DNA from: Nitrosophilus labii
Lineage (GTDB): Bacteria; Campylobacterota; Campylobacteria; Campylobacterales; Nitratiruptoraceae
Direction of reading: 5' to 3'
Assembly (NCBI RefSeq): GCF_014466985.1
Contig: NZ_AP022826.1
Coordinates: 1,178,001 to 1,242,000 of the forward strand
DNA length: 64,000 nt
Shown here: one piece after another, positions 1-64,000 of the stretch
Layout of the letters: every line of letters starts with the position of its first letter
How positions within the stretch are numbered: position 1 is the first letter of the stretch
Position numbers and translations under genes: made by a program
The notes under the pieces: generated by a model
What the model saw: only the letters and a program-made list of their open reading frames with translations
Told to the model about the DNA's origin: nothing
Database searches by the model: none

Positions 1-763
1 AAATATTCCTTAGTGTTCCACCGATGACTGCTTGTTTAGGTCCTCCTCCCTCTCTATACATATAATCATATCCTATACCGGCACCTATCTCTAAACCAGG
101 AAAAACGGTATAGTTAAACCATAAAGAGAGTTGGCCGTTATATCCTCCGGCATCACTAAAATCTACGGCAGTTATATTGGTATTGGTAGTCTTTTGCCAT
201 ACTGGAAGACCTATAAGAGCTTTTGCCGTTATTCTAAGTCCTTTTGCGGCTGCAGGAGAACTCTCATACCAGTATCCTCCGTTTACGATAAGCGAAGCGG
301 AGCGCTCCTCCACTACTCCTTGATTAGGATCGGAGATAAAATCAAATCGTTTATAAGTATTGAGTACATATTGTACTCCCCCTACAATACGATGAGAATT
401 TGTCAATTTGTAATGAAGTAAAAAAGTCATATTGTTAAGTAAAATATCGGCTTTATTTGTTTGATAAATTCCGTTTATATATACGTCTTCATCCAAATCA
501 TTAGGATATAGCGTCGAAGCTAGATCGTACGAAAAATCGTAACGTTCGCTTAGTCTTACGAGTCCTCCAGTTATATAGTAGATATCAGTGCTAACAGCTT
601 CTGAATTTACGTACGTTCCCGAAAGCGTCGTTACCTCCTCTTTATACTTTACGTTATTGAGTCCGACGGCCATATAAGAGTAGCCGTCAAAACCAGGCTC
701 CCCAGCCCACGATATATTGAAAACAGCAGCTAAAGCCAATAGTTTTAAGATACCTTTTTTCAA
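1..763 (-). CDS. Outer-membrane beta-barrel protein, 3' end cut by window edge
   Basis: Reading the minus strand from a TTG at 763 gives an uninterrupted frame to the window edge, so the C-terminus is missing. The product begins with a signal peptide (MKKGILKLLALAAVF, cleavage near SWA-GE). After it come alternating hydrophobic/aromatic strands such as YSYMAVGLNNVKY and IVGGVQYVLNTY, with Gly-rich ends, typical of an outer-membrane barrel. The TTG start is chosen because AAGGAG lies 7-8 bases upstream, and that ribosome site overlaps the stop codon of the preceding lipoprotein gene, which implies co-transcription. I cannot assign a family; a porin or a barrel partner of the lipoprotein are both possible. 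The barrel call is fairly secure, the specific role is not. Confidence 0.7.
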   Translation of the reverse strand, partial: MKKGILKLLALAAVFNISWAGEPGFDGYSYMAVGLNNVKYKEEVTTLSGTYVNSEAVSTDIYYITGGLVRLSERYDFSYDLASTLYPNDLDEDVYINGIYQTNKADILLNNMTFLLHYKLTNSHRIVGGVQYVLNTYKRFDFISDPNQGVVEERSASLIVNGGYWYESSPAAAKGLRITAKALIGLPVWQKTTNTNITAVDFSDAGGYNGQLSLWFNYTVFPGLEIGAGIGYDYMYREGGGPKQAVIGGTLRNI

Positions 764-775
764 TTTCACTCCTTT

Positions 776-3034
776 TTAAAAACTTGCCGTCTCTAAAAGA
801 TTTTCTATAAAACCTTGAAAATCACTTACCTGTTCTAGATCGCTTTCATCGTAATTCTCGAAAAACCTAGTAAGATCATCGTCACTTACGTATTTAAACG
901 CGGTTACCAAATCGTAACTGTCCGTAATAACGTCATAAAAATATTTACCTATATATTTTTCTTGCAACTCATATTTGTAGTAGGTTTTACTGCTAATATA
1001 ATCAATAGCATAAACTCTTGCATCTCTATCGTAATCGCTATAGACTCTAATAAAATCTTTGCCATCAATTACAAAGTGTTCCCAACCGCTCCAATAAAAT
1101 GAATCACAAGTATTATCTGAGTTTAATACAATGTAGTCGTTTTCATCAAACGGGACATAAGTACCGACATACATCTGTTCAAACTCACTCCAATTCGTAA
1201 CATTGGAGTCTATATCTATAGCCCTATGATAATCTCCGTCAAATATTGAGAGATAAAACTCATCATCGTGTTGCTTATATAGACCGTGAGCTATTAAATA
1301 TACGTTATAGTGTTTATTAAGTGACGGATTATATATGGTTGCCGAAGATACAAGCCATATTTTTTCCGGATCTTTTTTAGGATCAGTAATATAAAAAGTC
1401 CCGGTATTATCAAAAGCTCCTGTTACTTTGTCATACCATTCTGTATTATTTATCCAATCATTATTTTCTAAAGTATATTCACTAAACTCCATATAGTCCA
1501 AGTCTAGATCTATCTCAGTATAATATTTTTTATAAACCCAAACATAATCCGTACCGTTAAAATCTTCGTATGATTCTGCCCAGATCGAATAAAACTTGTT
1601 TATCCCGTTATCAACCAATGTTTTTAAAGTTGTATCGTTTGTTGCAGTTACTGTAATCTCCAACTGTTTACTTAAAACAGGATCGTTTTCTATCTCATTT
1701 GCGTATGTAGTTAGATTTTGAGACTCCTCTGTAGTTAGATTTAAATCTAGATTTTGGGTTACTTTATTTTCAACGTAGCTTAATGTATCGTTACCGTCAG
1801 TCACAGTTTCGTTTGTATCTACTATATACTTTATAAGAGCCGCCGTATCTTTAACTGTACCTATATGCTCTATTTGAGCTTGTGATAGTTTCTCTTTTAA
1901 AGTATCAGGATCGGTAAAATTGTTATCTCCGTTTAGTTTTTTGGCCACTATATATTCTGCGGTAGTAACGTTTGAGATGATTATATCTATAAGATCTCCG
2001 GCAGAGATTTTCTGTTTTGCTATATCTCTAATCTGATCTGAAGTCAAATAACTTACCAATACTACATTATCACCTTTATAATTGTCTAAGCTTGCCTCTA
2101 GTTTAACTATTTTATTATCTTCGATAAGTGAACTGTTTATATCAAGTCTAAATTTTCCGTCACTATCCGTGGTAGAAGTAGATACAAGTTGATTGTCAAT
2201 ATATAGTTTTACTGTAGCACCGCTTAATATCTCATCATACACGTATCCAACAAAAACTGTTTGATCCGGATCTACACTCTTATTTACATAATAGTTTGCT
2301 AGATCGTTCACATCTATGTCTTCAGCCTCCGTTATAAAACCGTTAAAACCGATACCTCCAAATATCGCAACTGTATCAGCATCACTCTTAAGAGCCGATA
2401 TAGCTGTTTGTATTGAAGTTGCAGCATCGGTGGAATTGCTTTGTAAGATATAATCTTTAAACTTTTCCATAAACAGAGGAATATCGATAACTCCATTGTC
2501 GTTTGCCGCTATGAACTGAGCGTTTACTAGCTGTAAAATACTCTTTTTCGTATCATCTTTACTTAGATCTTGAAACAACTCTTCTTTTGTAATACCAAGT
2601 TTTGAAGCAAGGGTATCAAGTTCCGAACTTCTAGCAGCAGCGGCTAAAGTGGTTAAAGGAGTTACGATAAAATTATCGTTAGCGCCCGATTGCCTAGTGT
2701 CTAGTGTTAAAGGAATCCCCATAGGCACGTCAGTATCGTCGATAATTCCATTTCCGTTGATATCCATTGTTCCGCCAGAGGCAACAATAATATCAGGCTT
2801 TTGTACACAGTTTAAAAGTTTATACTCTCCATTGCCAAGTTCCTCAAATCCAGAACATCCAATAGCCGTCATTTTTGCGCCTAAAATAGCATCGTCAACT
2901 ACGGAAACAGTATAATCGCTATAAGTTGACGAAGTGGTATCGGTGCTGTCTCCACCGCCTCCACCACCGCAACCAGCTAATAAAAAGACTATTGCCGCTG
3001 CAGCACAACTTTTCAATATTTTACTCGACACCAT
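776..3034 (-). CDS. Large surface or periplasmic lipoprotein of unknown function
   Basis: The 752-residue product has a lipoprotein signal with lipobox LAGC (Cys at about residue 22) followed by a poly-Gly spacer, so it should be lipidated and carried to the outer membrane or surface. Near residue 92 is a DINGNGIIDDTD segment that looks like a Ca-binding dockerin/EF-hand loop. Residues about 257-320 resemble a carboxypeptidase-regulatory-like beta-sandwich (GYVYDEILSGATVKLY followed by TDSDGKF). The C-terminal third is rich in Tyr, Asp and Trp. I see no catalytic motif. The gene is followed within 15 bases by the barrel protein gene at 763, so the two may form a surface pair. Lipoprotein status is clear; function is unknown. 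Confidence 0.8.
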   Translation of the reverse strand: MVSSKILKSCAAAAIVFLLAGCGGGGGGDSTDTTSSTYSDYTVSVVDDAILGAKMTAIGCSGFEELGNGEYKLLNCVQKPDIIVASGGTMDINGNGIIDDTDVPMGIPLTLDTRQSGANDNFIVTPLTTLAAAARSSELDTLASKLGITKEELFQDLSKDDTKKSILQLVNAQFIAANDNGVIDIPLFMEKFKDYILQSNSTDAATSIQTAISALKSDADTVAIFGGIGFNGFITEAEDIDVNDLANYYVNKSVDPDQTVFVGYVYDEILSGATVKLYIDNQLVSTSTTDSDGKFRLDINSSLIEDNKIVKLEASLDNYKGDNVVLVSYLTSDQIRDIAKQKISAGDLIDIIISNVTTAEYIVAKKLNGDNNFTDPDTLKEKLSQAQIEHIGTVKDTAALIKYIVDTNETVTDGNDTLSYVENKVTQNLDLNLTTEESQNLTTYANEIENDPVLSKQLEITVTATNDTTLKTLVDNGINKFYSIWAESYEDFNGTDYVWVYKKYYTEIDLDLDYMEFSEYTLENNDWINNTEWYDKVTGAFDNTGTFYITDPKKDPEKIWLVSSATIYNPSLNKHYNVYLIAHGLYKQHDDEFYLSIFDGDYHRAIDIDSNVTNWSEFEQMYVGTYVPFDENDYIVLNSDNTCDSFYWSGWEHFVIDGKDFIRVYSDYDRDARVYAIDYISSKTYYKYELQEKYIGKYFYDVITDSYDLVTAFKYVSDDDLTRFFENYDESDLEQVSDFQGFIENLLETASF

Positions 3035-3176
3035 TTTTATCCTCCATTTTAGCTTTAATACTTTCCTTAAATAAGGATTATATAGTTAAAATACTTAGAT
3101 TACTTTTAACTCTTAACGACTTCAAAAGGGTAAAAAAATGAAAATACCAACTAGGTAGCTAGCTAACAAGTAGAAA

Positions 3177-4373
3177 CTAGATTAATTCTACTGGGAATCT
3201 GCCGTAAAAGCTCCCGTTAAGCTGAGTAGTTTCTATAAGATAATATCTAAACTTTCTAAACAGCTCTTTATCTGGCTCTTTGTAGTTACTCCAAAATTCA
3301 TCCAAAGGCATACCCTTGCACGTCAGTCCCTCTATATCATATAAAGCATCCCCTAAAGTAATTGTAGGAATATAGTGAAAAAGAGATGATATTCCCACCG
3401 TACTGTTTATAGTAACTGTTCCGATAGCATTTTTCAAACAAGTGGGTAGATGCATCTCATGTCCAACTATTACCCTATCTTTTATATTTAGACTTAATGA
3501 GAGTTTGTCGATAAATTTTGTGTAGTTTTTTCTTCCTCTATCCATCGGGTGATGCTTGATAACCAAATAGGTATCTTTTGGGGCAAAACTCGCAAATGAG
3601 CGTAAAACCCTCTCTAAAAACTCCTCTATTGTAGAAAAACTTGAATGCTCTCTTAGTTGAAAGTCGTTATAGGTCTGCAAAGGCACAAAATAGTAACGTT
3701 TTGAGAGCTTAGTAGCTAATTTTTGGGTCAATTTTTTATCTTTTGGCATGTAAAGATATTTTCTGTATAGGCTTCTTATACCCCAAAAAGCTTCTTTTAA
3801 AACGGCTAACTCTCTATGATGCTCATAGTAAGGATATCTAAATAAAAAAGTTTTTGCCAAAATATAATAAACAGTAGCACTCAAAGCCATTTTCCAGTAT
3901 TTTGGATTTGCCGGTAAAATCGGCCGTTTATGGAAAAAATCTGAAGGCAGACTTCTATAAAACTGGGGGTCTCTGCTGATTTTGCTGTAGTTGTTGACTC
4001 CATATTTTTCCATAGTTACAAAATCGGGCCTTATATATCCCTCTTCAAAGACAAAGATTTCTATATTTTCAAATTTCAAAGCTTCCTGTATAGCCACCTT
4101 TTGATAATATCTACAATCTCCAAACAAAAAAATCATATCTATATTTTTATCTTTAAAAAAATTGCGTATAAATTCTCCCCACTCCTCTTTTTTGCCTCTA
4201 AAAGGGATATAATTGTCTTTGTTTGAGAAAAACCAATCGCCTGCGTTAAAACCTATTTTATAAGTCTTTGCCCCTTTTTTTCTAAAAACCAGATCTAGTT
4301 TTTTAAAAAAATTGCCCATCGGGCCTTGTAAAAGCAAAATATTTTTATCTTTTATATCGCCTATCTTATTCAC
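3177..4373 (-). CDS. kpsS: KpsS-type capsule beta-Kdo transferase
   Basis: The 398-residue product matches the KpsS/LipB family. The N-terminal NILLLQGPMGNFFKKL, the FGDCRYYQKVA block and the EEGYIRPDFVTMEKYGVN block are family hallmarks. KpsS adds the first Kdo to lysophosphatidylglycerol, and KpsC extends it to the poly-Kdo linker that anchors ABC-exported capsules. The start is a GTG at 4373 overlapping the end of kpsC by 8 bases, with AAAGGTG upstream as a possible ribosome site. It is the last gene of the long minus-strand capsule locus. The assignment comes from recognised family motifs and from its position next to kpsC. Confidence 0.92.
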   Translation of the reverse strand: MNKIGDIKDKNILLLQGPMGNFFKKLDLVFRKKGAKTYKIGFNAGDWFFSNKDNYIPFRGKKEEWGEFIRNFFKDKNIDMIFLFGDCRYYQKVAIQEALKFENIEIFVFEEGYIRPDFVTMEKYGVNNYSKISRDPQFYRSLPSDFFHKRPILPANPKYWKMALSATVYYILAKTFLFRYPYYEHHRELAVLKEAFWGIRSLYRKYLYMPKDKKLTQKLATKLSKRYYFVPLQTYNDFQLREHSSFSTIEEFLERVLRSFASFAPKDTYLVIKHHPMDRGRKNYTKFIDKLSLSLNIKDRVIVGHEMHLPTCLKNAIGTVTINSTVGISSLFHYIPTITLGDALYDIEGLTCKGMPLDEFWSNYKEPDKELFRKFRYYLIETTQLNGSFYGRFPVELI

Positions 4374-6366
4374 CCAACAACACCTTTATAACAAACTGTA
4401 TTTTACGAGATATGAAGTTTCTACTGTTTATTAAAGCTTTAAAAATATAATTTGAATTATATCTTTTTTTTTCTTTATCTAACTCATCTAAAAGCACTTC
4501 AATCTCACAAAACTCTTTGGTTTTTGGATGAATGTATCTAGGATAAACTATATACGCCGCAGCTATTAACTCTTCTAAAGAACGATTCTTAACTCTTCTT
4601 GGATTTTTAACTTTATCTACTGTCAACCCCCATCCCGCATAAAAAGGCATACCGTAGGTATAAACTTTTTTGCCTCTTAAAAGCGCTTCAAACCCGACAA
4701 GTGATGTCATGGTGTGAACCTCATCAGCAACTTCCAAAACACTATCCACACTCGCTTCTTTAACTATAAAATCGCAATATTTTAAAGCTGTTTTATCCTC
4801 AATATCTCCTATCCTGTTACCGGCAATAACATCTGGATGTGGTTTATAGATGATATAAGCATCAGGAGCGTTTTTTCGAGCAGCTTCAAGAAGCTCCAGA
4901 TTGCTCATGCTATTTGCACCGTAGATTATTGAAGCGTCATCCTCTACTTGTCCTGGAACCAAAACAATCTTTTGATCCTTTTTGTAACCTTTTAGATCTA
5001 AAGCAATATCTTTATAGATGTTATATTTGGAGATTTTTTTTGTGGTGATATAAGTTTGCAGCGCTTTGGCTCTTTGTAAAAGCTCTTTATCAAATGTATA
5101 GTTATTTAAAATCCCTTCCAAATCGCTTGGCTGTGTCGGATCAAAGTAGATGCCTTGTGAGTCGACAACGAGTGAGTAGGCACGTGTAAGGTCTGAACCT
5201 AGTGAAACAGAGCGTACAAAACCATCTTCTACTCTATATATAGCAATACCTTTCTCTCTCGCATACTTTTCTACATCATCAAATCTTTTTTTTCCCCATA
5301 TAAAGATTTTAGAGTTGCTATCAAGTCCCTTTTTAGTAGCTTCTTTTAAATCGTTGCAAAAAGTTAGACTGTTACTATTTAAAGGTTTGAAAAAGGGTTT
5401 CACAAACCCTCTTTTCCATCTTGAAAAACCGAAAAAATAGAGTTTTCCATCATTTTGGCTATAAATATCTCTATATTTTTTGATTGTAAGTAAAGTATCT
5501 ATGATATCGCTTTTTTTGTGTGTATAAGGGTTGTAGTATCTGGCATAAAGTATATATGCCCCGGCAAAAATCTCCTCAACACTCAATTTTCTTTTTCGCC
5601 TTTTGCATACAATCTTATCTTCAGTCAGTCCCCATCCAGCATAAAAAGGCATACCAAAACATATAACTTTTTTCCCTAGAAGCAGTGCTTCAAAGCCCAT
5701 TTGAGAAGTTTGGGTATAAACCTTTTCAAACTTTTCCAAAAGCACTAACGGATTGATATCTTCACTAATTATTTTGCAATGTTTTTTTGCAAAATCTATA
5801 TCAATATTTGATTTTTTTTTGCCTGCTAGGACGTCGGGATGAACTTTTAAGTAAATCTCGCTACCTTGATTTTCCTTGATAGCTTCAATAACCATTGTTT
5901 TAGTATCAAAATTTTGAGCATAACCGTACTCTAAAGAGAGATCCCCTTTTGTTTGAGCCACGATAAGTACTTTTTTGGTGTCGGTTTTTAAATACCCGGG
6001 AAGAGTTAAAGATGAGTGGTTATACTTTGAGATTTTATGTTTTTTTATAAGTTCTATAGCTTTTTTAGCTGTCTGCAATAGCTTTTTATCATTTTTAAAA
6101 TCGTAGTTGTTAAGGATATTTTCAAGTCTTGAAGGAGCCGTAGTGTCGTAGTAGATACCGATATCATCTTCTACAATCGAAAAGGAAGGCCATCCTTTTA
6201 CCCCTAGACCTATAGAACGGATAAAGCCGTCTTCAAAAAGTAAAAAATCTTTTTTAAACAATTTAGACAAAAAAATAGCATATTTCCCTGTTCTTTTTCT
6301 TCCCCAACCTTTAAAAAGTGTATTTTTGTTTATTAAAGCATATAAATTATAAAAATAAAAATTCAT
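4366..6366 (-). CDS. kpsC: KpsC-type capsule beta-Kdo transferase, tandem-duplicated
   Basis: The 666-residue product contains two copies of the same glycosyltransferase module, about residues 1-320 and 330-640. Each copy has an EDGF(I/V)RS motif (FEDGFIRSIGLG, VEDGFVRSVSLG) and a GMPFYAGWGLT motif near 236 and 578. This is the known KpsC (LipA) layout with alternating Kdo linkage specificities; the enzyme polymerises the Kdo linker on the capsule lipid anchor. The start ATG overlaps the upstream glycosyltransferase stop codon (ATGA), and the frame runs into kpsS, so translation is coupled. Length matches the family. Both modules look intact. Confidence 0.94.
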   Translation of the reverse strand: MNFYFYNLYALINKNTLFKGWGRKRTGKYAIFLSKLFKKDFLLFEDGFIRSIGLGVKGWPSFSIVEDDIGIYYDTTAPSRLENILNNYDFKNDKKLLQTAKKAIELIKKHKISKYNHSSLTLPGYLKTDTKKVLIVAQTKGDLSLEYGYAQNFDTKTMVIEAIKENQGSEIYLKVHPDVLAGKKKSNIDIDFAKKHCKIISEDINPLVLLEKFEKVYTQTSQMGFEALLLGKKVICFGMPFYAGWGLTEDKIVCKRRKRKLSVEEIFAGAYILYARYYNPYTHKKSDIIDTLLTIKKYRDIYSQNDGKLYFFGFSRWKRGFVKPFFKPLNSNSLTFCNDLKEATKKGLDSNSKIFIWGKKRFDDVEKYAREKGIAIYRVEDGFVRSVSLGSDLTRAYSLVVDSQGIYFDPTQPSDLEGILNNYTFDKELLQRAKALQTYITTKKISKYNIYKDIALDLKGYKKDQKIVLVPGQVEDDASIIYGANSMSNLELLEAARKNAPDAYIIYKPHPDVIAGNRIGDIEDKTALKYCDFIVKEASVDSVLEVADEVHTMTSLVGFEALLRGKKVYTYGMPFYAGWGLTVDKVKNPRRVKNRSLEELIAAAYIVYPRYIHPKTKEFCEIEVLLDELDKEKKRYNSNYIFKALINSRNFISRKIQFVIKVLLGE

Positions 6367-7355
6367 TTAACTCCTATAACTTCACAAATATACTCTATTC
6401 TTCGTTTCCACGTATGATTTTTCAAAACATATTCTGCACCTGCTCTTATCCTTTCATAATCATTTTTACTCAAACCATCTTTTTTAAGTCTTACTAAAAT
6501 TTCCCTAAACTCTTCTTTCGAATTAACCACGTAACAATAATCTTTAAACATTTTATCAACAGCTAAAGAGGGATTAGTAACACAAACTCCTCCACAAGCC
6601 AAAATCTCAATAAGTCTTCTTGAAAACATAGTTTCAGAGTCTGTAATAGTATTTACATTTAAAGAAATTAAATAATCTTTATAAATTTGAGCAGTTTTTT
6701 TATACTTTACTTTTTTTTCTTCATTTATACAAGATAATTTGGGATAGCCGTAAATTTTAGGATTTCTATCTGAATTTCTATTATATACATCTACTTCAAA
6801 TCCATTTTCGCATAAAGTTTCAAAAAACATATTTTGCCATTCTCTTCTTCTAGTATGAATATGTCTTGAATAACTTCCAACAAAATTAGCCTTTTTATAC
6901 TTAAAATTAAAGCCAGTCAAATCGTGTATTTTAGGTTGAATTGCAAACATAAGTACATTTACAGGTATATTTACAATTCTTTTATATTTTTCAACAGCAT
7001 TTATATCAACAGTAAAAATATAATCAAATAATACAGCACTATCTATAAACCTATCAAAATGAACACTATCTTCTTTATTCCAAAAAACCGTAGGAATATT
7101 TAAATCTTTTGCATATTCAACTATTTTTTTTAGTTTATTATTATTTCTACTTGGAACATCTGGATAAGAAGCTATCTTATATTTCCATCTATTTTTGTAC
7201 CCATTCCAAGATGATTCAACGAAGAAGAGATCTATTTTACAAAATTTAAGGATAAATCTATAATTTAGAGAAGTAATATTATATATACTTATATTATTTT
7301 CTAATAACAAACTTATTCTTGTTAAATCATCAGAAATTAAAGCAATTTTTAACAT
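6363..7355 (-). CDS. CgeB/DUF3880-type glycosyltransferase
   Basis: The 330-residue product resembles the DUF3880 plus GT4-like (Glyco_trans_1_2) proteins. The N-terminal half carries FFVESSWNGY, a PTVFWNKEDSVHFDRF block and DYIFTVDINAVEKYK. The C-terminal half has the nucleotide-sugar site SETMFSRRLIEILACGGV and a following RAGAEYVLKNHTW. The same module occurs in the middle of the 1037-residue protein at 12444-15557, so the two transferases share ancestry. The gene is translationally coupled to kpsC (ATGA). It most likely adds a sugar to the repeat unit or near the linker; donor and acceptor cannot be read from the sequence. Confidence 0.82.
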   Translation of the reverse strand: MLKIALISDDLTRISLLLENNISIYNITSLNYRFILKFCKIDLFFVESSWNGYKNRWKYKIASYPDVPSRNNNKLKKIVEYAKDLNIPTVFWNKEDSVHFDRFIDSAVLFDYIFTVDINAVEKYKRIVNIPVNVLMFAIQPKIHDLTGFNFKYKKANFVGSYSRHIHTRRREWQNMFFETLCENGFEVDVYNRNSDRNPKIYGYPKLSCINEEKKVKYKKTAQIYKDYLISLNVNTITDSETMFSRRLIEILACGGVCVTNPSLAVDKMFKDYCYVVNSKEEFREILVRLKKDGLSKNDYERIRAGAEYVLKNHTWKRRIEYICEVIGVK

Positions 7356-7361
7356 TATCGC

Positions 7362-8198
7362 TTAGACCTTTAATCTTTGAATTCTTAAATAATAATTAGA
7401 ATTTTTAACTTTTACTAATATCTGGTCATTAGGAGTTAATTCATTCTCAAAAATATATTCAAAACCACATTCAATAGTATATTTTCTATATTTATATTTA
7501 ACATTTCTGACTTTATTTGCATAAATTATATCAATAACTTTTCCATTTTTAATTATCTCAACATATTGAGGCAGATGTTCACCATTAATAAAACATTTCA
7601 CGAGTCCACTTATTTTTGTATTAGATATAGTTTCTATAAAACCATCTAAATAGTTAGTTTTAAATTCGAAGTTTTCAAATTTTATAGTTAGTAAATAATT
7701 AAAAAGTTCATAATCTTTCGACAAAAAATTTTTTAGATCTGCTTTATTATATTTAATAATATTTTTCAAATTTTTACTTTCTAATCCAAAATTTATTAGA
7801 TAATCAAAAGAAATTTTGTATACATATTGAAACTTATTTATATTTTTAAAAGCATTCTTAATATTACATCTACTATCTAAACTTCTTAAAAAAGGATTTA
7901 ATAAAGGATAAATATTTTTTTCTTTTATATAATTCAAATTTAAATGTTTATTTTCAATAATTTTATTAAAAAAACTATCAAAAGATATTAAATATTCAAT
8001 TTGAAAAAAAAATAATTCATCAGGTTCAATATATAATAAAATAGAATTTAAAGGAATTTTGTCTTTACTCCTAATAGGTGGAAAAATAAAATTTTTAGGT
8101 ATTTTATTTAAAAAATTTTTTATATTAGGAATAGCTAAAAAAGCTTTTTCATATTTACAAACTTTTAACATATTCATATTATTAAGTTTTTTTCCCAT
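7362..8198 (-). CDS. Unknown capsule-locus protein, AT-rich
   Basis: The 278-residue product is dominated by Lys, Asn, Ile and Phe and I recognise no catalytic motif. The last 90 residues (SGLVKCFINGEHLPQYVEI then ANKVRN and CGFEYIFENELTPND) look like a small beta-rich accessory module that I have seen at the end of some sulfotransferases and glycosyltransferases; that link is inference. The start at 8198 is preferred over an upstream ATG at 8258 because AGAGGT lies about 10 bases before it, while the upstream start falls next to transposon debris. The gene ends 6 bases before the next glycosyltransferase, so it belongs to the same transcript. It may be a remnant of a longer enzyme trimmed by the adjacent insertion event. 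Confidence 0.6.
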   Translation of the reverse strand: MGKKLNNMNMLKVCKYEKAFLAIPNIKNFLNKIPKNFIFPPIRSKDKIPLNSILLYIEPDELFFFQIEYLISFDSFFNKIIENKHLNLNYIKEKNIYPLLNPFLRSLDSRCNIKNAFKNINKFQYVYKISFDYLINFGLESKNLKNIIKYNKADLKNFLSKDYELFNYLLTIKFENFEFKTNYLDGFIETISNTKISGLVKCFINGEHLPQYVEIIKNGKVIDIIYANKVRNVKYKYRKYTIECGFEYIFENELTPNDQILVKVKNSNYYLRIQRLKV

Positions 8199-8420
8199 TT
8201 TATTTTTACCTCTTTTTTTGCTAAAATATAACAAAATAAAATTGAACCCTCTGAACATTCTTGTTCAAACTTCCATTCAAAAGAAATTGTTGCAGATTTT
8301 GCACTCATAAGCCTTTTCTTTCTTTAAAGTTCAAACTTTTTTATCAGTTTTTATATCTAAAAACTCTAATCTTGCGTAATTTTTCTATCTTTTTTCTTTT
8401 TTTTTATTTATTACTTCTTA

Positions 8421-9000
8421 TTAAACTGGTTTCCGTTTTAGATTATAAGCTGCTGCAAATAAATAGATACATTGACTATTTTTATGAAGACCTATAAATT
8501 TTGTTTGAATATAATTCATTTGTCTTTTAATAAATGCAAATGGTAGTTCAACTATTGCTCTAATTTTAGTAAATTTTTTATTGTTTTTAATCTGTTTTAT
8601 AATCCCTTTAGTATCTGTAGTAATATAAATTTTATATCCATAATATTTATACCTTCTTTTAGAAATACAGCTTGCCCCTTTATCTATAGATTTATTAGTG
8701 ATAATATTACCTTTATCATCTCTCTTGCGTTTAGGCTCTGACGTATGAATCAGTGTAGCATCAACTATTATTATTTCATTAAGAATTAAAACTTTTTTAA
8801 TCATTTTATTTTTTACTTCCTCAAAAATTGCCTCAAATATATTAGCCTTTATCAAAGCATTTCGAAATTTACAGATTGTGGTCTCATCTGGAATAATATC
8901 ATCCTCTGTAATATCTAAAAACTTTACTAAATGAAATTCTGTCATGGATTAACTCTTCTGTCATTGGAACGCTAAATCCATATCAGTTTTGTAAAAAATT
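8421..9000 (-). pseudogene. Decayed IS5-family transposase
   Basis: Minus-strand translation shows IS5-type transposase motifs in the right order: FLDITEDDIIPDETTICKFR, then IIVDATLIHTS (first catalytic Asp), then YYGYKIYITTDTKGII. It then jumps directly to the C-terminal VELPFAFIKRQMN and YLFAAAYNLKR. The segment that should hold the second catalytic Asp (YADKGY-like) is missing, so there is an internal deletion. Upstream of 8945 another frame continues the N-terminal part (PMTEELIHDRISFS), so there is also a frameshift. The element is therefore dead. I could not define its terminal inverted repeats. It sits between capsule genes and next to a glycosyltransferase fragment. Confidence 0.8.
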
Positions 9001-9049
9001 GTCTGCTGAAAAATATTTAAAATATTTCTTTATATAGATTTGATAATCT

Positions 9050-9170
9050 CGTTTTTTAAAGTTAAGCTTTGGCTTATTATTTTTTTCAAAATATTTGTAT
9101 TCTACAATATTTGTAACAGAGTCATTTCTTTAAACATAAAACACAATAATATTTTTTGATGCAAGTGCTC
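9050..9170 (-). pseudogene. Fragment of a glycosyltransferase gene, related to the one at 12444-15557
   Basis: The stretch from about 9080 to 9165 is clearly similar at base level to about 12655-12742, inside the 1037-residue glycosyltransferase gene. Shared strings include TTCAAAATATTTGT, CTACAATATTTGTAAC and TCATTTCTTT. The corresponding amino acids are RNDSVTNIV plus the following KYFEK. The copy here carries stop codons and no flanking reading frame, so only a C-terminal scrap remains. It marks a lost or recombined second glycosyltransferase gene beside the IS5-family remnant. The rest of 9001-9218 is AT-rich and shows nothing else I can support. Confidence 0.7.
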
Positions 9171-9218
9171 TTATTTAGCATTGTTATTATCTATAGAAAA
9201 AGTTTGTTATACTAAACT

Positions 9219-10067
9219 TTAATAATTAAAGCAATAATAAGTTAAATATTTATTAATTACATCTATTGGTGGAGCTTTATGCCCTTCACCCCAATCTCCT
9301 AAAATCAAATTGACTTTACTTTGTTGCTTAATAGATTTTAAAAATGGTTTCATTTGCAATTCTACATGATGATCGGTTCTATTTTGTAAATATACTATTA
9401 TATTATCTACTTTTTTTTCATAAAGAACTCTTACATCGCCATCTGTTCTTTTCATTATTTCTTTATGCAATGTAACTTGATCAAAAATATTATCTGTTGA
9501 TATAGATAAACATTCTTTTGAAAACTTTTTTACAGTTTGAAATGTGAAGTCTGCAATACGTGTTTGTGGATTCATTACAAAAGCTAATGAATTAGGAAAA
9601 AACCAAGAAAAATATAAAGCAGCAAATCCACCATTTGATGGCCCAAAAAATACATTTCTTTTAGAATTTAGATATTTTAAAATTACTTTAATAGTATCTT
9701 TTAAAACTTGTTGCACTCTAGTTTCTCTATACAAACCAGCATACCATGCAAGACTAAGATCTTTGGACATAAGTAGAGATGGATCAGAAATAAAGACTCT
9801 ATTAACTTTTTTATCACTTAATACTCTATTTCCCATGAAAAAAGGGAGTTTTTTTCCTTTTCGTTCAATACTAGCATGAAAGAAAAAAATTGTAATATCA
9901 CTATTTTTATTTTCAATTAAAATATCATATATAAGCCCATTATAAGAAAAAGAATGGATACCAGTTTTTACAGGTGAAGATATTTTTTTTAAAATTCCTT
10001 CACCATGCCAAAATACAGTTTTATTCCATCGTCTAACATCTCTTAACCCATTATAATCATTTTTCAT
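9219..10067 (-). CDS. Alpha/beta-hydrolase-like capsule protein (XcbB/CpsF-like)
   Basis: The 282-residue product has an alpha/beta-hydrolase pattern. There is a nucleophile elbow GPSNGGFAALYF near residue 142 (G-x-S-x-G-G), an FFFHASIERKGK strand-turn near residue 62 and a late GDWGEGHKAPP that could supply the catalytic His. The overall pattern resembles the XcbB/CpsF capsular biosynthesis proteins, whose chemistry is not well settled. An acyl transferase or esterase acting on the capsule is plausible. The start overlaps the upstream pyruvyltransferase stop (ATGA), giving translational coupling. Its 3' side faces transposon and gene debris. Confidence 0.6.
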   Translation of the reverse strand: MKNDYNGLRDVRRWNKTVFWHGEGILKKISSPVKTGIHSFSYNGLIYDILIENKNSDITIFFFHASIERKGKKLPFFMGNRVLSDKKVNRVFISDPSLLMSKDLSLAWYAGLYRETRVQQVLKDTIKVILKYLNSKRNVFFGPSNGGFAALYFSWFFPNSLAFVMNPQTRIADFTFQTVKKFSKECLSISTDNIFDQVTLHKEIMKRTDGDVRVLYEKKVDNIIVYLQNRTDHHVELQMKPFLKSIKQQSKVNLILGDWGEGHKAPPIDVINKYLTYYCFNY

Positions 10068-11053
10068 ATAATTTCCTGTAATGTATTTTTTAAATACATA
10101 TAACCCTCTTTACTTCTTCTGTATAACATTCCTCTTACTATTGAATGTATATTTGTAGGATAATAACTTAAACGCTTATATAGATTTTCATTAGTATAAC
10201 TCACCAACATTTCTGGTCGTTCAATCATTCTTAAAAAATTTCTATTTTTTGGAGTAACTGACATTGCAATTGTAGGGATTCCATACATGGTTGCTACTAC
10301 CATACCGTGAAATTTAATAGATGCTAATAAAGAACAAGATGAAATTTCTTCACACATTTCAGTCAAAGATTCAGAATAAAAAATTTCTTCATCAATTAAC
10401 GCTAGCTCTTTAGCTAATTCATAGTCACCTTTCCCTAAAATTTTATTAGATAAAACAATATGTTTTATTTTATAACCCATTTTTTTTGCTTCATCGATTA
10501 ATTTTCTTACATGTGTAAAATCTCTTTGTAAACTCCTATGATTTCTCATTACAACACCTAAATACTTTTCATTAACATTTTTCTTACTAGGACGATTATA
10601 AGAGCATACTGGATCAGGAAACCATTTAAGCTTTTTATCTCCAATATTAAAATTTTTCTTTATCCACTCATAACTTTCAATATCTCTTGCTACTATTAAT
10701 TTACAATTGTCATGCAAAAAAAACTTTCTATAGTGTTCTAATACATGTTTTCTTGACCATTTTACATTTGGAACTCCTATTCCAAATATAAATACAGGTT
10801 TTTGTAAAAAATCCAACTGCCAATATAATTTAGAAATTCTAATTGGATTTATTAAATCACCTCCGCCTATTAAAAATGCATCATACTGTTTTACTAGTTC
10901 ATTAACAGGTTTAGAAAAATAAGGTTCTTCTAAAAGATCATTTACAACTTCTAATTCATAGTCTTTAGATAAATATTGTTTATGAACTTCTAAAAACAAC
11001 TCATCACCAAAATTCCCATATCCAAAATATCCTATTAACCCTATTTTTTTCAC
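10064..11053 (-). CDS. Polysaccharide pyruvyl transferase
   Basis: The product (about 330 residues from the chosen start) fits the polysaccharide pyruvyl transferase family (CsaB/WcaK/EpsO). It has the N-terminal IGYFGYGNFGDELF, the LIGGGDLINP motif and the C-terminal SIKFHGMVVATMYGIPTIA motif. The enzyme transfers pyruvate from phosphoenolpyruvate to a sugar as a ketal, adding negative charge to the capsule. The GTG at 11053 is preferred to an upstream ATG at 11113 because AGGAGA lies just before it and the Rossmann strand then starts at residue 2. Overlap with the following gene shows co-translation. Upstream lies an IS110 remnant, so the operon may be read through it or have a local promoter. 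Confidence 0.88.
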   Translation of the reverse strand: MKKIGLIGYFGYGNFGDELFLEVHKQYLSKDYELEVVNDLLEEPYFSKPVNELVKQYDAFLIGGGDLINPIRISKLYWQLDFLQKPVFIFGIGVPNVKWSRKHVLEHYRKFFLHDNCKLIVARDIESYEWIKKNFNIGDKKLKWFPDPVCSYNRPSKKNVNEKYLGVVMRNHRSLQRDFTHVRKLIDEAKKMGYKIKHIVLSNKILGKGDYELAKELALIDEEIFYSESLTEMCEEISSCSLLASIKFHGMVVATMYGIPTIAMSVTPKNRNFLRMIERPEMLVSYTNENLYKRLSYYPTNIHSIVRGMLYRRSKEGYMYLKNTLQEII

Positions 11054-11223
11054 ATTATCTCCTATTAATAAATTTTTAAAATAAGACCAAAGAGATAAGC
11101 AAGGAAAACACACTTTATCTATGTCCCTACTTTAAAGATTAAGGGATTTTATTAGTTTTAAAGCTAAACCTCAAAAAAATATGTTACTTACTTATCTGTT
11201 AAATTTTACAAAGAAGGATTGGA

Positions 11224-12243
11224 ATGCAATACTTTTTAGGTATTGATGTATCTAAAACATAGTTTTAATTTTACATTAGTAAACTATGAAAATAAAAAAA
11301 AATTTAAAGCAAAAGTCTGGAATGGGATATCATGATTTTTAAGAGTTATTAGACATTCTTAAATCCCATCCCAAAGAAAAGCTTTACATTCTTTTAGAAT
11401 CAACAACTATCTATCATTAAACCTATTGTTCTTTTAATTAGAACATAGTTTTAAGTATAGTATTGTAAATATAATACTTATCAATCCTATATCCAATCCT
11501 CTACACTCAGAAAGAGCAAGACCAACCAAAAAGATGCATTGCATATTGGATCATTTGTGTATATCACATACAAAGAACTTTGTTTGGCTACTGTAAAGGA
11601 ACTCGATTCAATAAAACCTCTTATCAGAGAAAGAATCGCTCTTAGTGAATAAGTAGCCTAACTAAAACTGAAATAAAATTTTGGTCGACCAGCTCTTTTA
11701 CGAACTCTCAAAGAACTACAACATATTTATAAAGAGCATTTTACTTTTGCTCTTGCAAGTTCCTTTAACAAAAAGAGTAAGGAACTTGAAAGAAAAAAAG
11801 ATTAGAAAAATTCCTAATAAAGCCTCCTAAGGAAAAGCCAAAATATCAGCAAAAACTATTATAGATTTAGCTAAAAAATCATTAAGTATTAGTTTGTCTC
11901 ATCTTAAAGCTATCTTGTAATCTAAAATCAGGATATTCTTTACATTAAAGATAAAATTGATACACTCTATAAAACTATTATAGAACAATTTAATAAGATA
12001 ACATACAAATGGTATTGCTATCTTCCTCCTATTCCAAACATTAACGATAGAATATCAACATCTTTTAATGGCAAAATTGGCTCATTTGTTAAATATCCCT
12101 CAATCTAAAAGAACTTTATACCTTTATTAGAACTTACCTTCTATTTGCAAAGAAGCTCTTCTTTAAACTCCTTTTATAAATTTACCAAAAAATACAATAG
12201 TTTTCTTTAAAGCCTATTACCTTAAAAAAATCACTGAAAGTAA
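11224..12243 (+). pseudogene. Decayed IS110-family transposase
   Basis: The plus strand begins with ATGCAATACTTTTTAGG (MQYFLGIDVSKT then stop), the DEDD-domain start of IS110-family transposases. Further pieces in shifting frames follow: LLESTTIYH (the Glu motif), a degraded DALHIGSFVYI, LGRPALLRTLKELQHIYKEHF-like coiled segments, AKLAHLLNIPQSKRT and KKITES at the end. Many stops and frameshifts interrupt it, so it is dead. It is oriented against the capsule operon and separates the pyruvyltransferase gene from the large glycosyltransferase. No other gene is visible in 11114-12443; the remaining 200 bases before 12444 are simply AT-rich. Confidence 0.78.
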
Positions 12244-12443
12244 TAAAACTTAAGAATGATTAACTATAGTATTCACATTACTACTAATAAGCCTTTCAGA
12301 ACTGTTTTTATATTGTTGAAAAATAAAACTAAATTTGACTAAAATCTAACTTTTTGTAATATTTTTATCGAAAATATTATTTTAATTTTTCTTTTTTGTT
12401 TTTCACATGAATCGCTTATAGTTATTCTCATAATTTTTCTAAA

Positions 12444-15400
12444 TTATTTTAAATAAATATCTAAATTTTTATTATATAATTTGCATATCTCATTTAATAC
12501 TTTAATAGCTTTTTCTTTTATATTAATATCGACTATACTTTCTAATTTTTTTAAATACCATTTTTCCATAAATTGATCAAAATGTTTATTAACATATATA
12601 TCTAATAGTCCAAATTTATTTAACACTGTAATTTGAGCTTTTTCTAAAATCAATTTTTTTTCAAAATATTTGTCATCTACAATATTTGTAACGGAATCAT
12701 TTCTTTGAGCATAATACACAATAAAAGCTTTTGATGTAAATATCCCTATTCTTGAATTTAATAATAGTTCCCATCCAAAAAGCGTATCTTGTCCAGCAGA
12801 TTTTTCTACAAATTTAATATTATTTTCAACTAAAAATTGTCTCTTTATAAGAGCAGCCTGGGTTGAAATTGTAGGAAATTTACCCTTTTCAAAATAGTTA
12901 CTTTTGAAATTTTTTATAATTGAATATTCCTTATCTGTATGCTTAGCTATTTTTTTTATTTCATTATCAACTTTTATATTATATCCTGAAATAAAATCTG
13001 GAACTATTTTATTTTCTTTTTCTATTTTCTTTAGTATATTAAATAAATTATCATATCCTCCTGTAGAAATTTCATTATCAGGATCTAAAAAAGTTATCCA
13101 TTCAGTCGAAGCTAACTCGATGCCTTTATTTCTAGGCCTAGACGCGCTACCACTTCCTTTATCATTGTAAAAAAATGTTTTAACATTTGAAAATTCTCTT
13201 TCTAAATTTTTACAGATTTCGATAGTTTTTGAATCTGTTGACCCATCATCTATTAATAATATTTCCATATCACTAAATAAGTTATTTCTTGTTAAAGAAG
13301 CAAAACATTTAAATTGTAAAAATTCTCCATTATTATAAACTGGTACAATTACGCTTATTTTATAATTATTGTTATATTTTTTATTCTTTTCTCTATAATT
13401 TAAATAATTAAGTTCAAAAGGATCTATAGAATATCCATTTTCTATTTCAAATTCTTCAGACAATTCTTTATTACGAAATTCATTTGGGTTATATAAATCT
13501 GTTCTAAACACTGTTTTATCAATTCCTTTTATATAGCAAGTAAAATCATGTTCAATATCCTTATAATACATATTACTATCAAAAAATGAATTCTTAGTAA
13601 TATATCCGACATTTGTATATTTAAATCCATTTATCATATCATTTAAATAATTACTTTCATATTCATATTTTTTATTGAACCATGTAAAAAAATCAAATTT
13701 TTCTTTTAAATTTTCAAAATTTTTAACAAATTCCTCTTCTCTAATTAATTTTTTATTTTCATATCGTTGTTTCTCAAATGAATTAATTATATTTTTCGTT
13801 AAATTTCCCCTATATAAAACAGCCACACTTTTTCTTATATTGTAATTTATTTTATCAACTTTATTAAGAAATCCGCTTAATATATCATAGCTAGTTTTAT
13901 CATTCATAACTTGTCTTAATGTTTCAATTCTTAATCTTTTTTCAAATAATTCATCCATTTTTAAAAAATAATTAAAATTAATTTTGTCAACTAATATAGT
14001 AATATTTGGAAATTTATTAAATATAGAGAGAGCATAATTAGAAACTATGTGTGTAGCCTGAGCTTGTAACTCATAAATTCTCATTGCACACATTGTGGGG
14101 CTTTGTTTAATTGAATTTAAATTTATATTAAACTTAAATAGTTTATGTATTTTTTGTAAAACTTCATGATCAAACGAAGGAATCAAACATTTTTGATATT
14201 TTTCGGGATATTTTAATGTTTCATCATTAGTTCCAAAATTCCTATCTGCTATTAACAAATACGTGTAAGATAAAATACTATCAAAAATTATTTCCATATC
14301 TTTACAACGTTCTATGTACCTTTTAGTATACGTACCAGCAAAAAAAGCACAATCAATTATAGAATTATTAAATGAAGATATCGGATTATTTATTAAAGGA
14401 TTAAAACCATATTCACCATAATAAACATTTTCTTTATTTAATTTTTCTTTATATTTTTCTATCATATTGACATCAGAAGTGAAAATATAATCAAAGTGTT
14501 TGGCAATAGGTAAAAAATACTCAAAATTACTTGGATCTTCAATACTCTGAAATATTGATTTAATATTTCTTTCTTTACAAATTATTAAAATTTCTTCAAA
14601 AGCTCGTTTTGGTTTTTCTCTAAATTTAATTCCTCTCCATTCTTCATTATAAATTCCTTTCCAACAAGTTACATAAAAGAAATAATCTATATTATTCTTT
14701 TCTATAACTTCTTTATAATTATCAGGGGAGAGATAATAAACCTCTTCAAATGTATCTTTATAGAAATTATACATATAAACATCAGTAATTATAGCTATTT
14801 TATAAGGCAATTTATTATAATAGTAGCAACCGTTTGAAGAATTTATAGATTTTGCAAAGCTTTCTAAGAAAGTATGAATTAAACTATTTGAATAATCAAA
14901 TCTATTATTAATATTAGCCGTCAGTTTATTTATTTGATTTTTTAATCTATATGCTTGAGAAGAAAAAACATCTCTTTCTTGCTTAACTTTTTCTAATTCT
15001 TTCTCACATTCATTATGATGTTCAATATTATTTATTAAATCATTTGAATTATAATCTTGCTTTATAACTTTTTTAAGAAAAATGTTTTCAATTTCAACTT
15101 TACCTTCGCCTTGTAATTCTATAGCTATAACAAAAAACTTTGTATTTTCATGTAAAGTTGTTTTATGAATTATATTGTGAGGTAGAAAATTAGATTGTAT
15201 TTTTTTTAAATGATTATTATATTCTAGTAAAATCATTTTAATTTTTATACTTCCTTTTAAAGGTTTCGCAAAAACTCCTAATTCTAATTTTTTAAAACCA
15301 TCTACTTCTATTCCATCTTTAGAAGATATTTTTTTAAAACGTTTTGGTATACTATTTAATACAAAATAGATTTTTTTATTAGTATTTATTTTGACAACTA

Positions 15401-15557
15401 AATTAGAGTTTTCTATCTTTAAAGATAACTCATTATATTTTAAATTTGAAGTATAAAAATTAAAGTCAGTAAAAAATTTATCTCCTCTAAAATTGATGTA
15501 ATAATTAGTAAATTTAAACGGCCATTTTGATAATTTTTTAATTAATATCTTTTCCAT
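12444..15557 (-). CDS. Large multi-domain glycosyltransferase (CgeB-like plus GT2)
   Basis: The 1037-residue product is modular. Residues about 1-165 are beta-rich without a recognised motif. A short coiled coil lies around 180-215. Residues about 250-610 are a DUF3880/CgeB-like glycosyltransferase (PYKIAIITDVYMYNFYKDTF, IFQSIEDPSNFEYF, MRIYELQAQATHIV). Residues about 725-1000 are a GT2 (GT-A) domain with ISVIVPVYNNGEF, LLIDDGSTD and the DPDNE metal site. It should add at least two sugars to the capsule repeat unit. Base composition is much more AT-rich than the wecC gene it follows directly, suggesting acquisition of this block by transfer. The gene starts one base after wecC ends. A fragment of a related gene lies at 9050-9170. 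Confidence 0.85.
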   Translation of the reverse strand: MEKILIKKLSKWPFKFTNYYINFRGDKFFTDFNFYTSNLKYNELSLKIENSNLVVKINTNKKIYFVLNSIPKRFKKISSKDGIEVDGFKKLELGVFAKPLKGSIKIKMILLEYNNHLKKIQSNFLPHNIIHKTTLHENTKFFVIAIELQGEGKVEIENIFLKKVIKQDYNSNDLINNIEHHNECEKELEKVKQERDVFSSQAYRLKNQINKLTANINNRFDYSNSLIHTFLESFAKSINSSNGCYYYNKLPYKIAIITDVYMYNFYKDTFEEVYYLSPDNYKEVIEKNNIDYFFYVTCWKGIYNEEWRGIKFREKPKRAFEEILIICKERNIKSIFQSIEDPSNFEYFLPIAKHFDYIFTSDVNMIEKYKEKLNKENVYYGEYGFNPLINNPISSFNNSIIDCAFFAGTYTKRYIERCKDMEIIFDSILSYTYLLIADRNFGTNDETLKYPEKYQKCLIPSFDHEVLQKIHKLFKFNINLNSIKQSPTMCAMRIYELQAQATHIVSNYALSIFNKFPNITILVDKINFNYFLKMDELFEKRLRIETLRQVMNDKTSYDILSGFLNKVDKINYNIRKSVAVLYRGNLTKNIINSFEKQRYENKKLIREEEFVKNFENLKEKFDFFTWFNKKYEYESNYLNDMINGFKYTNVGYITKNSFFDSNMYYKDIEHDFTCYIKGIDKTVFRTDLYNPNEFRNKELSEEFEIENGYSIDPFELNYLNYREKNKKYNNNYKISVIVPVYNNGEFLQFKCFASLTRNNLFSDMEILLIDDGSTDSKTIEICKNLEREFSNVKTFFYNDKGSGSASRPRNKGIELASTEWITFLDPDNEISTGGYDNLFNILKKIEKENKIVPDFISGYNIKVDNEIKKIAKHTDKEYSIIKNFKSNYFEKGKFPTISTQAALIKRQFLVENNIKFVEKSAGQDTLFGWELLLNSRIGIFTSKAFIVYYAQRNDSVTNIVDDKYFEKKLILEKAQITVLNKFGLLDIYVNKHFDQFMEKWYLKKLESIVDINIKEKAIKVLNEICKLYNKNLDIYLK

Positions 15558-16799
15558 TTAAAAACCTTGTTTTATATTTACAAAATCTAAAAATTTTCCT
15601 ATTTTCATATGTTTTAATCCAATAAACTCTTTATGTTTCACTAGTACAACAATGAGATCTGAAATTTGTAAAGCCTGTTCTAAGGAACTTAACTGTACAT
15701 TATTATAAGAATTAAAAATTTCAGGTAGAATATTGATATTTGGTTCAACTGCTAAAATTTCATATCCTTTATCTGCAAGCTTCTTCGTTATCTGTAGCGC
15801 AGGGCTTTCTCTTAAATCATCTATATCTGGTTTAAAAGCAAGTCCTAAACAGGCAATTTTAGGATTTTCAATATCTTGTACAGCCTTTTCAATTTTTGAA
15901 ATAACATATTTTGGTTTATAGTCATTAATCTCTCTTGCAGCTTTTATAATCTTTGCTTCTTCAGGAAAATCATTAACTATAAACCAAGGATCAACAGCAA
16001 TACAATGTCCACCAACACCACATCCTGGTTGTAAAATATTAACACGTGGATGACGATTTGCAAGGCTAATCAATTCCCATACATCAATACCTGCTTTATC
16101 ACATATGAGCGAAAGCTCATTGGCAAATGCTATATTAACATCACGGTAGGCATTTTCTGTAAGTTTACTCATCTCTGCTGTACGAGCATTTGTTGAAACA
16201 CACTCACCTTCTACGAAAATTTTATATAGTTGTGTAGCTTGTTTGGTACACTTAGGTGTCATTCCCCCAATAATGCGATCATTTTCTACCAGTTCACGTA
16301 TAACTTTACCTGGCAAAACCCGTTCAGGACAGTACGCAATATTTACATCAGCTTCTTCACCTACTTGTTGTGGAAAAGTAAGATCTGGCCGTTCTTCTGC
16401 TAACCATTCAGCCATCTTTTCAGTGACTCCAACAGGTGAAGTTGATTCAAGAATGACTAAGTTTCCTTTTTCGAGTACTTTGGCAATGGATTTAGCAGCG
16501 GCCTTGATATAGTCTAAATTTGGTTCATAATCTTCTTTAAAAGGAGTTGGTACGGCAACGATAAAGGCATCAGCTTTTTCAGGTTGGGTAGTGGCTCGAA
16601 GATAACCTTGATGAACAACCTTTTTTACTAACTCTTCTAAGCCAGGTTCAACGATATGTATTTCTCCTCGATTAATTGTGTCAACAGTATTTTGATTGAT
16701 GTCAACACCAATAACATTGACACCCTTTGAGGCTATCACGGCAGCTGTTGGCAAGCCAATATAGCCTAGACCTATCATATTGACCGTTTTAAATTTCAT
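15558..16799 (-). CDS. wecC: UDP-N-acetyl-D-mannosamine dehydrogenase
   Basis: The 413-residue product is a UDP-sugar dehydrogenase of the WecC/WbpA type. It has the NAD-binding [18 protein letters not shown], the [13 protein letters not shown] segment, [18 protein letters not shown], and the catalytic Cys motif [18 protein letters not shown]. It oxidises UDP-ManNAc to UDP-ManNAcA. It overlaps the end of wecB (ATG at 16799), and together they make UDP-ManNAcA from UDP-GlcNAc. In this position the product is expected to feed the capsule rather than enterobacterial common antigen. Specificity for ManNAc rather than another UDP-HexNAc is inferred from the wecB neighbour. Confidence 0.9.
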
Positions 16800-17944
16800 A
16801 TACTTTCCTTTAAGTTTTTTTTCAAAAAATTCACAATTTTAGAGCAAGCATTGCCATCGCCATATGGATTATGTGCATATGCCATTTTTTTATAATAATT
16901 TATATCTTCTAAAAGTTTTTTAACATAGTATTTAATATTGTCTTTATCGGTCCCAACCAAGATGACGGTACCTGCCTGAACTGCTTCAGGACGTTCAGTT
17001 GTGTCTCTCATAACTAAAACGGGCTTTCCAAGAGATGGTGCTTCTTCCTGAACTCCACCACTATCAGTTAAAACTATATAGCAATGGTTGAGGAGAAATA
17101 CAAACGGAAGATATTCAAGTGGTTCGATAAGATAAACATTTTCTATTCCTGACAGAATTTCTTTTACAGGCTTTTGTACATTTGGATTTAAATGAACCGG
17201 ATAAACAAAGTCAATATCAGTATATTGCATAGCTAACTCTTGTAAAGCTGTACATATATTTAAAAAACCTTTTCCAAAATTTTCACGTCGATGTCCTGTA
17301 ATTAGTACCATTTTACGTTCGGAAACAGGATAGCCTGATTGCCTGATTTTATTCATAAGTGTTTTTTTAAAGCTATCATTGTTTTGTATTTTATTGAGAA
17401 CCCAAAAGAGTGCATCTATAACTGTATTACCTGTGACAATAATGTTTGCTTCATTTATATGTTCTTTTAAAAGATTTTCTTTATTTGATAAGGTTGGAGC
17501 AAAATGGTATTTTGATATTTGTGTTGTTAAAAGTCGATTAGCCTCTTCAGGCCATGGTGAATAGATATTGCCAGTACGTAACCCAGCTTCTATATGTCCT
17601 ACATCTATTTTTTGATAAAAAGCAGCGAGGGTTGTACTAAATGTGGTTGTTGTATCGCCATGAACTAAAACAAGATCAGGTTGAAATTCTTTAAGGACAT
17701 TTCGCAAACCGAGAAGAACTTTTGATGTAATATCATAAAGGTCTTGCCCTGGTTCCATAACGTTAAGATCATAATCCGGTACCACTTCAAAAAGCTCTAA
17801 AACCTGGTCAAGCATTTCACGATGCTGAGCAGTTACACAAACTTTGACATTAAAATCTTTTTTATATTTTTCAAACTCTTTAATCAGCGGAGCCATTTTG
17901 ATAGCTTCTGGTCGAGTACCAAAGACAATTAATATTTTTTTCAT
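16796..17944 (-). CDS. wecB: UDP-N-acetylglucosamine 2-epimerase (non-hydrolysing)
   Basis: The 382-residue product has the WecB hallmarks: [18 protein letters not shown] at the N-terminus, [17 protein letters not shown], the [19 protein letters not shown] motif and [22 protein letters not shown]. It interconverts UDP-GlcNAc and UDP-ManNAc. It is followed with a 4-base overlap by the dehydrogenase gene. Length and motifs are complete. Together with glmS just upstream it forms a precursor-supply cassette inside the capsule locus. Confidence 0.93.
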
Positions 17945-17976
17945 TTTTTCTCCTAAAATATCTTATGCTTCTTCAA

Positions 17977-19749
17977 TTATTCCACAGTAACACTTTTAGC
18001 AAGATTTCTTGGCATATCCACATCACTGTCAAGTCTTATAGCAACTTCCATTGCCAAAAGTTGGATCACCACCATCATTTCGAAAAATTCAACCATTGGG
18101 TGATTTGTTTTGTTGATTTTTACAAAATCATCTGTCATTTCTATATATTCACTTGAAATTGTAAGAACTGTTGCATCACGTGCTACTAGTTCTTCAATGT
18201 TTGATTTTGTTTTTTCAAAAAGTATATTTTTGCTAAGAAGCGCAACTACAAAAAGTTCCGAATCTGCTAATGCTATAGGACCATGTTTCATCTCACCGGC
18301 AGGATAACTCTCAGCGTGGATATAACTTATCTCTTTAAGTTTTAAGGCACCTTCAAGTGCCAACGGATAAAATAAATCACGACCAATAAAGAAAAATCCA
18401 TGTCCGTGAAGATATCTTTTTGAGAGTCTTTTTATTTTTTCATGAAGATTTTTATCTACTTTAGTAACTTCAACAGCTTTATTTATATAATCGTATTCGT
18501 TTTTGTTTGAAAGATAATTATTTAGCATCCATAGTGTCATTACTTGGGTTGAAAATGCTTTAGTAGAAGCTACTCCTTTTTCTATACCGGCTCGAAGCAA
18601 TATAGTTTTATCGGCCTCTCTTACAATTGAAGAGTTATCAACATTGCAAAGTGCAAGAGTCCTTAATCCTGCTTTTTTTGCCATTTTTAAAGTTTCAAGT
18701 GTATCAGCAGTTTCTCCGCTTTGTGAAATCACCAAAAACAATGTATCTTTTTTAAGTAGAGGCTCTCTATATCTTAGTTCACTTGAGACTTCCACATCTA
18801 CTTTTATTTTTGCATTTCTCTCAATAAGATATTTCCCTACAAGTCCTGCATGATAACTTGTACCACATGCACTTATTATTATATTTTCAATTCCTTCAAA
18901 AAACTCTTTTTCAACTTCATCAAACTTTATTCCATTTTGCGTGTTTCTACCAAGAGTATTTTCTTTCAATACATCGTACTGCTCATATATCTCTTTTTCC
19001 ATATAAAATCTAAAACCACCTTTTTGGGCTGATTCTTTGTTTGTAGGTAAATCTTTATATGATGGAGATATCGATAAATTATTATGAAAAATTTTAATTT
19101 CACTCTCGCTAACATAACCCCATTCCTCATCTTCTAGATAACGCGCTTTTGTAGCATATCCTATAAGAGGTGCATCTGACGAAGCAAAATACACACCTTT
19201 GTTAGATTTTGCAACTATTAGAGGTGATCCTTTTTTTGCAAAAAGAATTTTATCTGGATCTTTTTTGCTAATTAAAAGTATCGTAAATGCACCTTCTATC
19301 CTCTCTATAGTTTTTTTAAAAGCTTCTACTATATCACTATTGCAATTATACTCAAAAAGCTTTACTATAACCTCTGTATCTGTTTGTGAAACAAAATCTA
19401 TATTTTTACTCTTAAGCTCTCTTTTTATTTCTTCATAATTTTCAATTATACCGTTATGAACCACGGCACTAAACTGTCCTGTATGAGGATGGGCATTTAG
19501 CTCTGTCGGTTTTCCGTGTGTAGCCCATCTGGTATGGGCTATGCCTATGCCAAAACCTTTTGTTTCAAAATCTTTGGTTTTTTCTTCTAGATTTTTTATC
19601 TTTCCTACAGCTTTAAAAACTTGCATCGAGTCTTTTTCTATAACAGCTAGTCCTGCGCTGTCGTAACCTCGGTACTCAAGCTCTTTTAATCCTTGAAGCA
19701 AAAAACTTTTTATATCATTACTTCCGATGTATCCCACAATTCCGCACAC
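17977..19749 (-). CDS. glmS: Glucosamine-6-phosphate synthase
   Basis: The 590-residue product is a complete GlmS. It begins with the N-terminal nucleophile Cys2 (MCGIVGYIGS) of the class II glutamine amidotransferase domain, followed by HTRWATHG and VHNGIIENYEE. Two SIS sugar-isomerase domains follow (ACGTSYHAG, SQSGETADT, and the second near KEISYIHAESYPAGEMKHGPIAL), and the C-terminus is the expected PRNLAKSVTVE. It makes glucosamine-6-phosphate from fructose-6-phosphate and glutamine, the first step to UDP-GlcNAc. It starts with GTG. It may be the only glmS of the cell placed in the capsule locus, or a dedicated second copy; the window cannot tell. Confidence 0.95.
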   Translation of the reverse strand: MCGIVGYIGSNDIKSFLLQGLKELEYRGYDSAGLAVIEKDSMQVFKAVGKIKNLEEKTKDFETKGFGIGIAHTRWATHGKPTELNAHPHTGQFSAVVHNGIIENYEEIKRELKSKNIDFVSQTDTEVIVKLFEYNCNSDIVEAFKKTIERIEGAFTILLISKKDPDKILFAKKGSPLIVAKSNKGVYFASSDAPLIGYATKARYLEDEEWGYVSESEIKIFHNNLSISPSYKDLPTNKESAQKGGFRFYMEKEIYEQYDVLKENTLGRNTQNGIKFDEVEKEFFEGIENIIISACGTSYHAGLVGKYLIERNAKIKVDVEVSSELRYREPLLKKDTLFLVISQSGETADTLETLKMAKKAGLRTLALCNVDNSSIVREADKTILLRAGIEKGVASTKAFSTQVMTLWMLNNYLSNKNEYDYINKAVEVTKVDKNLHEKIKRLSKRYLHGHGFFFIGRDLFYPLALEGALKLKEISYIHAESYPAGEMKHGPIALADSELFVVALLSKNILFEKTKSNIEELVARDATVLTISSEYIEMTDDFVKINKTNHPMVEFFEMMVVIQLLAMEVAIRLDSDVDMPRNLAKSVTVE

Positions 19750-19916
19750 TATGCTTCACCGCTTGTTAAAGTTAAATCAATAAACAAATATATCCTTTGA
19801 GATTTCTGTTAATTTTAGTTTTAATAGTTATTGAAATTTTAAAATATTAACTATAAATATTAGATAAAATTAATAACGAAATTGTAATAAAAAAATGTTT
19901 CAAATCCGTTTCAAAA

Positions 19917-21539
19917 TCAAAACGCTTTCAATACCACTGCAGCTCCAACTGCTATCTGATAGATTATCTGTGTTATATCTTTAGCAATCTGAAGATTTTT
20001 TGTATCTGGTTTTCCAAGTACAAGTATAGAGTCTCCAGGTTTTATCTTTGGTGTCTTTGATGCAAAGGAAGTAGCGTCATAGTTTATAACTTGGCCGTTT
20101 TGTCGGATGATAAGTATGTTTGATTTATCTGCTCTGAAGTTATAACCACCTACCGATTTTAAATAATCCTCAAACTTCAAATCTTTCACGTAAGTTTGGG
20201 CTCCAGGAAGTTTAACTTCGCCTTGAATCGTTACAATATTGCTCTTTTTTGGTATATAGATAGTGTCTTGATCCTCTAAAACTATCTTTTTCAAATCGCT
20301 TTTATCGTTTAGATAGACTCTGCCTTTTGGTTCTATCTTTCTTGCCCTTTCGATAAAGTTTAAAATCAGCTGGGCTTCTTGTTTTCTTATGATTGCCTCT
20401 TCAGTTGTAGCGGAACCCGTTGTTAAAACCATAGCTTCAAGATCTCTTAGTTGAGAGTCGATAAGCTGTTTTTGAAGTTTTGCCACGCTTTTTCTAAAAA
20501 GTTGTATCGCATCTTTGTTTGATAATGGACTAAACTCTATCTTGTCTATAACTTCTTGAAGAGTCATTCCTTTTGGCACCACAAGTCTATGTGCACCGGT
20601 ATGTTCTCCCTCTATGTTTACTTCTATGGTATAGGCATTATGATCAGGGATAAACTGCACCTCATCGCCGCTTTGGATGGTAAAGTTTTTGTTTTCATTT
20701 AAAGAGAGTTTTTTTACAATCTTTTTATGATCTTTTGTCCATCTAGATACTATAACGTTTGTAGCCGTTTCATTTGGCAACGCAAGTTTGCTTAACTCTT
20801 TTAACGTTATAGAAGGAGCGGTCAGTTCAAATCTATAAGGACGCTTTACGTCACCGCTAACGGGTACATAGTACTTTATACTATCTACAAATATTACGTC
20901 GCCGTTTTTAAACTGGAAAAATCCAAGTTTCCCGTAAAGCAAAAACTCATACAGATCAATCTCTTTTAACTTCTGGTTATCTCTAAGTATCGTTATATAT
21001 CGAAAACTTCCATCTTCAAACTTTATACCTTTTGCTTTATCCAAAAACTGTATGATTGAGTCTGAAGAGAGACCCTCATATAGTCCCGGTTTGTTTACAC
21101 TTCCCGTAACAAAAACGGAAACAGGCTGGTAATTATCAAGATTTGCATAAACGTAAACATTTTTTTTATAAACTTTTTCTACGGCTTTTTTTATGATTTT
21201 ACTGATATTTTCGTTTTTTGCACCCAATATATGAACAGTTCCAACTTTCGGTATAAATATATTTCCTTGAGTATCAACCGCAGCCTTTATCTCGGCATCG
21301 TACGCCCCCCAAAACTTTATGCTTATAACATCTCCGATGTTTATCCTGTAGTTAGGATTGTACTTGTACTGTCTGACATCGGAAAAACTTCCGTTAAAAA
21401 GATTTGCTCCAAAAACTTTGATCTTTTTAGAAAAAACTTCCGTTTCGTTTAAGTCAACTGCTGGCTCCTGACTCATAGCTATATCTACCGCAAAAAGAGC
21501 TTTTAGTAAAAAAACCGCAATTATAAAAATCTTTTTCAT
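19917..21539 (-). CDS. kpsD: Capsule outer-membrane export protein (KpsD/Wza-like)
   Basis: The 540-residue product has a signal peptide (MKKIFIIAVFLLKALFA) followed by a Poly_export domain (YRINIGDVISIKFWGAYDAEIKAAVD) and several SLBB-type beta-grasp repeats (VFVTGSVNKPGLY, YVPVSGDVKRPYRFEL, VTIQGEVKLPGAQTYVKD). This is the KpsD arrangement: a periplasmic and outer-membrane conduit for ABC-exported capsule. A hydrophobic C-terminus (IYQIAVGAAVVLKAF) may insert in the outer membrane. It follows kpsE by 15 bases and lies upstream of glmS, after which a 167-base gap without clear signals occurs. Confidence 0.88.
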   Translation of the reverse strand: MKKIFIIAVFLLKALFAVDIAMSQEPAVDLNETEVFSKKIKVFGANLFNGSFSDVRQYKYNPNYRINIGDVISIKFWGAYDAEIKAAVDTQGNIFIPKVGTVHILGAKNENISKIIKKAVEKVYKKNVYVYANLDNYQPVSVFVTGSVNKPGLYEGLSSDSIIQFLDKAKGIKFEDGSFRYITILRDNQKLKEIDLYEFLLYGKLGFFQFKNGDVIFVDSIKYYVPVSGDVKRPYRFELTAPSITLKELSKLALPNETATNVIVSRWTKDHKKIVKKLSLNENKNFTIQSGDEVQFIPDHNAYTIEVNIEGEHTGAHRLVVPKGMTLQEVIDKIEFSPLSNKDAIQLFRKSVAKLQKQLIDSQLRDLEAMVLTTGSATTEEAIIRKQEAQLILNFIERARKIEPKGRVYLNDKSDLKKIVLEDQDTIYIPKKSNIVTIQGEVKLPGAQTYVKDLKFEDYLKSVGGYNFRADKSNILIIRQNGQVINYDATSFASKTPKIKPGDSILVLGKPDTKNLQIAKDITQIIYQIAVGAAVVLKAF

Positions 21540-21554
21540 CTATTTTCCTCCAAA

Positions 21555-22631
21555 CTAGTCAAAATGTTCTTTGATAATAGCTTCGATCAATGAAACTATC
21601 CCATACAAGAGACCCAAAATCAATGCTAAAGTAAGTATCGCTTTTGCTTTTTGCGGATAAGCGTAACCATCTGGCAGATAAGGTTTCGTAAGCACCAAAA
21701 GGGTCTTTGAGTTTTTATGAAGATCCGCTTTTATGGACTCTAGCTGCAAAAGAGACTGTTTATATAGCTCTTTGTTTAACTCTACTAGATTTTTAAGTCT
21801 TTCATACTCAAATATATATGTATTTAAAGCCTCTTTTTTCGGATTTGCCATGTTTTGTCTTATCTTTTTCAAAGTTCTTTCTATCTCGGCAATCTCATGT
21901 TTTAGCCTTATGATCTCAAAACTCTCTTCATTCATGTAGTTTCTAAGTTCATTTAGTTTTGCCCTCTTTTCTATCAGGCCCGATTCAAGTGCAGCTACCA
22001 AAGAGTGTTTCGTCTGAGCATCTTGAGTAGGGTCTAACAGCGTATGAGAATTTTGAAACTTTTCCAAAGCTTTTATGGACTCTTCTAGCTCTTTTTTGTT
22101 TGCCTCAACCTGTTTTTGGATAAAAGAGAGCTGTTTTTGAGCAACCGTTTTGTTGTAGATGTTTATCTGCTCGTTTGCATCGCGTATGAGCTGTTCTACT
22201 ATAGCTTTTGCCGTTTTTGGATCGGTATGCAAAAAGCCTATACTAAGTATCCCCGACATCTCATTGTACATAAGCTGTAGTCTTTTTCTGTAAAGTTTCA
22301 AAAAATCCTCTTTTTTTGACCAGCTATAGAGTCTATCCACTGGATCCACTTTTTCACTACTGTAATGTTTTTTAAGACCAAAGAGCTTATCTAGTTTTTG
22401 AAGTTCATCAAAAGAGCTAAGATATGTCTCAACTATTTTAGAATCCTGCATAGAAGAAGTTGTACCAGATACAAAAAGAGAAAGTCCCAAATCGCTCTGT
22501 TTGCTCTCTAGGTTTTTTATAATAACACTTGAAGATGACTCATAAAGTTCCGATTTTATAAAAAGTATATAGATAGCTAAACTTATAAATAAAATAAAAA
22601 AAACTGTTTTTTTAATCGTCAAAAATCTCAT
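21555..22631 (-). CDS. kpsE: Capsule polysaccharide co-polymerase/export protein (KpsE-like)
   Basis: The 358-residue product has one transmembrane helix at each end (about 8-26 and 330-350) and a long periplasmic coiled-coil hairpin between (about 160-310, rich in KKELEESIKALEKFQ-like heptads). A PYLPDGYAYPQKAK segment lies just before the second helix, as in polysaccharide co-polymerases. This is the KpsE layout: it bridges the KpsMT transporter to KpsD. It lies between kpsT and kpsD with gaps of 6 and 15 bases. Length is close to the family norm. Confidence 0.88.
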   Translation of the reverse strand: MRFLTIKKTVFFILFISLAIYILFIKSELYESSSSVIIKNLESKQSDLGLSLFVSGTTSSMQDSKIVETYLSSFDELQKLDKLFGLKKHYSSEKVDPVDRLYSWSKKEDFLKLYRKRLQLMYNEMSGILSIGFLHTDPKTAKAIVEQLIRDANEQINIYNKTVAQKQLSFIQKQVEANKKELEESIKALEKFQNSHTLLDPTQDAQTKHSLVAALESGLIEKRAKLNELRNYMNEESFEIIRLKHEIAEIERTLKKIRQNMANPKKEALNTYIFEYERLKNLVELNKELYKQSLLQLESIKADLHKNSKTLLVLTKPYLPDGYAYPQKAKAILTLALILGLLYGIVSLIEAIIKEHFD

Positions 22632-22637
22632 TGTTTC

Positions 22638-23300
22638 CTACCTGTTTATTTGGTTGTACTCTTTTATAGCATCGTCAATATTGTCAAAATACTTTATCTG
22701 TCCCTCATGTACTACGATACCCGCATCGCAAAGCTCTCTAAGTATAGGCATAGCGTGGCTAACAAGAAGTACGTTGCTTTTTTCTATCTTTTCCATCAAA
22801 GCTTTTTTTGATTTTTCTTTAAAGTGCTTATCTCCTACAGACAAAGTCTCGTCTATCAAAAGATAGTCAAAATCAAAAGCAAGGCTCAAACCAAAACCAA
22901 GACGAGATCGCATACCGCTTGAATAGGTTTTTATAGGCATATCAAAATATTCTCCTAATTCGCTAAACTCTTTTACAAATTCAATCGCCTCATCTATCTC
23001 TTTTTGGCTTTTGCCAAAGATTCTGCACACAAACTTGACATTTTGCCTGCCGGTCATGCTTCCTTGAAATCCCCCTGCAAGCCCCATAGGCCAGGAAAAT
23101 CTCTTATCTGAATATATCTTTCCCGAATTTGGAAAATCGATACCCCCTAGCATCCTAAGAAGAGTTGACTTTCCTGCACCGTTTCTTCCTAGTATCCCTA
23201 CGTTGATACCGCCCGGTATAGTTAAAGATACGTTTTTTAGTATATATTTTTTCTCATTTTTTACTTTATAGTATTTGGTTGCTTTTTCCAAAACTATCAT
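22638..23300 (-). CDS. kpsT: Capsule ABC transporter ATPase
   Basis: The 220-residue product is a complete ABC ATPase of the KpsT type. Walker A is GRNGAGKSTLLR near residue 37, the signature is YSSGMRSRLGFGLS, Walker B is FDYLLIDETLSVGD and the switch His is VSHAM. It powers export of the lipid-linked capsule chain with KpsM. The start overlaps the kpsM stop by 4 bases. The small size without a C-terminal carbohydrate-binding domain fits KpsT, as opposed to Wzt of O-antigen systems. Confidence 0.95.
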   Translation of the reverse strand: MIVLEKATKYYKVKNEKKYILKNVSLTIPGGINVGILGRNGAGKSTLLRMLGGIDFPNSGKIYSDKRFSWPMGLAGGFQGSMTGRQNVKFVCRIFGKSQKEIDEAIEFVKEFSELGEYFDMPIKTYSSGMRSRLGFGLSLAFDFDYLLIDETLSVGDKHFKEKSKKALMEKIEKSNVLLVSHAMPILRELCDAGIVVHEGQIKYFDNIDDAIKEYNQINR

Positions 23301-24073
23301 GACATAACTATCTTTCTCTCAGATTTTATATAGAGCCACAGCCCTAAAAAAAAGGGTATCAAAGTCCAAAACGCCATATATGTAAAATCAACATATTTTG
23401 TATCCAGTTCAGGGAAAAAACTTCCGTGTATAAACTCTATAAAATGAACTACGGGATTAAAAAGTATTATATCTCTAGCAATCGGCGGCAAACTCTCCAC
23501 CGTATAAACAAGTGCAGAAAGGAAAAAAAGTGGCAAAAACATAAGTCTTATTATCTTTTTAAAATTTTCGTAAAATGTTCCAATAACCGCAAATAAAAGT
23601 CCCAAACCAAAGCCAAAAACCCCAATCCATAAAAAACCAAGTATTACCATATTTACATCTTTAACTTCCATATCAAAACCAAAATATAGTCCTATACATA
23701 TAAAAATGATAGTTACCACTCCTATTATCAGCGACTCTACAATGGCTCTTGAAACCAGTGTATCAAAAGGTTTTACCTGTTTATAAACAAAAAGCCCCTT
23801 GTTGGATATAAATGCTTCTATAGTTCTAAGAGATATATTTTTAAACAGATTATAAGCTAAAAAGCTTGTAGCCAAAAAAACAGGATAGTCTATTCCAGGC
23901 ATAGAAGCATGAGAAATAATGGTTTTTATAAAAGAAAAAACCACTATCATAGCCATCGGATCTATGATAGCCCAAAGATAACCAAGCTTTTGCGAACCAA
24001 ATCTTGTCTGGACTTCTCTTAAAACCAAAGCTTTTACAACAGCTTTAAAAATAGTAAAAGGTTTTCTTTTCAA
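23297..24073 (-). CDS. kpsM: Capsule ABC transporter permease
   Basis: The 258-residue product is an ABC-2 type permease of the KpsM family. It has the N-terminal VLREVQTRFGSQKLGYLWAI segment and about six membrane helices, ending in LIPFFLGLWLYIKSERK. It forms the inner-membrane channel for capsule export with KpsT. The start is TTG at 24073. It is the first gene of the capsule locus, and an extended -10 promoter element lies at 24101-24109. The 67-codon open frame upstream (24070-24273) looks spurious. Confidence 0.93.
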   Translation of the reverse strand: MKRKPFTIFKAVVKALVLREVQTRFGSQKLGYLWAIIDPMAMIVVFSFIKTIISHASMPGIDYPVFLATSFLAYNLFKNISLRTIEAFISNKGLFVYKQVKPFDTLVSRAIVESLIIGVVTIIFICIGLYFGFDMEVKDVNMVILGFLWIGVFGFGLGLLFAVIGTFYENFKKIIRLMFLPLFFLSALVYTVESLPPIARDIILFNPVVHFIEFIHGSFFPELDTKYVDFTYMAFWTLIPFFLGLWLYIKSERKIVMS

Positions 24074-24100
24074 TTGCCAATCTCTACTTTTTTGCAGAAT

Positions 24101-24109
24101 AATATAACA
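24101..24109 (-). promoter_or_regulatory. Candidate promoter of the capsule operon
   Basis: On the minus strand these bases read TGTTATATT, an extended -10 element of the kind used by Campylobacterota sigma-70. It lies about 28 bases upstream of the kpsM TTG. No clear -35 is visible, as is usual in this group. Seen in sequence; activity is inferred. Confidence 0.5.
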
Positions 24110-24328
24110 AAACAGCTTACAATAGTGTAAAATTTCAATGTAGATGAATTTTTCACAAATAAAAATCTTGCGTTTTCAAATTTATTTTTCAAGACTAGAA
24201 ATTGTTCAAATCTCACTATACAAAAATTTCCGCACAACCTATTACACTTCGTTATATTTTTAGATAAAAACAATAACCATCATACAATTTTGCTCTATAT
24301 CAAATAAATTATGCTTAAAAGTTACCTT

Positions 24329-24337
24329 TGTTATAAT
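24329..24337 (+). promoter_or_regulatory. Candidate promoter of the cell-shape gene pair
   Basis: The plus strand reads TGTTATAAT, a perfect extended -10 element, 34 bases before the ATG at 24371, and a GGAGG ribosome site lies just upstream of that start (TTTTGGAGGTTTTATG). It faces away from the kpsM promoter about 230 bases to the left. Confidence 0.6.
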
Positions 24338-24370
24338 ACCTCCCAAGATTTTTGAACTTTTGGAGGTTTT

Positions 24371-25336
24371 ATGAAAAAATTTTTTCTATTTTTTATCTTT
24401 TTTACCTCTTTTATCTTTGCAAATATTATAGACATTTATAGAGAAAAAGGCTCGGAAGCGGCTATAGATATATTGGATAAGGAACTGCAAAAGATTCAAT
24501 ACTGGCAAAAAGTTATAGACGACAAAGATATACGTTTTGGATATTATAGCAATATGGACTATATACTTGTTTGCAATAAAAAAAGAAAAAAACTCGATAT
24601 ATACAAAATAGACAATAAAGAACTTAAAAATATCAAAACTATAAAAGTGATTGTAGGCAAAAACAGCGGCGATAAAGTAAAAGAGGGTGATCTGCGTACA
24701 CCGGTAGGCGTCTATAGGCTCATTAGAAAACTAACAAATCTTGACGACTACTACGGTCCTTTTGCCTTTGTAACCACGTATCCAAATCTTTACGACAAGA
24801 TAAGAGGCAAAAACGGATATGGGATCTGGATACACGGAATGCCTGAAAATTGCGAAAGAGAACCAGATACTAAAGGGTGCATAGCAATGGAAAACGAAGA
24901 GCTTAAAAAACTTGAAAATATGCTAGATCTTAAAAAGACAATCCTACTCATCAACGAAGATAAACCAGACATCGCAAATAAAGAGGAGATTGTTCAGATT
25001 TTATCTATGCTATATAAATGGAGATACGCCTGGAAAAATAGTGACATAAATAGTTACCTACAATTTTACCATCCAAAATTTGTCAGATTTGACGGCAAAA
25101 ATCTCAAAGAGTTTTCCGAAATGAAAAAAAGAATTTTTTCATTAAAGAAAGGACAAAAAATCGAAATAGTTTTTACAAATATCAATATCATTCCCTATCA
25201 AACGCCGGATAACGAAAAGATATATAGAGTAAACTTTCATGAAAAATACCGCTCAAAAAGTTACAGTTTTGAAGGGAACAAAGAGCTTTATGTTGTAAAA
25301 ACTTCAAACAACTGGAAAATCTTGGTAGAGAGATAG
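24371..25336 (+). CDS. csd6: Periplasmic L,D-carboxypeptidase, Csd6/Pgp2-like
   Basis: The 321-residue product has a signal peptide (MKKFFLFFIFFTSFIFA), a YkuD-type catalytic domain and a C-terminal NTF2-like domain (about residues 212-321, WRYAWKNSDINSYLQFYHPKF). This three-part layout is that of Helicobacter Csd6 and Campylobacter Pgp2, which trim peptidoglycan tetrapeptides to tripeptides and control helical shape. The active site is visible as H155 (WIHGMP) and C170 (TKGCIAM). The L,D-carboxypeptidase rather than transpeptidase activity is inferred from the domain layout and the csd4-like neighbour two bases downstream. The start has a strong GGAGG site. Confidence 0.85.
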   Translation: MKKFFLFFIFFTSFIFANIIDIYREKGSEAAIDILDKELQKIQYWQKVIDDKDIRFGYYSNMDYILVCNKKRKKLDIYKIDNKELKNIKTIKVIVGKNSGDKVKEGDLRTPVGVYRLIRKLTNLDDYYGPFAFVTTYPNLYDKIRGKNGYGIWIHGMPENCEREPDTKGCIAMENEELKKLENMLDLKKTILLINEDKPDIANKEEIVQILSMLYKWRYAWKNSDINSYLQFYHPKFVRFDGKNLKEFSEMKKRIFSLKKGQKIEIVFTNINIIPYQTPDNEKIYRVNFHEKYRSKSYSFEGNKELYVVKTSNNWKILVER

Positions 25337-25338
25337 TC

Positions 25339-26625
25339 GTGAGAATTTTGCTGCTACTTTTTATCTTCTCTTCGATTTGGGGAGCAAAACTCCATTTTAA
25401 ACTTTACAAAAAAGAATCACTCAATCCAAGCAATACACTCTTAGTAATAGGCGGCGTCCACGGAGATGAACCCGGAGGCTACTTTGCCGCCTCTTTTTTA
25501 GTAAAGTATTACGTTATAAAAAAAGGGGCTCTTTGGGTAGTTCCAAATCTTAATTTTGATTCGATTGTTAAATTTAGGCGTGGTATATACGGTGATATGA
25601 ACCGAAAATTTGCCACAATCAAAAAAAATGATCCAGACTTTAAAATAGTCAAAGATATAAAAGAGATAATACTCAGTAAAAATGTTGATCTTATTTTAAA
25701 CCTTCACGATGGCAGAGGATATTATAGGGAAAAATGGGAAAATACCATATTTAATCCATACGCATGGGGACAAGCCTGTATCATCGATCAAAAAGAGATA
25801 GACGGTTGCAGATTTGGCAATCTAAACGAAATCGCTCAAAAAGTCAATAGCGCTCTAAATAAAAGATTAAAAAAGAGACATCACGCTTTTCACATAAAAA
25901 ACACAAAAACAAAATTTAAAGATGAGCAGATGAGACTCTCTTTGACATATTTCGCCATTACTCACAATAAACCGGCTCTTGCTATAGAAACAAGCAAACA
26001 TATAAAAGATTTAGCAACAAAAATCTACTATCAGCTAAACGCTATTGAAGAGTTTATGAAGATTTTAGAAATTGAGTTTGAAAGAAAATTTGAACTAAAT
26101 GTAAAAACAATAAATGAGCTGCTAAATAATGACTTGGGAAATATAGTAATAAATAAAAATACTGTTTTACCATTGAAAAATATTAAAAAAAGTGTTAGAT
26201 TTTTCCCTATGACGGGAAAAAACATCCATTACGAGAGCAAGGATCCGTTAGTAACGGTAATAAAAGCGGGAAAAAACTACGCTATTTATAGAGCCTATAA
26301 AAAGCTAACCACCTTATATCCCCAATATTTTAAACCTGATTGCAAAATCAAAAATGTCACTTTTGAAGTTGACGAAAATAAAAAATATATACCAATTCCC
26401 TCAATTATCAACGTTAAGAAAAGTTTTAAAGTTTTAGCTAGCAACGATATAAGGGTAAACGTTATAGGTTACAGCAAAAAAGGTTTTAAAAATGAAAACG
26501 GTATTGAGATAGAAAAAAAAGAGTGTCAAGACAGATACTCTATAGATAAACTGCATAAAAAATATAGAGTTGAGTTTTATAAAGACAAGAGCTTTTGCGG
26601 CTCTGTTATAGTCTCATTTGAATAG
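25339..26625 (+). CDS. csd4: Peptidoglycan D,L-carboxypeptidase, Csd4/Pgp1-like (M14 family)
   Basis: The 428-residue product is a secreted zinc carboxypeptidase. After a short signal peptide (MRILLLLFIFSSIWG) comes the metal motif GGVHGDEPGG (H41, E44), then LNLHDGRGYY with H123, and PALAIETSKHI with the likely catalytic Glu. Two C-terminal beta domains follow. This matches Csd4/Pgp1, which cut tripeptides to dipeptides and produce helical cells. The published H. pylori Csd4 has Gln where this protein has H41, so this one has the ordinary M14 ligand set. It starts with GTG two bases after the csd6-like stop, so both are co-translated. Its stop is only 2 bases from the stop of the convergent gene at 26628. 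Confidence 0.85.
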   Translation: MRILLLLFIFSSIWGAKLHFKLYKKESLNPSNTLLVIGGVHGDEPGGYFAASFLVKYYVIKKGALWVVPNLNFDSIVKFRRGIYGDMNRKFATIKKNDPDFKIVKDIKEIILSKNVDLILNLHDGRGYYREKWENTIFNPYAWGQACIIDQKEIDGCRFGNLNEIAQKVNSALNKRLKKRHHAFHIKNTKTKFKDEQMRLSLTYFAITHNKPALAIETSKHIKDLATKIYYQLNAIEEFMKILEIEFERKFELNVKTINELLNNDLGNIVINKNTVLPLKNIKKSVRFFPMTGKNIHYESKDPLVTVIKAGKNYAIYRAYKKLTTLYPQYFKPDCKIKNVTFEVDENKKYIPIPSIINVKKSFKVLASNDIRVNVIGYSKKGFKNENGIEIEKKECQDRYSIDKLHKKYRVEFYKDKSFCGSVIVSFE

Positions 26626-26627
26626 TA

Positions 26628-27623
26628 TCAATCTATCTTAATCCTCTTAAACTCATAAAAAGCTGGTTTTGGTTTTCCGTTTGCCTTTTTGATACCGAAA
26701 AACTTTTCGGCTTTGCCAAAATAACCATTATGCTTAGGAAAATCAATAAAATGAAAAAGATTTACCCCCATTAAGTCAGAACTAGCTCTAAAAAGCGGCA
26801 AAAGTTTTTTAAACTCCCTCACAACCTTTTTTTGGATTATTTCACCGTTTTTCCCGTAGGAAGAAATCGCTAAATAGGCCAAAAAAGTCGGTTTTTTATA
26901 GGTTTTATGTAGATATGTGGCAAAAGCCAACGCTCTTAAAGGAGCATCTAAAATCTCTTCTGTAGAGTTTTTATTTAACGCTCTCATCTCTTGAAATGCT
27001 ATAAAATCGGCTATTTTGGCACTGTATAACATGGAAGGTTTATACAACTTCCAATTTTTTTCATCCCAAATAACCGAATAGTCTCCAAAATCGCCTAAAC
27101 ATATACCAACCAAGGCTTCCGGGTTCTCTTTTTTTATCAAAAAAATGGAGTTTATCTGTAAAAGGTCAAACTCCCTACTATTTACTATACCGTTTTCATT
27201 AAACTCCGGATTTAGGATAACTATCTTTTTACCTTTAATCTTTTGGAGATATTGTGAAAATCTTTTCAAAGTTTGAAAGTACTCTTTTTTATGTTTTTTT
27301 ACGAAGGATGGAGAAATATCATCTGCAAACCAGTAGAATATAAAAATAGGCACATAACCTTTTTGAACCAATTTGCCGTTTATCTCTTTTTCAGAGTACC
27401 ACCCCTCTTTCCAGTCTCTTGTTATCCACATAGATACAGCGTTAACGTTTGGTAACTCCTTTTTTAAAAGAGTGGCAATATTTTTTCTTTTATCTATAGA
27501 GCACTGTTTGAAATAAGAGGCTCCATATCTATTTTCGCATACTTTAAAGCCGCCTACTCCTAAAACAAACTCCGAAGCAACTAAGTTTAAAGATATTAGC
27601 GTTAAATAAACAAATATTCTCAT
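26628..27623 (-). CDS. Secreted TIM-barrel-like glycoside hydrolase candidate
   Basis: The 331-residue product has a signal peptide (MRIFVYLTLISLNLVAS) and alternating strand/helix segments that suggest a single (beta/alpha)8 domain. Strand-end acidic residues are visible in SMWITRDWKEGWY, VILNPEFNENG, ICLGDFGDYS and FIAFQEMRAL. The NPEFNENG stretch is a candidate acid/base site. I do not recognise the family. It ends the seven-gene exopolysaccharide operon, directly after the deacetylase. PelA of the Pel system carries a TIM-barrel hydrolase and a deacetylase in one chain, so this protein may be the hydrolase half encoded separately. The function is inferred from fold pattern and position. 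Confidence 0.6.
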   Translation of the reverse strand: MRIFVYLTLISLNLVASEFVLGVGGFKVCENRYGASYFKQCSIDKRKNIATLLKKELPNVNAVSMWITRDWKEGWYSEKEINGKLVQKGYVPIFIFYWFADDISPSFVKKHKKEYFQTLKRFSQYLQKIKGKKIVILNPEFNENGIVNSREFDLLQINSIFLIKKENPEALVGICLGDFGDYSVIWDEKNWKLYKPSMLYSAKIADFIAFQEMRALNKNSTEEILDAPLRALAFATYLHKTYKKPTFLAYLAISSYGKNGEIIQKKVVREFKKLLPLFRASSDLMGVNLFHFIDFPKHNGYFGKAEKFFGIKKANGKPKPAFYEFKRIKID

Positions 27624-27628
27624 CGATT

Positions 27629-29428
27629 TTACTCATAAGGGATTATTAAAGTTATCACTGAATTTGGTTTTAGTTCTTTGACTCTTATATCACTGAACTT
27701 CTCTTTTTTATCTCTTTTAATCTCTTCTACTTTAATATTTAGTATTTCAGAGCTGATTTTACCAATCTTTTTAAGATTGTGCCAATAGAGTCTAAACGTA
27801 AAATTTTTTACAGAAGTATCGTTTCTATTTTCTATGTTTACAAATATATTTTTTAGATTTTTTTTATAAAAAAGATCAATATTTTTTAACTGTCTGGCCC
27901 TTATCGCCAAATCTCTACCCTTTAACGGTTTGATATCTTTTCTTGTTTGTAAATATTTAAAAAATTTTTCAACTATATTGATATTGTTTTTATAACTTAA
28001 CAAATGAGTGTGGATACTTAAAGTATAAAGGACATTAAAAGAGGTTAAAAGCTCCGTCTCATAAATAATCTGATTTAAGATAGCATCTTTATCCCAATCA
28101 AGATTTATAAGATATATATAATCATCCGTACCGTGTCTAGGCAGAGTTATCAAACCCGGAATCTCCTCTTTTGGTAGTAGATAATCTTTTGAGCGCTCCA
28201 TAGTATATAAATAACCCGATTCTCTTAACCAATAGATCATCTTTTCATCAATCTCTTCTCGAGGCGGTCTAAACCCGTAAACTTTCTCTCCGGTAATATC
28301 TTCTAAAACTTTTTTAGAATAAGCTATCTCTTTTTCTACTTTTTTTTCGTTTTCCCCTGATATTTTAGTATGAGAGTAGCTGTGGGAGCCAATCTCTATA
28401 TGAGAAAAGGCAGCTACTTCTTTAGTTATATCCGAATACTGCTCGGCCAAGTTTGCTACGCAAAAAAGAGTAGTATCGATGCCGTACTTTTGAGCTAGAG
28501 TAGCATAACGTTTTAAATTTTCATATTTATACTCGGTATCTTCGGATATAAATATGGCCTTTTTAGTGTCTAGATATGGATACTTTGCCAATGAAACGGG
28601 CTCGTTTAAATAGTTTGTTATATTTTTCATCAATAACTCAAATTCATTTAACGGCATATCTAAAAAAGAGTATAACGGAAAACTAAAGTATATCCAACTC
28701 CCTTTACCGTACAATCCGTGCCAAACTATACCAGCTTGCTTCATAGGAACCTTTTTATTGTCGAACATAGGTGTAGATGTAACAGCCCAGTTAGTTAGTA
28801 CCGCATCTGGAGTATTCTCTTTTGATTCAAAAAGGGGTATAGAGTCGTATAGTATCAAATCAAATCTTTTAGCATCTTCATTAGATAACATTATAGGCGA
28901 TAAAATTTTTGGTATAAAAAATAGCCCTTTTTTGTTTTTTACGTTTTTAATATATCTCAATCCGGTTATAGCTTCAATCAATTTACTGCCTTGATAAATC
29001 TTTTTGTTTTGAAAATAGGCAAAATGGTAGTTAAAAAGTAGATTTCCCCCTCTTTTTAAAAAGTTAAGTATTGCCCCGCTACTCTCTTTTGACAAGGCAA
29101 ATATATCTAAAGCTAAAATAGTACTCGTTGCCGGCAAACTATCTACATTCGACTCTCTTATAACATCATACTTGACCCCTATCTTTTCTAGACGTCTCTT
29201 AAACTTACTTAAACGATCTAAATAACTATCTTTATTATAACCCGTATCTTGCAAAAACTTAAGAGTCTCATCAGATACCAAAATATAAACATTTGAGCAC
29301 TTCTGCGTCGAAAACAATATATTTGACGATATTTTCGTATCGGGAAGTAGATTATAAAAAATAGTGCCGGATATTATAATAAACAAAAATATATAAAAAA
29401 AAACAAATGGGCCATATCGGTTATACAC
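27629..29428 (-). CDS. Membrane-anchored polysaccharide deacetylase with GATase-like domain
   Basis: The product (about 599 residues) has one N-terminal membrane helix and then a periplasmic region. First comes a Rossmann/GATase-like domain (about 45-270, with GGNLLFNYHFAYF and GKGSWIYFSFPLY). A NodB deacetylase domain follows (about 290-480) with FISEDTEY (metal Asp), the zinc motif HSYSH, RPPREE, and a late SIHTHLL His. A C-terminal beta-sandwich ends the chain. It should remove acetyl groups from a secreted amino-sugar polymer. The GATase-like plus NodB plus beta-sandwich order resembles PelA without its hydrolase. The GTG at 29428 is chosen because GGGAG lies 6 bases upstream; it falls just after the stop of the small membrane protein gene. 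Confidence 0.82.
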   Translation of the reverse strand: MYNRYGPFVFFYIFLFIIISGTIFYNLLPDTKISSNILFSTQKCSNVYILVSDETLKFLQDTGYNKDSYLDRLSKFKRRLEKIGVKYDVIRESNVDSLPATSTILALDIFALSKESSGAILNFLKRGGNLLFNYHFAYFQNKKIYQGSKLIEAITGLRYIKNVKNKKGLFFIPKILSPIMLSNEDAKRFDLILYDSIPLFESKENTPDAVLTNWAVTSTPMFDNKKVPMKQAGIVWHGLYGKGSWIYFSFPLYSFLDMPLNEFELLMKNITNYLNEPVSLAKYPYLDTKKAIFISEDTEYKYENLKRYATLAQKYGIDTTLFCVANLAEQYSDITKEVAAFSHIEIGSHSYSHTKISGENEKKVEKEIAYSKKVLEDITGEKVYGFRPPREEIDEKMIYWLRESGYLYTMERSKDYLLPKEEIPGLITLPRHGTDDYIYLINLDWDKDAILNQIIYETELLTSFNVLYTLSIHTHLLSYKNNINIVEKFFKYLQTRKDIKPLKGRDLAIRARQLKNIDLFYKKNLKNIFVNIENRNDTSVKNFTFRLYWHNLKKIGKISSEILNIKVEEIKRDKKEKFSDIRVKELKPNSVITLIIPYE

Positions 29429-29438
29429 TTTTTGCTCC

Positions 29439-29621
29439 CTACTCAAAATATACATATTCATCGCCTACTTGCTTAAGTGCCTCCTCGTACGTAATCCCTT
29501 TGGATAAGTTTTTTTTCTTTTTTTCTCTGGCTTTATATAGAAAATAGGCGATAACACCAAAGACCAATGTCATTATCGTTATAATTAAAATCAGTACAGA
29601 CAAAAAACCGAGTAGATTCAT
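29439..29621 (-). CDS. 60-residue single-span membrane protein of the polysaccharide operon
   Basis: The product has one membrane helix (about residues 4-28), a Lys-rich patch (KAREKKKKNLSK) that should face the cytoplasm, and a short acidic tail ending ALKQVGDEYVYFE. The start overlaps the synthase stop codon (ATGA), and the stop is directly followed by the ribosome site of the deacetylase gene, so it is a real coupled gene. Its place right after the GT2 synthase suggests a small synthase partner, like PgaD in position but half its size and with one helix instead of two. I do not recognise the family. Confidence 0.72.
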   Translation of the reverse strand: MNLLGFLSVLILIITIMTLVFGVIAYFLYKAREKKKKNLSKGITYEEALKQVGDEYVYFE

Positions 29622-30931
29622 AAATTTCCTTTTCTTTCAAGTTTTCCCCAGCTCATCTCTATACCGTACCACTCCTCAATAGTCGCCAATATCTTTGAAA
29701 TATTTATAATCGTAATAAAAAAAAGCCGATAAAAAACAGCATAAAAAACTAAAGAGAGCTTTTCACCGGTTATAAGTACACAATACAATGCTCCTGCCAT
29801 ATCTAAAATAGTAAACATTGCCCACCAAAAAAAGATTAGCATACTTACACCGGATATCAAAGCCAAATATATCATAAAAATATTTGCCCAAATATCCATA
29901 AACGGCCAAAAAACCGCTTCAAAAAGCATATACCAAAGCACAAATGAAACTGAGGGAGATTTTTTAAAGTTCCAAAGCAGTTTCCTGTGCTTTCTAATGG
30001 ATTGCAATATACCCCTTGTCCATCTGTAGCGCTGTTTTATAAGATCAAGTAGATGTTCTGGTACTTCAGTATATGCTATCGCATCTGATTCAAACTCTAT
30101 CTTATAACCATTTGCAATCAGTTTAAGAGTCACATCGCAATCTTCCGCAAATGTATCGTCATCATACATGCCAACTTCTATCAGTGCGCTCTTTCGAAAC
30201 ATTCCTATAGGACCCGGAATAATATTGACAAGCTTCAAAAAAGCTTGTCCGTTTCTTACCATATTAAGTCCTTCTATATACTCAAGGGCTTGGAGTTTGG
30301 TAAGAAGACTATTTTGATTGCTAACATAAACCGATCCCGCAACAGCCGCAATCTCTTCATCGTTAAAATAAGCAGCCATCAACAATACGGCGTTTTTATC
30401 CAGTTTTGAATCCGCATCTACTACCATTATCAATTCTCCGCTTGCATGCTCTATCCCGAAATTTATAGCATTCGCTTTGCCTCCGTTTTTCTTCCTATAA
30501 ACCTTCAAACTTCTGCTACTCTTTGTAAACTCTAACTTCTTTGCTTTAACATAAGTTCTATCTTTTGAACCGTCATCAATAACCAATATCTCCAAATTTG
30601 GATATGTCTGCTCAATTAACGATTGTAACGACTTTTCTATCACAACCTCCTCGTTAAAAGCTGGCACTATTATAGTAACTCTTTTAAGTTCACCCTTTTG
30701 TGGTTTATCTTCTTCATCTGCACTCTTTTGAATAGTCTTTAATATTGAGAAAAAAAGCAATAACATATATCTCAATATTACTAGCGTGGTAAAAAAAAGA
30801 ACAATACCAACACCTATCTGAACAAAAATATTTTGTATATGATAAAAATAGTTATAATAAAAATATAGTAAACTACCAAGAGCTAAAATTAAAAAGAGGC
30901 TTAAAAAGATTACTATAAAACCCTTTATCAC
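29618..30931 (-). CDS. Processive GT2 polysaccharide synthase (PgaC-like)
   Basis: The product (about 437 residues) has two N-terminal membrane helices, a cytoplasmic GT2 domain and about four C-terminal membrane segments. The catalytic motifs are complete: IIVPAFNEE, VIDDGSKD, VVDADSKLD, FAEDCDVTLK and QRYRWTRG (the QxxRW motif of processive enzymes). It should polymerise and extrude a beta-linked polymer, most like poly-N-acetylglucosamine because a deacetylase follows; the sugar is inferred. The GTG at 30931 is preferred since it overlaps the exporter stop as GTGA with AAGGA upstream, whereas an ATG 27 bases earlier lacks a site. No PilZ domain is present. Confidence 0.88.
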   Translation of the reverse strand: MIKGFIVIFLSLFLILALGSLLYFYYNYFYHIQNIFVQIGVGIVLFFTTLVILRYMLLLFFSILKTIQKSADEEDKPQKGELKRVTIIVPAFNEEVVIEKSLQSLIEQTYPNLEILVIDDGSKDRTYVKAKKLEFTKSSRSLKVYRKKNGGKANAINFGIEHASGELIMVVDADSKLDKNAVLLMAAYFNDEEIAAVAGSVYVSNQNSLLTKLQALEYIEGLNMVRNGQAFLKLVNIIPGPIGMFRKSALIEVGMYDDDTFAEDCDVTLKLIANGYKIEFESDAIAYTEVPEHLLDLIKQRYRWTRGILQSIRKHRKLLWNFKKSPSVSFVLWYMLFEAVFWPFMDIWANIFMIYLALISGVSMLIFFWWAMFTILDMAGALYCVLITGEKLSLVFYAVFYRLFFITIINISKILATIEEWYGIEMSWGKLERKGNL

Positions 30932-33900
30932 CACATCTTCCTTACATGCAAACCACACTCTAAACTCTGATATCCCGTTTGCGTACCAGAGGTAGAGCTA
31001 TTGCTAAAATCGCACCCTATCTCCGCAAAATATTTTATAGTTGAATCACTCTTTAACCAAAATCCGGCTTTATAAAGCAAAGTCTCTTCCCAAAAACTGT
31101 AACCCAACGCCCCTTTTACTTGAAGAGTTAACTTTTTATTTATCGGATAATAGGCTTTTATACCGATTAGATTGTTGTCAATTTTATCAGGTGAGTAATA
31201 ACAAGAAGTTGTTTTGTCGTTAAATTGATACCATCCGGATAGATAGTATATAGAGTCTAACTTACCAAAACTCTTATCATAAAACTCATAATCAAATTGG
31301 GGAGTTAAAACCCTATTATCATCTTCAATATCTTCATAAGCCAAAGACCACCATAATCCTCTCTTATGACTTAACTGTCTATAACCGCTTACTTCACCCT
31401 TTACTCTCATAAGCTCTTTTGAACAACAAGTTCTTCTTGAATAGACAAGATTTTTTCTATCTAGTTTAAAAGTTAAACTATTTCCCAAAAAAAGAGTATT
31501 ATAGCCCAAACTCCACCCGGTTTTACTGTTTGAGCCGCTTTTATCAAAAACAACATCTCCAAAATAGTTCTCTTTTTTTAAACCTAATCCATAGTAGTTA
31601 CCGCTACAACTCTCATCGTTATCAGTTAGATTATACCCCTTTAAAAAGGCGTAAATCCAAAAAGTATTGTTTATATTTTTTGAAATCTTTAAACTATGGG
31701 TTAACATATCTATATCCTGATTGTCGTGAAAATAGTCTAAACCGCCCTCTATCTCCCAATCATTACTATCTATATTTTTCTCTTTTTTTACATACATTTT
31801 GGGTACGACTTTTTTCTTAGTTAATTTTACCGGTTCCAAATGAGTGATGTTTAATACTTTTTCCTCCTGTTTAGGATTTTTTTTAACATCTTTATCCAAC
31901 TCTATACTTTTACCTTTTACATTCTCTTTTTTATCACCTTTTTTTTTCCTCTTTTCAATCTCTTTTAGACGCTCTTTTATGTAAAACTCCAAACTGCTAT
32001 CTTTTTTGTACGGAGTATATTTTCCCGGCTTCCAACTCTCTTTTAATATTTTGCAACGATAATCCTCACACTTAATGAGCAGAGTTTTATACCCTTCATC
32101 TTTTTTAATCTTTGAAGCGTACACTTGATAAAACTTAACTTCATATAGGTTTCCCGCTTTAGAAACCAAAAGCGGATCGTAAATAGATACGGAAACAAAT
32201 CCATTTTTTCTAAAAAGAGCCTCTTTTTTCAATCTCCAAGCCGTATTTTTTGCAATTTTATCATCGTAAAAATTTATATACTCTTTTATATCCATCGACT
32301 CCCAAGCTTTTTTCCACTCCTCTAAAAATTTTTTAATAAAAGGAAGAACCGGTTTTGGAACCTCTTTTATAAGTTTCTTATAAATCTTTTCGGCTTTTTT
32401 TATATCTCCCATATTTTGTAGGTTATACGCATAATGATACTCTATCAAGGGAGTCTTTTTAATCCAAAAAAGTAGATAAAACTCTCCCGCTGCTTTTGCG
32501 TAATCTTTAGAAAACTCCAACGCGTAAGCATACTTCTCTCTTGCCTCGTAATCTTCCGGTTCAAGCGTTAAATAACTCTTATAGTAGTTAGCCGCACTCT
32601 CATAAAGATTTGCAAAGTAAACCCTATCTGCCATTGCCAAAATCTTTTTGCTCCTATTTTGAAAATATTCATCGATAGTAGCGGAACTTTTTGAAGTTAC
32701 AAATCTTGGGTTGACTTTCAATATCTTCGCTTTTAATAGAGTGGCTTCTTTATAATCTGGATACTTTTTTAAAAGATCGTTTAAAGCTAACAGCGCTTCA
32801 TTATTAAATCCATTCCAGTAGTATCGTAGGGCTAGTTGATAAAAAGACTCTTTTGTATTTAAATAGTTAGCGTAATACTCCCAGTAGCCAAACCCTTTAT
32901 AATACTCTTTCAGCTCCAAGTAAATATCGCCGAGAGTTTTATATATTTCTATTTTTTCCGGATGCAGTTTTAGATACTTTTCATAATAGTTTGCCGCTTT
33001 TTTATACTCTTTTATCATATAATAGTAATCGGCCAATTTTAAGATAATTGTCTCATTTGTTGGATCTTTAGCCAACTCTTTCTCATACTTTTTTATAAGT
33101 GGTTTAACCTCACCTTTAATAACCAATAAAGACTCTTTAACCTCTTCATCATTAGGATTGTTTTTTAGTATAGCTTCAAAAATCTCTTTCGCTTTACCTT
33201 TTTGATCTCTCCACATATAGACATATCCTAACATCTTTTTTGCTTCATATTTTTGTTTTTCAGTTCCGTTAGCGTAAACATCAGATAGAAAATGAACGGC
33301 TCTATCATAATCTCCCTGCCAAGCAAGTATCTTGCCAAATAGAAGTTTGGCTCTATTGTCGTCACTCTCTTGAAACTTCGCTAAAAGTTTCATAGCCTCT
33401 TTATTATCGCCTCTCCAAGAGAGTATCTTTGCTAGAAACAATATCGCGTTTTTATCGGTAGGATTCTCTTTTATGTATCCTTTTATAAGAGAGATAGCTT
33501 TTTTAGGATCTTCGTTATAGAGTATATAAGCTAAAGTTTGCATGTTTTCAAATGATGGATCTTTTTTATATTTATCCCACAAATTTTGCAAATACTTTCT
33601 TTCAAGTTTATCGATTTTCTCTTGGTACTTTAAGATCAAATCGCTCTTTTTTATACGCTTTAAAGAGTAAAGTATCTTTTTTGCCTGCTCAATTTCACCA
33701 ATGGCTATATAGATATCTAAAAGTTTTTCACCATACTCCAAATCTCCCGTAGCTTGAAAAAGATATTGATAGTACTTTTTTGCACACTTAAATCTCGATA
33801 AGTAGTAGCAGTCTGCCGCTTTTATCTCAAAAAAATCCAAACTTTTTTTATCTTTTACTTTTTTCAAAACTTTTAAAGAAAGGTTATACTCTCCTTCCCA

Positions 33901-34329
33901 CATAGCAACTCTCGCTATTTTAATATAAGAGGAGTCTTTAAATAGATTCTCTTTTGAAGTATAAAGAAGATTAAATTTTTTATAAAAATTCAAAAGCTCT
34001 TTATATCTGCTTTTTCGGTATAACTCTTCAATTAAATTATCTAAATTTTTATGATTTTGTATAAACGAAGATATATATTCGGCCGCATTTATCTTTTGTA
34101 ACATACTTTTTGCATATTTGTTGGTAGGCTCAACTTTTAAAATCTCTTTCAATAATTTTTTTGCCTCTTCATACTGATTTTTTTCTAAAAAATATCTTGC
34201 TAAAACCAATCTGTTTTCTACATCTTTAGGATTATTTGATACTTTTTTCATCAATGTTGAAACATCTAAATCAAGAGCATAGCCACTAGTAAAAAATATC
34301 AAAAAAACCAAAGTTAATATCTTTTTCAT
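30928..34329 (-). CDS. TPR and beta-barrel outer-membrane polysaccharide exporter (PgaA/PelB-like)
   Basis: The 1133-residue product has a signal peptide (MKKILTLVFLIFFTSGYA), a long array of TPR units (about residues 30-660, for example YEEAKKLLKEILKVEPTN and YKKAANYYEKYLKLHPE), then an NTF2-like domain (about 668-770, EEWKKAWESMDIKEYINFYD). A Lys-rich linker follows, and a C-terminal barrel of about 16 strands (about 870-1133) with alternating aromatic strands. TPR plus barrel is the architecture of PgaA, PelB and BcsC. The NTF2-like domain resembles the one in the Csd6-like protein at 24371-25336 and is not a known part of those exporters as far as I know. Stop-start overlaps couple it to both neighbours. 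Confidence 0.85.
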   Translation of the reverse strand: MKKILTLVFLIFFTSGYALDLDVSTLMKKVSNNPKDVENRLVLARYFLEKNQYEEAKKLLKEILKVEPTNKYAKSMLQKINAAEYISSFIQNHKNLDNLIEELYRKSRYKELLNFYKKFNLLYTSKENLFKDSSYIKIARVAMWEGEYNLSLKVLKKVKDKKSLDFFEIKAADCYYLSRFKCAKKYYQYLFQATGDLEYGEKLLDIYIAIGEIEQAKKILYSLKRIKKSDLILKYQEKIDKLERKYLQNLWDKYKKDPSFENMQTLAYILYNEDPKKAISLIKGYIKENPTDKNAILFLAKILSWRGDNKEAMKLLAKFQESDDNRAKLLFGKILAWQGDYDRAVHFLSDVYANGTEKQKYEAKKMLGYVYMWRDQKGKAKEIFEAILKNNPNDEEVKESLLVIKGEVKPLIKKYEKELAKDPTNETIILKLADYYYMIKEYKKAANYYEKYLKLHPEKIEIYKTLGDIYLELKEYYKGFGYWEYYANYLNTKESFYQLALRYYWNGFNNEALLALNDLLKKYPDYKEATLLKAKILKVNPRFVTSKSSATIDEYFQNRSKKILAMADRVYFANLYESAANYYKSYLTLEPEDYEAREKYAYALEFSKDYAKAAGEFYLLFWIKKTPLIEYHYAYNLQNMGDIKKAEKIYKKLIKEVPKPVLPFIKKFLEEWKKAWESMDIKEYINFYDDKIAKNTAWRLKKEALFRKNGFVSVSIYDPLLVSKAGNLYEVKFYQVYASKIKKDEGYKTLLIKCEDYRCKILKESWKPGKYTPYKKDSSLEFYIKERLKEIEKRKKKGDKKENVKGKSIELDKDVKKNPKQEEKVLNITHLEPVKLTKKKVVPKMYVKKEKNIDSNDWEIEGGLDYFHDNQDIDMLTHSLKISKNINNTFWIYAFLKGYNLTDNDESCSGNYYGLGLKKENYFGDVVFDKSGSNSKTGWSLGYNTLFLGNSLTFKLDRKNLVYSRRTCCSKELMRVKGEVSGYRQLSHKRGLWWSLAYEDIEDDNRVLTPQFDYEFYDKSFGKLDSIYYLSGWYQFNDKTTSCYYSPDKIDNNLIGIKAYYPINKKLTLQVKGALGYSFWEETLLYKAGFWLKSDSTIKYFAEIGCDFSNSSTSGTQTGYQSLECGLHVRKMW

Positions 34330-35726
34330 TTTTTACATATCTCCTCTTTATGTTCTTTCCATATTGTTGTATCGATTATATGTTCTGTTTCAAAAAAGTT
34401 CTCTTTAGTTTCGTCAGTAAAAGCTTTCATTTTGTCTATTACCGTTTTGGCTATCTCCTTTCTGAGACTTATCAAACAAAATATAACTCTTTTCTCATCA
34501 TAAAACATTATATCTTTCTCTCTTATTTTTGAAAACAGAATCTCTTTGGAAATATTAGTTTTTGCCGAAATTATGCTAGCGTAGATTCTATTGTGCCAAA
34601 AACCGTCGATTATATTGCAAAAATGTTGTAAATTTTTTATAATCTCCATATTGTTTGGAAGCTGCTGTATTAAAGTAGTATAAAAATGGTTTTGTATAAT
34701 TCTCTCCAATGTCAAAATGTACTCTTCAAATATAAAATTTTTAGAAAATATCTCGTAACAACCGGCATTTATCGCATTCATTTTATCACTTTGCCTAACA
34801 TATTCTTTGTTTACTATGTAAATAAGTTTAGATCTTAAATTGTTATTTTTTATGATAGTGCAAACCTCAAGATCGTAACTCTCATCAGGCGGATTGTAAA
34901 TGATCAGATCTGGTCCCTCAAGTATCTTCTGGATAGTCTCTGAAAGCGATGAAGCTGTATCAAAAATATAACTCTCTCGATCAAATAAGAATCTATGTAA
35001 ATTTATTAGTTCCGTATCTTGCGAAATGAGCAAAATCTTTTTTAAAGGTTTTTCTGCTTGAGTTTCTTGTGTAACAAGATTTGACGTTTCATTTTCTTTT
35101 AAAGGTTTTAGTTTTAGAGTTTTATTTTCTAATTGAAAAAGATATCTTAAATGTTGTACAGGAAAAATTGAACTTTGAACTTTTATCTCAATACGATTCT
35201 CTTTTTCTATATATAGATTCATATCTGTATAATTTTCTAAAATCTCATTAATAAAGTTGTTTGGATTATTGGAAGCAGATGAAGTTATTAAAAGTTTTAT
35301 ATCATACAACTCTTTAATCTCTATAAGCTCCTCTATAAACTGCTCCGCATCATCTCTCTCTTGTATTTCAAAAAAAAGATCAAGTCTATGAAAAAGTAGT
35401 GTTTTACAGCTATCTTTTTCGATAACCCTTTTTATATCCTCTATCATAAATTTATATCCAAATCTTCTTTTTAGCTCTTTGAAATTCTCTTTTAAACAGA
35501 GGATATTCATCGAATTTATGATATTAGCAACTTTTTTATCTCCCAAATACGCAATCGCACTTAATCTTTTTAACATCAAGGATTTTGGAAAAGATGAAAA
35601 CATAACTAAACTGTTATCATAAAAAATATTTGCTGTTATAAACAGAGAAAACGTCAATTTACCACTTTTGTTTTCACCTTCTATTGAAACAAGTTCCGAT
35701 TTTTTTATTGCATTCTCAATAGTCAT
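34326..35726 (-). CDS. RecA-like/pseudo-receiver/degenerate GGDEF protein with BcsE-like layout
   Basis: The product (about 466 residues) has three parts. Residues 1-190 look RecA/KaiC-like with a weak P-loop (GENKSGKLT) and a CKTLLFHRLDLFF strand. Residues about 232-350 form a receiver fold (KKILLISQDTE, then DLIIYNPP) in which the phospho-acceptor Asp is replaced by Asn, so it is a pseudo-receiver. The tail keeps the pattern of a GGDEF domain (KIREKDIMFYDEKRVIFCLI) but lacks the GGDEF residues. BcsE, a c-di-GMP-binding cellulose regulator, has the same order of domains, so a regulatory subunit of the synthase is a reasonable inference. I see no RxGD site. The second ATG (35726) is preferred because AAGGA precedes it. 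Confidence 0.65.
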   Translation of the reverse strand: MTIENAIKKSELVSIEGENKSGKLTFSLFITANIFYDNSLVMFSSFPKSLMLKRLSAIAYLGDKKVANIINSMNILCLKENFKELKRRFGYKFMIEDIKRVIEKDSCKTLLFHRLDLFFEIQERDDAEQFIEELIEIKELYDIKLLITSSASNNPNNFINEILENYTDMNLYIEKENRIEIKVQSSIFPVQHLRYLFQLENKTLKLKPLKENETSNLVTQETQAEKPLKKILLISQDTELINLHRFLFDRESYIFDTASSLSETIQKILEGPDLIIYNPPDESYDLEVCTIIKNNNLRSKLIYIVNKEYVRQSDKMNAINAGCYEIFSKNFIFEEYILTLERIIQNHFYTTLIQQLPNNMEIIKNLQHFCNIIDGFWHNRIYASIISAKTNISKEILFSKIREKDIMFYDEKRVIFCLISLRKEIAKTVIDKMKAFTDETKENFFETEHIIDTTIWKEHKEEICKK

Positions 35727-37611
35727 AACCATTCCTTAATAATTCTTCAAAGGTTTTTATTAAAAATTTATCCCCTTTTTGTTTTTGCAATCTAAGCATC
35801 AAATCTAGGGCAACTTTATCTTTTGGACAGATCTCTAAAACCCTCCACAAATATTTTTCCGAATTTTTAAGATCCTTTAACTCAAAATAGCTTTTTGCCA
35901 ATACTAGATAAAGTTTTGATGAGTTTTTATACTTTGTAGATAAGAGTAGATGGTTTGCACTTTTAATTGCCTCTTTATACTTCTTCAATCGATATAGTGT
36001 TTTAACTTTCCAAAAATGATCTTCGTCTTTATCGCCAATTTCAATAGCCTTTTGAAAAAATTTTAACGCCTTTAAATACATCTTTTGTTTATAAAATATC
36101 TCTCCATATAGAGTATATGGCCTTGAGTCTACTTCGTTGATTGTTGAAATACTCTTTTTGATAAAAACTGTAGCAAGCAGCAAATCATTCTCTTCAAAGG
36201 CTTTTTTAGCTTTCAAGTAGTTTGTAAGAGACAATATTTTTGTTCTCTTTGGCATACTAAAAAGTTTTTTCTCTTCGGCTTGAACCAAAAAGTACCATAT
36301 TCCGTCGTCTAAAGAGTTAAATCTAACCTCTTTTTTTGAACTAGAAATAACTCTACCAGGCAATGTAAAAAATTTATCCCTACTTGCTATAACTCTAAAA
36401 CTTTTATAAGGACTTATCCAGCTAAGAGTAATAACGCCTTCTTTATTTCTATTTATTCTAAGACCTTCAACAGCTTTTGGTAATGGACTCTTTTTAAAGC
36501 CTTTTTGAGTGTAGATAACTCCTTCATTTTGTTTTACCTTTAAATCTTTTGAAGCTACCGCACCTTTATATACGCTAACGGAAGTCTCTTTCTCATCAAC
36601 GATCGTCTCAAATTCGGTTCCAAGATTTTGCCAAACACTTTTTTTAGTATAAACCGTTACCGGATTTGAGGCGGTCGTTAGATAAAGATTGGCTTTATCT
36701 AAGGATATCTCTGTTCTCGTTTTTGTATTGAAAAGATTTTTGTAAGCAAAAATTTCGTATCTATCGTTTTTATAAAAACGTGCGACCAAATCATTTTCCA
36801 GATGCAAAACTATCTGTTCGCCGGATGCTTTTACATCAATCTTTTGAGGTACTAGACAGTAGTAATAGTCTAAACCAAAAAGTACCGCTACACTTGCAGC
36901 GGCCAAAATGGCAGATAGGCGTTTTATTTTTATCTGTTTTGATATATTTGGAAGATAGATGTAAAACGTTGTTCCAACATCCGGTTTGCTTTGAAGTTCA
37001 AGCCTGCCTCCAAAACTCTCGATTACCCGTTTGCTCATAGTAAGGCCAAGACCTGTTCCGGAATTTTTCTCAGATGTGCTAAAGTATTTATCAAAGATTT
37101 TGACCGCTTCCTCTTGCGTTAACCCTTTTCCGGTATCCTCTATCTTCAATAACCACCACGATTTGTATTTTACGATAGATATAGCTACTTTTCCATCTTT
37201 TTTGTTGTATTTGACCGCGTTATGAACTATATTGAAAAGAGCCTTTTTAAGCCAAAGTCTATTGGCTATAATCTTAGTTTCATTAGAATCGCTAAATATG
37301 AAAAGTTTAACTTTTTGGACTTGTAAATCCGGTTCAAGCTCATATTTAATTTCGTAAAAAAGCTTAACAATATCTATAGACTCTTGTTTTAATCTTCTGT
37401 TTTGTTTAAATCGCTGCAACTCTATAAAATCTTGAAGCATATCTATTGTTTTCTCTACAGATAATAGCGCATTTTTTAGAAGTTTCTCTTTTTCTAACCG
37501 ATCTTCAATCACATTGTTTATAAGTAGGCTTAAGCTAAAACGTATAGTTCCGAGTTTATTTTTAATGTCGTGATAAAAAGCGCTGGCAAAAGATTGAGTT
37601 TTTTTCAGCAC
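35716..37611 (-). CDS. Histidine kinase with C-terminal periplasmic FecR/TPR region
   Basis: The 631-residue product starts directly with the dimerisation/phospho-acceptor helix (H14 in FYHDIKNKLG). It is followed by a complete HATPase domain (NIVHNAVKYN, IEDTGKGLT, GTGLGLTMSK). A single membrane helix follows at about 236-255, then a FecR-like domain (about 260-385, with WQNLGTEFETIVDEKETSVSVYKGA), a beta-rich segment and C-terminal TPR units (about 480-631). Kinase-first order is the reverse of ordinary sensor kinases. Its likely partner is the OmpR-type regulator at 39064. It starts with GTG, preceded by AAGGT, and heads the seven-gene polysaccharide operon. Confidence 0.85.
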   Translation of the reverse strand: MLKKTQSFASAFYHDIKNKLGTIRFSLSLLINNVIEDRLEKEKLLKNALLSVEKTIDMLQDFIELQRFKQNRRLKQESIDIVKLFYEIKYELEPDLQVQKVKLFIFSDSNETKIIANRLWLKKALFNIVHNAVKYNKKDGKVAISIVKYKSWWLLKIEDTGKGLTQEEAVKIFDKYFSTSEKNSGTGLGLTMSKRVIESFGGRLELQSKPDVGTTFYIYLPNISKQIKIKRLSAILAAASVAVLFGLDYYYCLVPQKIDVKASGEQIVLHLENDLVARFYKNDRYEIFAYKNLFNTKTRTEISLDKANLYLTTASNPVTVYTKKSVWQNLGTEFETIVDEKETSVSVYKGAVASKDLKVKQNEGVIYTQKGFKKSPLPKAVEGLRINRNKEGVITLSWISPYKSFRVIASRDKFFTLPGRVISSSKKEVRFNSLDDGIWYFLVQAEEKKLFSMPKRTKILSLTNYLKAKKAFEENDLLLATVFIKKSISTINEVDSRPYTLYGEIFYKQKMYLKALKFFQKAIEIGDKDEDHFWKVKTLYRLKKYKEAIKSANHLLLSTKYKNSSKLYLVLAKSYFELKDLKNSEKYLWRVLEICPKDKVALDLMLRLQKQKGDKFLIKTFEELLRNGYDY

Positions 37612-37698
37612 GATATTACCTTATAGATATTTATACTCATTATCGTAAAGTTACGGTTTTTTTTTATTTAATATGAATTATTTAATACAAAATTTGAT

Positions 37699-37732
37699 AA
37701 AGATGCGGTTAAAAAACTTAACCGCCATCTTT
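37699..37732 (-). terminator. Hairpin terminator after the OmpA-type gene
   Basis: The arms AAAGATGCGGTTAA and TTAACCGCCATCTTT pair with one bulge around a 5-base A-rich loop. It lies 9 bases beyond the OmpA stop and before the kinase gene, so it probably separates the two transcripts. The T run after the stem is short, so termination may be partial. Confidence 0.65.
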
Positions 37733-37740
37733 GATTTTTA

Positions 37741-38991
37741 CTATTTTGTAAAAAGTTGCGCTTCTACTCTTCTATTTTTAGCTCTACCGCTTTCAGTATC
37801 GTTACTTGCAATAGGTTTTTCTTCACCATAACCTACATAAGTAAGTCTATCTGCTTCCACTCCAAATTTTATCAACATATCATATACTGATTTGGCTCGT
37901 TGCAAGGATAATTTTTTATTATATCTATTTGAGCCTTTGTTATCGGTATGTCCTTGGATCTCGGCTTTGTATGTTCTATTTTCTTTCATAAACTCGGCAA
38001 ACTCTTCTATTTTAGATAGATATTTGGATTTGATTTTTGCGCTATTGAAATCAAAATTTATCATAAAGTTATATACTATAGGACAACCTTGTTGATCCAC
38101 ATCAAAGCCTTCTGGAGTATCCAAACACTTATCTTTAAAATCTGGAACACCGTCATTATCACTATCTACACAACATCCATTCTCATCAACTTTTGCTCCT
38201 TTTGGAGTATTAGGACACTTATCTTTAAAATCCACTACACCGTCATTATCGCTATCTAAACAGCAACCATTCTCATCAACTTCAACTCCCACCGGAGTAG
38301 CAGGACATCTATCTTTATAATCGTACACTCCGTCTTTATCGCTATCCGGAGGACATCCATCAGGACCAACCTTTATTCCAAACGGAGTATTAGGACATAA
38401 ATCGTCACTATCGACAACTCCGTCTTTATCGCTATCTTCCGGTTTTACAATAGGCTTAGGAGCAGATTTAGGTTCGTATCCGAATGGTATCGATAAACCG
38501 GCACTTACGATAAAGTCGTTAGTGGCATTCTCAAAATCTCTAAGAAATTTCCCTTCCAACAAAAATTGCAGATGTTGAGTTATATCTGTTTTAAAACCTA
38601 TTCCGGCTTGAGCAACAATGCCGCTTTTAGCATTTTGCAACTCTCTTTCAAAATCCTGATATCCTAACCCGGTTATTAGATAAGGAGTATATTCTTTGTT
38701 AGAATCTATTTCGTAAAATGCGTTAATAAAATATCTATCTATATCGGTTTTAGCGCTTATATTTTCAAATTTGGCATTATTAGTTTTCATATATCCTAAA
38801 CCCGCCATCCAATTATGTGATAACCTTTTATTTGCTCTAACGCCAAACGTTTTAAGGTGTTCCTCCAATACGCTATCCTCTCCTGTAAACTCGACGGAAC
38901 CTATTGTTTGCAGTTCATAATTGTAAGTATCGGCAACCATACCGCTACATAAAATATGCAATACTCCGGCAAAAAAGAGTGTTTTTTTCAT
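37741..38991 (-). CDS. OmpA-family protein with thrombospondin type 3 repeats
   Basis: The product (about 416 residues) has a signal peptide (MKKTLFFAGVLHILCSGMVA), an N-terminal OmpA-like barrel (about 20-165), and a linker of four Ca-binding thrombospondin type 3 repeats (DSDKDGVVDSDDLCPNTP and relatives). An OmpA C-terminal peptidoglycan-binding domain follows (FDFNSAKIKSKY to AEIQGHTDNKGSNRYNKKLS). It tethers the outer membrane to the cell wall. The ATG at 38991 is preferred over one 24 bases upstream because GGGGGT lies before it. It sits between the response regulator and the kinase genes, so it may be part of the envelope-sensing unit, though it may simply be a neighbour. Confidence 0.9.
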   Translation of the reverse strand: MKKTLFFAGVLHILCSGMVADTYNYELQTIGSVEFTGEDSVLEEHLKTFGVRANKRLSHNWMAGLGYMKTNNAKFENISAKTDIDRYFINAFYEIDSNKEYTPYLITGLGYQDFERELQNAKSGIVAQAGIGFKTDITQHLQFLLEGKFLRDFENATNDFIVSAGLSIPFGYEPKSAPKPIVKPEDSDKDGVVDSDDLCPNTPFGIKVGPDGCPPDSDKDGVYDYKDRCPATPVGVEVDENGCCLDSDNDGVVDFKDKCPNTPKGAKVDENGCCVDSDNDGVPDFKDKCLDTPEGFDVDQQGCPIVYNFMINFDFNSAKIKSKYLSKIEEFAEFMKENRTYKAEIQGHTDNKGSNRYNKKLSLQRAKSVYDMLIKFGVEADRLTYVGYGEEKPIASNDTESGRAKNRRVEAQLFTK

Positions 38992-39063
38992 TTTTATAAC
39001 CCCCATTTTTTTCAAAATATTGTACTTTATGTAGATGATATGAAAATGACAGATTTTAGAGGG

Positions 39064-39711
39064 TTATAATATAGCGTATCCGATCTCTCGTTTGGATACA
39101 ATGACATTTGATTCTTGTAGTTTTTTTCTTAGTCTATTAACTAGAGCGGCAACGGTATTGTTTGGAACACTCTCTTCCCAAACATACTCTGCAATAGTTT
39201 GCGGGGACAAAAATCTTCCTTTATTTCGAAGCAAAAATTCTAACAGTTTTGTTTCAGTGCGGCTTAAAACAACAGGAGTGTAGGAGTTATAAAGCATTCT
39301 TGCGCTCCAATCGTAATAATATCTATCTCCAAAATGTTGGAGATTTTTTTGCAATAGTTTAAAAATACGATTTACTCTTAAAAGAAGCTCCTCCGGATTG
39401 AAAGGTTTTTTTATAAAATCTTCAGCTCCAAGTTCAAAAGAGGTTCTGATATTTTCTATTTCAGTATGTCCGGAAATTATTAAAATCTTTGACTCTTCTT
39501 TTATTTGAGGAAAAGACTTAAGCATTTTAAGAGCGTTTCCATCCGGTAAAGATATATCCAAAATTATCAAATCTATAGGCTTTATAGAATCTATTTGTTT
39601 TATAAACATATCAATAGTATCAAAATTATATACCGTATGTCCATTTGCTTCAAGCAATAGTTTTATAGCGTAACTTAACCCAGCTTCATCTTCTAGTATT
39701 ACAATTTTCAT
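39064..39711 (-). CDS. OmpR/PhoB-type response regulator
   Basis: The 215-residue product has an intact receiver domain (acidic pair E7/D8, phospho-acceptor D52 in LIILDISLPDG, Lys in FIKKPF). A winged-helix DNA-binding domain follows (VVLSRTETKLLEFLLRNKGRFLSP, then NTVAALVNRLRKKL). It probably regulates the polysaccharide and OmpA genes downstream and is phosphorylated by the kinase at 35716-37611; that pairing rests only on proximity. No other kinase lies in the window. Confidence 0.9.
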   Translation of the reverse strand: MKIVILEDEAGLSYAIKLLLEANGHTVYNFDTIDMFIKQIDSIKPIDLIILDISLPDGNALKMLKSFPQIKEESKILIISGHTEIENIRTSFELGAEDFIKKPFNPEELLLRVNRIFKLLQKNLQHFGDRYYYDWSARMLYNSYTPVVLSRTETKLLEFLLRNKGRFLSPQTIAEYVWEESVPNNTVAALVNRLRKKLQESNVIVSKREIGYAIL

Positions 39712-40160
39712 AAATCAGCGACCTTACTTAAGTTATTCGAAAAGTAAATTAATCTAAAAAAGCAAAGCTAAGGAAAATATTAAATTTATATAACTTTTTC
39801 ATCATTTTTTACTGTTAAGACCTTAAAAAATCACAAATTTGAACGGATAAAAGTAGTTTTTATAAATATTTTATTATACAACATTTGATTACAAAACGAT
39901 TTATAGTATTTGCAACAAAATGTTTTTTTTATAGATAATTATTACATTTTGTAAATACGCATAACCCGGATTTTGCAATAAAAATTGTTTCTCTACGCTT
40001 TTGTTTGAGATTTAGAGGCCTTTTAAAATTTCTAGCTCTTTCTACTCTGGAGTAAGTCAAAAAATTTTTGATTGCCAAAAACCTGGTGTTTAGTGCTAAT
40101 GTGATAAAGTCTATTGTAAAATCCAGGTTTAAAATAATTTATCTCAAAATTTTAAAATAA
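39712..40160. other. 449-base intergenic region without a gene
   Basis: The stretch is strongly AT-rich and lacks open frames with coding character. It must hold the promoter of the response regulator gene. An 8-base inverted pair AAACCTGG / CCAGGTTT (about 40080 and 40127) is separated by some 40 bases, too far apart to call a terminator. An ACTCTGGAGT mini-palindrome lies near 40044. Nothing else is supportable. Confidence 0.5.
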
Positions 40161-40451
40161 CTACTTTTTAGAACCGCATACATAAGTAATGTTACTTATC
40201 ACTTTTGCCCAGTGGGGAGTGTTTGGCGGAGAGTTTAGTCTATCTCCAGGACCTAGCAAAAACTCTGCTTCATCATTAGCTATAACTATCTCTCCCTCAA
40301 TGACCCATCTAACCTCATCGTAAGGATGGGTATGTGTAGGATAAAAGGTTCCTTTCGTATCTCTCCAGACAAAAATATTAAAATACCCTTCATCTTCTAA
40401 AATCTTTTTTACTTCTTCAACATCTGTTATACCAGTTTTTTCACATCTCAT
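40161..40451 (-). CDS. Small cupin-domain protein
   Basis: The 96-residue product is a single cupin barrel with the metal-ligand motifs THTHPYDEVRWVIEGE and PPNTPHWAK. The ATG overlaps the stop of the zinc-ribbon gene (ATGA), which decides the start over an upstream in-frame ATG at 40472. The substrate is unknown; small cupins of this kind bind a metal and may act as dioxygenases or sensors. Confidence 0.75.
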   Translation of the reverse strand: MRCEKTGITDVEEVKKILEDEGYFNIFVWRDTKGTFYPTHTHPYDEVRWVIEGEIVIANDEAEFLLGPGDRLNSPPNTPHWAKVISNITYVCGSKK

Positions 40452-40681
40452 CTTAAAAACTCTCTGCCACAATTTTTACAAAACCAGTTTGGCGCATCCA
40501 CGCTTCTAGAAACACCACCTATTTTTATCTCTCCTAATTTCTCTTTTTCAAGAAGCTCTTCGCTCACCTCAAAACCGTAAACTATAGGGACAACAAACTT
40601 GTTGGTTCTGCACTCTTTGCACCTTGGTCTAAAAGATTTTCTTCTGTTGTTTCTTTTAGAGGGTTCTTCCCAGGGAAACAC
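40448..40681 (-). CDS. Small zinc-ribbon protein
   Basis: The 77-residue product has two Cys pairs, CKEC near residue 21 and CKNC near residue 68, which together form a zinc ribbon, and a basic N-terminus (KRNNRRKSFRPR). No family is recognised. It is coupled to the cupin gene after it, and the SYLF gene lies 8 bases upstream, so the three likely share a transcript. Confidence 0.65.
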   Translation of the reverse strand: MFPWEEPSKRNNRRKSFRPRCKECRTNKFVVPIVYGFEVSEELLEKEKLGEIKIGGVSRSVDAPNWFCKNCGREFLR

Positions 40682-40689
40682 GAAATCTC

Positions 40690-41355
40690 CTATCTAGAAT
40701 AATCATAAAGTCTGTTTTTAAGCTCTTCTACCAAAGGATCGCCGCTTTTTACTTTTTGGTAAACAATATCTTTAACTCTTGAAAAAGGTATTTTGTAAAA
40801 ACTCTCTATAGTTTTTTTATCAAGTTCTATTACTGACCCGGCTAGTGATAGACCTATAAAAAAACCTTTACTTCTTGAGTAGGAGTAAATCTCTGACTGC
40901 AGTTTCGCATCAGTCGCAGCTGCAGCAGATCTCCCTACCGGTCCGGCTGCTATCGATGCATCAGCTCCCAATGTTATCTTTTTTTCCAAAAGTTCATTTA
41001 TACTCTCTTTGGTTTTAAAAACAAGTATAATATCTATCGACTGAGCGCCTATCTGCCACCCTAAACTTCCTCCTTTTAACTCTATAAAAAGAGGATCACT
41101 CCATCTTCCCATACTATCTTTTATAAGCAAAACACCTTTTCCATATCTGCCTCCTATTATGAAACCGGCCTTCAATACTTTCGGAATTATAGCAATTGCT
41201 TCAGCATCAGAAAAAAGCTCTCTTGAAACCCCTTCTTCCGGAATCACCATAAATCTATCCAAAACATTTATCGACTCCATAATTTCCTCTCTTTCGGAGG
41301 AAGCAAAAAGTGAGATTGTAAAGAGTGCAAACAACATAAAAATATATCTTTTCAT
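40690..41355 (-). CDS. SYLF-domain (YSC84-type) lipid-binding protein
   Basis: The 221-residue product has a signal peptide (MKRYIFMLFALFTISLFAS) and the SYLF/YSC84 pattern: IAIIPKVLKAGFIIGGRYGKGVLL, LKGGSLGWQIGAQSIDII and GADASIAAGPVGRSAAAATD. Eukaryotic members bind phosphoinositides; bacterial ones are secreted or periplasmic with poorly known roles. The family call is firm, the role is open. Confidence 0.85.
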   Translation of the reverse strand: MKRYIFMLFALFTISLFASSEREEIMESINVLDRFMVIPEEGVSRELFSDAEAIAIIPKVLKAGFIIGGRYGKGVLLIKDSMGRWSDPLFIELKGGSLGWQIGAQSIDIILVFKTKESINELLEKKITLGADASIAAGPVGRSAAAATDAKLQSEIYSYSRSKGFFIGLSLAGSVIELDKKTIESFYKIPFSRVKDIVYQKVKSGDPLVEELKNRLYDYSR

Positions 41356-41423
41356 TTCAATACCTTTTTTATAGATTATACTTTAATTTTTGATATAATT
41401 AAAAAAAACAAAGGACTAAAAAG

Positions 41424-42356
41424 ATAAAAAAAGAGTTTTTAAAATTTTACAACAACTTCAAAAGAGAAGAGATAGAAAAAGCTATTGAGTTTTACTCCGT
41501 ATTTGGTGGTGTACAGGATTTTTTCAAACTCGATTTCGAAGATGAGATATTTTCCCAAATCGAAGAAAAAATCTTAAAAAACTTCAAAGAGATAAAAAAC
41601 AAGCTAATAAAATCTAAACATCTATCTACAAACGAACTCCTATCCATTTTTGCTATAGGTGACAGAAAAATAAACAGCGCTGTTAAAAAGGCAAGTTTAA
41701 GTGACTTTGAGGCAAAAAATAAAATAGAGTCTTTGATAAAAAATAAAATAGTTAAAAAAGAGTATTCTAGGGAAAAACCTATAAAAAAAAGCCATCCAAA
41801 ACAGAAACTGAAAAAAAATCTAAGAAAATACAGAATTTCACATAAGATCAGATTTGAAAAACCTTTTTTTAGATTTTGGTTCAGATATATAGAACCAAAT
41901 ATTAACGATTTGGAAGAGAATAATTTCGAAAAAGTTTTAAAGCTTATCCAAAGCGATTTTGAAAATTTTGTTTCACTAACTTATGAAGAACTATCAAACG
42001 AACTTATAAAAGATAGATTTACAAACATCCTCTCAACCGGCAGCTACTGGGATATAAAAATAGAACTTGATATCTTAACAGCTTTGGAAGACGGCAAAAT
42101 TGTGGTTGGTGAATGCAAATGGAAAAACAGCAAAATTTGCAAAAAAACTCTTACGTCTTTGCAAAAAAAATGTAAAGTGGCAAACATTGAAGCGGACTTT
42201 TTCGCCCTTTTTTCAAAAAGCGGCTTTAGCAACGAACTTCTAAAAAACAGAGATAAAAATATCTTGCTTTTTGATCTAGAAGACCTAAAAGAGTGGGCTG
42301 GAAGAGAAGCCCCATATAGAAAAAAAGAAAAAATCCCATACTCTTTTGAGTTTTGA
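41424..42356 (+). CDS. DUF234-domain protein (PD-(D/E)xK-like), apparent ATA start
   Basis: A continuous frame runs from 41424 to the stop at 42356 (about 310 residues). The C-terminal part has the DUF234 signature FFRFWFRYIEPN and a restriction-like nuclease core ELDILTALEDGKIVVGECKWKN (E-C-K). The N-terminal winged-helix-like part (FLKFYNNFKREEIEKAIEFY, LSTNELLSIFAIGDRKI) is encoded upstream of the first usual start codon (TTG 41733). The only well-placed start is ATA at 41424, with AAAGG 9-10 bases before it. The ATPase domain that normally precedes DUF234 is absent. Either ATA is used, or the start codon is mutated or misread. Confidence 0.65.
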   Translation: MKKEFLKFYNNFKREEIEKAIEFYSVFGGVQDFFKLDFEDEIFSQIEEKILKNFKEIKNKLIKSKHLSTNELLSIFAIGDRKINSAVKKASLSDFEAKNKIESLIKNKIVKKEYSREKPIKKSHPKQKLKKNLRKYRISHKIRFEKPFFRFWFRYIEPNINDLEENNFEKVLKLIQSDFENFVSLTYEELSNELIKDRFTNILSTGSYWDIKIELDILTALEDGKIVVGECKWKNSKICKKTLTSLQKKCKVANIEADFFALFSKSGFSNELLKNRDKNILLFDLEDLKEWAGREAPYRKKEKIPYSFEF

Positions 42357-42393
42357 TTTTATTGAACATGATTAGTGAGTAGAGTATGATATT

Positions 42394-42475
42394 TGGTTAT
42401 TGGTAATTGGTATATTGGTAATTGGTGTATTGGCAAAAAAATTATTCTACCAATATACCAATACACTAATATATT
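42394..42475. repeat. Degenerate 7-8 base repeats in facing arms
   Basis: The left arm repeats units like TAATTGG and TATATTGG. After a short spacer, the right arm carries the complementary units (ACCAATATACCAATACACTAAT). It lies between two convergent genes, so it could fold as a bidirectional terminator-like hairpin. It belongs with the similar arrays near 51796, 53165 and 58544. Confidence 0.65.
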
Positions 42476-42483
42476 ATACTTAA

Positions 42484-45400
42484 CTACGCAACATAAACCC
42501 CTTCAATCTTTGATAACTCTTTGACTAAATCGCTGTTTACATAAACGTTAGACTCAATCTCTACTTCTTGAAGTTTTGAAGTGATTATAAGCTTCAAAGG
42601 CCTTCTTCCAGGATGGTTTTGAGCTATTCTGTAAAGTTCTTCTAGAAGATGAAGTTCATGTGTTAGCTCTAATTTTATAACAAGAGGCTCTTCATATTTT
42701 TCTTCTATTTTCGTATCGACTCTCTCTCCTTTTGCCTCTTCCAAAGTCATTATCTTATCACATCTGATTCTTGTAAAATCACCATCTTTCGTAATATAAG
42801 CTTTAAAAGCTATTGGACGCTCTATATCCATATTTTCAAGCTGTTCTAATTTGTCTGAAAAGAGCATAAGTTCAATGTTACCGTGTAGGTCCATGATATT
42901 TACAATACCAAACTTGTTTCCTTTTTTGCTGATTTTGGTTTTTACCTCTTCCACTTTACCTACAAAAAGTGCATCACTGCCATCTGCAATATTTTCAAGA
43001 TCACTTGAAAGCGTATAATTTATCTTTTCAAGCTCTTCTCTAAAATTATCTAAAGGATGTCCCGATACGTAAAATCCTAAAGTCTCTTTTTCAAGTTCCA
43101 AAATGGTTTTTAGTTCAAACTCTCCTAAGTCTTCAAGCTCTATCTTGATGGCAGTCATCTCTTCCATATCCCCAAAAAGAGAGTTTTCCGCCATCTTTTT
43201 CGCTCTTGCTATCTCGTGGCTAGTATCTACTATCTTTTCGATATTGTGAAGCAGTGTCTTTCTGCTATATCCAAAAACATCCATAGCTCCGGATTTTATC
43301 AAAGACTCTATAACCTTTTTGTTAACTTTTGATGGGTCAATTTTGTGTAAAAAGTCATCAAGATCATTAAAGCCGTTTTCTTCTCTCGCTTCGAGTATGG
43401 ATAACACGGCACTTTCACCTACTCCTTTAATCGCACCTAGTCCAAACAAAATCACATCTTCACCATCAATCTTTGTGGCGCTAAACTCTAATGAAGACTT
43501 TTTTATGTCAGGAGGTAAGAGTTTGATTTTGAGTCTTTTGACCTCATCCACATATTTAACAATTTTATCAGTATTATCTTGTTCACTGGTCAAAAGTGCA
43601 GCCATAAACTCTTGAGGATAGTAGGCTTTGAGAAATGCAGTCTGAAAAGTTATCATCGCATAAGCCGCCGAGTGGGATTTGTTGAACCCATATCCGGCAA
43701 ATTTTTCTATAAGCTCGAACAATACACGACTTTTTTCGGGAGCAAATCCTCTCTCACTGGCACGTTTGACAAAATCTTTTTTGTACTCTTCCATCAAATT
43801 TTTTTTCTTTTTACCCATAGCTCGGCGGATAATATCTGCTTCGCCAAGGCTAAATCCGCCGATAATCTGCACTATCTGCATAACCTGTTCTTGATAAACG
43901 ATCATCCCGTATGTGGGTTCTAAAGTCTCTTTTAACTCATCAAAACTCACCTCTTCAAAAGGATAATATATCTTCTTTCTTCCATGTTTTCTCTCTATAA
44001 AGTCATCAAGCATCCCTGATTCCATCGGCCCAGGCCTGTAAAGAGCCAACACAGCAATAATATCTTCGAATGTTGTCGGCTTTAATCTTGCGTTTAAGCG
44101 CTGCATACCTTGAGATTCTATCTGGAACAGTCCCAGAGTATGTCCGCTTTGGATAAGATCATAAACTTTTTTGTCGTTTATGTCTATTTTGTTCCAATCC
44201 AGTTTTTTGCCATATCTCTTTTCAACAAGTTTTAAAGCGTTATCTATAACGGTTAAGGTTTTCAAACCTAAAAAGTCAAACTTTATTAGATCCACATCTT
44301 CTAAGAAGTTAAGAGAGTATTGAGTAACCAAAGTATCTTCGCCGGATGGTTTATAAAGAGGAGTTTTATGCCAAAGCTCTTCGTTGCTTATAACAACTCC
44401 CGCTGCGTGCATTCCGGCATTTCTTTTAAGTCCCTCTAACGCTAGAGCAAACTTCCAAACTCTAGCCGCAAGAGGATCATTTTCTATCAGTTCTTTTATT
44501 TTTGGCTCTTGCTCATAAGCTTTTTGCAAAGTTATTCCTAGCTTGTCAGGGATCAATTTTGCCATCTTGTCCGCATCGGCATAACTCATTCCCAAAACTC
44601 TAGCCACATCCCTAATAACCCCTTTTGCCAGCAAAGAACCGAAAGTTATAACTTGAGCAACATTAAAACGGCCATATTTTTCTACCACATAATCGATGAT
44701 TTCGCCTCTACGTTCTTGGCAAAAGTCCATATCGATATCGGGCATACTTACACGCTCAGGATTCAAAAATCTCTCAAAAAGTAGATTGTATTTTAAAGGA
44801 TCTATATCTGTTATCTCCAATGCGTAAGCAACTAAACTTCCAGCAGCCGAACCCCTTCCGGGCCCAACCGGAATACCTCTCTCTTTAGCCTCTCTCACAA
44901 AATCCCAAACTATTAGCATATAGCCTGGAAACTTCATAGAATTTATAATGTTTATTTCGTGATTAAGTCTCTCCCTGTACTTTTCATGCTCTTCTTTAGG
45001 TATATTTTGAAGCCTTTTTTCAAGACCTTTTTTACATTCATATTCAAACAAAACCGCATCATTTTTTAAACTATAGGTACTATCTTCTGGAAGTACCACC
45101 CCCTCTTTTTTAGCATACTCCTTGGTAAATTTAAAATTTGGCGGCGTTGGGTTTCCAAGGTCTAGCTCAAGGTTACATTTTTCAACAATCTCTTGGGTAT
45201 TTTCTAAAGCTTCAGGGATATCTGCGAAAAGCTTTGCCATCTCTTGAGGGGATTTTAAATAAAACTCATGAACTGAATGTCTTAAACGATTTGGATCGTC
45301 ATAAAGTTTATTCATCGCTATACACATAAAAGCTTCGTGAGGTTCCGCATCTTCTTGAACCAGATAGTGAGTATCGTTCGTAGCTACTATTTTTATGCCG

Positions 45401-46014
45401 GTTTCTAAAGATAGCTTTATAACCTGTTCGTCTATATATTGCTGGTCGTGGATACCGTGTCTCATAAGCTCAAGATAGAAATCGTCTCCAAAAATCTCTT
45501 TATACTCCAAAGCTATCTCTTTTGCTACTTCATACCCTTTTGCACCAAATTTTTTGTTTCTTTCGCTATTGAGATTGAGATGCCAGTTCACCTCTCCTTG
45601 AAGACATGCACTAGTACAGATAAGCCCTTGAGAGTGCTCTTTTAGAAGTTTTTTGTTTATTCTTGGATAGTAGTAAAAACCGTTTATATAGCTTTGAGAG
45701 CTAAGATACATAAGATTTTTATATCCGGCTTCGTTTTTAGCAAAAAGGCAAAGGTGAAATCTCTGTTTTGTTGATTTATCCCCTAAATCCTTCTGATTGT
45801 GCAGATATGCTTCTATCCCTATGATAGGTTTTATACCTTCTGCTTTCATAGCTTTGTAAAAGTCAATGGCGCCGAACATATTTCCATGATCAGTGATTGC
45901 AACCGAATCCATTCCAAGCTCTTTGCATCTTTTGGCAAGCGCTTTTATCTTGTTTGCTCCATCCAAAAGGGAGTATTCTGTATGAAGATGCAGGTGAGTA
46001 AATTTTGGCTTCAT
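42484..46014 (-). CDS. dnaE: DNA polymerase III alpha subunit
   Basis: The 1176-residue product is a full-length DnaE. It begins with the PHP domain (FTHLHLHTEYSLLDGAN) and holds the catalytic Asp motif (MPDIDMDFCQERR) and GPGRGSAAGSLVAYAL. Helix-hairpin-helix and OB-fold segments follow at the C-terminus (ALFVGKVEEVKTKISKKGN). It is the replicative polymerase subunit. Composition matches housekeeping genes, and no oddities were seen. It stands alone on the minus strand between a repeat-bearing gap and a palindromic element. Confidence 0.97.
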   Translation of the reverse strand: MKPKFTHLHLHTEYSLLDGANKIKALAKRCKELGMDSVAITDHGNMFGAIDFYKAMKAEGIKPIIGIEAYLHNQKDLGDKSTKQRFHLCLFAKNEAGYKNLMYLSSQSYINGFYYYPRINKKLLKEHSQGLICTSACLQGEVNWHLNLNSERNKKFGAKGYEVAKEIALEYKEIFGDDFYLELMRHGIHDQQYIDEQVIKLSLETGIKIVATNDTHYLVQEDAEPHEAFMCIAMNKLYDDPNRLRHSVHEFYLKSPQEMAKLFADIPEALENTQEIVEKCNLELDLGNPTPPNFKFTKEYAKKEGVVLPEDSTYSLKNDAVLFEYECKKGLEKRLQNIPKEEHEKYRERLNHEINIINSMKFPGYMLIVWDFVREAKERGIPVGPGRGSAAGSLVAYALEITDIDPLKYNLLFERFLNPERVSMPDIDMDFCQERRGEIIDYVVEKYGRFNVAQVITFGSLLAKGVIRDVARVLGMSYADADKMAKLIPDKLGITLQKAYEQEPKIKELIENDPLAARVWKFALALEGLKRNAGMHAAGVVISNEELWHKTPLYKPSGEDTLVTQYSLNFLEDVDLIKFDFLGLKTLTVIDNALKLVEKRYGKKLDWNKIDINDKKVYDLIQSGHTLGLFQIESQGMQRLNARLKPTTFEDIIAVLALYRPGPMESGMLDDFIERKHGRKKIYYPFEEVSFDELKETLEPTYGMIVYQEQVMQIVQIIGGFSLGEADIIRRAMGKKKKNLMEEYKKDFVKRASERGFAPEKSRVLFELIEKFAGYGFNKSHSAAYAMITFQTAFLKAYYPQEFMAALLTSEQDNTDKIVKYVDEVKRLKIKLLPPDIKKSSLEFSATKIDGEDVILFGLGAIKGVGESAVLSILEAREENGFNDLDDFLHKIDPSKVNKKVIESLIKSGAMDVFGYSRKTLLHNIEKIVDTSHEIARAKKMAENSLFGDMEEMTAIKIELEDLGEFELKTILELEKETLGFYVSGHPLDNFREELEKINYTLSSDLENIADGSDALFVGKVEEVKTKISKKGNKFGIVNIMDLHGNIELMLFSDKLEQLENMDIERPIAFKAYITKDGDFTRIRCDKIMTLEEAKGERVDTKIEEKYEEPLVIKLELTHELHLLEELYRIAQNHPGRRPLKLIITSKLQEVEIESNVYVNSDLVKELSKIEGVYVA

Positions 46015-46066
46015 AAAAATCCTTTGGATTTTTTATGCAATTATACTCTAATTAATTGAGACCTCT

Positions 46067-46229
46067 GAAAAATTACAAATTGTATGAAGGGTTTGAAATT
46101 TTAGCTTGAAAATTTTATGTTCGCCAAAAGGCTAAAAAAGTGCGCCTGCTTAGCAATTTTTAATAAAATTTTCAAGCGTTAGTTTTACTAAAAATCTCGA
46201 CTCTCCTGAGTGAAATTTTGTAATTTTTC
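46067..46229. repeat. Nested palindromic element of about 163 bases
   Basis: Outer arms GAAAAATTACAAA (46067-46079) and its complement (46217-46229) enclose inner perfect arms CTTGAAAATTTTAT (46105-46118) and ATAAAATTTTCAAG (46163-46176). Smaller hairpins GCC-AAAA-GGC at the apex and ACTCTCCTGAGT in the right arm add to it. It lies between the ArsB-like gene stop and the dnaE start. It could be a MITE-like element, a structured RNA or a strong terminator. No coding frame is present. Confidence 0.7.
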
Positions 46230-46240
46230 ATAGCATTCAA

Positions 46241-47494
46241 TTATATTAATCCTAAAAGAGAAAATGCAAGAACAAGAGGTGTAATTATAAAACCGACTTT
46301 CATATATTCACCCCAACCAATTTTTACACCCTTATTTGCCAAAATATGAAGCCAAAGAAGAGTGGCAAGTGAACCAATTGGAGTCATTTTTGGCCCTAAA
46401 TTGCAACCTAGAATATTTGCATAAGCTAAATTTTGAAGATTTGCTTGGTCTAAAGCTATATCCATAATCATAATTGTTGGCATATTATTCATAATTGAGC
46501 TAAGAAAAGCAGATAAAAATCCTACTCCAAAAACAGCTATTCTCTCATCTAAATTATTTAAATACAAAATGATCTTTGTCAACTCATCAGTTAAACCACC
46601 ATTTTTTAAACCAAATACCACGATATACAGCCCTATGCTAAACCAAACTACCTGCCAAGGGGCCATCTTTAGTGTCAACCAAGGTTTTATAGCTTTTTGT
46701 TTAGCTGCAACTATTAAAAATATAATCGCACCCCCAAAAGCAAAAATAGAAACAGGAATATGGTAAATATCTCCTATAAAATATCCAATTAGTAAAAAAG
46801 ATAAAAATATCCAACTAAATTTAAACATAAATCTATTTTTTATAGCCTCTTGAGGGTTTTTCAAAAGATTTATATTTACTTTTTTAGGAATATCTTTTCT
46901 AAAAAATAGATATAAAACTATAATTGAAGCAAATATACTTAAAAGATTTGGCAAAAACATCTCTTTTGTATACTCCCAAAAACCTATATGAAAATAATCA
47001 GCTGTTACAATGTTTGTAAGATTTGATATAACAAGAGGATTTGAAGCGCTATCTCCTATAAATCCTCCAGCCATAACAAAAGCAAAGATAGATCTGCTAT
47101 CAAGTTTTAAAACTCTCATTTTAGAAAGTATAATTGGAGTTAAAATCAAAGCTGCTCCATCGTTTGCAAAAAAAGCAGCAACAATAGAGCCAAGAATTAG
47201 AGAGTAAACAAACATTTTTTTGCCACTGCCACCACTGAATTTTGCCATTTTCAAAGCAGCCCATTCAAAAAAACCTATCTCATCAAGTATCATAGATATA
47301 ATTATAATTCCAATAAAAGCTAAAGTTGCATCCCAAACTATATCGATAACTGTTATCACATCTTCAAAAGATACAACTTTAAAAATCAAAGCCAAAACTG
47401 CACCAATAACAGCAGTTGTACCTATTTTAAGACCTTTTGGCTGCCATATAACAAAAATCAAAGTTAATAAAAAAATTACAACTGCTAAAACCAT
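46241..47494 (-). CDS. arsB: ArsB-like arsenite efflux pump
   Basis: The 417-residue product is a hydrophobic transporter with about 11 membrane helices of the ArsB/NhaD (ion transporter) superfamily. Visible segments are GSIVAAFFANDGAALILTPIIL, AGGFIGDSASNPLVISNLTNIV and NNMPTIMIMDIAL, with GCNLGPKMTPIGSLATLLW near the end, all typical of ArsB. It should expel arsenite or antimonite. It is the last gene of the ars transcript. Assignment as arsenite rather than another anion depends on the ars neighbours. Confidence 0.87.
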   Translation of the reverse strand: MVLAVVIFLLTLIFVIWQPKGLKIGTTAVIGAVLALIFKVVSFEDVITVIDIVWDATLAFIGIIIISMILDEIGFFEWAALKMAKFSGGSGKKMFVYSLILGSIVAAFFANDGAALILTPIILSKMRVLKLDSRSIFAFVMAGGFIGDSASNPLVISNLTNIVTADYFHIGFWEYTKEMFLPNLLSIFASIIVLYLFFRKDIPKKVNINLLKNPQEAIKNRFMFKFSWIFLSFLLIGYFIGDIYHIPVSIFAFGGAIIFLIVAAKQKAIKPWLTLKMAPWQVVWFSIGLYIVVFGLKNGGLTDELTKIILYLNNLDERIAVFGVGFLSAFLSSIMNNMPTIMIMDIALDQANLQNLAYANILGCNLGPKMTPIGSLATLLWLHILANKGVKIGWGEYMKVGFIITPLVLAFSLLGLI

Positions 47495-48444
47495 TATAAT
47501 ATCCAGTTAAAAATATATCCAATAATTATAATTCCGATACCCACTGTGCCAAAAAAGATTAAAATAAGTTTTAAAGATAAAATCCTTTTTAAAATCATAG
47601 CTTCAGGAAGACTAAGAGCAGTTATGGCCATCATAAAACTAAGAGCCGTTCCCATACTCATACCCTTATCTACTAAAACCTCTATTAAAGGCATAACACC
47701 GGCAGCATTTGAATACATTGGGATTCCTAAAATTGTTGCAACAATGACACTGTACCACTCCTTATTTCCAGCATATTTAATAATAAAATCTGTTGGTACA
47801 TATCCGTGAATAAAAGCCCCAAGTGATATACCCATAACAACATATATCCATACTTTTTTTAAAATATCTTTTGTGTAAAGCCAAGAATCGATAACTCTTT
47901 CTTTAAAACCAATTTTTATTTCACATTCGGGTAAATCTTGCATAGGAGGTGGCTTTATTAAAATCTCATCTTCAAGGTTTAATCTTCCTATTATTAATCC
48001 AGCAACTATAGCAACCAGCAGTCCAAAACCTATATAAATTGCAGTAATTTTAAATCCAAAAAGTGCAAAAAGCATAGCAATTGCTATCTCATTATTCATA
48101 GGAGCAGATATTAGATAGCTAAATGTTACTCCAAGAGGAATTCTTGCTTGCAAAAATCCTAAAAACAGCGGAATTGCGCTACAGGTACAAAAAGGAGTAA
48201 TTATCCCAAAAACTGCAGCCAATATATGACCAAATAATGGATGCTTTTTAGATAGATAATCTCTAACTTTTTCTATTGGAAAATAGCTTCTAATAAATGT
48301 AACTAAAAAAATTATAACTATTAAAAGTAAAAATATTTTAACTGTATCAAATAGAAAAAAATCTAGCGCATCTGCAAATTTTCCGCTAAGTTTTAATTTT
48401 TCATATATTAAATAATCAACTACCTTTTGCCACCAATCAAACAT
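47494..48444 (-). CDS. ArsP-like permease
   Basis: The 316-residue product belongs to the predicted permease family that includes ArsP. It has the conserved FGIITPFCTCSAIPLFLGFLQ motif with the paired Cys, a SYLISAPMNNEIAIAM segment and a second half with GIPMYSNAAGVMPLIEVL. About eight membrane helices are seen. ArsP exports trivalent organoarsenicals; members of the wider family handle other substrates, so the substrate here is inferred from the operon. It overlaps the ArsB-like start by one base. Confidence 0.8.
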   Translation of the reverse strand: MFDWWQKVVDYLIYEKLKLSGKFADALDFFLFDTVKIFLLLIVIIFLVTFIRSYFPIEKVRDYLSKKHPLFGHILAAVFGIITPFCTCSAIPLFLGFLQARIPLGVTFSYLISAPMNNEIAIAMLFALFGFKITAIYIGFGLLVAIVAGLIIGRLNLEDEILIKPPPMQDLPECEIKIGFKERVIDSWLYTKDILKKVWIYVVMGISLGAFIHGYVPTDFIIKYAGNKEWYSVIVATILGIPMYSNAAGVMPLIEVLVDKGMSMGTALSFMMAITALSLPEAMILKRILSLKLILIFFGTVGIGIIIIGYIFNWIL

Positions 48445-48448
48445 TATT

Positions 48449-48679
48449 TTACTTTATAAACTCTAAAATTTGAGAAGGCGTTAAAACTTTACCCACACTT
48501 ACTACTTTTTTATCTATTACAAGACCAGGAGTACTCATAACTCCATATTTCATTATCTCATTTATATCTTGCACTTTTTTAATCTCTACAAATTTACCAC
48601 TCTTTGCTACTGCTTCTTGGACATTTTTTTCAAGTTGAGCACATTTTGTACAACCTGTACCTAAAATTTCTATCTTCAT
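48449..48679 (-). CDS. Thioredoxin-like small redox protein
   Basis: The 76-residue product is a minimal thioredoxin-fold protein with the active site CTKC (IEILGTGCTKCAQLEKNV) and the cis-Pro segment STPGLVIDKKV. It matches the redox-active disulfide protein 2 family often found beside ArsP-like permeases. It may deliver electrons or metalloid to the permease. The ATG at 48679 has GAGGAG just upstream, which decides the start over a longer frame. Confidence 0.85.
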   Translation of the reverse strand: MKIEILGTGCTKCAQLEKNVQEAVAKSGKFVEIKKVQDINEIMKYGVMSTPGLVIDKKVVSVGKVLTPSQILEFIK

Positions 48680-48704
48680 AAAAGCTCCTCTTATAATATA
48701 TTTA

Positions 48705-48738
48705 CCCAATTTCATTATCCAAAGTGTATGAAATTGGG
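48705..48738. repeat. Perfect 11-base inverted repeat at the left flank of the IS110 element
   Basis: CCCAATTTCAT (48705-48715) and ATGAAATTGGG (48728-48738) flank a 12-base loop containing CAAAGTGT. It lies in the leader of the thioredoxin-like gene, close to the presumed insertion end, and may be target DNA or part of the element. Confidence 0.6.
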
Positions 48739-48767
48739 ACAAGATTGCGTTAGCATTGCAAAGTGTT

Positions 48768-48969
48768 AATGTGTTCTTTACAATTCACAGCCAATAGCAC
48801 CGATGAAGAATATCTGCTGTTCCTTGTCATGAGATGACCCAACAAAGCCTATTTGGATTCGAGCCAACCTGAATATACCTATGAAACGCTATTGGGAACA
48901 GTTGTTGTTCACCATTCCATAGATTCAGGAGGCTGTGTAAGGTTCGAATCAAAGATGAAGGAGTCAAGC
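48768..48969 (+). ncRNA. Candidate bridge RNA region of the IS110 element
   Basis: About 200 noncoding bases lie between the left end and the transposase ATG at 48970. IS110-group elements encode their bridge RNA in exactly this place. An open frame crosses part of the region by chance, but the family's usual start is at 48970 with GGAG just upstream. Two pieces recur: GGATTCGA near 48851 and GGTTCGAATC near 48940. The RNA call is by position only. Confidence 0.35.
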
Positions 48970-50230
48970 ATGTATTATGTGGGTATTGATATCGCTAAAC
49001 GTAGTCATGTTGCTTGTATTATCAATGAGAGCAATCAGTTGGTTGTCAAACCTTTCTCTTTTGTAAACCACTATGAAGGTTTTCAAAAACTGCTTACAAA
49101 GCTTCAATCCCTTGAGTGTTTGAAAGAGGAAGTGCTTATCGGGATAAAAGCAACTGGAATGCTGTTTGAAAACATCTATCGTTATCTTCGCTCATTATCC
49201 TATTATGTGGTATTATTAAATCCATACCAAACAGCTAATTTCGAGAGATGGATACAATGGAAAAAGGTAAAGAGCGACAATATCGACGCAAAGATGATAG
49301 CTGCCCTTTTAAAGAGCGTATGATGCAGTCAAGGGTATGTTAATGAAAATATGCTCCAATCTTTGCGTACGCTTTATCGCTACAAAGCCTTTTTGGAAGA
49401 TCAGTTAATATCCTTGAAGCGTCAAATATTAACGCTTCTTAATGTTGTCTTTCCCAAGTTTGAAACCGTTATCAAAGACCCTTTCAGTGTTACTGGAATA
49501 GCTCTGCTTGCAAAGTATCCAACAGCCAAGCATTATGAGTATGTAGTGTCGATAGAATCTTAAAAATCTTTCGGGGTATCAAAGGCAACAATATGAATAG
49601 CCATAAAGCAAAAAAACTTTTGAATAGCGCAAAAGCCAGTGTCTATAGTGGTGATGGCAAAGAGGAACGTGCCTTTACCATCAGAGCAAATATCCAAATG
49701 ATTATAACGCTTCAATCCTCTATCAAAGAAGCTGAAGAAGCCATCCTTGCTCTGTTTGATGATAAACCTCTATCCAAAGAGGATGAAGAGGCTATTAGTG
49801 ACATTTAGACAACCTTCGCACTATTCCTGGCATTAGTGACAAAACTATTTTAGCTTTTTTAGCCGAATATGACCCTTTGGATAGATTTTTCAGTTCCAAA
49901 GTACTTGTCGGCTATCTTGGGCTCTATCCAACTCTTGAGCAGTCTGGAGAGCATTCAAAAGGTGGCCATTTGGCCAAACGGGAGGCAAGACTGGCCAAAA
50001 AGACAATCTATCTTGCCGCTATTGCAGCCGTGCGGCACAATAATAAACTTAGACAATATATCTTAATTATCGCTCCAAAGGATGAGCCAAAAAAGAGTGT
50101 CTCATTATTGTAGCTAGAAAGCTTTTTGCTATTATCTATGCCATATATAAACACAATGTCCTTATGAACCCAAAAGGGTCTTTGTGGCAAAATCAACGAC
50201 GTGACTCTTTCATCTTTTTTTTGTGTGCCA
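48970..50230 (+). pseudogene. IS110-family transposase, broken
   Basis: Translation begins MYYVGIDIAKRSH (first DEDD Asp) and continues in three shifted frames: SDNIDAKMIAALL, then LRTLYRYKAFLEDQLISLKRQ. The C-terminal Transposase_20 domain follows with TIPGISDKTILAFLAEYDPL, GYLGLYPTLEQSGEH (catalytic Ser region) and YLAAIAAVRHNNKLRQY. Stop codons occur at 49321 and 49561 and frames shift again after 49800. The Glu of the expected E-x-TG motif is Lys (GIKATGM). The gene is therefore inactive. It is less decayed than the IS110 remnant at 11224. Confidence 0.85.
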
Positions 50231-50337
50231 TTGACAGTGAATTGTTAAAGATCGCTTCAACACATCATATATCGGCTCATAAAACATTGCCGATACCAGC
50301 ATTGATGTCTTTATGATGAAACATCTGTTTCATCTTC

Positions 50338-50375
50338 AAAGTGTTTCACTCTCATAAAACTTATTGAAACACTTT
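50338..50375. repeat. Perfect 10-base inverted repeat at the right flank of the IS110 element
   Basis: AAAGTGTTTC (50338-50347) and GAAACACTTT (50366-50375) enclose an 18-base loop. It may be an old terminator or the palindromic target into which the element inserted. It lies about 50 bases from the arsC stop. Confidence 0.55.
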
Positions 50376-50423
50376 AAGGATAAAACACAATACTACTACT
50401 TTTTTTCAAATTTCCCTACCGTT

Positions 50424-50837
50424 TCAGTTATTTTTATAAAACAGCTTTTCCAAAATTGGAAATAGTCTTTTTTTAATCTCATTAGCAGTTTTTACAAACT
50501 TACTAAAATCTTTGCCATCTGGGTCTTCAAATCCTACATGTATTATCTTTTTAGCCCCAGGAAAGGTTGGACAAGACTCTTTAGCATTGTCGCACACTGT
50601 AACAACTAAATCAAATGGAGCATATTTTAAAACTTCATCAACTGTTTTAGAGTGATACTCATCACTCCAAGCATCCTTTTCTACTAAAACTTTTTTTGCA
50701 TTCTCATTTACTTTTCCACTTGGATTACTTCCAGCACTATAGGCTTTTATTTTTCCTTTAAAATACTCGTTTATTAGCCCTTCAGCCATAATGGATCTGC
50801 AACTATTTCCTGTACATAAAATCAACACTTTTTTCAT
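50424..50837 (-). CDS. arsC: Arsenate reductase (low-molecular-weight phosphatase type)
   Basis: The 137-residue product has the LMW-phosphatase P-loop C-x5-R (ILCTGNSCRSIMAEGL), a DLVVTVCDNAKESCPTFPG motif with the further redox Cys residues, and an HVGFEDPDGKDF segment. This is the thioredoxin-coupled ArsC class. It reduces arsenate to arsenite for export. The start overlaps the arsR stop (ATGA). The IS110 element begins right after it, so the downstream pump genes may have lost co-transcription. Confidence 0.92.
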   Translation of the reverse strand: MKKVLILCTGNSCRSIMAEGLINEYFKGKIKAYSAGSNPSGKVNENAKKVLVEKDAWSDEYHSKTVDEVLKYAPFDLVVTVCDNAKESCPTFPGAKKIIHVGFEDPDGKDFSKFVKTANEIKKRLFPILEKLFYKNN

Positions 50838-51160
50838 AACTCGCACTCTTTTGATAATTTTCTTAGTTTTGGAAGCTCTACTGGCAATATCTCAATCTCT
50901 TTTAAAATCTCTTGCCTAAATCTATCTAAAGGCTTTCTGATATAGTAATAGTTCCATTTTCCAACTCTTTTTACTCTTAAAAACCCTGCATCTTTTAAAA
51001 TCTTTAGATGTCTTGAGAGTCTTGATTGAGTCATCTCAAAGGAATTTTCAAGATCACAAACACATAGCGGTCCATATCTACCAATAAATTTTAAAATCAA
51101 TACTCTTGTCTCATCATATAAAGCGCCCACTGTTTTTAAAAAATCTTCTAATGCTTCCAT
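50834..51160 (-). CDS. arsR: ArsR-family metalloid repressor
   Basis: The 108-residue product is a winged-helix ArsR/SmtB regulator. The arsenite-binding Cys pair is in PLCVCDLENS and the recognition helix region is MTQSRLSRHLKILKDAGFLRVKRVGKWNYYYI. It should repress the ars genes until arsenite binds. ATG at 51160 follows AAGGAGCTTG. A perfect 16-base palindrome 42 bases upstream is its likely operator. Confidence 0.92.
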   Translation of the reverse strand: MEALEDFLKTVGALYDETRVLILKFIGRYGPLCVCDLENSFEMTQSRLSRHLKILKDAGFLRVKRVGKWNYYYIRKPLDRFRQEILKEIEILPVELPKLRKLSKECEL

Positions 51161-51178
51161 CAAGCTCCTTTTGCAAAA

Positions 51179-51184
51179 TTATAA
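51179..51184 (-). promoter_or_regulatory. Candidate -10 element of the arsR promoter
   Basis: On the minus strand this reads TATAAT, preceded by TTTTGGT, 19 bases before the arsR ATG. The palindromic operator lies just upstream, over the -35 region. Confidence 0.5.
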
Positions 51185-51201
51185 CCAAAATATTTCAATA
51201 T

Positions 51202-51217
51202 ATCAAGATATCTTGAT
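51202..51217. promoter_or_regulatory. Candidate ArsR operator
   Basis: ATCAAGATATCTTGAT is a perfect 16-base palindrome in the gap between arsR and aroK. ArsR proteins bind such imperfect or perfect dyads over their own promoter. Position and symmetry are seen; binding is inferred. Confidence 0.65.
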
Positions 51218-51284
51218 GTATTAAAATATAATCGATTAAGTATAAAACTGGTAAAATCTCAAAAAAACTTATAGGGCTTTCTCT

Positions 51285-51806
51285 ATGAAAAATATTTTAC
51301 TTATTGGATTTATGGGAGTTGGCAAAGGAACAATTGCAAGAGCTATGAGTGGAAAAACTAACCTTTATGCAGTTGATACTGATGATTTGATTGAGAGTCT
51401 TACGAATAAAAAAATAAAAAAGATTTTTGAAAAACAGGGAGAAAAGTATTTTAGAGATTTAGAGCAAAAAACGGCTGATTGGCTTGCATCTTCAGTTAAA
51501 AACACCATCATATCTACAGGCGGTGGATTTTATAAAGTAAAAAATATAAAAGATATAGGTACCGTAGTTTATCTAAAAGCAGATTTTGATTGGATTTATG
51601 AAAGAATCACTAAAAGTAAAAATGCCAAAAAAAAGATAAAAAAAAGACCGCTTTTTAAATCATATGAAAATGCAAAAAAACTATATGAACAAAGGGTAAA
51701 AGAGTATGAAAATATAGCCGATATCACTATAGAGGTACAAAAGAAAAATATTGAAAAAATAATTGATGAGATTATTGAAAAAGTTAAAATTGACATTAGG
51801 AATTAG
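51285..51806 (+). CDS. aroK: Shikimate kinase
   Basis: The 173-residue product has the P-loop GFMGVGKGT, the shikimate-binding DTDDLIE and ISTGGGFYKV motifs, and a C-terminal KRPLFKSYENAKKLYEQRVKEYENIAD helix with the lid Arg. It phosphorylates shikimate in aromatic amino acid synthesis. Its 3' end runs into a heptamer repeat (GGAATTA units), so the last codons (DIRN) come from repeat sequence. An IS256 element follows 22 bases later. Confidence 0.92.
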   Translation: MKNILLIGFMGVGKGTIARAMSGKTNLYAVDTDDLIESLTNKKIKKIFEKQGEKYFRDLEQKTADWLASSVKNTIISTGGGFYKVKNIKDIGTVVYLKADFDWIYERITKSKNAKKKIKKRPLFKSYENAKKLYEQRVKEYENIADITIEVQKKNIEKIIDEIIEKVKIDIRN

Positions 51807-51828
51807 GAATTAGGAATTGGGAATTTTG
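51796..51828. repeat. Heptamer repeat GGAATTA at the aroK 3' end
   Basis: Units GGAATTA occur twice in full, followed by GGAATTG and GGAATTTTG variants. The array overlaps the last bases of aroK and is cut by the IS256 element, whose 8-base duplication (GAATTTTG) is its last unit. Matching complementary units reappear at 53335-53360. Confidence 0.7.
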
Positions 51829-53164
51829 GGGACTGTAAAATAAACTGTGTAAACCACCTAAAGCCCTTAAAACCTTAGCGTGTATATTTTTGCATAATTT
51901 CACTGAAAAATATACAAAGCTGAGGATAGATTTCACTCCAGCTTCTGATTTTTGTATTACTCCATTTGTGCTGTACCTCCTGTGTGGCAAGATAAAGAAG
52001 CTTAAAAGCTGAATCGATGGTTGGAAAAGAACCCACAGACTTTGTTCTTTTTTTAATATTTGAATTTATCGATTCTATGGGATTTGTCGTATAAATCAGT
52101 TTTCTTATAGCTTGGGGATATTTAAAAAATGTAGATAGCTCATTCCAGTTAGATTGCCAAGACTGGGTAATATGGGGATATTTTTGACCCCATTTGTCAT
52201 TAAAATTTGTAAGAGCAAGCTCTGCTTCTTCTTCGGTTGATGAAGTGTAGATACTCTTTAAATCTTTAGCTACCTCTTTTCTATCTTTCCAAGATACAAA
52301 TTTTAGGCTATTTCTGATCTGGTGTACAATACATCTTTGAATTTCTGCCTTTGGATAAACTGCCTCTATAGCCTCTTTAAATCCATTTAGTCCGTCTATT
52401 GCAAATATCAATACATCTTCAACACCTCTGTTTTTTATCTCATTTAAAAGTGTTAACCACTGTTTAGAACTTTCATTTTCACCTATCCATATACCAAGAA
52501 TATCTTTTTTCCCTTCAAGAGTTATGCCTAGCATTATATATGCAGCAATATTTTTAACTACTCTATCCACTCTTATTTTTAAAACTGTAGCATCCATAAA
52601 TATTATCGGATATATTGCCTCTAGCGGACGACTATGCCACTCTTTTGCCTTATCTATTATTGCTTCTGTTATATTGGAAATTGTCTGAATAGAAAGTTCA
52701 TACCCATATAAATCATCAAGATGGTGTTGAAATCTGTTCACTCATCCCTTTTGCATATAAAGACAAAATTAAATCTTCTGTCCCCTTTATGAGAGTCTGT
52801 CGCTTCTTGATAAGCTTTGGTTCGAAGGTAGCGTTTCTGTCTCTTGGTATCTTAACCTCTATATCCCCATATTTGGACTTTAAAGTTTTTTCACTGTATC
52901 CATTACGATAATTTGGATTATCTGAAACTTGATGCTTCTCATATCCTAAATGCTCAGTTAACTCTACTTCTGTAGCAGTCTGATAAACCTCTTTTAAAAG
53001 ACCTTTGAATTCTTCCAAGATCTCATCAATATCTATCCCCTTTCCCTCTTTGATAGCTTTTTTTACCTCTTCTGTATTGATATACCTCATTGTGTAAATC
53101 CTTTTTATTCTTTAATTTTATCTAATCTTTTTATAAGGATTTACACAGTTATATTTACACTCCC
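51829..53164 (-). mobile_element. IS256-family insertion sequence with 8-base target duplication
   Basis: The 1336-base element has imperfect terminal inverted repeats: GGGACTGTAAAA... on the left and, read inward, GGGAGTGTAAAT... on the right, both continuing into AACTGTGTAAA. It is flanked by GAATTTTG at 51821-51828 and 53165-53172, the 8-base duplication expected of IS256. The clean duplication and nearly intact transposase show a recent insertion. Confidence 0.9.
51875..53090 (-). pseudogene. IS256-family transposase with a single frameshift
   Basis: Two frames together give a complete mutator-type transposase. The first (53090 to 52716) has YRNGYSEKTLKSKYGDIEV and GMSEQ. The second (up to 52741) has DDLYGYELSIQTIS, YPIIFMDAT, the VLIFAIDGLNGF Asp motif, IQRCIVHQIRNSLK and YTTNPIESINS. 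Dropping one base after the GMSE codons restores GMSERFQHHLDDLYG, so a one-base insertion near 52730 splits the gene. No slippery run is present, so programmed frameshifting is unlikely; a sequencing error is possible. Confidence 0.85.
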
Positions 53165-53362
53165 GAATTTTGGTTGAGTAGTAAATCAACTCATACTCAC
53201 ACTTACCACTAACGACTCACGACTATCGACTAACTACTATCGACTCAGCATTCACACCCACACTCTATACTAATAACAACTACTAACTAACGACTATTGT
53301 CTCCATACTCCTCACTCCATACTCCGCACTCCCTACTAATATAATTCCTAATCCTCAATACA
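53165..53362. repeat. Degenerate 7-base repeat array between IS256 and the methyltransferase gene
   Basis: Read on the minus strand, the region is a run of 7-base units such as TTAGTCG, ATAGTCG, TGAGTCG, GGAGTAT and GGAGTGA, with drift between blocks. No gene is present. The end nearest 53362 (TCCTAATCCTCAATACACTAATTACC) is roughly complementary to the GGAATTA units at aroK, so before the IS256 insertion the whole gap probably formed one palindromic repeat island. Confidence 0.7.
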
Positions 53363-54298
53363 CTAATTACCAATTTTTTCTATCTTAGCCAAAAAAAAGC
53401 CGTCAAACGCTCCTTTGGGTAAGACTCTTACACATTTTTTCAAAGAGGGATCATACTCTTTCTCATTAAAACTAGTCATCCCCTCTTTGAAATTATCAAG
53501 TTTCAAAGTTACATCTATTAGTTTCGCTTCACTCCTGTTTTTAAGTAAAAAACCCACAACTTCTTCATTTTCTTCAGGGGAAAAGGTGCATGTTGCATAA
53601 ACCAAAATACCACCCGGTTTTAAACTCCCCCAAGCTGAGATTATCAACTCCTTTTGAAGTTTCGAGTTTCTGTAAACTCTTCTTAAATTCCAGTAATGTA
53701 TGGGATTTTCTTTACTTAGATCAAACTTTGACTCACTTGAACAAGGAGCGTCCAGCAAAACTTTGTCAAAATAGAGTGGACAAATCTTACCTATAGCTCT
53801 TCCATCTTTTTGATAGGTCTTTATATTTTTGGCACCGCTTATTTTAAGGTTTCTTTTAAGCATAAAAAATCGATTTCTATCTTTTTCAACTGCGGATATT
53901 TTTCCACGATTTTTCAAAATAGAACTCCAAAGTAAAGACTTTCCTCCAGGCGCAGAAGCCATATCTAAAAGCCATTCATCCTCTTTTAATTCAAGCTCCA
54001 GAGCACAAAACATTGAAGAGAGATTTTGTAAGTAAATCTTCCCTTCAGTATATAATGAACTCTTTATAACTTTTTCTCTATCTTCTATCGGCAAAACATA
54101 GGCATCTTCAAACCAATCTACTCTCTTTGGCTTAAGCCCCATATTAAAAAGCTCTTTTTTAATCTCTTCATTGTCTATTTTAAGTCTGTTTATCCTGAAA
54201 CTAAACTCTTTTTTTGGTTCTTTAAGAGCAATAATGATATCTGGATCTATTTTGCTTAATCTTTCAAAAAATATTTTTTCATTATCACTTGATTTCAA
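53363..54298 (-). CDS. RsmB/NOP2-type rRNA m5C methyltransferase
   Basis: The 311-residue product has the SAM site LLDMASAPGGKSLLW, the DAPCSSESKF motif and the catalytic ATCTFSPEENEEVV motif of RNA m5C methyltransferases, with an N-terminal FRINRLK-type lead. The NusB-like domain of long RsmB is absent, so it may be RsmB-like or RsmF-like; the exact target cytosine cannot be told. Confidence 0.85.
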   Translation of the reverse strand: MKSSDNEKIFFERLSKIDPDIIIALKEPKKEFSFRINRLKIDNEEIKKELFNMGLKPKRVDWFEDAYVLPIEDREKVIKSSLYTEGKIYLQNLSSMFCALELELKEDEWLLDMASAPGGKSLLWSSILKNRGKISAVEKDRNRFFMLKRNLKISGAKNIKTYQKDGRAIGKICPLYFDKVLLDAPCSSESKFDLSKENPIHYWNLRRVYRNSKLQKELIISAWGSLKPGGILVYATCTFSPEENEEVVGFLLKNRSEAKLIDVTLKLDNFKEGMTSFNEKEYDPSLKKCVRVLPKGAFDGFFLAKIEKIGN

Positions 54299-54407
54299 TT
54301 AACCACCTTTAATAAAATATTTTTTATTTAATCATCAAAAAAAGTTAATAGTATATTAACAAAATATTGATAGAATAATATCAAAATCAAACAAAAAGGA
54401 AAAAAAG

Positions 54408-54878
54408 ATGTTTAAAAAAGCTTTGATGATTGTAGCGGCAACCTCTTTGGTTTTTGGAATGTCAGGTACAGATGCTGTAAAACCGAACAATACAAAAATG
54501 ATGAAGAGAGTAAAGCAGATGAAATCATCGCCTTTCCTAATAGTAGGTAAAATGCCTCATCTTACAAGACTTATAAAAATTCACTGGGATGATCCTAATC
54601 TAGCTTTAAGCAATGAACAAAAATCGAAACTTCTTAAAATAAGAAAAGAGACTATCGCTACGGTAATGAAACTAACAAAAAAAATAGGAGTTTTGGAAAA
54701 CGAAATTGCAAAATCGACTATGCAAGGAGAAGAACCCAAAAACATTAAACCAAAAGTAGAAGAACTAGCAAAACTTAAAGCAAAAGCGACTATGGCGCAT
54801 ATAAGATGTATCTACGATACAAAAAAAGTGCTTACTAAAAAACAGCTTGATTATCTTTTGAGTATGAAAAAAAGATAA
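54408..54878 (+). CDS. Small periplasmic Spy/CpxP-like protein
   Basis: The 156-residue product has a signal peptide (MFKKALMIVAATSLVFG) and a mainly helical body with two LTxxQ-like segments, LSNEQKSKLLKIRKE and LTKKQLDYLLSMKKR, as in Spy/CpxP envelope chaperones. Chaperone activity is inferred. AAAAAGGAA lies before the ATG. It is not overlapped with its neighbours. Confidence 0.65.
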   Translation: MFKKALMIVAATSLVFGMSGTDAVKPNNTKMMKRVKQMKSSPFLIVGKMPHLTRLIKIHWDDPNLALSNEQKSKLLKIRKETIATVMKLTKKIGVLENEIAKSTMQGEEPKNIKPKVEELAKLKAKATMAHIRCIYDTKKVLTKKQLDYLLSMKKR

Positions 54879-54941
54879 AACATTGTAATTTTTTCATAAA
54901 ATATGATAATATCCCTAAAAAATTTAGAGTAGGGATAGAGT

Positions 54942-55763
54942 TTGAAAAAACTTTTTGTTACTGACTTGGATAAAACATTTTTAAGAAGCGATTTAACTAT
55001 TTCCCCTTTTAGTAAAGAGATATGGAACAAAAAATATAAAGAGGGCTTTTTGCTCTCTGTAGCTACGGCAAGAAGTTTAAAAAAGAGCCTGGAGTTTTTA
55101 GAGGGTCTTCACCTAAAAATCCCTTTGATTTTACTTGATGGAGCTATGGTGGCTACAGCTGACAAAAAGGCTATAGCCATTAACGCTTTAGATAAAGATA
55201 TTTCAAAAGAGATAGTTGAAACTTCAAGGAAATTCGAAATAGAACCTTTTATCGTAGGACTTGAAGATGAAAGTCTAAATGAGAGATTTTTGTATCCAAA
55301 AAAGTTAAATATCTATCAACAAGAGCTTATAAATGCCTACAAAAATGACAGCCGCCTACAAGCAAAAGATAAGATAGAGCCTCTTAAAAAAAATCTAAAA
55401 ATAGTATATATGGGTGAAAAAGAAAATATGGAGATTTTAGAACAAGAGCTAAAAACTCTCTTCAATAAAAATATAGAGACAAAATTATCCAAAGACCCAT
55501 ATATAGACTGCCATTTTTTAACCATACTTCATCCAAAAGGCGACAAATCTCATGCTTTGGAAGAGGTTTTGGAGTATCTTAACATTAGTGAAAAGGATCT
55601 TGGAGTTTTCGGAGATAGCCATAACGATATAGGTATGTTCAAAAAAGCCGATCTTAGCATAGCCGTAAAAAACGCTGTAGAAGAAGTAAAAAAAGAAGCA
55701 GATATCGTACTGCCACATACAAACGATGAAGACGCCGTTGCAAAATTCTTATCCAAAATTTAG
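54942..55763 (+). CDS. HAD-superfamily phosphatase (Cof-type)
   Basis: The 273-residue product has the four HAD motifs: TDLDKTFLRSD with the nucleophile Asp, SVATARS, a Lys near HPKGDKSHAL, and LGVFGDSHNDIGMF. The inserted IIB-type cap lies between. It probably dephosphorylates a sugar phosphate. The start is TTG at 54942 with AGTAGGGA upstream. Confidence 0.87.
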   Translation: MKKLFVTDLDKTFLRSDLTISPFSKEIWNKKYKEGFLLSVATARSLKKSLEFLEGLHLKIPLILLDGAMVATADKKAIAINALDKDISKEIVETSRKFEIEPFIVGLEDESLNERFLYPKKLNIYQQELINAYKNDSRLQAKDKIEPLKKNLKIVYMGEKENMEILEQELKTLFNKNIETKLSKDPYIDCHFLTILHPKGDKSHALEEVLEYLNISEKDLGVFGDSHNDIGMFKKADLSIAVKNAVEEVKKEADIVLPHTNDEDAVAKFLSKI

Positions 55764-56571
55764 CATAATCATCCCGGTTTTTAATAGAGAAAGATTTATT
55801 TCAAGAGCAATAGAGTCTGTTTTAAATCAAAGTTTCAAAAATTATGAGATAATAGTAGTTGATGACGGTTCAACAGATAATACTCCTTATATAATTAAGC
55901 AATATCCCGTTAACATAATAACTCAAAAAAACAGAGGTGTAAGTGCGGCTAGAAATAGAGGAATAAAAGCCGCCAAAGGTGAAATAGTAGCTTTTTTGGA
56001 TAGTGACGATGAGTGGAAAAAAGATAAATTAAAAATTCAAGCGGCATTTTTCGAAAAAAATCCTCAATATAAAATTCACCAGACTGATGAGATTTGGATA
56101 AGAGAGGGAAAGTTCTTAAATAAAAAGAAGATTCATCAAAAAAAAGAGGGTTTTATCTTTTACGAATCTTTACATCTTTGCCTTATATCTCCCTCCGCCG
56201 TCGCAATAAAAAAAAAGCTGTTTGAAGAGGTCGGATTTTTTAGAGAAGATTTCGAAGTTTGCGAAGATTATGAACTTTGGCTACGCATCACTAAAAAATA
56301 CCCTATTGGCTATAGCCCCGAAAAACTGGTAATAAAATATGGTGGACACGAAGATCAGCTAAGTCGAAAATATTTCGGTATGGATAGATGGAGAGTAAAA
56401 GCTATGTTACCCTTTTGCGATGATCCAAAAGTTTTGGATGTAGCCTTAAAAAAGTGTGAAATTTTAGTAAAAGGAGCAAAAAAACATAACAATTTTGAAA
56501 TTTTAAAGGAATTTGAGCCAATTTACAAAAAACTTGCGCAAAAACATAAAAGTTTTTGCGCAAAATATTAG
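55726..56571 (+). CDS. GT2 family glycosyltransferase
   Basis: The 281-residue product is a stand-alone GT-A enzyme with FSIIIPVFNRERFISRAIESVL, IIVVDDGSTD, the FLDSDDEW metal motif and a CEDYELWLRI acceptor-side motif. It overlaps the end of the HAD phosphatase gene by 38 bases, so it is co-translated; an alternative start is TTG at 55738. Its 3' end overlaps the stop of the convergent DJ-1 gene. The acceptor could be lipopolysaccharide or a protein glycan; not decided here. Confidence 0.88.
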   Translation: MKTPLQNSYPKFSIIIPVFNRERFISRAIESVLNQSFKNYEIIVVDDGSTDNTPYIIKQYPVNIITQKNRGVSAARNRGIKAAKGEIVAFLDSDDEWKKDKLKIQAAFFEKNPQYKIHQTDEIWIREGKFLNKKKIHQKKEGFIFYESLHLCLISPSAVAIKKKLFEEVGFFREDFEVCEDYELWLRITKKYPIGYSPEKLVIKYGGHEDQLSRKYFGMDRWRVKAMLPFCDDPKVLDVALKKCEILVKGAKKHNNFEILKEFEPIYKKLAQKHKSFCAKY

Positions 56572-57125
56572 CAGTATTCTGCCAAAAGTCCCTCTTTTAG
56601 CTGCTTGTATGTCTCTTCTCCATTTAGTTTTCTAACTATTTCAAGTGCAAAGCATATAGCCGTCCCGGGTCCTCTAGAAGTTACTACATTTCCATCTATT
56701 ACAACTTTTTGATCTGCAATATATCCTTCAACTCCGGTTTTTTCTTCAAATCCAGGATAGTTTGTATGTTTTTTCCCTTCAAGTACTCCAGCCTCTTTCA
56801 AAGCCCAAGGAGCGGCACAGATAGCACCAACCATCTTGCCTTTTTCATTCATCTTTTTTATCATATCTTGAACAAGTTCGCTTTTTGCAAGATGTTCTGC
56901 TCCCGGAAGCCCTCCTGGCAAAACTATCATATCGAACTCTTCAGTATCTACTTCATTTAATAGAGTGTTAACTAAAACTTTAAGACCAGAGTTTGCACCT
57001 TCTACTTCATTATCAAAAAGTCCTGCAACAACGACTTCATTACCGGCTCTATTTAAAACATCGATTATTGCCATAGCCTCAATCTCTTCGAAACCATCTG
57101 CCAAAGGAACTAAAACTTTTGCCAT
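56568..57125 (-). CDS. DJ-1/PfpI family protein
   Basis: The 185-residue product has the DJ-1 fold with the catalytic Cys elbow GAICAAPWAL and the LPGGLPGAEHLA motif. Early Glu residues (DGFEEIEAMA) supply the usual partner. The subtype resembles DJ-1/YajL, proposed in the literature as chaperone, glyoxalase or deglycase. GAGG precedes the ATG. Confidence 0.9.
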   Translation of the reverse strand: MAKVLVPLADGFEEIEAMAIIDVLNRAGNEVVVAGLFDNEVEGANSGLKVLVNTLLNEVDTEEFDMIVLPGGLPGAEHLAKSELVQDMIKKMNEKGKMVGAICAAPWALKEAGVLEGKKHTNYPGFEEKTGVEGYIADQKVVIDGNVVTSRGPGTAICFALEIVRKLNGEETYKQLKEGLLAEYC

Positions 57126-57175
57126 AGAAACCTCCTATTATTATTAATTTTTTTTTTATTTTTTACAAGTATGAT

Positions 57176-57613
57176 TTATACGACAAATTTATCCTTTTCC
57201 CCACCGCAATTTACATTAATCATTCTACAAAGATATCTATTTCCTACATTTTTAACATAATGTATTGAATAGGGATGAACTATAATCGTATCACCTTTAA
57301 AAAGGTGATATATTTTTTCTTCAACTTCTATAATAAATTCTCCTTCTATAACCATATATATCTCTGTCCCCTCTTTATGATAATGTCTATCTTGTTTAGC
57401 ATTTTCATTAAAAAATGACATTTCTATATTGCTCATACGAAGTACTGAACACTTCTCTTGTAAAATTGGAGGTTCCCATATATCCCTATTTGCTTCTTTT
57501 TCTTTATCTTGATATATATCCGTAACAATTATTTTTCGTGTTCCGCGACCAATTGAAGATAAAGCAATATCATCTTTTATTTTATTTAATTCAATTTTTA
57601 AACATTTATTCAC
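57176..57613 (-). CDS. Cupin-domain protein
   Basis: The 145-residue product has a C-terminal cupin barrel: DRHYHKEGTEIYMVIEGEFIIEV and FKGDTIIVHPYSIHYVKN supply the metal-binding His and Glu. The first 50 residues show no motif. Function is unknown. It follows efp after 36 bases and may be co-transcribed with it. Confidence 0.75.
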   Translation of the reverse strand: MNKCLKIELNKIKDDIALSSIGRGTRKIIVTDIYQDKEKEANRDIWEPPILQEKCSVLRMSNIEMSFFNENAKQDRHYHKEGTEIYMVIEGEFIIEVEEKIYHLFKGDTIIVHPYSIHYVKNVGNRYLCRMINVNCGGEKDKFVV

Positions 57614-57649
57614 TGCTTTTTCCTAAAGGCAATAATTTATTTTACTAAA

Positions 57650-58216
57650 TTATTTCACTTTTTCTAAATATTTTCCCTCTATTGTATCTACCTTTACAAC
57701 ATCTCCTGTAAGTATATGAAACGGAACCTGTATAACTGCTCCCGTCTCCAATGTAGCAGGTTTTCTTCCGCCTGTTGCAGTATCACCTTTAAAAGCTGGC
57801 GCTGTTTCGGTGATCTCTAACTCTACTACCGGTGGGATTTCAACTGAAATTGCTTTACCGTTATGAAACAGTATTTTAACATTCATCCCATCTTTCATAT
57901 ATTTTATATTTTCATCTCCTACTTGCTCATGAGTTAGTGCAATCTGCTCGTAGCTAGTCGTATCCATAAAGTGCATATTTTCGCCGTCATCATACAGATA
58001 CTGCATCTCTTTCTCTTCCAGATCCGGTTTTTGGGCTTTATCTCCTGCATGAAAAGTCTTTTCTAAAACTCTTCCATCGATCAAAGATTTTATTTTTGTT
58101 CTTACGTAAGCTGCACCTTTTCCGGGTTTTACGTGCTGATATTCAACTATTCTATAAGGAACGCCGTTAAGTTCGATCCTAAGTCCTTTTTTTAGATCAT
58201 TCATACTAAATGCCAT
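57650..58216 (-). CDS. efp: Elongation factor P
   Basis: The 188-residue product is a full-length EF-P with the three-domain layout. The modified Lys is K33 in [12 protein letters not shown], suited to beta-lysylation by EpmA. The signature [17 protein letters not shown] is present near the C-terminus. EF-P relieves ribosomes stalled on proline runs. An AAGGGAGAT site precedes the ATG. Confidence 0.96.
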
Positions 58217-58334
58217 ACAATCTCCCTTTTAAATTAAGTAATCAAAAACCATTCCTCAGTTTATAAAAAGATAAAAAGCCAAACTGTGGACTGAAGACTT
58301 TTGTCTTAACACTGTTTATGCAATTTTACCAAAA

Positions 58335-58541
58335 TTATCTAAAAAAACGAGAGAATATATAAAAAAGTAAAGACAAAAAAATACTTAAAAATATGGAAGT
58401 GGTTATAGGAAAGTAGAAAGTAAAGTTCTCTTTTTTGATATAAATATCACCTGGAAGTTTACCTATAAAAGAGATAAAAATACCTATAATGATTAAAAAA
58501 ATCCCTATAAAAATTAATACTTTTCCAAACTCCATCTTCAT
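58335..58541 (-). CDS. DUF2905 small membrane protein
   Basis: The 68-residue product has two membrane helices flanking the family motif KLPGDIYIKKENFTFYFPITTSI. Function is unknown. The heptamer repeat array at 58544-58608 directly abuts the first ATG and replaces a usual ribosome site, so the second ATG (58535) may be used instead. Confidence 0.8.
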   Translation of the reverse strand: MKMEFGKVLIFIGIFLIIIGIFISFIGKLPGDIYIKKENFTFYFPITTSIFLSIFLSLLFYIFSRFFR

Positions 58542-58543
58542 TT

Positions 58544-58608
58544 AAGGTTGAAGGTTGAAGGCTGAAGGAGAAAAATATTAAAAAATTTCTCTTCTACCTT
58601 CTTCCTTC
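58544..58608. repeat. AAGGTTG heptamer repeats in facing arms
   Basis: Left-arm units are AAGGTTG, AAGGTTG, AAGGCTG and AAGGAGA (58544-58571). After an AT spacer, the right arm (58585-58608, ATTTCTCTTCTACCTTCTTCCTTC) is the near complement. It fills the gap between the RND gene stop and the DUF2905 start. Confidence 0.75.
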
Positions 58609-58611
58609 GCA

Positions 58612-60297
58612 CTATTTTCCTTCTTTTTCAGTAAAATCCATCGCTTTTACGTTATCCATCAAAACCGGTATAAATATCAAAGATACCGCAACCGCGGCAA
58701 CTGTTCCGCCTATCAAAGCAACACCTAATCCTCCAAAAATCGGGTCGCTTGCAAGAAGAGCCGAACCTAAAATAATAGCGATTGCCGTTAGCATAATAGG
58801 TTTAGCTCTCGTCGCTGTCGCAACGGCAATAGCTCTTCTTTTATCCATACCTTTGCCTTCCATCAAAGCTTTTGCAAAGTCTATAAGAAGTAAAGAGTTT
58901 CTCGAACTTATCCCCATCAATGCGATAAAACCTATTAATGAAGTTGCTGTTAAAAAGAATGTATCAACGGTAACTAAGTCGGCAACCCAGTGACCTATTA
59001 TAACACCTATAATAGATAGGAAACTTCCAGCCATTACAATAGAACTTAAAATGTAGCTTTTATAGTAAATCACCATTAAAAGATATATCAAAACAAGAGC
59101 CGCTATAAAAGCAAGACCCAAATCTCTAAAAGTATCGAGAGTAACTTTCATCTCTCCGTCCCATTTTAGATCTATTACTTCACCAGTTTTTTTGTCAATA
59201 AATCTTAGATTAAAAAGATAATCGGTAGTCTCGATTACATAATCTTTTGCTAACTCATCCATAATCTTGCTTCTTGCGTCAAGTAAAGGATACACCTGAG
59301 ATACAAGATCTGTTTCAGCTATAACGTTAACATATCTTTTTAGGTTTTTATGCATAATCATAGGCTCGCTATCAACTTCCACAATATCTACAACCTCGAT
59401 AAGTGGAACCATCATTCCCATACGATTCATAAGTTCAAAGGAAGCAAGTTTGCTTTTTATATCTTCCAAAGATTTCTTTTCAAATCTTCTAGTCTCATCA
59501 CTAAGTCTTAAGAAGAGCTCTATTTGAGAAGGATAATCCCCACTGTTTTTAACACCGACGCCCATCCCTTCAAAAGCCAGATACATAATCTTTTGTACCT
59601 GTTCTACAGCTAGCCCGCTCTTTTGAATCTTATCGATATTTGGAACTAGATTGATTTTTTTATAAATCTCTTCTTCCATTATATCAACATCTACAAGTCC
59701 TTCCGTTTTTCTAAAAATGTCGGCTATTTTTTGTGCAAATTTTCTAACACTCGTCAAATCTTCTCCATAAATTTCAGCAACTATTGAAGCTAGGGTCGGA
59801 GGACCGGCAGGCTGCTCTATAAGCTTTATTGAAGTTCCTTTTACAATATGCTCACACTCTTGTTGAATAACCGGTCTAAGTCTATGAACCATATTGTAGC
59901 TTCTCTCTTCTCTTTCATGCTTGTCTGTTAGATTTACTACAATCTCTGCTAGGTTTTCACTATTTTTAAAAGCGCTCCATTTAACAAGTCCCGCATAATC
60001 AAGAGGTGCTCCCATACCTAAAAATGTTTCAATATCCGTAACCTCACTCTCTTTTTTGAGAATATCTACGACGCACTGGCTTACCTTTTTTGTCTGCTCT
60101 ATCGAGCTTCCAGTAGGTAAATCCACGTATATGCTAAATGTATTTGCGCTCTTACCCGGAAGCATTTTAGCTAAAACTATTTTAGTAGGTATCATTGCGA
60201 CAGAGCCGGCCAAAGCCACAAGTGTAAACAGTATAACCAACGTTTTTAAACTCTTTTTTTCTAAAATCGAATATATAAATTTTTCATACTTTTTCAC
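58612..60297 (-). CDS. RND efflux pump, C-terminal half
   Basis: The 561-residue product corresponds to the second half of an RND pump. It has one N-terminal helix (TM7), a large periplasmic loop (FSIYVDLPTGSSIEQTKKV, GPPTLASIVAEIYGED) and TM8-12 with LIGFIALMGISSRNSLLLIDFA and GSALLASDPIFGGLGVALIGG. The start overlaps the stop of the first-half gene (ATGA), so both halves are made together. The Lys that AcrB has in TM10 is Arg here. It should assemble with the other half into a full 12-helix protomer. Confidence 0.85.
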   Translation of the reverse strand: MKKYEKFIYSILEKKSLKTLVILFTLVALAGSVAMIPTKIVLAKMLPGKSANTFSIYVDLPTGSSIEQTKKVSQCVVDILKKESEVTDIETFLGMGAPLDYAGLVKWSAFKNSENLAEIVVNLTDKHEREERSYNMVHRLRPVIQQECEHIVKGTSIKLIEQPAGPPTLASIVAEIYGEDLTSVRKFAQKIADIFRKTEGLVDVDIMEEEIYKKINLVPNIDKIQKSGLAVEQVQKIMYLAFEGMGVGVKNSGDYPSQIELFLRLSDETRRFEKKSLEDIKSKLASFELMNRMGMMVPLIEVVDIVEVDSEPMIMHKNLKRYVNVIAETDLVSQVYPLLDARSKIMDELAKDYVIETTDYLFNLRFIDKKTGEVIDLKWDGEMKVTLDTFRDLGLAFIAALVLIYLLMVIYYKSYILSSIVMAGSFLSIIGVIIGHWVADLVTVDTFFLTATSLIGFIALMGISSRNSLLLIDFAKALMEGKGMDKRRAIAVATATRAKPIMLTAIAIILGSALLASDPIFGGLGVALIGGTVAAVAVSLIFIPVLMDNVKAMDFTEKEGK

Positions 60298-61934
60298 TTC
60301 TTATCTCCTTCCTCAATGCTACACTCTTCCGGAAGTCTGTTTTCTTTTTGGAAATGGTGTTTATGGTGATGGAAATGCGGTTTTTTAAGCATACGTCTTG
60401 CTAAATATGGCGTAAAGATATATGCAATCACCAAAGAGGCGATAAGTGCTACAGGAACATTGTAAGGTATAGGTTTCATAAATTCACCCATCATACCGCC
60501 AACAAATGCCATCGGAACCATAGTTAAAATAATCGCTAGCGTTGCAACGTTGGTCGGTGCTCCTATCTCATCTGTAGCTTCAACCATAATGGTGTCCATA
60601 TCTTTGTATGCAGCGTCATGTTCGTGAAGATGTCTGTGTATATTTTCTATAACGATTATAGCCGCGTCCACTAAAAGACCAAGTGAGAGTAAGAAAGCAA
60701 AGAGTGTAATCCTGTTAATAGTCTGACCTGTAATATATGCTATAAACAAAGTTATTGCCAATATAGCCGGAACCGTAAAAGTAACGATAACGGCTTCTTT
60801 CCATCCAAGGAAAAAGATAAGCATAACGGCAATTATCAAAATAGTTATAAGCAAGTGTCTTACCAGTTCGTTAACAGCGTCGTTGGCTCTTTTTCCATAA
60901 TCTCTTGTTAACACATAACCCACACCTTTTTCTTCCAACATCGGCTTTAGGTTTTCTAACTCTGCTAAAACATCATTTGCAACGAAAACTGCGTTTGTTC
61001 CCTTAAGTTTAGCTATGGTTAAAGTATATTGCTCAATATCTTTTTTAATATCTTTTGTCCATATTTTGGCACTTTTAAAGTTTTGAATATCGACTCCATC
61101 TTCTACTTTAGCAATATCTTTTACATATATTGGCGAACCCATATAGTTTGCAACCATTATATTTTTTACATCCTCTATACTCTCTATTGCGTTAGGAACG
61201 CCAAAGATAACGATTTTATTGTCTTTTGTTCTATTTTTGACTTCAGGTACCTGTAAAGCAACGGATTGAACCGCTTTCATAATCTGACCCATGGAGATAT
61301 GGTAGCCTTTTAGTTTGTTTAGATCTACTAAAATATTAAACTGTCTTTTATGAGCACCTTTAAGTTCCGTTTTTGATACGTTTTTAATGCGGTTAAATCT
61401 ATATTGAATATCCTTAACTATCTTAAAAAGTTCCGCATCGCTCAGGTTTGGATCTTTTTTATAAAAAGCAAAAGTTAATATAGGAATGTCAATATCGATA
61501 TCAAATGGCTTAACCAGTGGCTGCATCGCATTTTTTGGTAATTGATCCATATTTTGCATAACTTTATCATAAAGCTTTAGGTTAGATATCTCTCTATTTT
61601 CGCCGATATAGTACTGAACATTAACAATCCCAACATTTTCCATTGCCATTCCGTAGATATACTCAACGCCAGAAATCTCTCTAATCTTTTCTTCAAGCGG
61701 TTTTACTATAACATTTTCTATCTCTTTTGGCGAAGCTCCAGGCATAGGTACGATAATAGCGCCGCCACTGATAGCAATTTGCGGGTCCTCTTCTCTAGGC
61801 ATTATCTCAAGCGATAAATACCCTACTGCCAATATAAAAACGGCAAGAAGCGCGGTTAAAGGATTGTGCAAAAAAGATAACGCAAGCTTCCCGGCAATAT
61901 CTTTAGGGGTATATTTACATTTTATTTCAGCCAT
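60294..61934 (-). CDS. RND efflux pump, N-terminal half
   Basis: The 546-residue product has TM1-6 and the first periplasmic loop of an RND pump. Typical segments are IMPREEDPQIAISGGAIIVPMPGASP and IDIPILTFAF. TM4 reads LGLLVDAAIIVIENIHRH, with one Asp and a Glu as in heavy-metal-type pumps such as CusA, rather than the double Asp of AcrB. The chain ends after TM6 in a His-rich tail (HFHHHKHHFQKE). The split falls in the central cytoplasmic loop, where a break is tolerable. The substrate is unknown. Confidence 0.85.
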   Translation of the reverse strand: MAEIKCKYTPKDIAGKLALSFLHNPLTALLAVFILAVGYLSLEIMPREEDPQIAISGGAIIVPMPGASPKEIENVIVKPLEEKIREISGVEYIYGMAMENVGIVNVQYYIGENREISNLKLYDKVMQNMDQLPKNAMQPLVKPFDIDIDIPILTFAFYKKDPNLSDAELFKIVKDIQYRFNRIKNVSKTELKGAHKRQFNILVDLNKLKGYHISMGQIMKAVQSVALQVPEVKNRTKDNKIVIFGVPNAIESIEDVKNIMVANYMGSPIYVKDIAKVEDGVDIQNFKSAKIWTKDIKKDIEQYTLTIAKLKGTNAVFVANDVLAELENLKPMLEEKGVGYVLTRDYGKRANDAVNELVRHLLITILIIAVMLIFFLGWKEAVIVTFTVPAILAITLFIAYITGQTINRITLFAFLLSLGLLVDAAIIVIENIHRHLHEHDAAYKDMDTIMVEATDEIGAPTNVATLAIILTMVPMAFVGGMMGEFMKPIPYNVPVALIASLVIAYIFTPYLARRMLKKPHFHHHKHHFQKENRLPEECSIEEGDKK

Positions 61935-61943
61935 CTTCTACCC

Positions 61944-62735
61944 TTATCTTATAGTTATTTCTGAATACATTCCAGGAATGATATCACTATTTCCTTGCTT
62001 ATCAAAAGAGATTTTTACTTTAAATTTATGTGTCATAGGGTTTGAAGCCGGAATTATGGAAGTAATCTTTCCTTTTGCTCTAAATTTTACCGACGGGATA
62101 AAAACTTCAGCCTCTTTTCCTATTTTTACCACATTAAGATTGCTCTCGCTTATCTCCACTAAAACTTTTAGATTATCCAAAGAGGTAATCACAAGAGCGG
62201 GCATTCCCGGAATCGCAATCTGTCCCTCTTTTATGTTTTTCTGGATAACAACTGCATCGTTTGGGGCTTTTAGTTTTAGATATTCATACTGGTGATTAAC
62301 CTCTTCAAGTTTAGCTTTTGCTTGGGCAAGCTGTTTTTTTGCTATCTCAACCATATCTTTTGTATTTTTAAACATCAGCTCCATATTTTCAAGCTCATAT
62401 TTTGCCACCATACCTTTTTCAAAAAGTCTTTTGTGTCTTTCGTAGTTAAGTCTCACGTTGTGAAGCATATTTTCATTCATCTGTACCGCAAGCCTCGCTT
62501 GCTGAATCATCAATTCTACTTGAGATTTAGCTAGATCAATCTCTTTACTGTCTATAGTGTATAAAAGCTCACCTTTTTTGACATAATCTCCCTCATTTAC
62601 ATAAACTTTTTCTACAAATCCCATAAACCTACTAGCAATCATCTTTGTATCATCGCTGATTACCGTACCCGATAACTTAAGTTCACCCGCAAACAGGGAC
62701 GAAATCATCATCAAAAACAGTGCAATTTTTTTCAT
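61944..62735 (-). CDS. RND periplasmic adaptor (membrane fusion protein)
   Basis: The 263-residue product has a signal peptide (MKKIALFLMMISSLFAG), a biotinyl-lipoyl half (FVEKVYVNEGDYVKKGELLY), a coiled-coil hairpin (about 72-150) and the return half with LKAPNDAVVIQKNIKEGQIA and a beta-barrel domain. It links the pump to the TolC-like channel. Its gaps to both neighbours are 9 bases or less. It is somewhat shorter than usual adaptors. Confidence 0.9.
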   Translation of the reverse strand: MKKIALFLMMISSLFAGELKLSGTVISDDTKMIASRFMGFVEKVYVNEGDYVKKGELLYTIDSKEIDLAKSQVELMIQQARLAVQMNENMLHNVRLNYERHKRLFEKGMVAKYELENMELMFKNTKDMVEIAKKQLAQAKAKLEEVNHQYEYLKLKAPNDAVVIQKNIKEGQIAIPGMPALVITSLDNLKVLVEISESNLNVVKIGKEAEVFIPSVKFRAKGKITSIIPASNPMTHKFKVKISFDKQGNSDIIPGMYSEITIR

Positions 62736-64000
62736 CTACTCTCCTTTATCCAATAAACTCTCTAACATAAATACTTTTTCGTTTCTTTGGGTTTTTACTT
62801 TTAAAAGTTCAAGCAAAGACTGAATCTCTTCTGAATGTTTTATCAATACGTCGCTGATTTTTACAAGTCCCTCTTTATATTTTTCTTCATAATGCTCATA
62901 TACTCTTTTAGAAAATTCAAACTCTTTTGTTTTGGCTTTAACATCAAAATCTTTGCTTTTTACTTCGGTAATAATTTGTCTTATTTTAAGAGCTAACCCT
63001 CTTTTTGCAAGATTATACTGCTCTAACATTTTCATCTTTTCTATCTTTGCTTTTTGTACCTGAGCGGTAGTTTCCCCGCCATTAAAAAGATTCCATTTAA
63101 GTTGTGCGCCTATAGTGTAGGCATCTTTATCGAAAAAGTCATTAAAAGGTACGTTATCGGCACTTCCATACTCACCAAAAGCTCCGATAGTAGGATAATA
63201 TCCGCTTTTTTGAAGTTTTACGTTCATATCGGTTATCTTAAGTCCCATTTTAACCTTTTTCATATCTATCGTTTTTTCTACTAACTCTTCAGGAGAACCT
63301 TGAGGAAGTTTTGCAAGCTCTTCAGTATGGGCAATAGAATCAACCTTTTCTCCTATCAAAAACTCCAAAAATTGATAGGCAAGCTCCCTGTTTAGTTTAG
63401 CTTGATTAAGATAACTAAGGACTTCAGCTTTTTTAGCTTGAACTTCTAAAAGATCTGTATCTTTTGCATATCCTTCACTCATAAAAGCTTTAATTATGTC
63501 TTCAAGCTTATCTATATTGGCTTTTAGTTTTTCAAGATTTCTGATATAGTTTTCAACCAAAGTTATATCGTAAAAAGTCTTTTTTGTTTGATAAATCTTT
63601 TCATTTATAATCTTTTTAGTATCTAATGAGCTCATCTTCTCCATAGCTTTGGAGATCTTTTCATATTGGGCCAGTTTATAACCAGTAAAGAGAGGAACCA
63701 TGTATGAGATTTTACTTTGGAAATGGTTTCTAGCGTCTGGGTTATTTAGATCATCCGGCGCCGTATCAAGAAGCATGTTTTGCATTGTGGGATTAGACAT
63801 GATTGTTGTAAAAGCTCCAAAATTACCTCCGGCCATCTGCAATGCCTGTCCCACTCCTCCTAAAAAATCACTAAAACCAAAATCCCTAAAAGTGGCTTCC
63901 CGAGACTGTAGCTTAAATCCAAAAACATTACCGGCATCGTTACTTCTCAAAGCGTTAAAAGTATAATCTAAAGTTCCATAATTGTAACTTTTTGCAATTT
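62736..64000 (-). CDS. TolC-family outer-membrane efflux protein, 5' end cut by window edge
   Basis: The frame continues past the internal ATG at 63950 to the window edge (SYNYGTLDYTFNALRSNDAGNVFG), so the true start lies outside. The product shows the long coiled-coil repeats of TolC (AEVLSYLNQAKLNRELAYQFLE, LNLFNGGETTAQVQKAKIEKMK, YEEKYKEGLVKISDVL). It is the outer channel of the tripartite pump and abuts the adaptor gene. Confidence 0.9.
   Translation of the reverse strand, partial: IAKSYNYGTLDYTFNALRSNDAGNVFGFKLQSREATFRDFGFSDFLGGVGQALQMAGGNFGAFTTIMSNPTMQNMLLDTAPDDLNNPDARNHFQSKISYMVPLFTGYKLAQYEKISKAMEKMSSLDTKKIINEKIYQTKKTFYDITLVENYIRNLEKLKANIDKLEDIIKAFMSEGYAKDTDLLEVQAKKAEVLSYLNQAKLNRELAYQFLEFLIGEKVDSIAHTEELAKLPQGSPEELVEKTIDMKKVKMGLKITDMNVKLQKSGYYPTIGAFGEYGSADNVPFNDFFDKDAYTIGAQLKWNLFNGGETTAQVQKAKIEKMKMLEQYNLAKRGLALKIRQIITEVKSKDFDVKAKTKEFEFSKRVYEHYEEKYKEGLVKISDVLIKHSEEIQSLLELLKVKTQRNEKVFMLESLLDKGE

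Follow-up and report, generated by a model that had tools for sequence, protein, structure and literature searches.

In E. coli, BcsE acts with BcsQ, BcsR and the cellulose synthase, making the role of BcsE and BcsF alone hard to isolate, and to our knowledge c-di-GMP sensing of the BcsE-BcsF type has so far been found only in cellulose secretion. In the Listeria pss system, which includes a BcsB orthologue, the synthase PssC shares ~30% identity with PNAG synthases, and the authors of that study considered its product to be unpredictable from sequence (PMC4125290). MatB of Streptomyces, in which CE4 and GT2 are fused, is needed for PNAG (PMC5972031), and the composite site of BcsE binds a c-di-GMP dimer by means of two motifs, R306xxD and R415xxD (PMC11470070). 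Here, we suggest that an operon of Nitrosophilus labii probably encodes a synthase-dependent exopolysaccharide system in which the synthesis of a partly deacetylated amino-sugar polymer is gated by a BcsE-type sensor with a BcsF-like membrane anchor.

The locus and its conservation in Campylobacterota

The analysed window comprises 64,000 nucleotides of N. labii DNA and contains seven ORFs at 26628-37611, all on the - strand, with a probable regulatory partner outside this interval:

35716..37611, - strand: histidine kinase (HATPase_c, FecR and TPR in Pfam; boxes and TM helix)
34326..35732, - strand: BcsE-like candidate c-di-GMP sensor (AF2 model, Foldseek, hhalign; 12/12 loci)
34785..34796, - strand: REC* motif R313xxD316 (hhalign against BcsE R306ATD)
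34512..34523, - strand: GGDEF* I-site motif R404xxD407 (hhalign against BcsE R415TGD)
30928..34329, - strand: putative exporter (TPR matches in Pfam; 12/12 loci; family alignment)
32038..32337, - strand: NTF2-like domain of the Csd6 C-terminal type, exporter residues 665-764 (Cds6_C, BLASTP)
29618..30958, - strand: processive GT2 synthase (GT2 Pfam; motifs in 12/12)
29439..29621, - strand: 60-residue single-TM protein (12/12 loci)
27629..29461, - strand: TM-anchored, predicted periplasmic deacetylase (Polysacc_deac_1; CE4 motifs in 12/12)
26628..27623, - strand: signal-peptide TIM-barrel protein with a glycoside-hydrolase clan A-like fold (AF2, Foldseek, VIA; 10/12 loci)
39064..39711, - strand: OmpR-type response regulator, probable kinase partner (Pfam; outside 26628-37611)

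An earlier, sequence-only reading had described seven tightly coupled genes outside any named system. All seven are present: the kinase and BcsE-like genes overlap by 17 nt, the BcsE-like and exporter genes by 4 nt, the exporter and GT2 genes by 31 nt, the GT2 gene and that for the 60-residue protein by 4 nt, and the latter and the deacetylase gene by 23 nt, while the deacetylase and TIM-barrel genes are spaced by 5 nt. Upstream of the kinase gene is a terminator-like hairpin (37725-37705, - strand); a promoter scan was uninformative, with 63 matches and 54.8 expected. No curated pga, pel or bcs model claims the gene set, in agreement with that reading, and no earlier description of the cluster in Campylobacterota was found in the literature searched.

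The synteny check proposed with the same reading was borne out in that the core is conserved in order in 12 Campylobacterota loci. The BcsE-like protein, the TPR exporter, the GT2, the 60-residue membrane protein and the deacetylase are each encoded at 12/12 loci, the TIM-barrel protein at 10/12 and the kinase-regulator pair at 8/12. Moreover, the 10 of 397 sampled genomes in which the GT2 was found are also those with the deacetylase and with the full-length BcsE-like protein. The conserved order together with this co-occurrence argues that the gene set did not arise by chance. The TIM, kinase and barrel parts differ from locus to locus and the distribution is patchy (10/397), as might be expected of a decayed or chance assembly without a common function; this explanation is extremely improbable given that the genes are intact and overlapping, that their order holds across four families even where protein identity falls to 23-36%, and that the catalytic motifs of GT2 and CE4 are intact in 12/12 loci. 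The cluster occurs in hydrothermal-vent bacteria.

The predicted synthesis, modification and export proteins

The GT2 has five predicted TM helices, a GT2 Pfam match (1.4e-35) and the motifs DDG, DAD, AED and QRYRW in 12/12 sequences. These motifs and helices correspond to the DD, DxD, [T/A]ED and QxxRW motifs plus TM helices by which processive synthases are recognized, and they uphold the processive GT2 identity proposed from the sequence. PgaC is the best NCBIfam match (204.5 bits, below half of the TIGR03937 cut-off of 422.3), and identity to E. coli PgaC is 32% by hhalign. BcsA is farther from the GT2 than PgaC (23% over 238 aa versus 29% over 321 aa), and the CelA model gave 76 bits with a cut-off of 699. 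Outside Campylobacterota, a search of a plasmid collection and one scan of genome contigs gave as nearest relatives the GT2 ends of CE4-GT2 fusions; in two of these fusions a GH18 domain was detected. Given that the nearest relatives found are PgaC/NodC-type synthases and GH18-CE4-GT2 fusions, an amino-sugar polymer is plausible.

The 60-residue protein consists of a single TM helix, a basic juxtamembrane stretch and a conserved tail, YEExLxxxGxxYxFFE. In hhalign it resembles neither BcsF nor PgaD in sequence. It is of the same size as BcsF, with a single TM helix and a conserved C-terminal tail, and may have a BcsF-like role; alternatively, it could be a PgaD/IcaD-type partner of the synthase.

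The deacetylase is composed of a TM anchor, a GATase-like domain, a NodB/CE4 domain and a C-terminal domain. Of the GATase-NodB architecture proposed earlier, the CE4/NodB part is confirmed by Pfam (Polysacc_deac_1, 1.9e-18; PF01522, 67 bits with a cut-off of 23.1) and by the CE4 motifs, including those of the HxxxH and RxxP type, in 12/12 sequences, with motif 1 reading SED, in which Glu replaces the usual first Asp. The GATase-like part stands less firmly, with a weak match of the N-terminal domain to the GATase-like domain of GH42 enzymes. No similarity to PgaB was detected by hhalign.

The exporter has a signal peptide, a long TPR array, an NTF2-like domain and a C-terminal region that ends in W and looks like an outer-membrane barrel; this region has no sequence match in the PDB, and at two loci (L032 and L038) the TPR and C-terminal regions are encoded by separate genes. 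The TPRs of the proposed PgaA-like TPR/barrel exporter are confirmed, whereas its kinship to PgaA amounts to generic TPR similarity (29.8 bits to TIGR03939, cut-off 366.65). The NTF2-like domain is an additional part absent from the sequence-only reading and matches Pfam Cds6_C (2.1e-12) and the product of the neighbouring Csd6 gene (BLASTP E 1e-5).

These data bear on the possibility that the locus is a divergent PNAG (pga) system in which the GT2 pairs with the 60-residue protein as PgaC does with PgaD, c-di-GMP acts at the interface of the two, and the BcsE-like protein is an auxiliary regulator. PgaC as the best NCBIfam match (204 bits), a small gene directly after and overlapping the GT2 gene, as pgaD follows pgaC, and the presence of a TPR-barrel exporter and a deacetylase all fit such a system. 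Nevertheless, we consider it unlikely given that the PgaC score is below half of the curated cut-off and the PgaA score is 30 versus 367 bits, that the 60-residue protein has one TM helix versus two in PgaD and lacks similarity to it, and that the deacetylase lacks similarity to PgaB.

The TIM-barrel protein gave nothing useful in Pfam and NCBIfam by sequence, and a PDB sequence search returned only a designed barrel (E 0.057). Its AF2 model (pLDDT 90.5) is a (beta/alpha)8 barrel that Foldseek matched to GH53, GH5 and PslG (E about 1e-9) and that, with a VIA Z of about 22.6, fits glycoside hydrolase clan A. E140 at the end of beta4 and E212 at beta6 are invariant; there is no catalytic Glu at the end of beta7, where every member has Ser-Ser-Tyr. 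Thus, the proposal of a separate TIM-barrel hydrolase is supported in its fold, and hydrolysis is uncertain because Ser-Ser-Tyr occupies the canonical nucleophile position and the second catalytic Glu is missing.

The match of this fold to GH-A enzymes of neutral glycans, and the precedent of Listeria PssC that the GT2 sequence does not fix the sugar, would suit a different polymer, e.g. a glucan or a heteropolymer of mixed hexoses and hexosamines; the CE4 protein would then take off O-acetyl groups or have another substrate. We regard this as improbable given the greater distance of BcsA than of PgaC from the GT2 and given that the CE4 domain family, by its named matches, mostly acts on N-acetylated sugars. 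We favor an amino-sugar polymer.

The BcsE-like protein and proposed control of the operon

The BcsE-like protein combines a KaiC/RecA-like domain (residues 1-212), REC* (228-346) and GGDEF* (366-455). Pfam and NCBIfam searches by sequence gave nothing useful. With its AF2 model (pLDDT 85), Foldseek placed E. coli BcsE at ranks 1-5 among 350,542 PDB chains, above KaiC and with alignments spanning 458-501 columns; over the full length, the TM-scores to BcsE stay low (about 0.28) because the domain orientations differ. VIA-align speaks neither for nor against this match because KaiC matches to the first domain (Z up to 18.9) fill its list. In hhalign the REC*-GGDEF* part scored 22.0 against BcsE, whereas 100 column shuffles reached at most 7.8 and the reversed control 0.3; hhalign probabilities for BcsE are low (3-16%). 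Both RxxD motifs of the composite c-di-GMP site were aligned, and the corresponding R313xxD316 and R404xxD407 are invariant in 12/12 family sequences. The suggestion of a BcsE-like protein, the strongest point of the sequence-only reading, thus holds for the fold and for both c-di-GMP motifs. We name the protein BcsE-like and do not file it as BcsE because Pfam BcsE (PF10995) has no match in the 12 family members, nor in the 21 genomes searched. We infer that it binds c-di-GMP; GGDEF domains number 24 in this genome and 9-48 in the other carriers.

The histidine kinase has an inverted layout, with cytoplasmic HisKA/HATPase domains at the N-terminus, one TM helix (about 227-245) and predicted periplasmic FecR and TPR domains (Pfam: HATPase_c 3.9e-24, FecR 1.9e-5, TPR); the H, N, G1 and G2 boxes are present. 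A response regulator gene adjoins the kinase gene at the eight kinase-bearing loci, with one OmpA gene between them in the window and at L006. The envelope-sensing control proposed earlier is weakened, in that the pair lies outside the conserved core, being found at only 8/12 loci. We consider c-di-GMP more likely than the kinase as the core regulator.

Alternatively, the three-domain protein may be a KaiC-like/REC adaptor under kinase or ATP control, its likeness to BcsE reflecting convergent assembly of common domains. The KaiC matches of its N-terminal domain, the scores of some members to Response_reg and of one to KaiC in Pfam, and the adjacent kinase gene at most loci are compatible with such an adaptor. 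The higher rank of BcsE over KaiC in Foldseek, the position of the two RxxD motifs among only 21 invariant columns of the family, the recurrence of both motifs in REC*-GGDEF* proteins that stand alone in two other genomes, and the loci without a kinase make it quite improbable.

Proposed mechanism and comparison with known systems

For the BcsE-type system that we favor, we infer the identity of the polymer, the membrane recruitment and the order of steps as follows: (i) the GT2 would use a UDP-sugar to polymerise an N-acetylhexosamine, probably GlcNAc, and would move the polymer through the inner membrane; (ii) the BcsE-like protein would hold a c-di-GMP dimer between REC* (R313xxD316) and GGDEF* (R404xxD407); (iii) the 60-residue protein would keep it at the membrane next to the synthase, its conserved C-terminal tail joining the KaiC-like domain in the way that BcsF pairs with BcsE, and the membrane-held protein would gate the synthase; (iv) the TM-anchored deacetylase would deacetylate the polymer in the periplasm, the TPR-barrel protein would lead it out and the TIM-barrel protein may trim or bind it; and (v) the kinase-regulator pair, where present, may set expression.

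With somewhat better than even chances, a BcsE-BcsF-type c-di-GMP module on a PgaC-like amino-sugar synthase without BcsB, BcsQ and BcsR is a control unit portable among GT2 synthases, and the operon is a further type of synthase-dependent exopolysaccharide machine. A natural BcsE-like sensor with a small membrane partner, and without genes for BcsQ, BcsR and BcsB, would make the core function directly testable. The operon could provide a thermophilic, compact model of c-di-GMP gating of a GT2 synthase, and we suggest that this sensor is a portable part by which polymer synthesis can be switched. Moreover, for Nautiliaceae and their relatives the cluster would point to a candidate matrix polymer. 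The paper on the Nautilia profundicola genome relates attached life to polyamines, flagella and pili and mentions exopolysaccharide solely as one of the general outputs of c-di-GMP (PMC2628731).

With the type II Bcs system of E. coli (BcsRQABEFG-C) the locus shares a BcsE-type NTPase*-REC*-GGDEF* protein with both RxxD motifs, a ~60-residue single-TM protein, a TPR exporter and a membrane GT2. Unlike that system, it lacks genes for BcsB, BcsQ, BcsR and BcsG, its GT2 is PgaC-like and without PilZ, and it has a CE4 deacetylase and an NTF2 domain in the exporter. BcsB, a core cellulose subunit, was undetected in 9/10 carrier genomes; the BcsQ Pfam search was uninformative, with matches in all 14 control genomes, because the profile catches general MinD/ParA ATPases.

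Pel (PelABCDEFG) likewise combines a TPR-barrel exporter, a deacetylase and a c-di-GMP receptor whose degenerate GGDEF domain has an RxxD site. Its synthase, however, is the soluble GT4 PelF with PelG and its sensor the membrane GAF-GGDEF protein PelD, whereas here the synthase is a membrane GT2 and the sensor is soluble and of the BcsE type; Pfam detected no PelF GT4 or PelG domains among the seven gene products. The Listeria pssA-E and Bacillus ydaJKLMN systems share a PgaC-like GT2, a separate hydrolase and a c-di-GMP receptor of the degenerate-GGDEF type, and they differ in being Gram-positive with no BcsE fold and no TPR exporter reported.

The PNAG systems (PgaABCD/IcaADBC) resemble the locus in a PgaC-like GT2 followed by a small membrane protein, a deacetylase and a TPR-barrel exporter. 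The tested scores here are all below the equivalog cut-offs, the deacetylase is TM-anchored with an N-terminal GATase-like domain, the TIM protein is separate and a BcsE-type sensor is added. Finally, the GH18-CE4-GT2 fusions and Streptomyces MatB carry in one chain what is here distributed over three genes; the TIM protein is not GH18 by Pfam, unlike that of the fusions, and no BcsE-like gene is annotated beside the fusions inspected. TIM-barrel, CE4 and GT2 activities and a C-terminal WG-x-[LI]-x-R-x-G motif are common to these fusions and the locus.

Operon layout and surroundings

The genome holding the window is complete (2.09 Mb), and Nautiliaceae, together with other Campylobacterales metagenome bins, are the named relatives nearest to it. 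Seven open reading frames overlap their neighbours by 4-31 nt, with a 5-nt gap between the deacetylase and TIM-barrel genes, and a terminator-like hairpin separates the set from the OmpA gene upstream; we therefore read the seven genes as a single operon. A nearby OmpR-type regulator is the likely partner of the histidine kinase.

26628-37611, minus strand: the operon, transcribed in the order histidine kinase, BcsE-like protein, TPR exporter, GT2 synthase, 60-residue membrane protein, deacetylase, TIM-barrel protein
37741-39015: OmpA-family protein with TSP_3 repeats, between kinase and regulator, only in the window and locus L006
starting at 39064: OmpR-type regulator, outside the seven-gene set
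24371-26625: cell-shape genes Csd6-like (YkuD and NTF2) and Csd4-like (peptidase M99), converging on the operon
3177-24073, minus strand: group 2 capsule-type cluster beside the operon, with two Capsule_synth genes, Poly_export, an ABC-2 permease and a pyruvyl transferase
8421-8945: transposase remnant, DDE_Tnp_1 fragment
48853-49323: transposase remnant, IS110 N-terminal part
51875-53090: transposase remnant, Mutator-type, two overlapping ORFs

The two cell-shape genes adjoin the operon at loci L035 and L006 as well. G+C falls to 0.22-0.27 at 6-16 kb of the window against 0.32-0.35 around it. Immediately upstream of the operon in the carrier genome G036 (L032:12561-19473) are genes for an alginate lyase, a TPR protein, AlgE-like Alginate_exp and a NosD-like product, as if two polymer systems had been joined.

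Distribution, descent and control

Of 397 Campylobacterota genomes sampled, the same 10 (eight genera, four families) hold the GT2 and the deacetylase at strict cut-offs, and the full-length BcsE-like protein occurs in exactly these 10; two more genomes, at the 1e-40 to 1e-42 border, have only a GT2, and a distant one. Together with two metagenome contigs the carriers provide 12 loci, all of which hold the genes for the BcsE-like protein, TPR protein, GT2, 60-residue protein and deacetylase, while the TIM gene is present at 10 and the kinase and regulator at eight. In a tree of the BcsE-like protein, deacetylase and GT2, the window groups with a genome from another family (support 100) and G257, a congener of the window genome, with a third, which makes spread of the operon by horizontal transfer, or loss of old copies, likely.

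The kinase (35716-37611) has a reversed layout, in which an N-terminal catalytic part is followed by a single transmembrane helix and C-terminal FecR and TPR regions predicted to be periplasmic. Its gene is missing at three loci with readable upstream sequence (L038 begins close to a contig end, with upstream genes beyond reach), and the kinase is thus a local addition; for the same reason core control is more likely exerted by c-di-GMP via the BcsE-like protein.

The AF2 model of the BcsE-like protein (pLDDT 85.3) comprises KaiC/RecA-like, receiver-like and GGDEF-like domains. In a Foldseek search of 350,542 PDB chains, E. coli BcsE chains rank 1-5 (E 1e-13 to 6e-12), above KaiC, which matches the first domain; full-length TM-scores to BcsE are low, as the domains are oriented differently. 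By hhalign, the last two domains score 22.0 against an eight-sequence BcsE alignment, compared with a maximum of 7.8 in 100 column shuffles and 0.3 for the reversed profile, pointing to a sequence link that is weak, yet beyond the shuffle control. In E. coli BcsE, RxxD motifs of the REC* and GGDEF* domains jointly bind an intercalated c-di-GMP dimer (PMC11470070). Because the alignment places R313xxD316 on BcsE R306ATD and R404xxD407 on R415TGD, the four residues are invariant across the 12 BcsE-like proteins (identity to the window protein down to 23%), and the window genome encodes 24 GGDEF domains, we strongly infer that the BcsE-like protein would bind c-di-GMP. Both motifs are also kept in two stand-alone relatives with the last two domains only (266-269 aa; L060:9603-10403 and L061:5726-6535, in genomes G047 and G248). 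Neither lies in surroundings that resemble a polysaccharide cluster, and these proteins are possible free-standing c-di-GMP receptors.

Synthase, export and the likely polymer

All processive motifs are present in 12 of 12 GT2 proteins. In the plasmid collection the best matches are not PgaC (29% over 321 residues) but the GT2 ends of CE4-GT2 fusions in Prevotella, Deinococcus and Sulfitobacter (33-34% over about 400), and a C-terminal WG-x-[LI]-x-R-x-G is common to GT2 and fusions. The Prevotella and Deinococcus fusions also have a GH18 domain; they unite in one protein three activities that the operon divides among three neighbouring genes. Because the CE4-GT2 fusion MatB of Streptomyces is required for PNAG (PMC5972031), our best guess is that the operon would produce an N-acetylhexosamine polymer.

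The deacetylase has a transmembrane anchor, a CE4 domain and a weakly supported GATase-like domain. Nearly all members carry the motifs HxxxH, RPPREE, GTDDY and HTH, with Glu replacing the first Asp of motif 1. The TIM protein is modelled confidently as a barrel resembling clan GH-A enzymes. Two glutamates are invariant, E140 where strand 4 ends and E212 at strand 6; at the position of the clan's nucleophile the protein has Ser-Ser-Tyr, and its role may be that of an unusual hydrolase or of a binding protein. Its family extends beyond the operon, with paralogues elsewhere at L062:9016-10269 (417 aa, genome G040) and L063:9510-11087 (525 aa, G130).

The exporter has an NTF2-like domain between its TPRs and C-terminal region, of a Pfam family to which the C-terminal domain of the Csd6-type product encoded next to the operon also belongs. 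L032 and L038 carry the exporter as two genes, one for the TPR part and one for the C-terminal region, and no C-terminal region was found at L031.

In the 60-residue protein one hydrophobic helix is followed by a basic stretch and the tail YEExLxxxGxxYxFFE. This layout is like that of E. coli BcsF (63 residues, one transmembrane helix), whose tail extends the sheet of the BcsE NTPase* domain by one strand on the cytosolic side (PMC11470070), with no sequence match between the two. The main alternative to a BcsF-like part is a PgaD/IcaD-like role at the GT2, since its gene comes right after that of the GT2 and overlaps it.

Relation to known systems

The sequence-only reading had taken this gene set to match no described system, such as a standard pga or pel operon, a view that profile searches did not refute: the nearest NCBIfam model to the GT2, PgaC, gives 204 bits of the 422 required, the exporter reaches 30 of 367 bits for PgaA, the remaining operon proteins are claimed by no NCBIfam model, and the Pfam BcsE search gave no match. 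BcsB was undetected in nine of the 10 carrier genomes; the homologue in the tenth (G356:C41:85660-88107) lies away from the operon and perhaps belongs to a separate cellulose-type system. By the features tested, the system belongs to none of the Bcs, Pga and Pel types, and we suggest that it would work like a synthase-dependent exopolysaccharide machine. No earlier description of the gene set was found in the literature searched, where BcsE is reported as a cellulose regulator (PMC11470070). Listeria pss and Bacillus yda have another type of sensor and, unlike the operon, no reported outer-membrane exporter; they are nearest in concept, combining a GT2 with a degenerate GGDEF receptor.

Follow-up and report, generated by a model that had tools for sequence, protein, structure and literature searches.

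How might a polysaccharide synthase be placed under the control of c-di-GMP when its operon encodes none of the usual receptors? The question is raised by a locus of Nitrosophilus labii, a species of Campylobacterota with a genome of 2.09 Mb, in which one gene directly precedes a set of genes for polysaccharide synthesis and export. In gut bacteria, the export of cellulose is tuned by BcsE, a sensor of c-di-GMP. Here, we describe why the product of this gene, referred to below as the candidate, is probably a cytosolic receptor through which a PNAG-like, synthase-dependent system of polysaccharide export responds to c-di-GMP, organized and working like BcsE, a reading to which we give a probability of about 0.7. 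We refer to the whole stretch of DNA analyzed (64,000 nucleotides, contig NZ_AP022826.1, positions 1,178,001 to 1,242,000) as "the window".

The gene, its operon, and its distribution

The candidate, placed at 34326–35726 by the first-pass annotation, is encoded by a single ORF on the minus strand (Table 1). The proteins of most relatives begin at what is the third residue of the window ORF, and 35726 is therefore probably the true start. Residue numbers given here nevertheless count from the first ATG, at 35732.

Table 1. Features of the window discussed in the text, in window coordinates; residues are those of the 468-aa form of the candidate
Feature	Position	Strand	Remarks
Candidate BcsE-like regulator, ORF	34326..35732	(-)	468 aa from first ATG; 466 aa from 35726 (likelier start)
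KaiC/RecA-like degenerate NTPase domain, residues 1-225	35058..35732	(-)	Pfam/NCBIfam KaiC matches of single family members
Receiver fold, residues 231-350	34683..35042	(-)	Asn280 at phospho-acceptor position
RQSD, residues 313-316, in receiver	34785..34796	(-)	Invariant RxxD, aligned with BcsE R306ATD
GGDEF-like tail, residues 352-468	34329..34679	(-)	GGDEF residues absent
REKD, residues 404-407, in tail	34512..34523	(-)	Invariant RxxD, aligned with BcsE R415TGD and genuine GGDEF I-sites
TPR and outer-membrane barrel exporter, 1133 aa	30928..34329	(-)	Overlaps candidate by 4 bases
GT2 synthase	29618..30958	(-)	Best NCBIfam match PgaC_IcaA, 204 bits (cut-off 422)
Polysaccharide deacetylase, 610 aa, N-terminal hydrophobic stretch	27629..29461	(-)	
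Conserved protein, 331 aa, last operon gene	26628..27623	(-)	Without Pfam or NCBIfam match
Histidine kinase with FecR and TPR parts	35716..37611	(-)	Overlaps candidate by 17 bases
OmpR-type response regulator	39064..39711	(-)	

Relatives were sought in Campylobacterota and, beyond this phylum, in one narrow scan of genome contigs and in plasmids and viral contigs; the viral contigs, scanned with the candidate family and with BcsE, contained none. The nearest named relative of the candidate protein, with 89% identity, comes from a Campylobacterales MAG. The resulting set of 13 sequences reaches down to about 25% identity and comprises 11 full-length proteins, that of the window included, and two shorter proteins that consist of the receiver and GGDEF-like parts. 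These two standalone proteins (L027:9106-9903, minus strand, and L028:5726-6532, plus strand) carry both RxxD motifs and are encoded among housekeeping genes, away from the polysaccharide operon.

The candidate gene directly precedes the TPR/barrel exporter gene in all 11 loci, followed by the genes for the GT2 synthase and the deacetylase; the 331-aa protein comes next in nine of them. A kinase and a response regulator are encoded upstream of the candidate in seven loci, and an adjacent kinase is absent from the other four. The adjoining GT2 matches PgaC_IcaA best, which confirms the first-pass view that the gene sits beside a synthase other than that of BcsE. The operon recalls the PgaC-PgaD system of PNAG synthesis in that it combines a PgaC_IcaA-type GT2 with a deacetylase and a TPR/barrel exporter. 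However, the GT2 scores below the equivalog cut-off, the host genome lacks PgaD, and the regulatory place is taken by a BcsE-like protein. When the deacetylase was searched for separately, it turned up in 10 of 397 genomes, and these are precisely the genomes that have the full-length candidate; they belong to eight genera and four families. Plasmids searched with the deacetylase gave no match.

The host genome has 24 GGDEF and four PilZ matches. A search of the same genome found neither PgaD nor BcsB (PF03170), and the GT2 of the operon has no PilZ match. Because the genome encodes c-di-GMP enzymes but the operon lacks the usual receptors (BcsB and PgaD), the candidate is the obvious protein to consider and the best candidate for the c-di-GMP receptor of the operon.

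Several features of the surrounding genes deserve mention in their own right. In two of the genomes (L023:5570-8721 and L026:1563-5014), the exporter is split, with one ORF for its TPR part and another for its barrel part. A Cds6_C NTF2-like domain is common to the exporter (residues 665-764) and to an L,D-transpeptidase-like protein encoded at 24371-25336 (Pfam E 2e-12 and 1.5e-35, respectively). The 331-aa protein has dozens of invariant residues, and weaker relatives of it lie inside larger ORFs of other Campylobacterota. From inspection of the translations by eye, positions 3177-23300 of the window were assigned to a polysaccharide region of the capsule type (KpsC/KpsS-like, UDP-sugar genes, ABC exporter, KpsD/KpsE-like), which contains a transposase remnant at 8421-8945.

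Domain organization of the candidate

The central part of the chain is the most firmly placed: by sequence similarity, the presence of a receiver domain of the PF00072 type is certain. Receivers in the PDB were matched with an E value of 7e-5 by the single sequence, and 1MVO with an E value of 1e-7 by the family profile; an hhalign comparison with a response-regulator alignment gave P 1.6e-15. The domain is degenerate. At the phospho-acceptor position, where Asp stands in almost every canonical receiver compared, this family has Asn280 (window protein) or a variety of residues, N, D, Q, and H among them (relatives), and the acidic pair of receivers is absent. With the phospho-acceptor variable and the acidic pair missing, a plain response-regulator reading of the candidate was rejected.

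The assignments of the two flanking parts are supported, less strongly than that of the receiver. For the N-terminal part, one member of the candidate family has a KaiC match in Pfam (E 2.4e-5) and a second, the relative in L025, has one in NCBIfam (E 6.9e-5); the window protein itself has no such match in either collection. A weak PDB alignment of this part to KaiC matches the P-loop. The GxxxxGK pattern of the P-loop is kept, and G24 and K25 are invariant in the relatives, with Leu (as in the window protein) or Met rather than Ser/Thr as the next residue. The position of the Walker B Asp is occupied by an invariant His115. Since both the P-loop Ser/Thr and the Walker B Asp are replaced, hydrolysis of NTP by this domain is unlikely. 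The domain resembles KaiC, which individual family members match at E about 1e-5, and differs from it in having His for the Walker B Asp and a P-loop Ser/Thr displaced by one residue.

The last 117 residues contain no GG(D/E)EF motif and have no match to the Pfam GGDEF model (PF00990). A profile of this tail nonetheless matches the genome's own GGDEF domains: none of 200 shuffles aligned as well, and the alignment covers the I-site and keeps it in register. The architecture proposed in the first-pass annotation thus stands. It had described a RecA-like start, a receiver with Asp changed to Asn, and a GGDEF-shaped tail devoid of GGDEF residues, in the order found in BcsE; the receiver and its Asn280 are borne out strongly, and the sequence evidence for the KaiC-like start and the GGDEF-like tail is weaker. 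AlphaFold models of the candidate, built from the window protein together with one relative, had too few sequences to draw on and are unusable, with a mean pLDDT of 38 for the full chain and 40 for the receiver and GGDEF-like parts.

Relation to BcsE

Escherichia coli BcsE binds an intercalated c-di-GMP dimer at a composite site, formed by R306ATD of its receiver-like domain and R415TGD of its GGDEF-like domain (PMC11470070). The profile alignment of the candidate family with this protein places residues 313/316 on 306/309 and residues 404/407 on 415/418. When all eight motif columns are masked, the receiver pair still falls on BcsE 306/309, and the tail pair shifts by a single residue. The candidate resembles BcsE (type II cellulose secretion; PF10995; PDB 6TJ0, 6YBB, 9FNN) in the order of its degenerate NTPase, receiver, and GGDEF domains, in having an RxxD in each of the latter two, and in being encoded with an exopolysaccharide synthase system. 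It differs in that it escapes the BcsE Pfam model, belongs to a genome without BcsB, accompanies a PgaC/IcaA-like synthase, keeps the P-loop glycine and lysine, and has a receiver nearer to ordinary ones.

The Pfam model PF10995 found nothing in the host genome, while the E. coli control was positive, and at E ≤ 10 no match to it is listed for any of the 11 family members. Comparison of profiles with nine BcsE sequences gave one collinear alignment of 329 columns (P 0.016), with P values of 0.001–0.02 overall. The N-terminal part, the receiver and GGDEF-like parts together, and the GGDEF-like part each scored above every one of 300 column shuffles in this comparison. As column shuffles alone are too lenient a null, real unrelated alignments were added as controls. 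Against these, the margin in favor of BcsE is small for the N-terminal part (28.8, comparable to 24.0 for an unrelated control), nil for the receiver, and clear only for the GGDEF-like part. Ordinary receivers (by the P value given above) are a far better match to the receiver of the candidate than is that of BcsE, for which the score is at background level. Because the scores of the N-terminal part and the receiver lie so near those of real controls, the claim of common descent is weakened; on the sequences compared, descent of the candidate and BcsE from one ancestor is plausible but unproven.

The strongest competing explanation concerns this point of descent and leaves the mechanism untouched. 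Domains of the KaiC-like, receiver, and GGDEF types may have been fused and have decayed independently within Campylobacterota, producing a c-di-GMP receptor that is like BcsE without being its homologue as a whole; we consider this somewhat short of an even bet. The better fit of the receiver to ordinary receivers speaks for it, as do a tail that scores GGDEF domains as well as BcsE (25.2 versus 25.6), the existence of standalone relatives with only the last two domains, and the conserved GK of the P-loop, where BcsE has a severely divergent Walker A. It accounts less readily for a three-domain order shared with BcsE, for both RxxD motifs standing in register within one collinear alignment, and for a gap-free match that runs from receiver beta-4 through the RxxD and alpha-5.

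Predicted c-di-GMP binding and proposed mode of action

Within the receiver and GGDEF-like region, the 13 sequences share only eight invariant columns: F250, R313, D316, E343, F350, Y351, R404, and D407. Half of these belong to the two RxxD motifs, whose R and D are present in 13/13. R404-E-K-D407 stands at the I-site position of real GGDEF domains (IREKDIMF in the candidate, LREDDIFIRYGGEEF in a GGDEF protein of the same genome), and R313-Q-S-D316 at the start of receiver helix alpha-4. Among canonical receivers, Asp is common at the position of D316 and Arg occurs at that of R313 in about 3 of 19, which makes the receiver motif the weaker half of the pair. In the nine BcsE sequences, R306, R415, and D418 are invariant and D309 is variable.

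The first-pass annotation had seen no RxGD motif and suggested a possible change or loss of ligand binding. With regard to the I-site, the former is mistaken, since REKD and RQSD are both RxxD motifs. The latter is contradicted by the sequence evidence, in that the I-site RxxD is among the most conserved residues and a second RxxD lies at the BcsE R306-D309 position. On motif grounds, then, the proposal that the candidate works like BcsE is well supported, and binding of c-di-GMP is predicted. PelD is comparable in that its degenerate GGDEF domain serves a synthase-dependent polysaccharide and binds c-di-GMP via the RxxD of an I-site (PMC8461298), although PelD combines this domain with transmembrane helices and a GAF domain instead of NTPase and receiver domains.

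We infer the following sequence of events. c-di-GMP would be supplied by other enzymes. The catalytically dead receiver and GGDEF-like domains would each contribute one RxxD to a joint pocket, where c-di-GMP, probably as a dimer, would bridge the two and close the molecule. The KaiC/RecA-like domain, probably no longer hydrolysing NTP, would serve assembly. The closed form, kept in assemblies by this domain, would then activate, stabilize, or help assemble the inner-membrane GT2 synthase, which would act with neither a PilZ domain of its own nor a PgaD partner. BcsE reaches its synthase complex through BcsQ, BcsR, and BcsF (PMC11470070). Genes for these three were not seen in the candidate's operon, and direct contact with the synthase or another partner must therefore be assumed.

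Alternatively, c-di-GMP binding may have been lost, leaving a protein that only assembles or scaffolds, or that acts via protein partners such as the neighboring kinase. The active sites of the GGDEF, receiver, and NTPase domains are all degenerate, Glu343 and Phe350-Tyr351 are conserved as strongly as the RxxD motifs, and binding by the candidate is itself a prediction. Yet invariance of both the R and the D of the I-site is hard to explain without a ligand, and the genome encodes GGDEF enzymes; we regard the loss as unlikely.

If the candidate is indeed a BcsE-like receptor, the compound c-di-GMP pocket of BcsE is used outside cellulose, and Campylobacterota have a c-di-GMP receptor for exopolysaccharide control. 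With one regulator, one synthase, and no BcsQ, BcsR, or BcsF seen among its genes, the operon would also be a simpler setting for studying how such a sensor acts on a synthase. Full-text searches of one literature collection for BcsE-like proteins in the control of Campylobacterota exopolysaccharides found only papers on Bcs and on c-di-GMP in general. Sensing of the BcsE type, through two I-sites, may be no speciality of enterobacterial-type cellulose secretion but a means of controlling synthase-dependent polysaccharides that is older or has evolved repeatedly, and that here takes the place of PgaD in a PNAG-like system; we judge this reading to be about as likely as not.

A last possibility, that the candidate is the phosphorylation-controlled response-regulator partner of the adjacent histidine kinase, draws on the 17-base overlap of the two genes in the window and their adjacency in 7/11 loci, and is highly improbable given the variable phospho-acceptor, the missing acidic pair, a normal response regulator gene nearby (Table 1), and four loci without an adjacent kinase. 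The histidine kinase itself has an unusual order of parts, with the kinase core N-terminal and the FecR and TPR parts following it.
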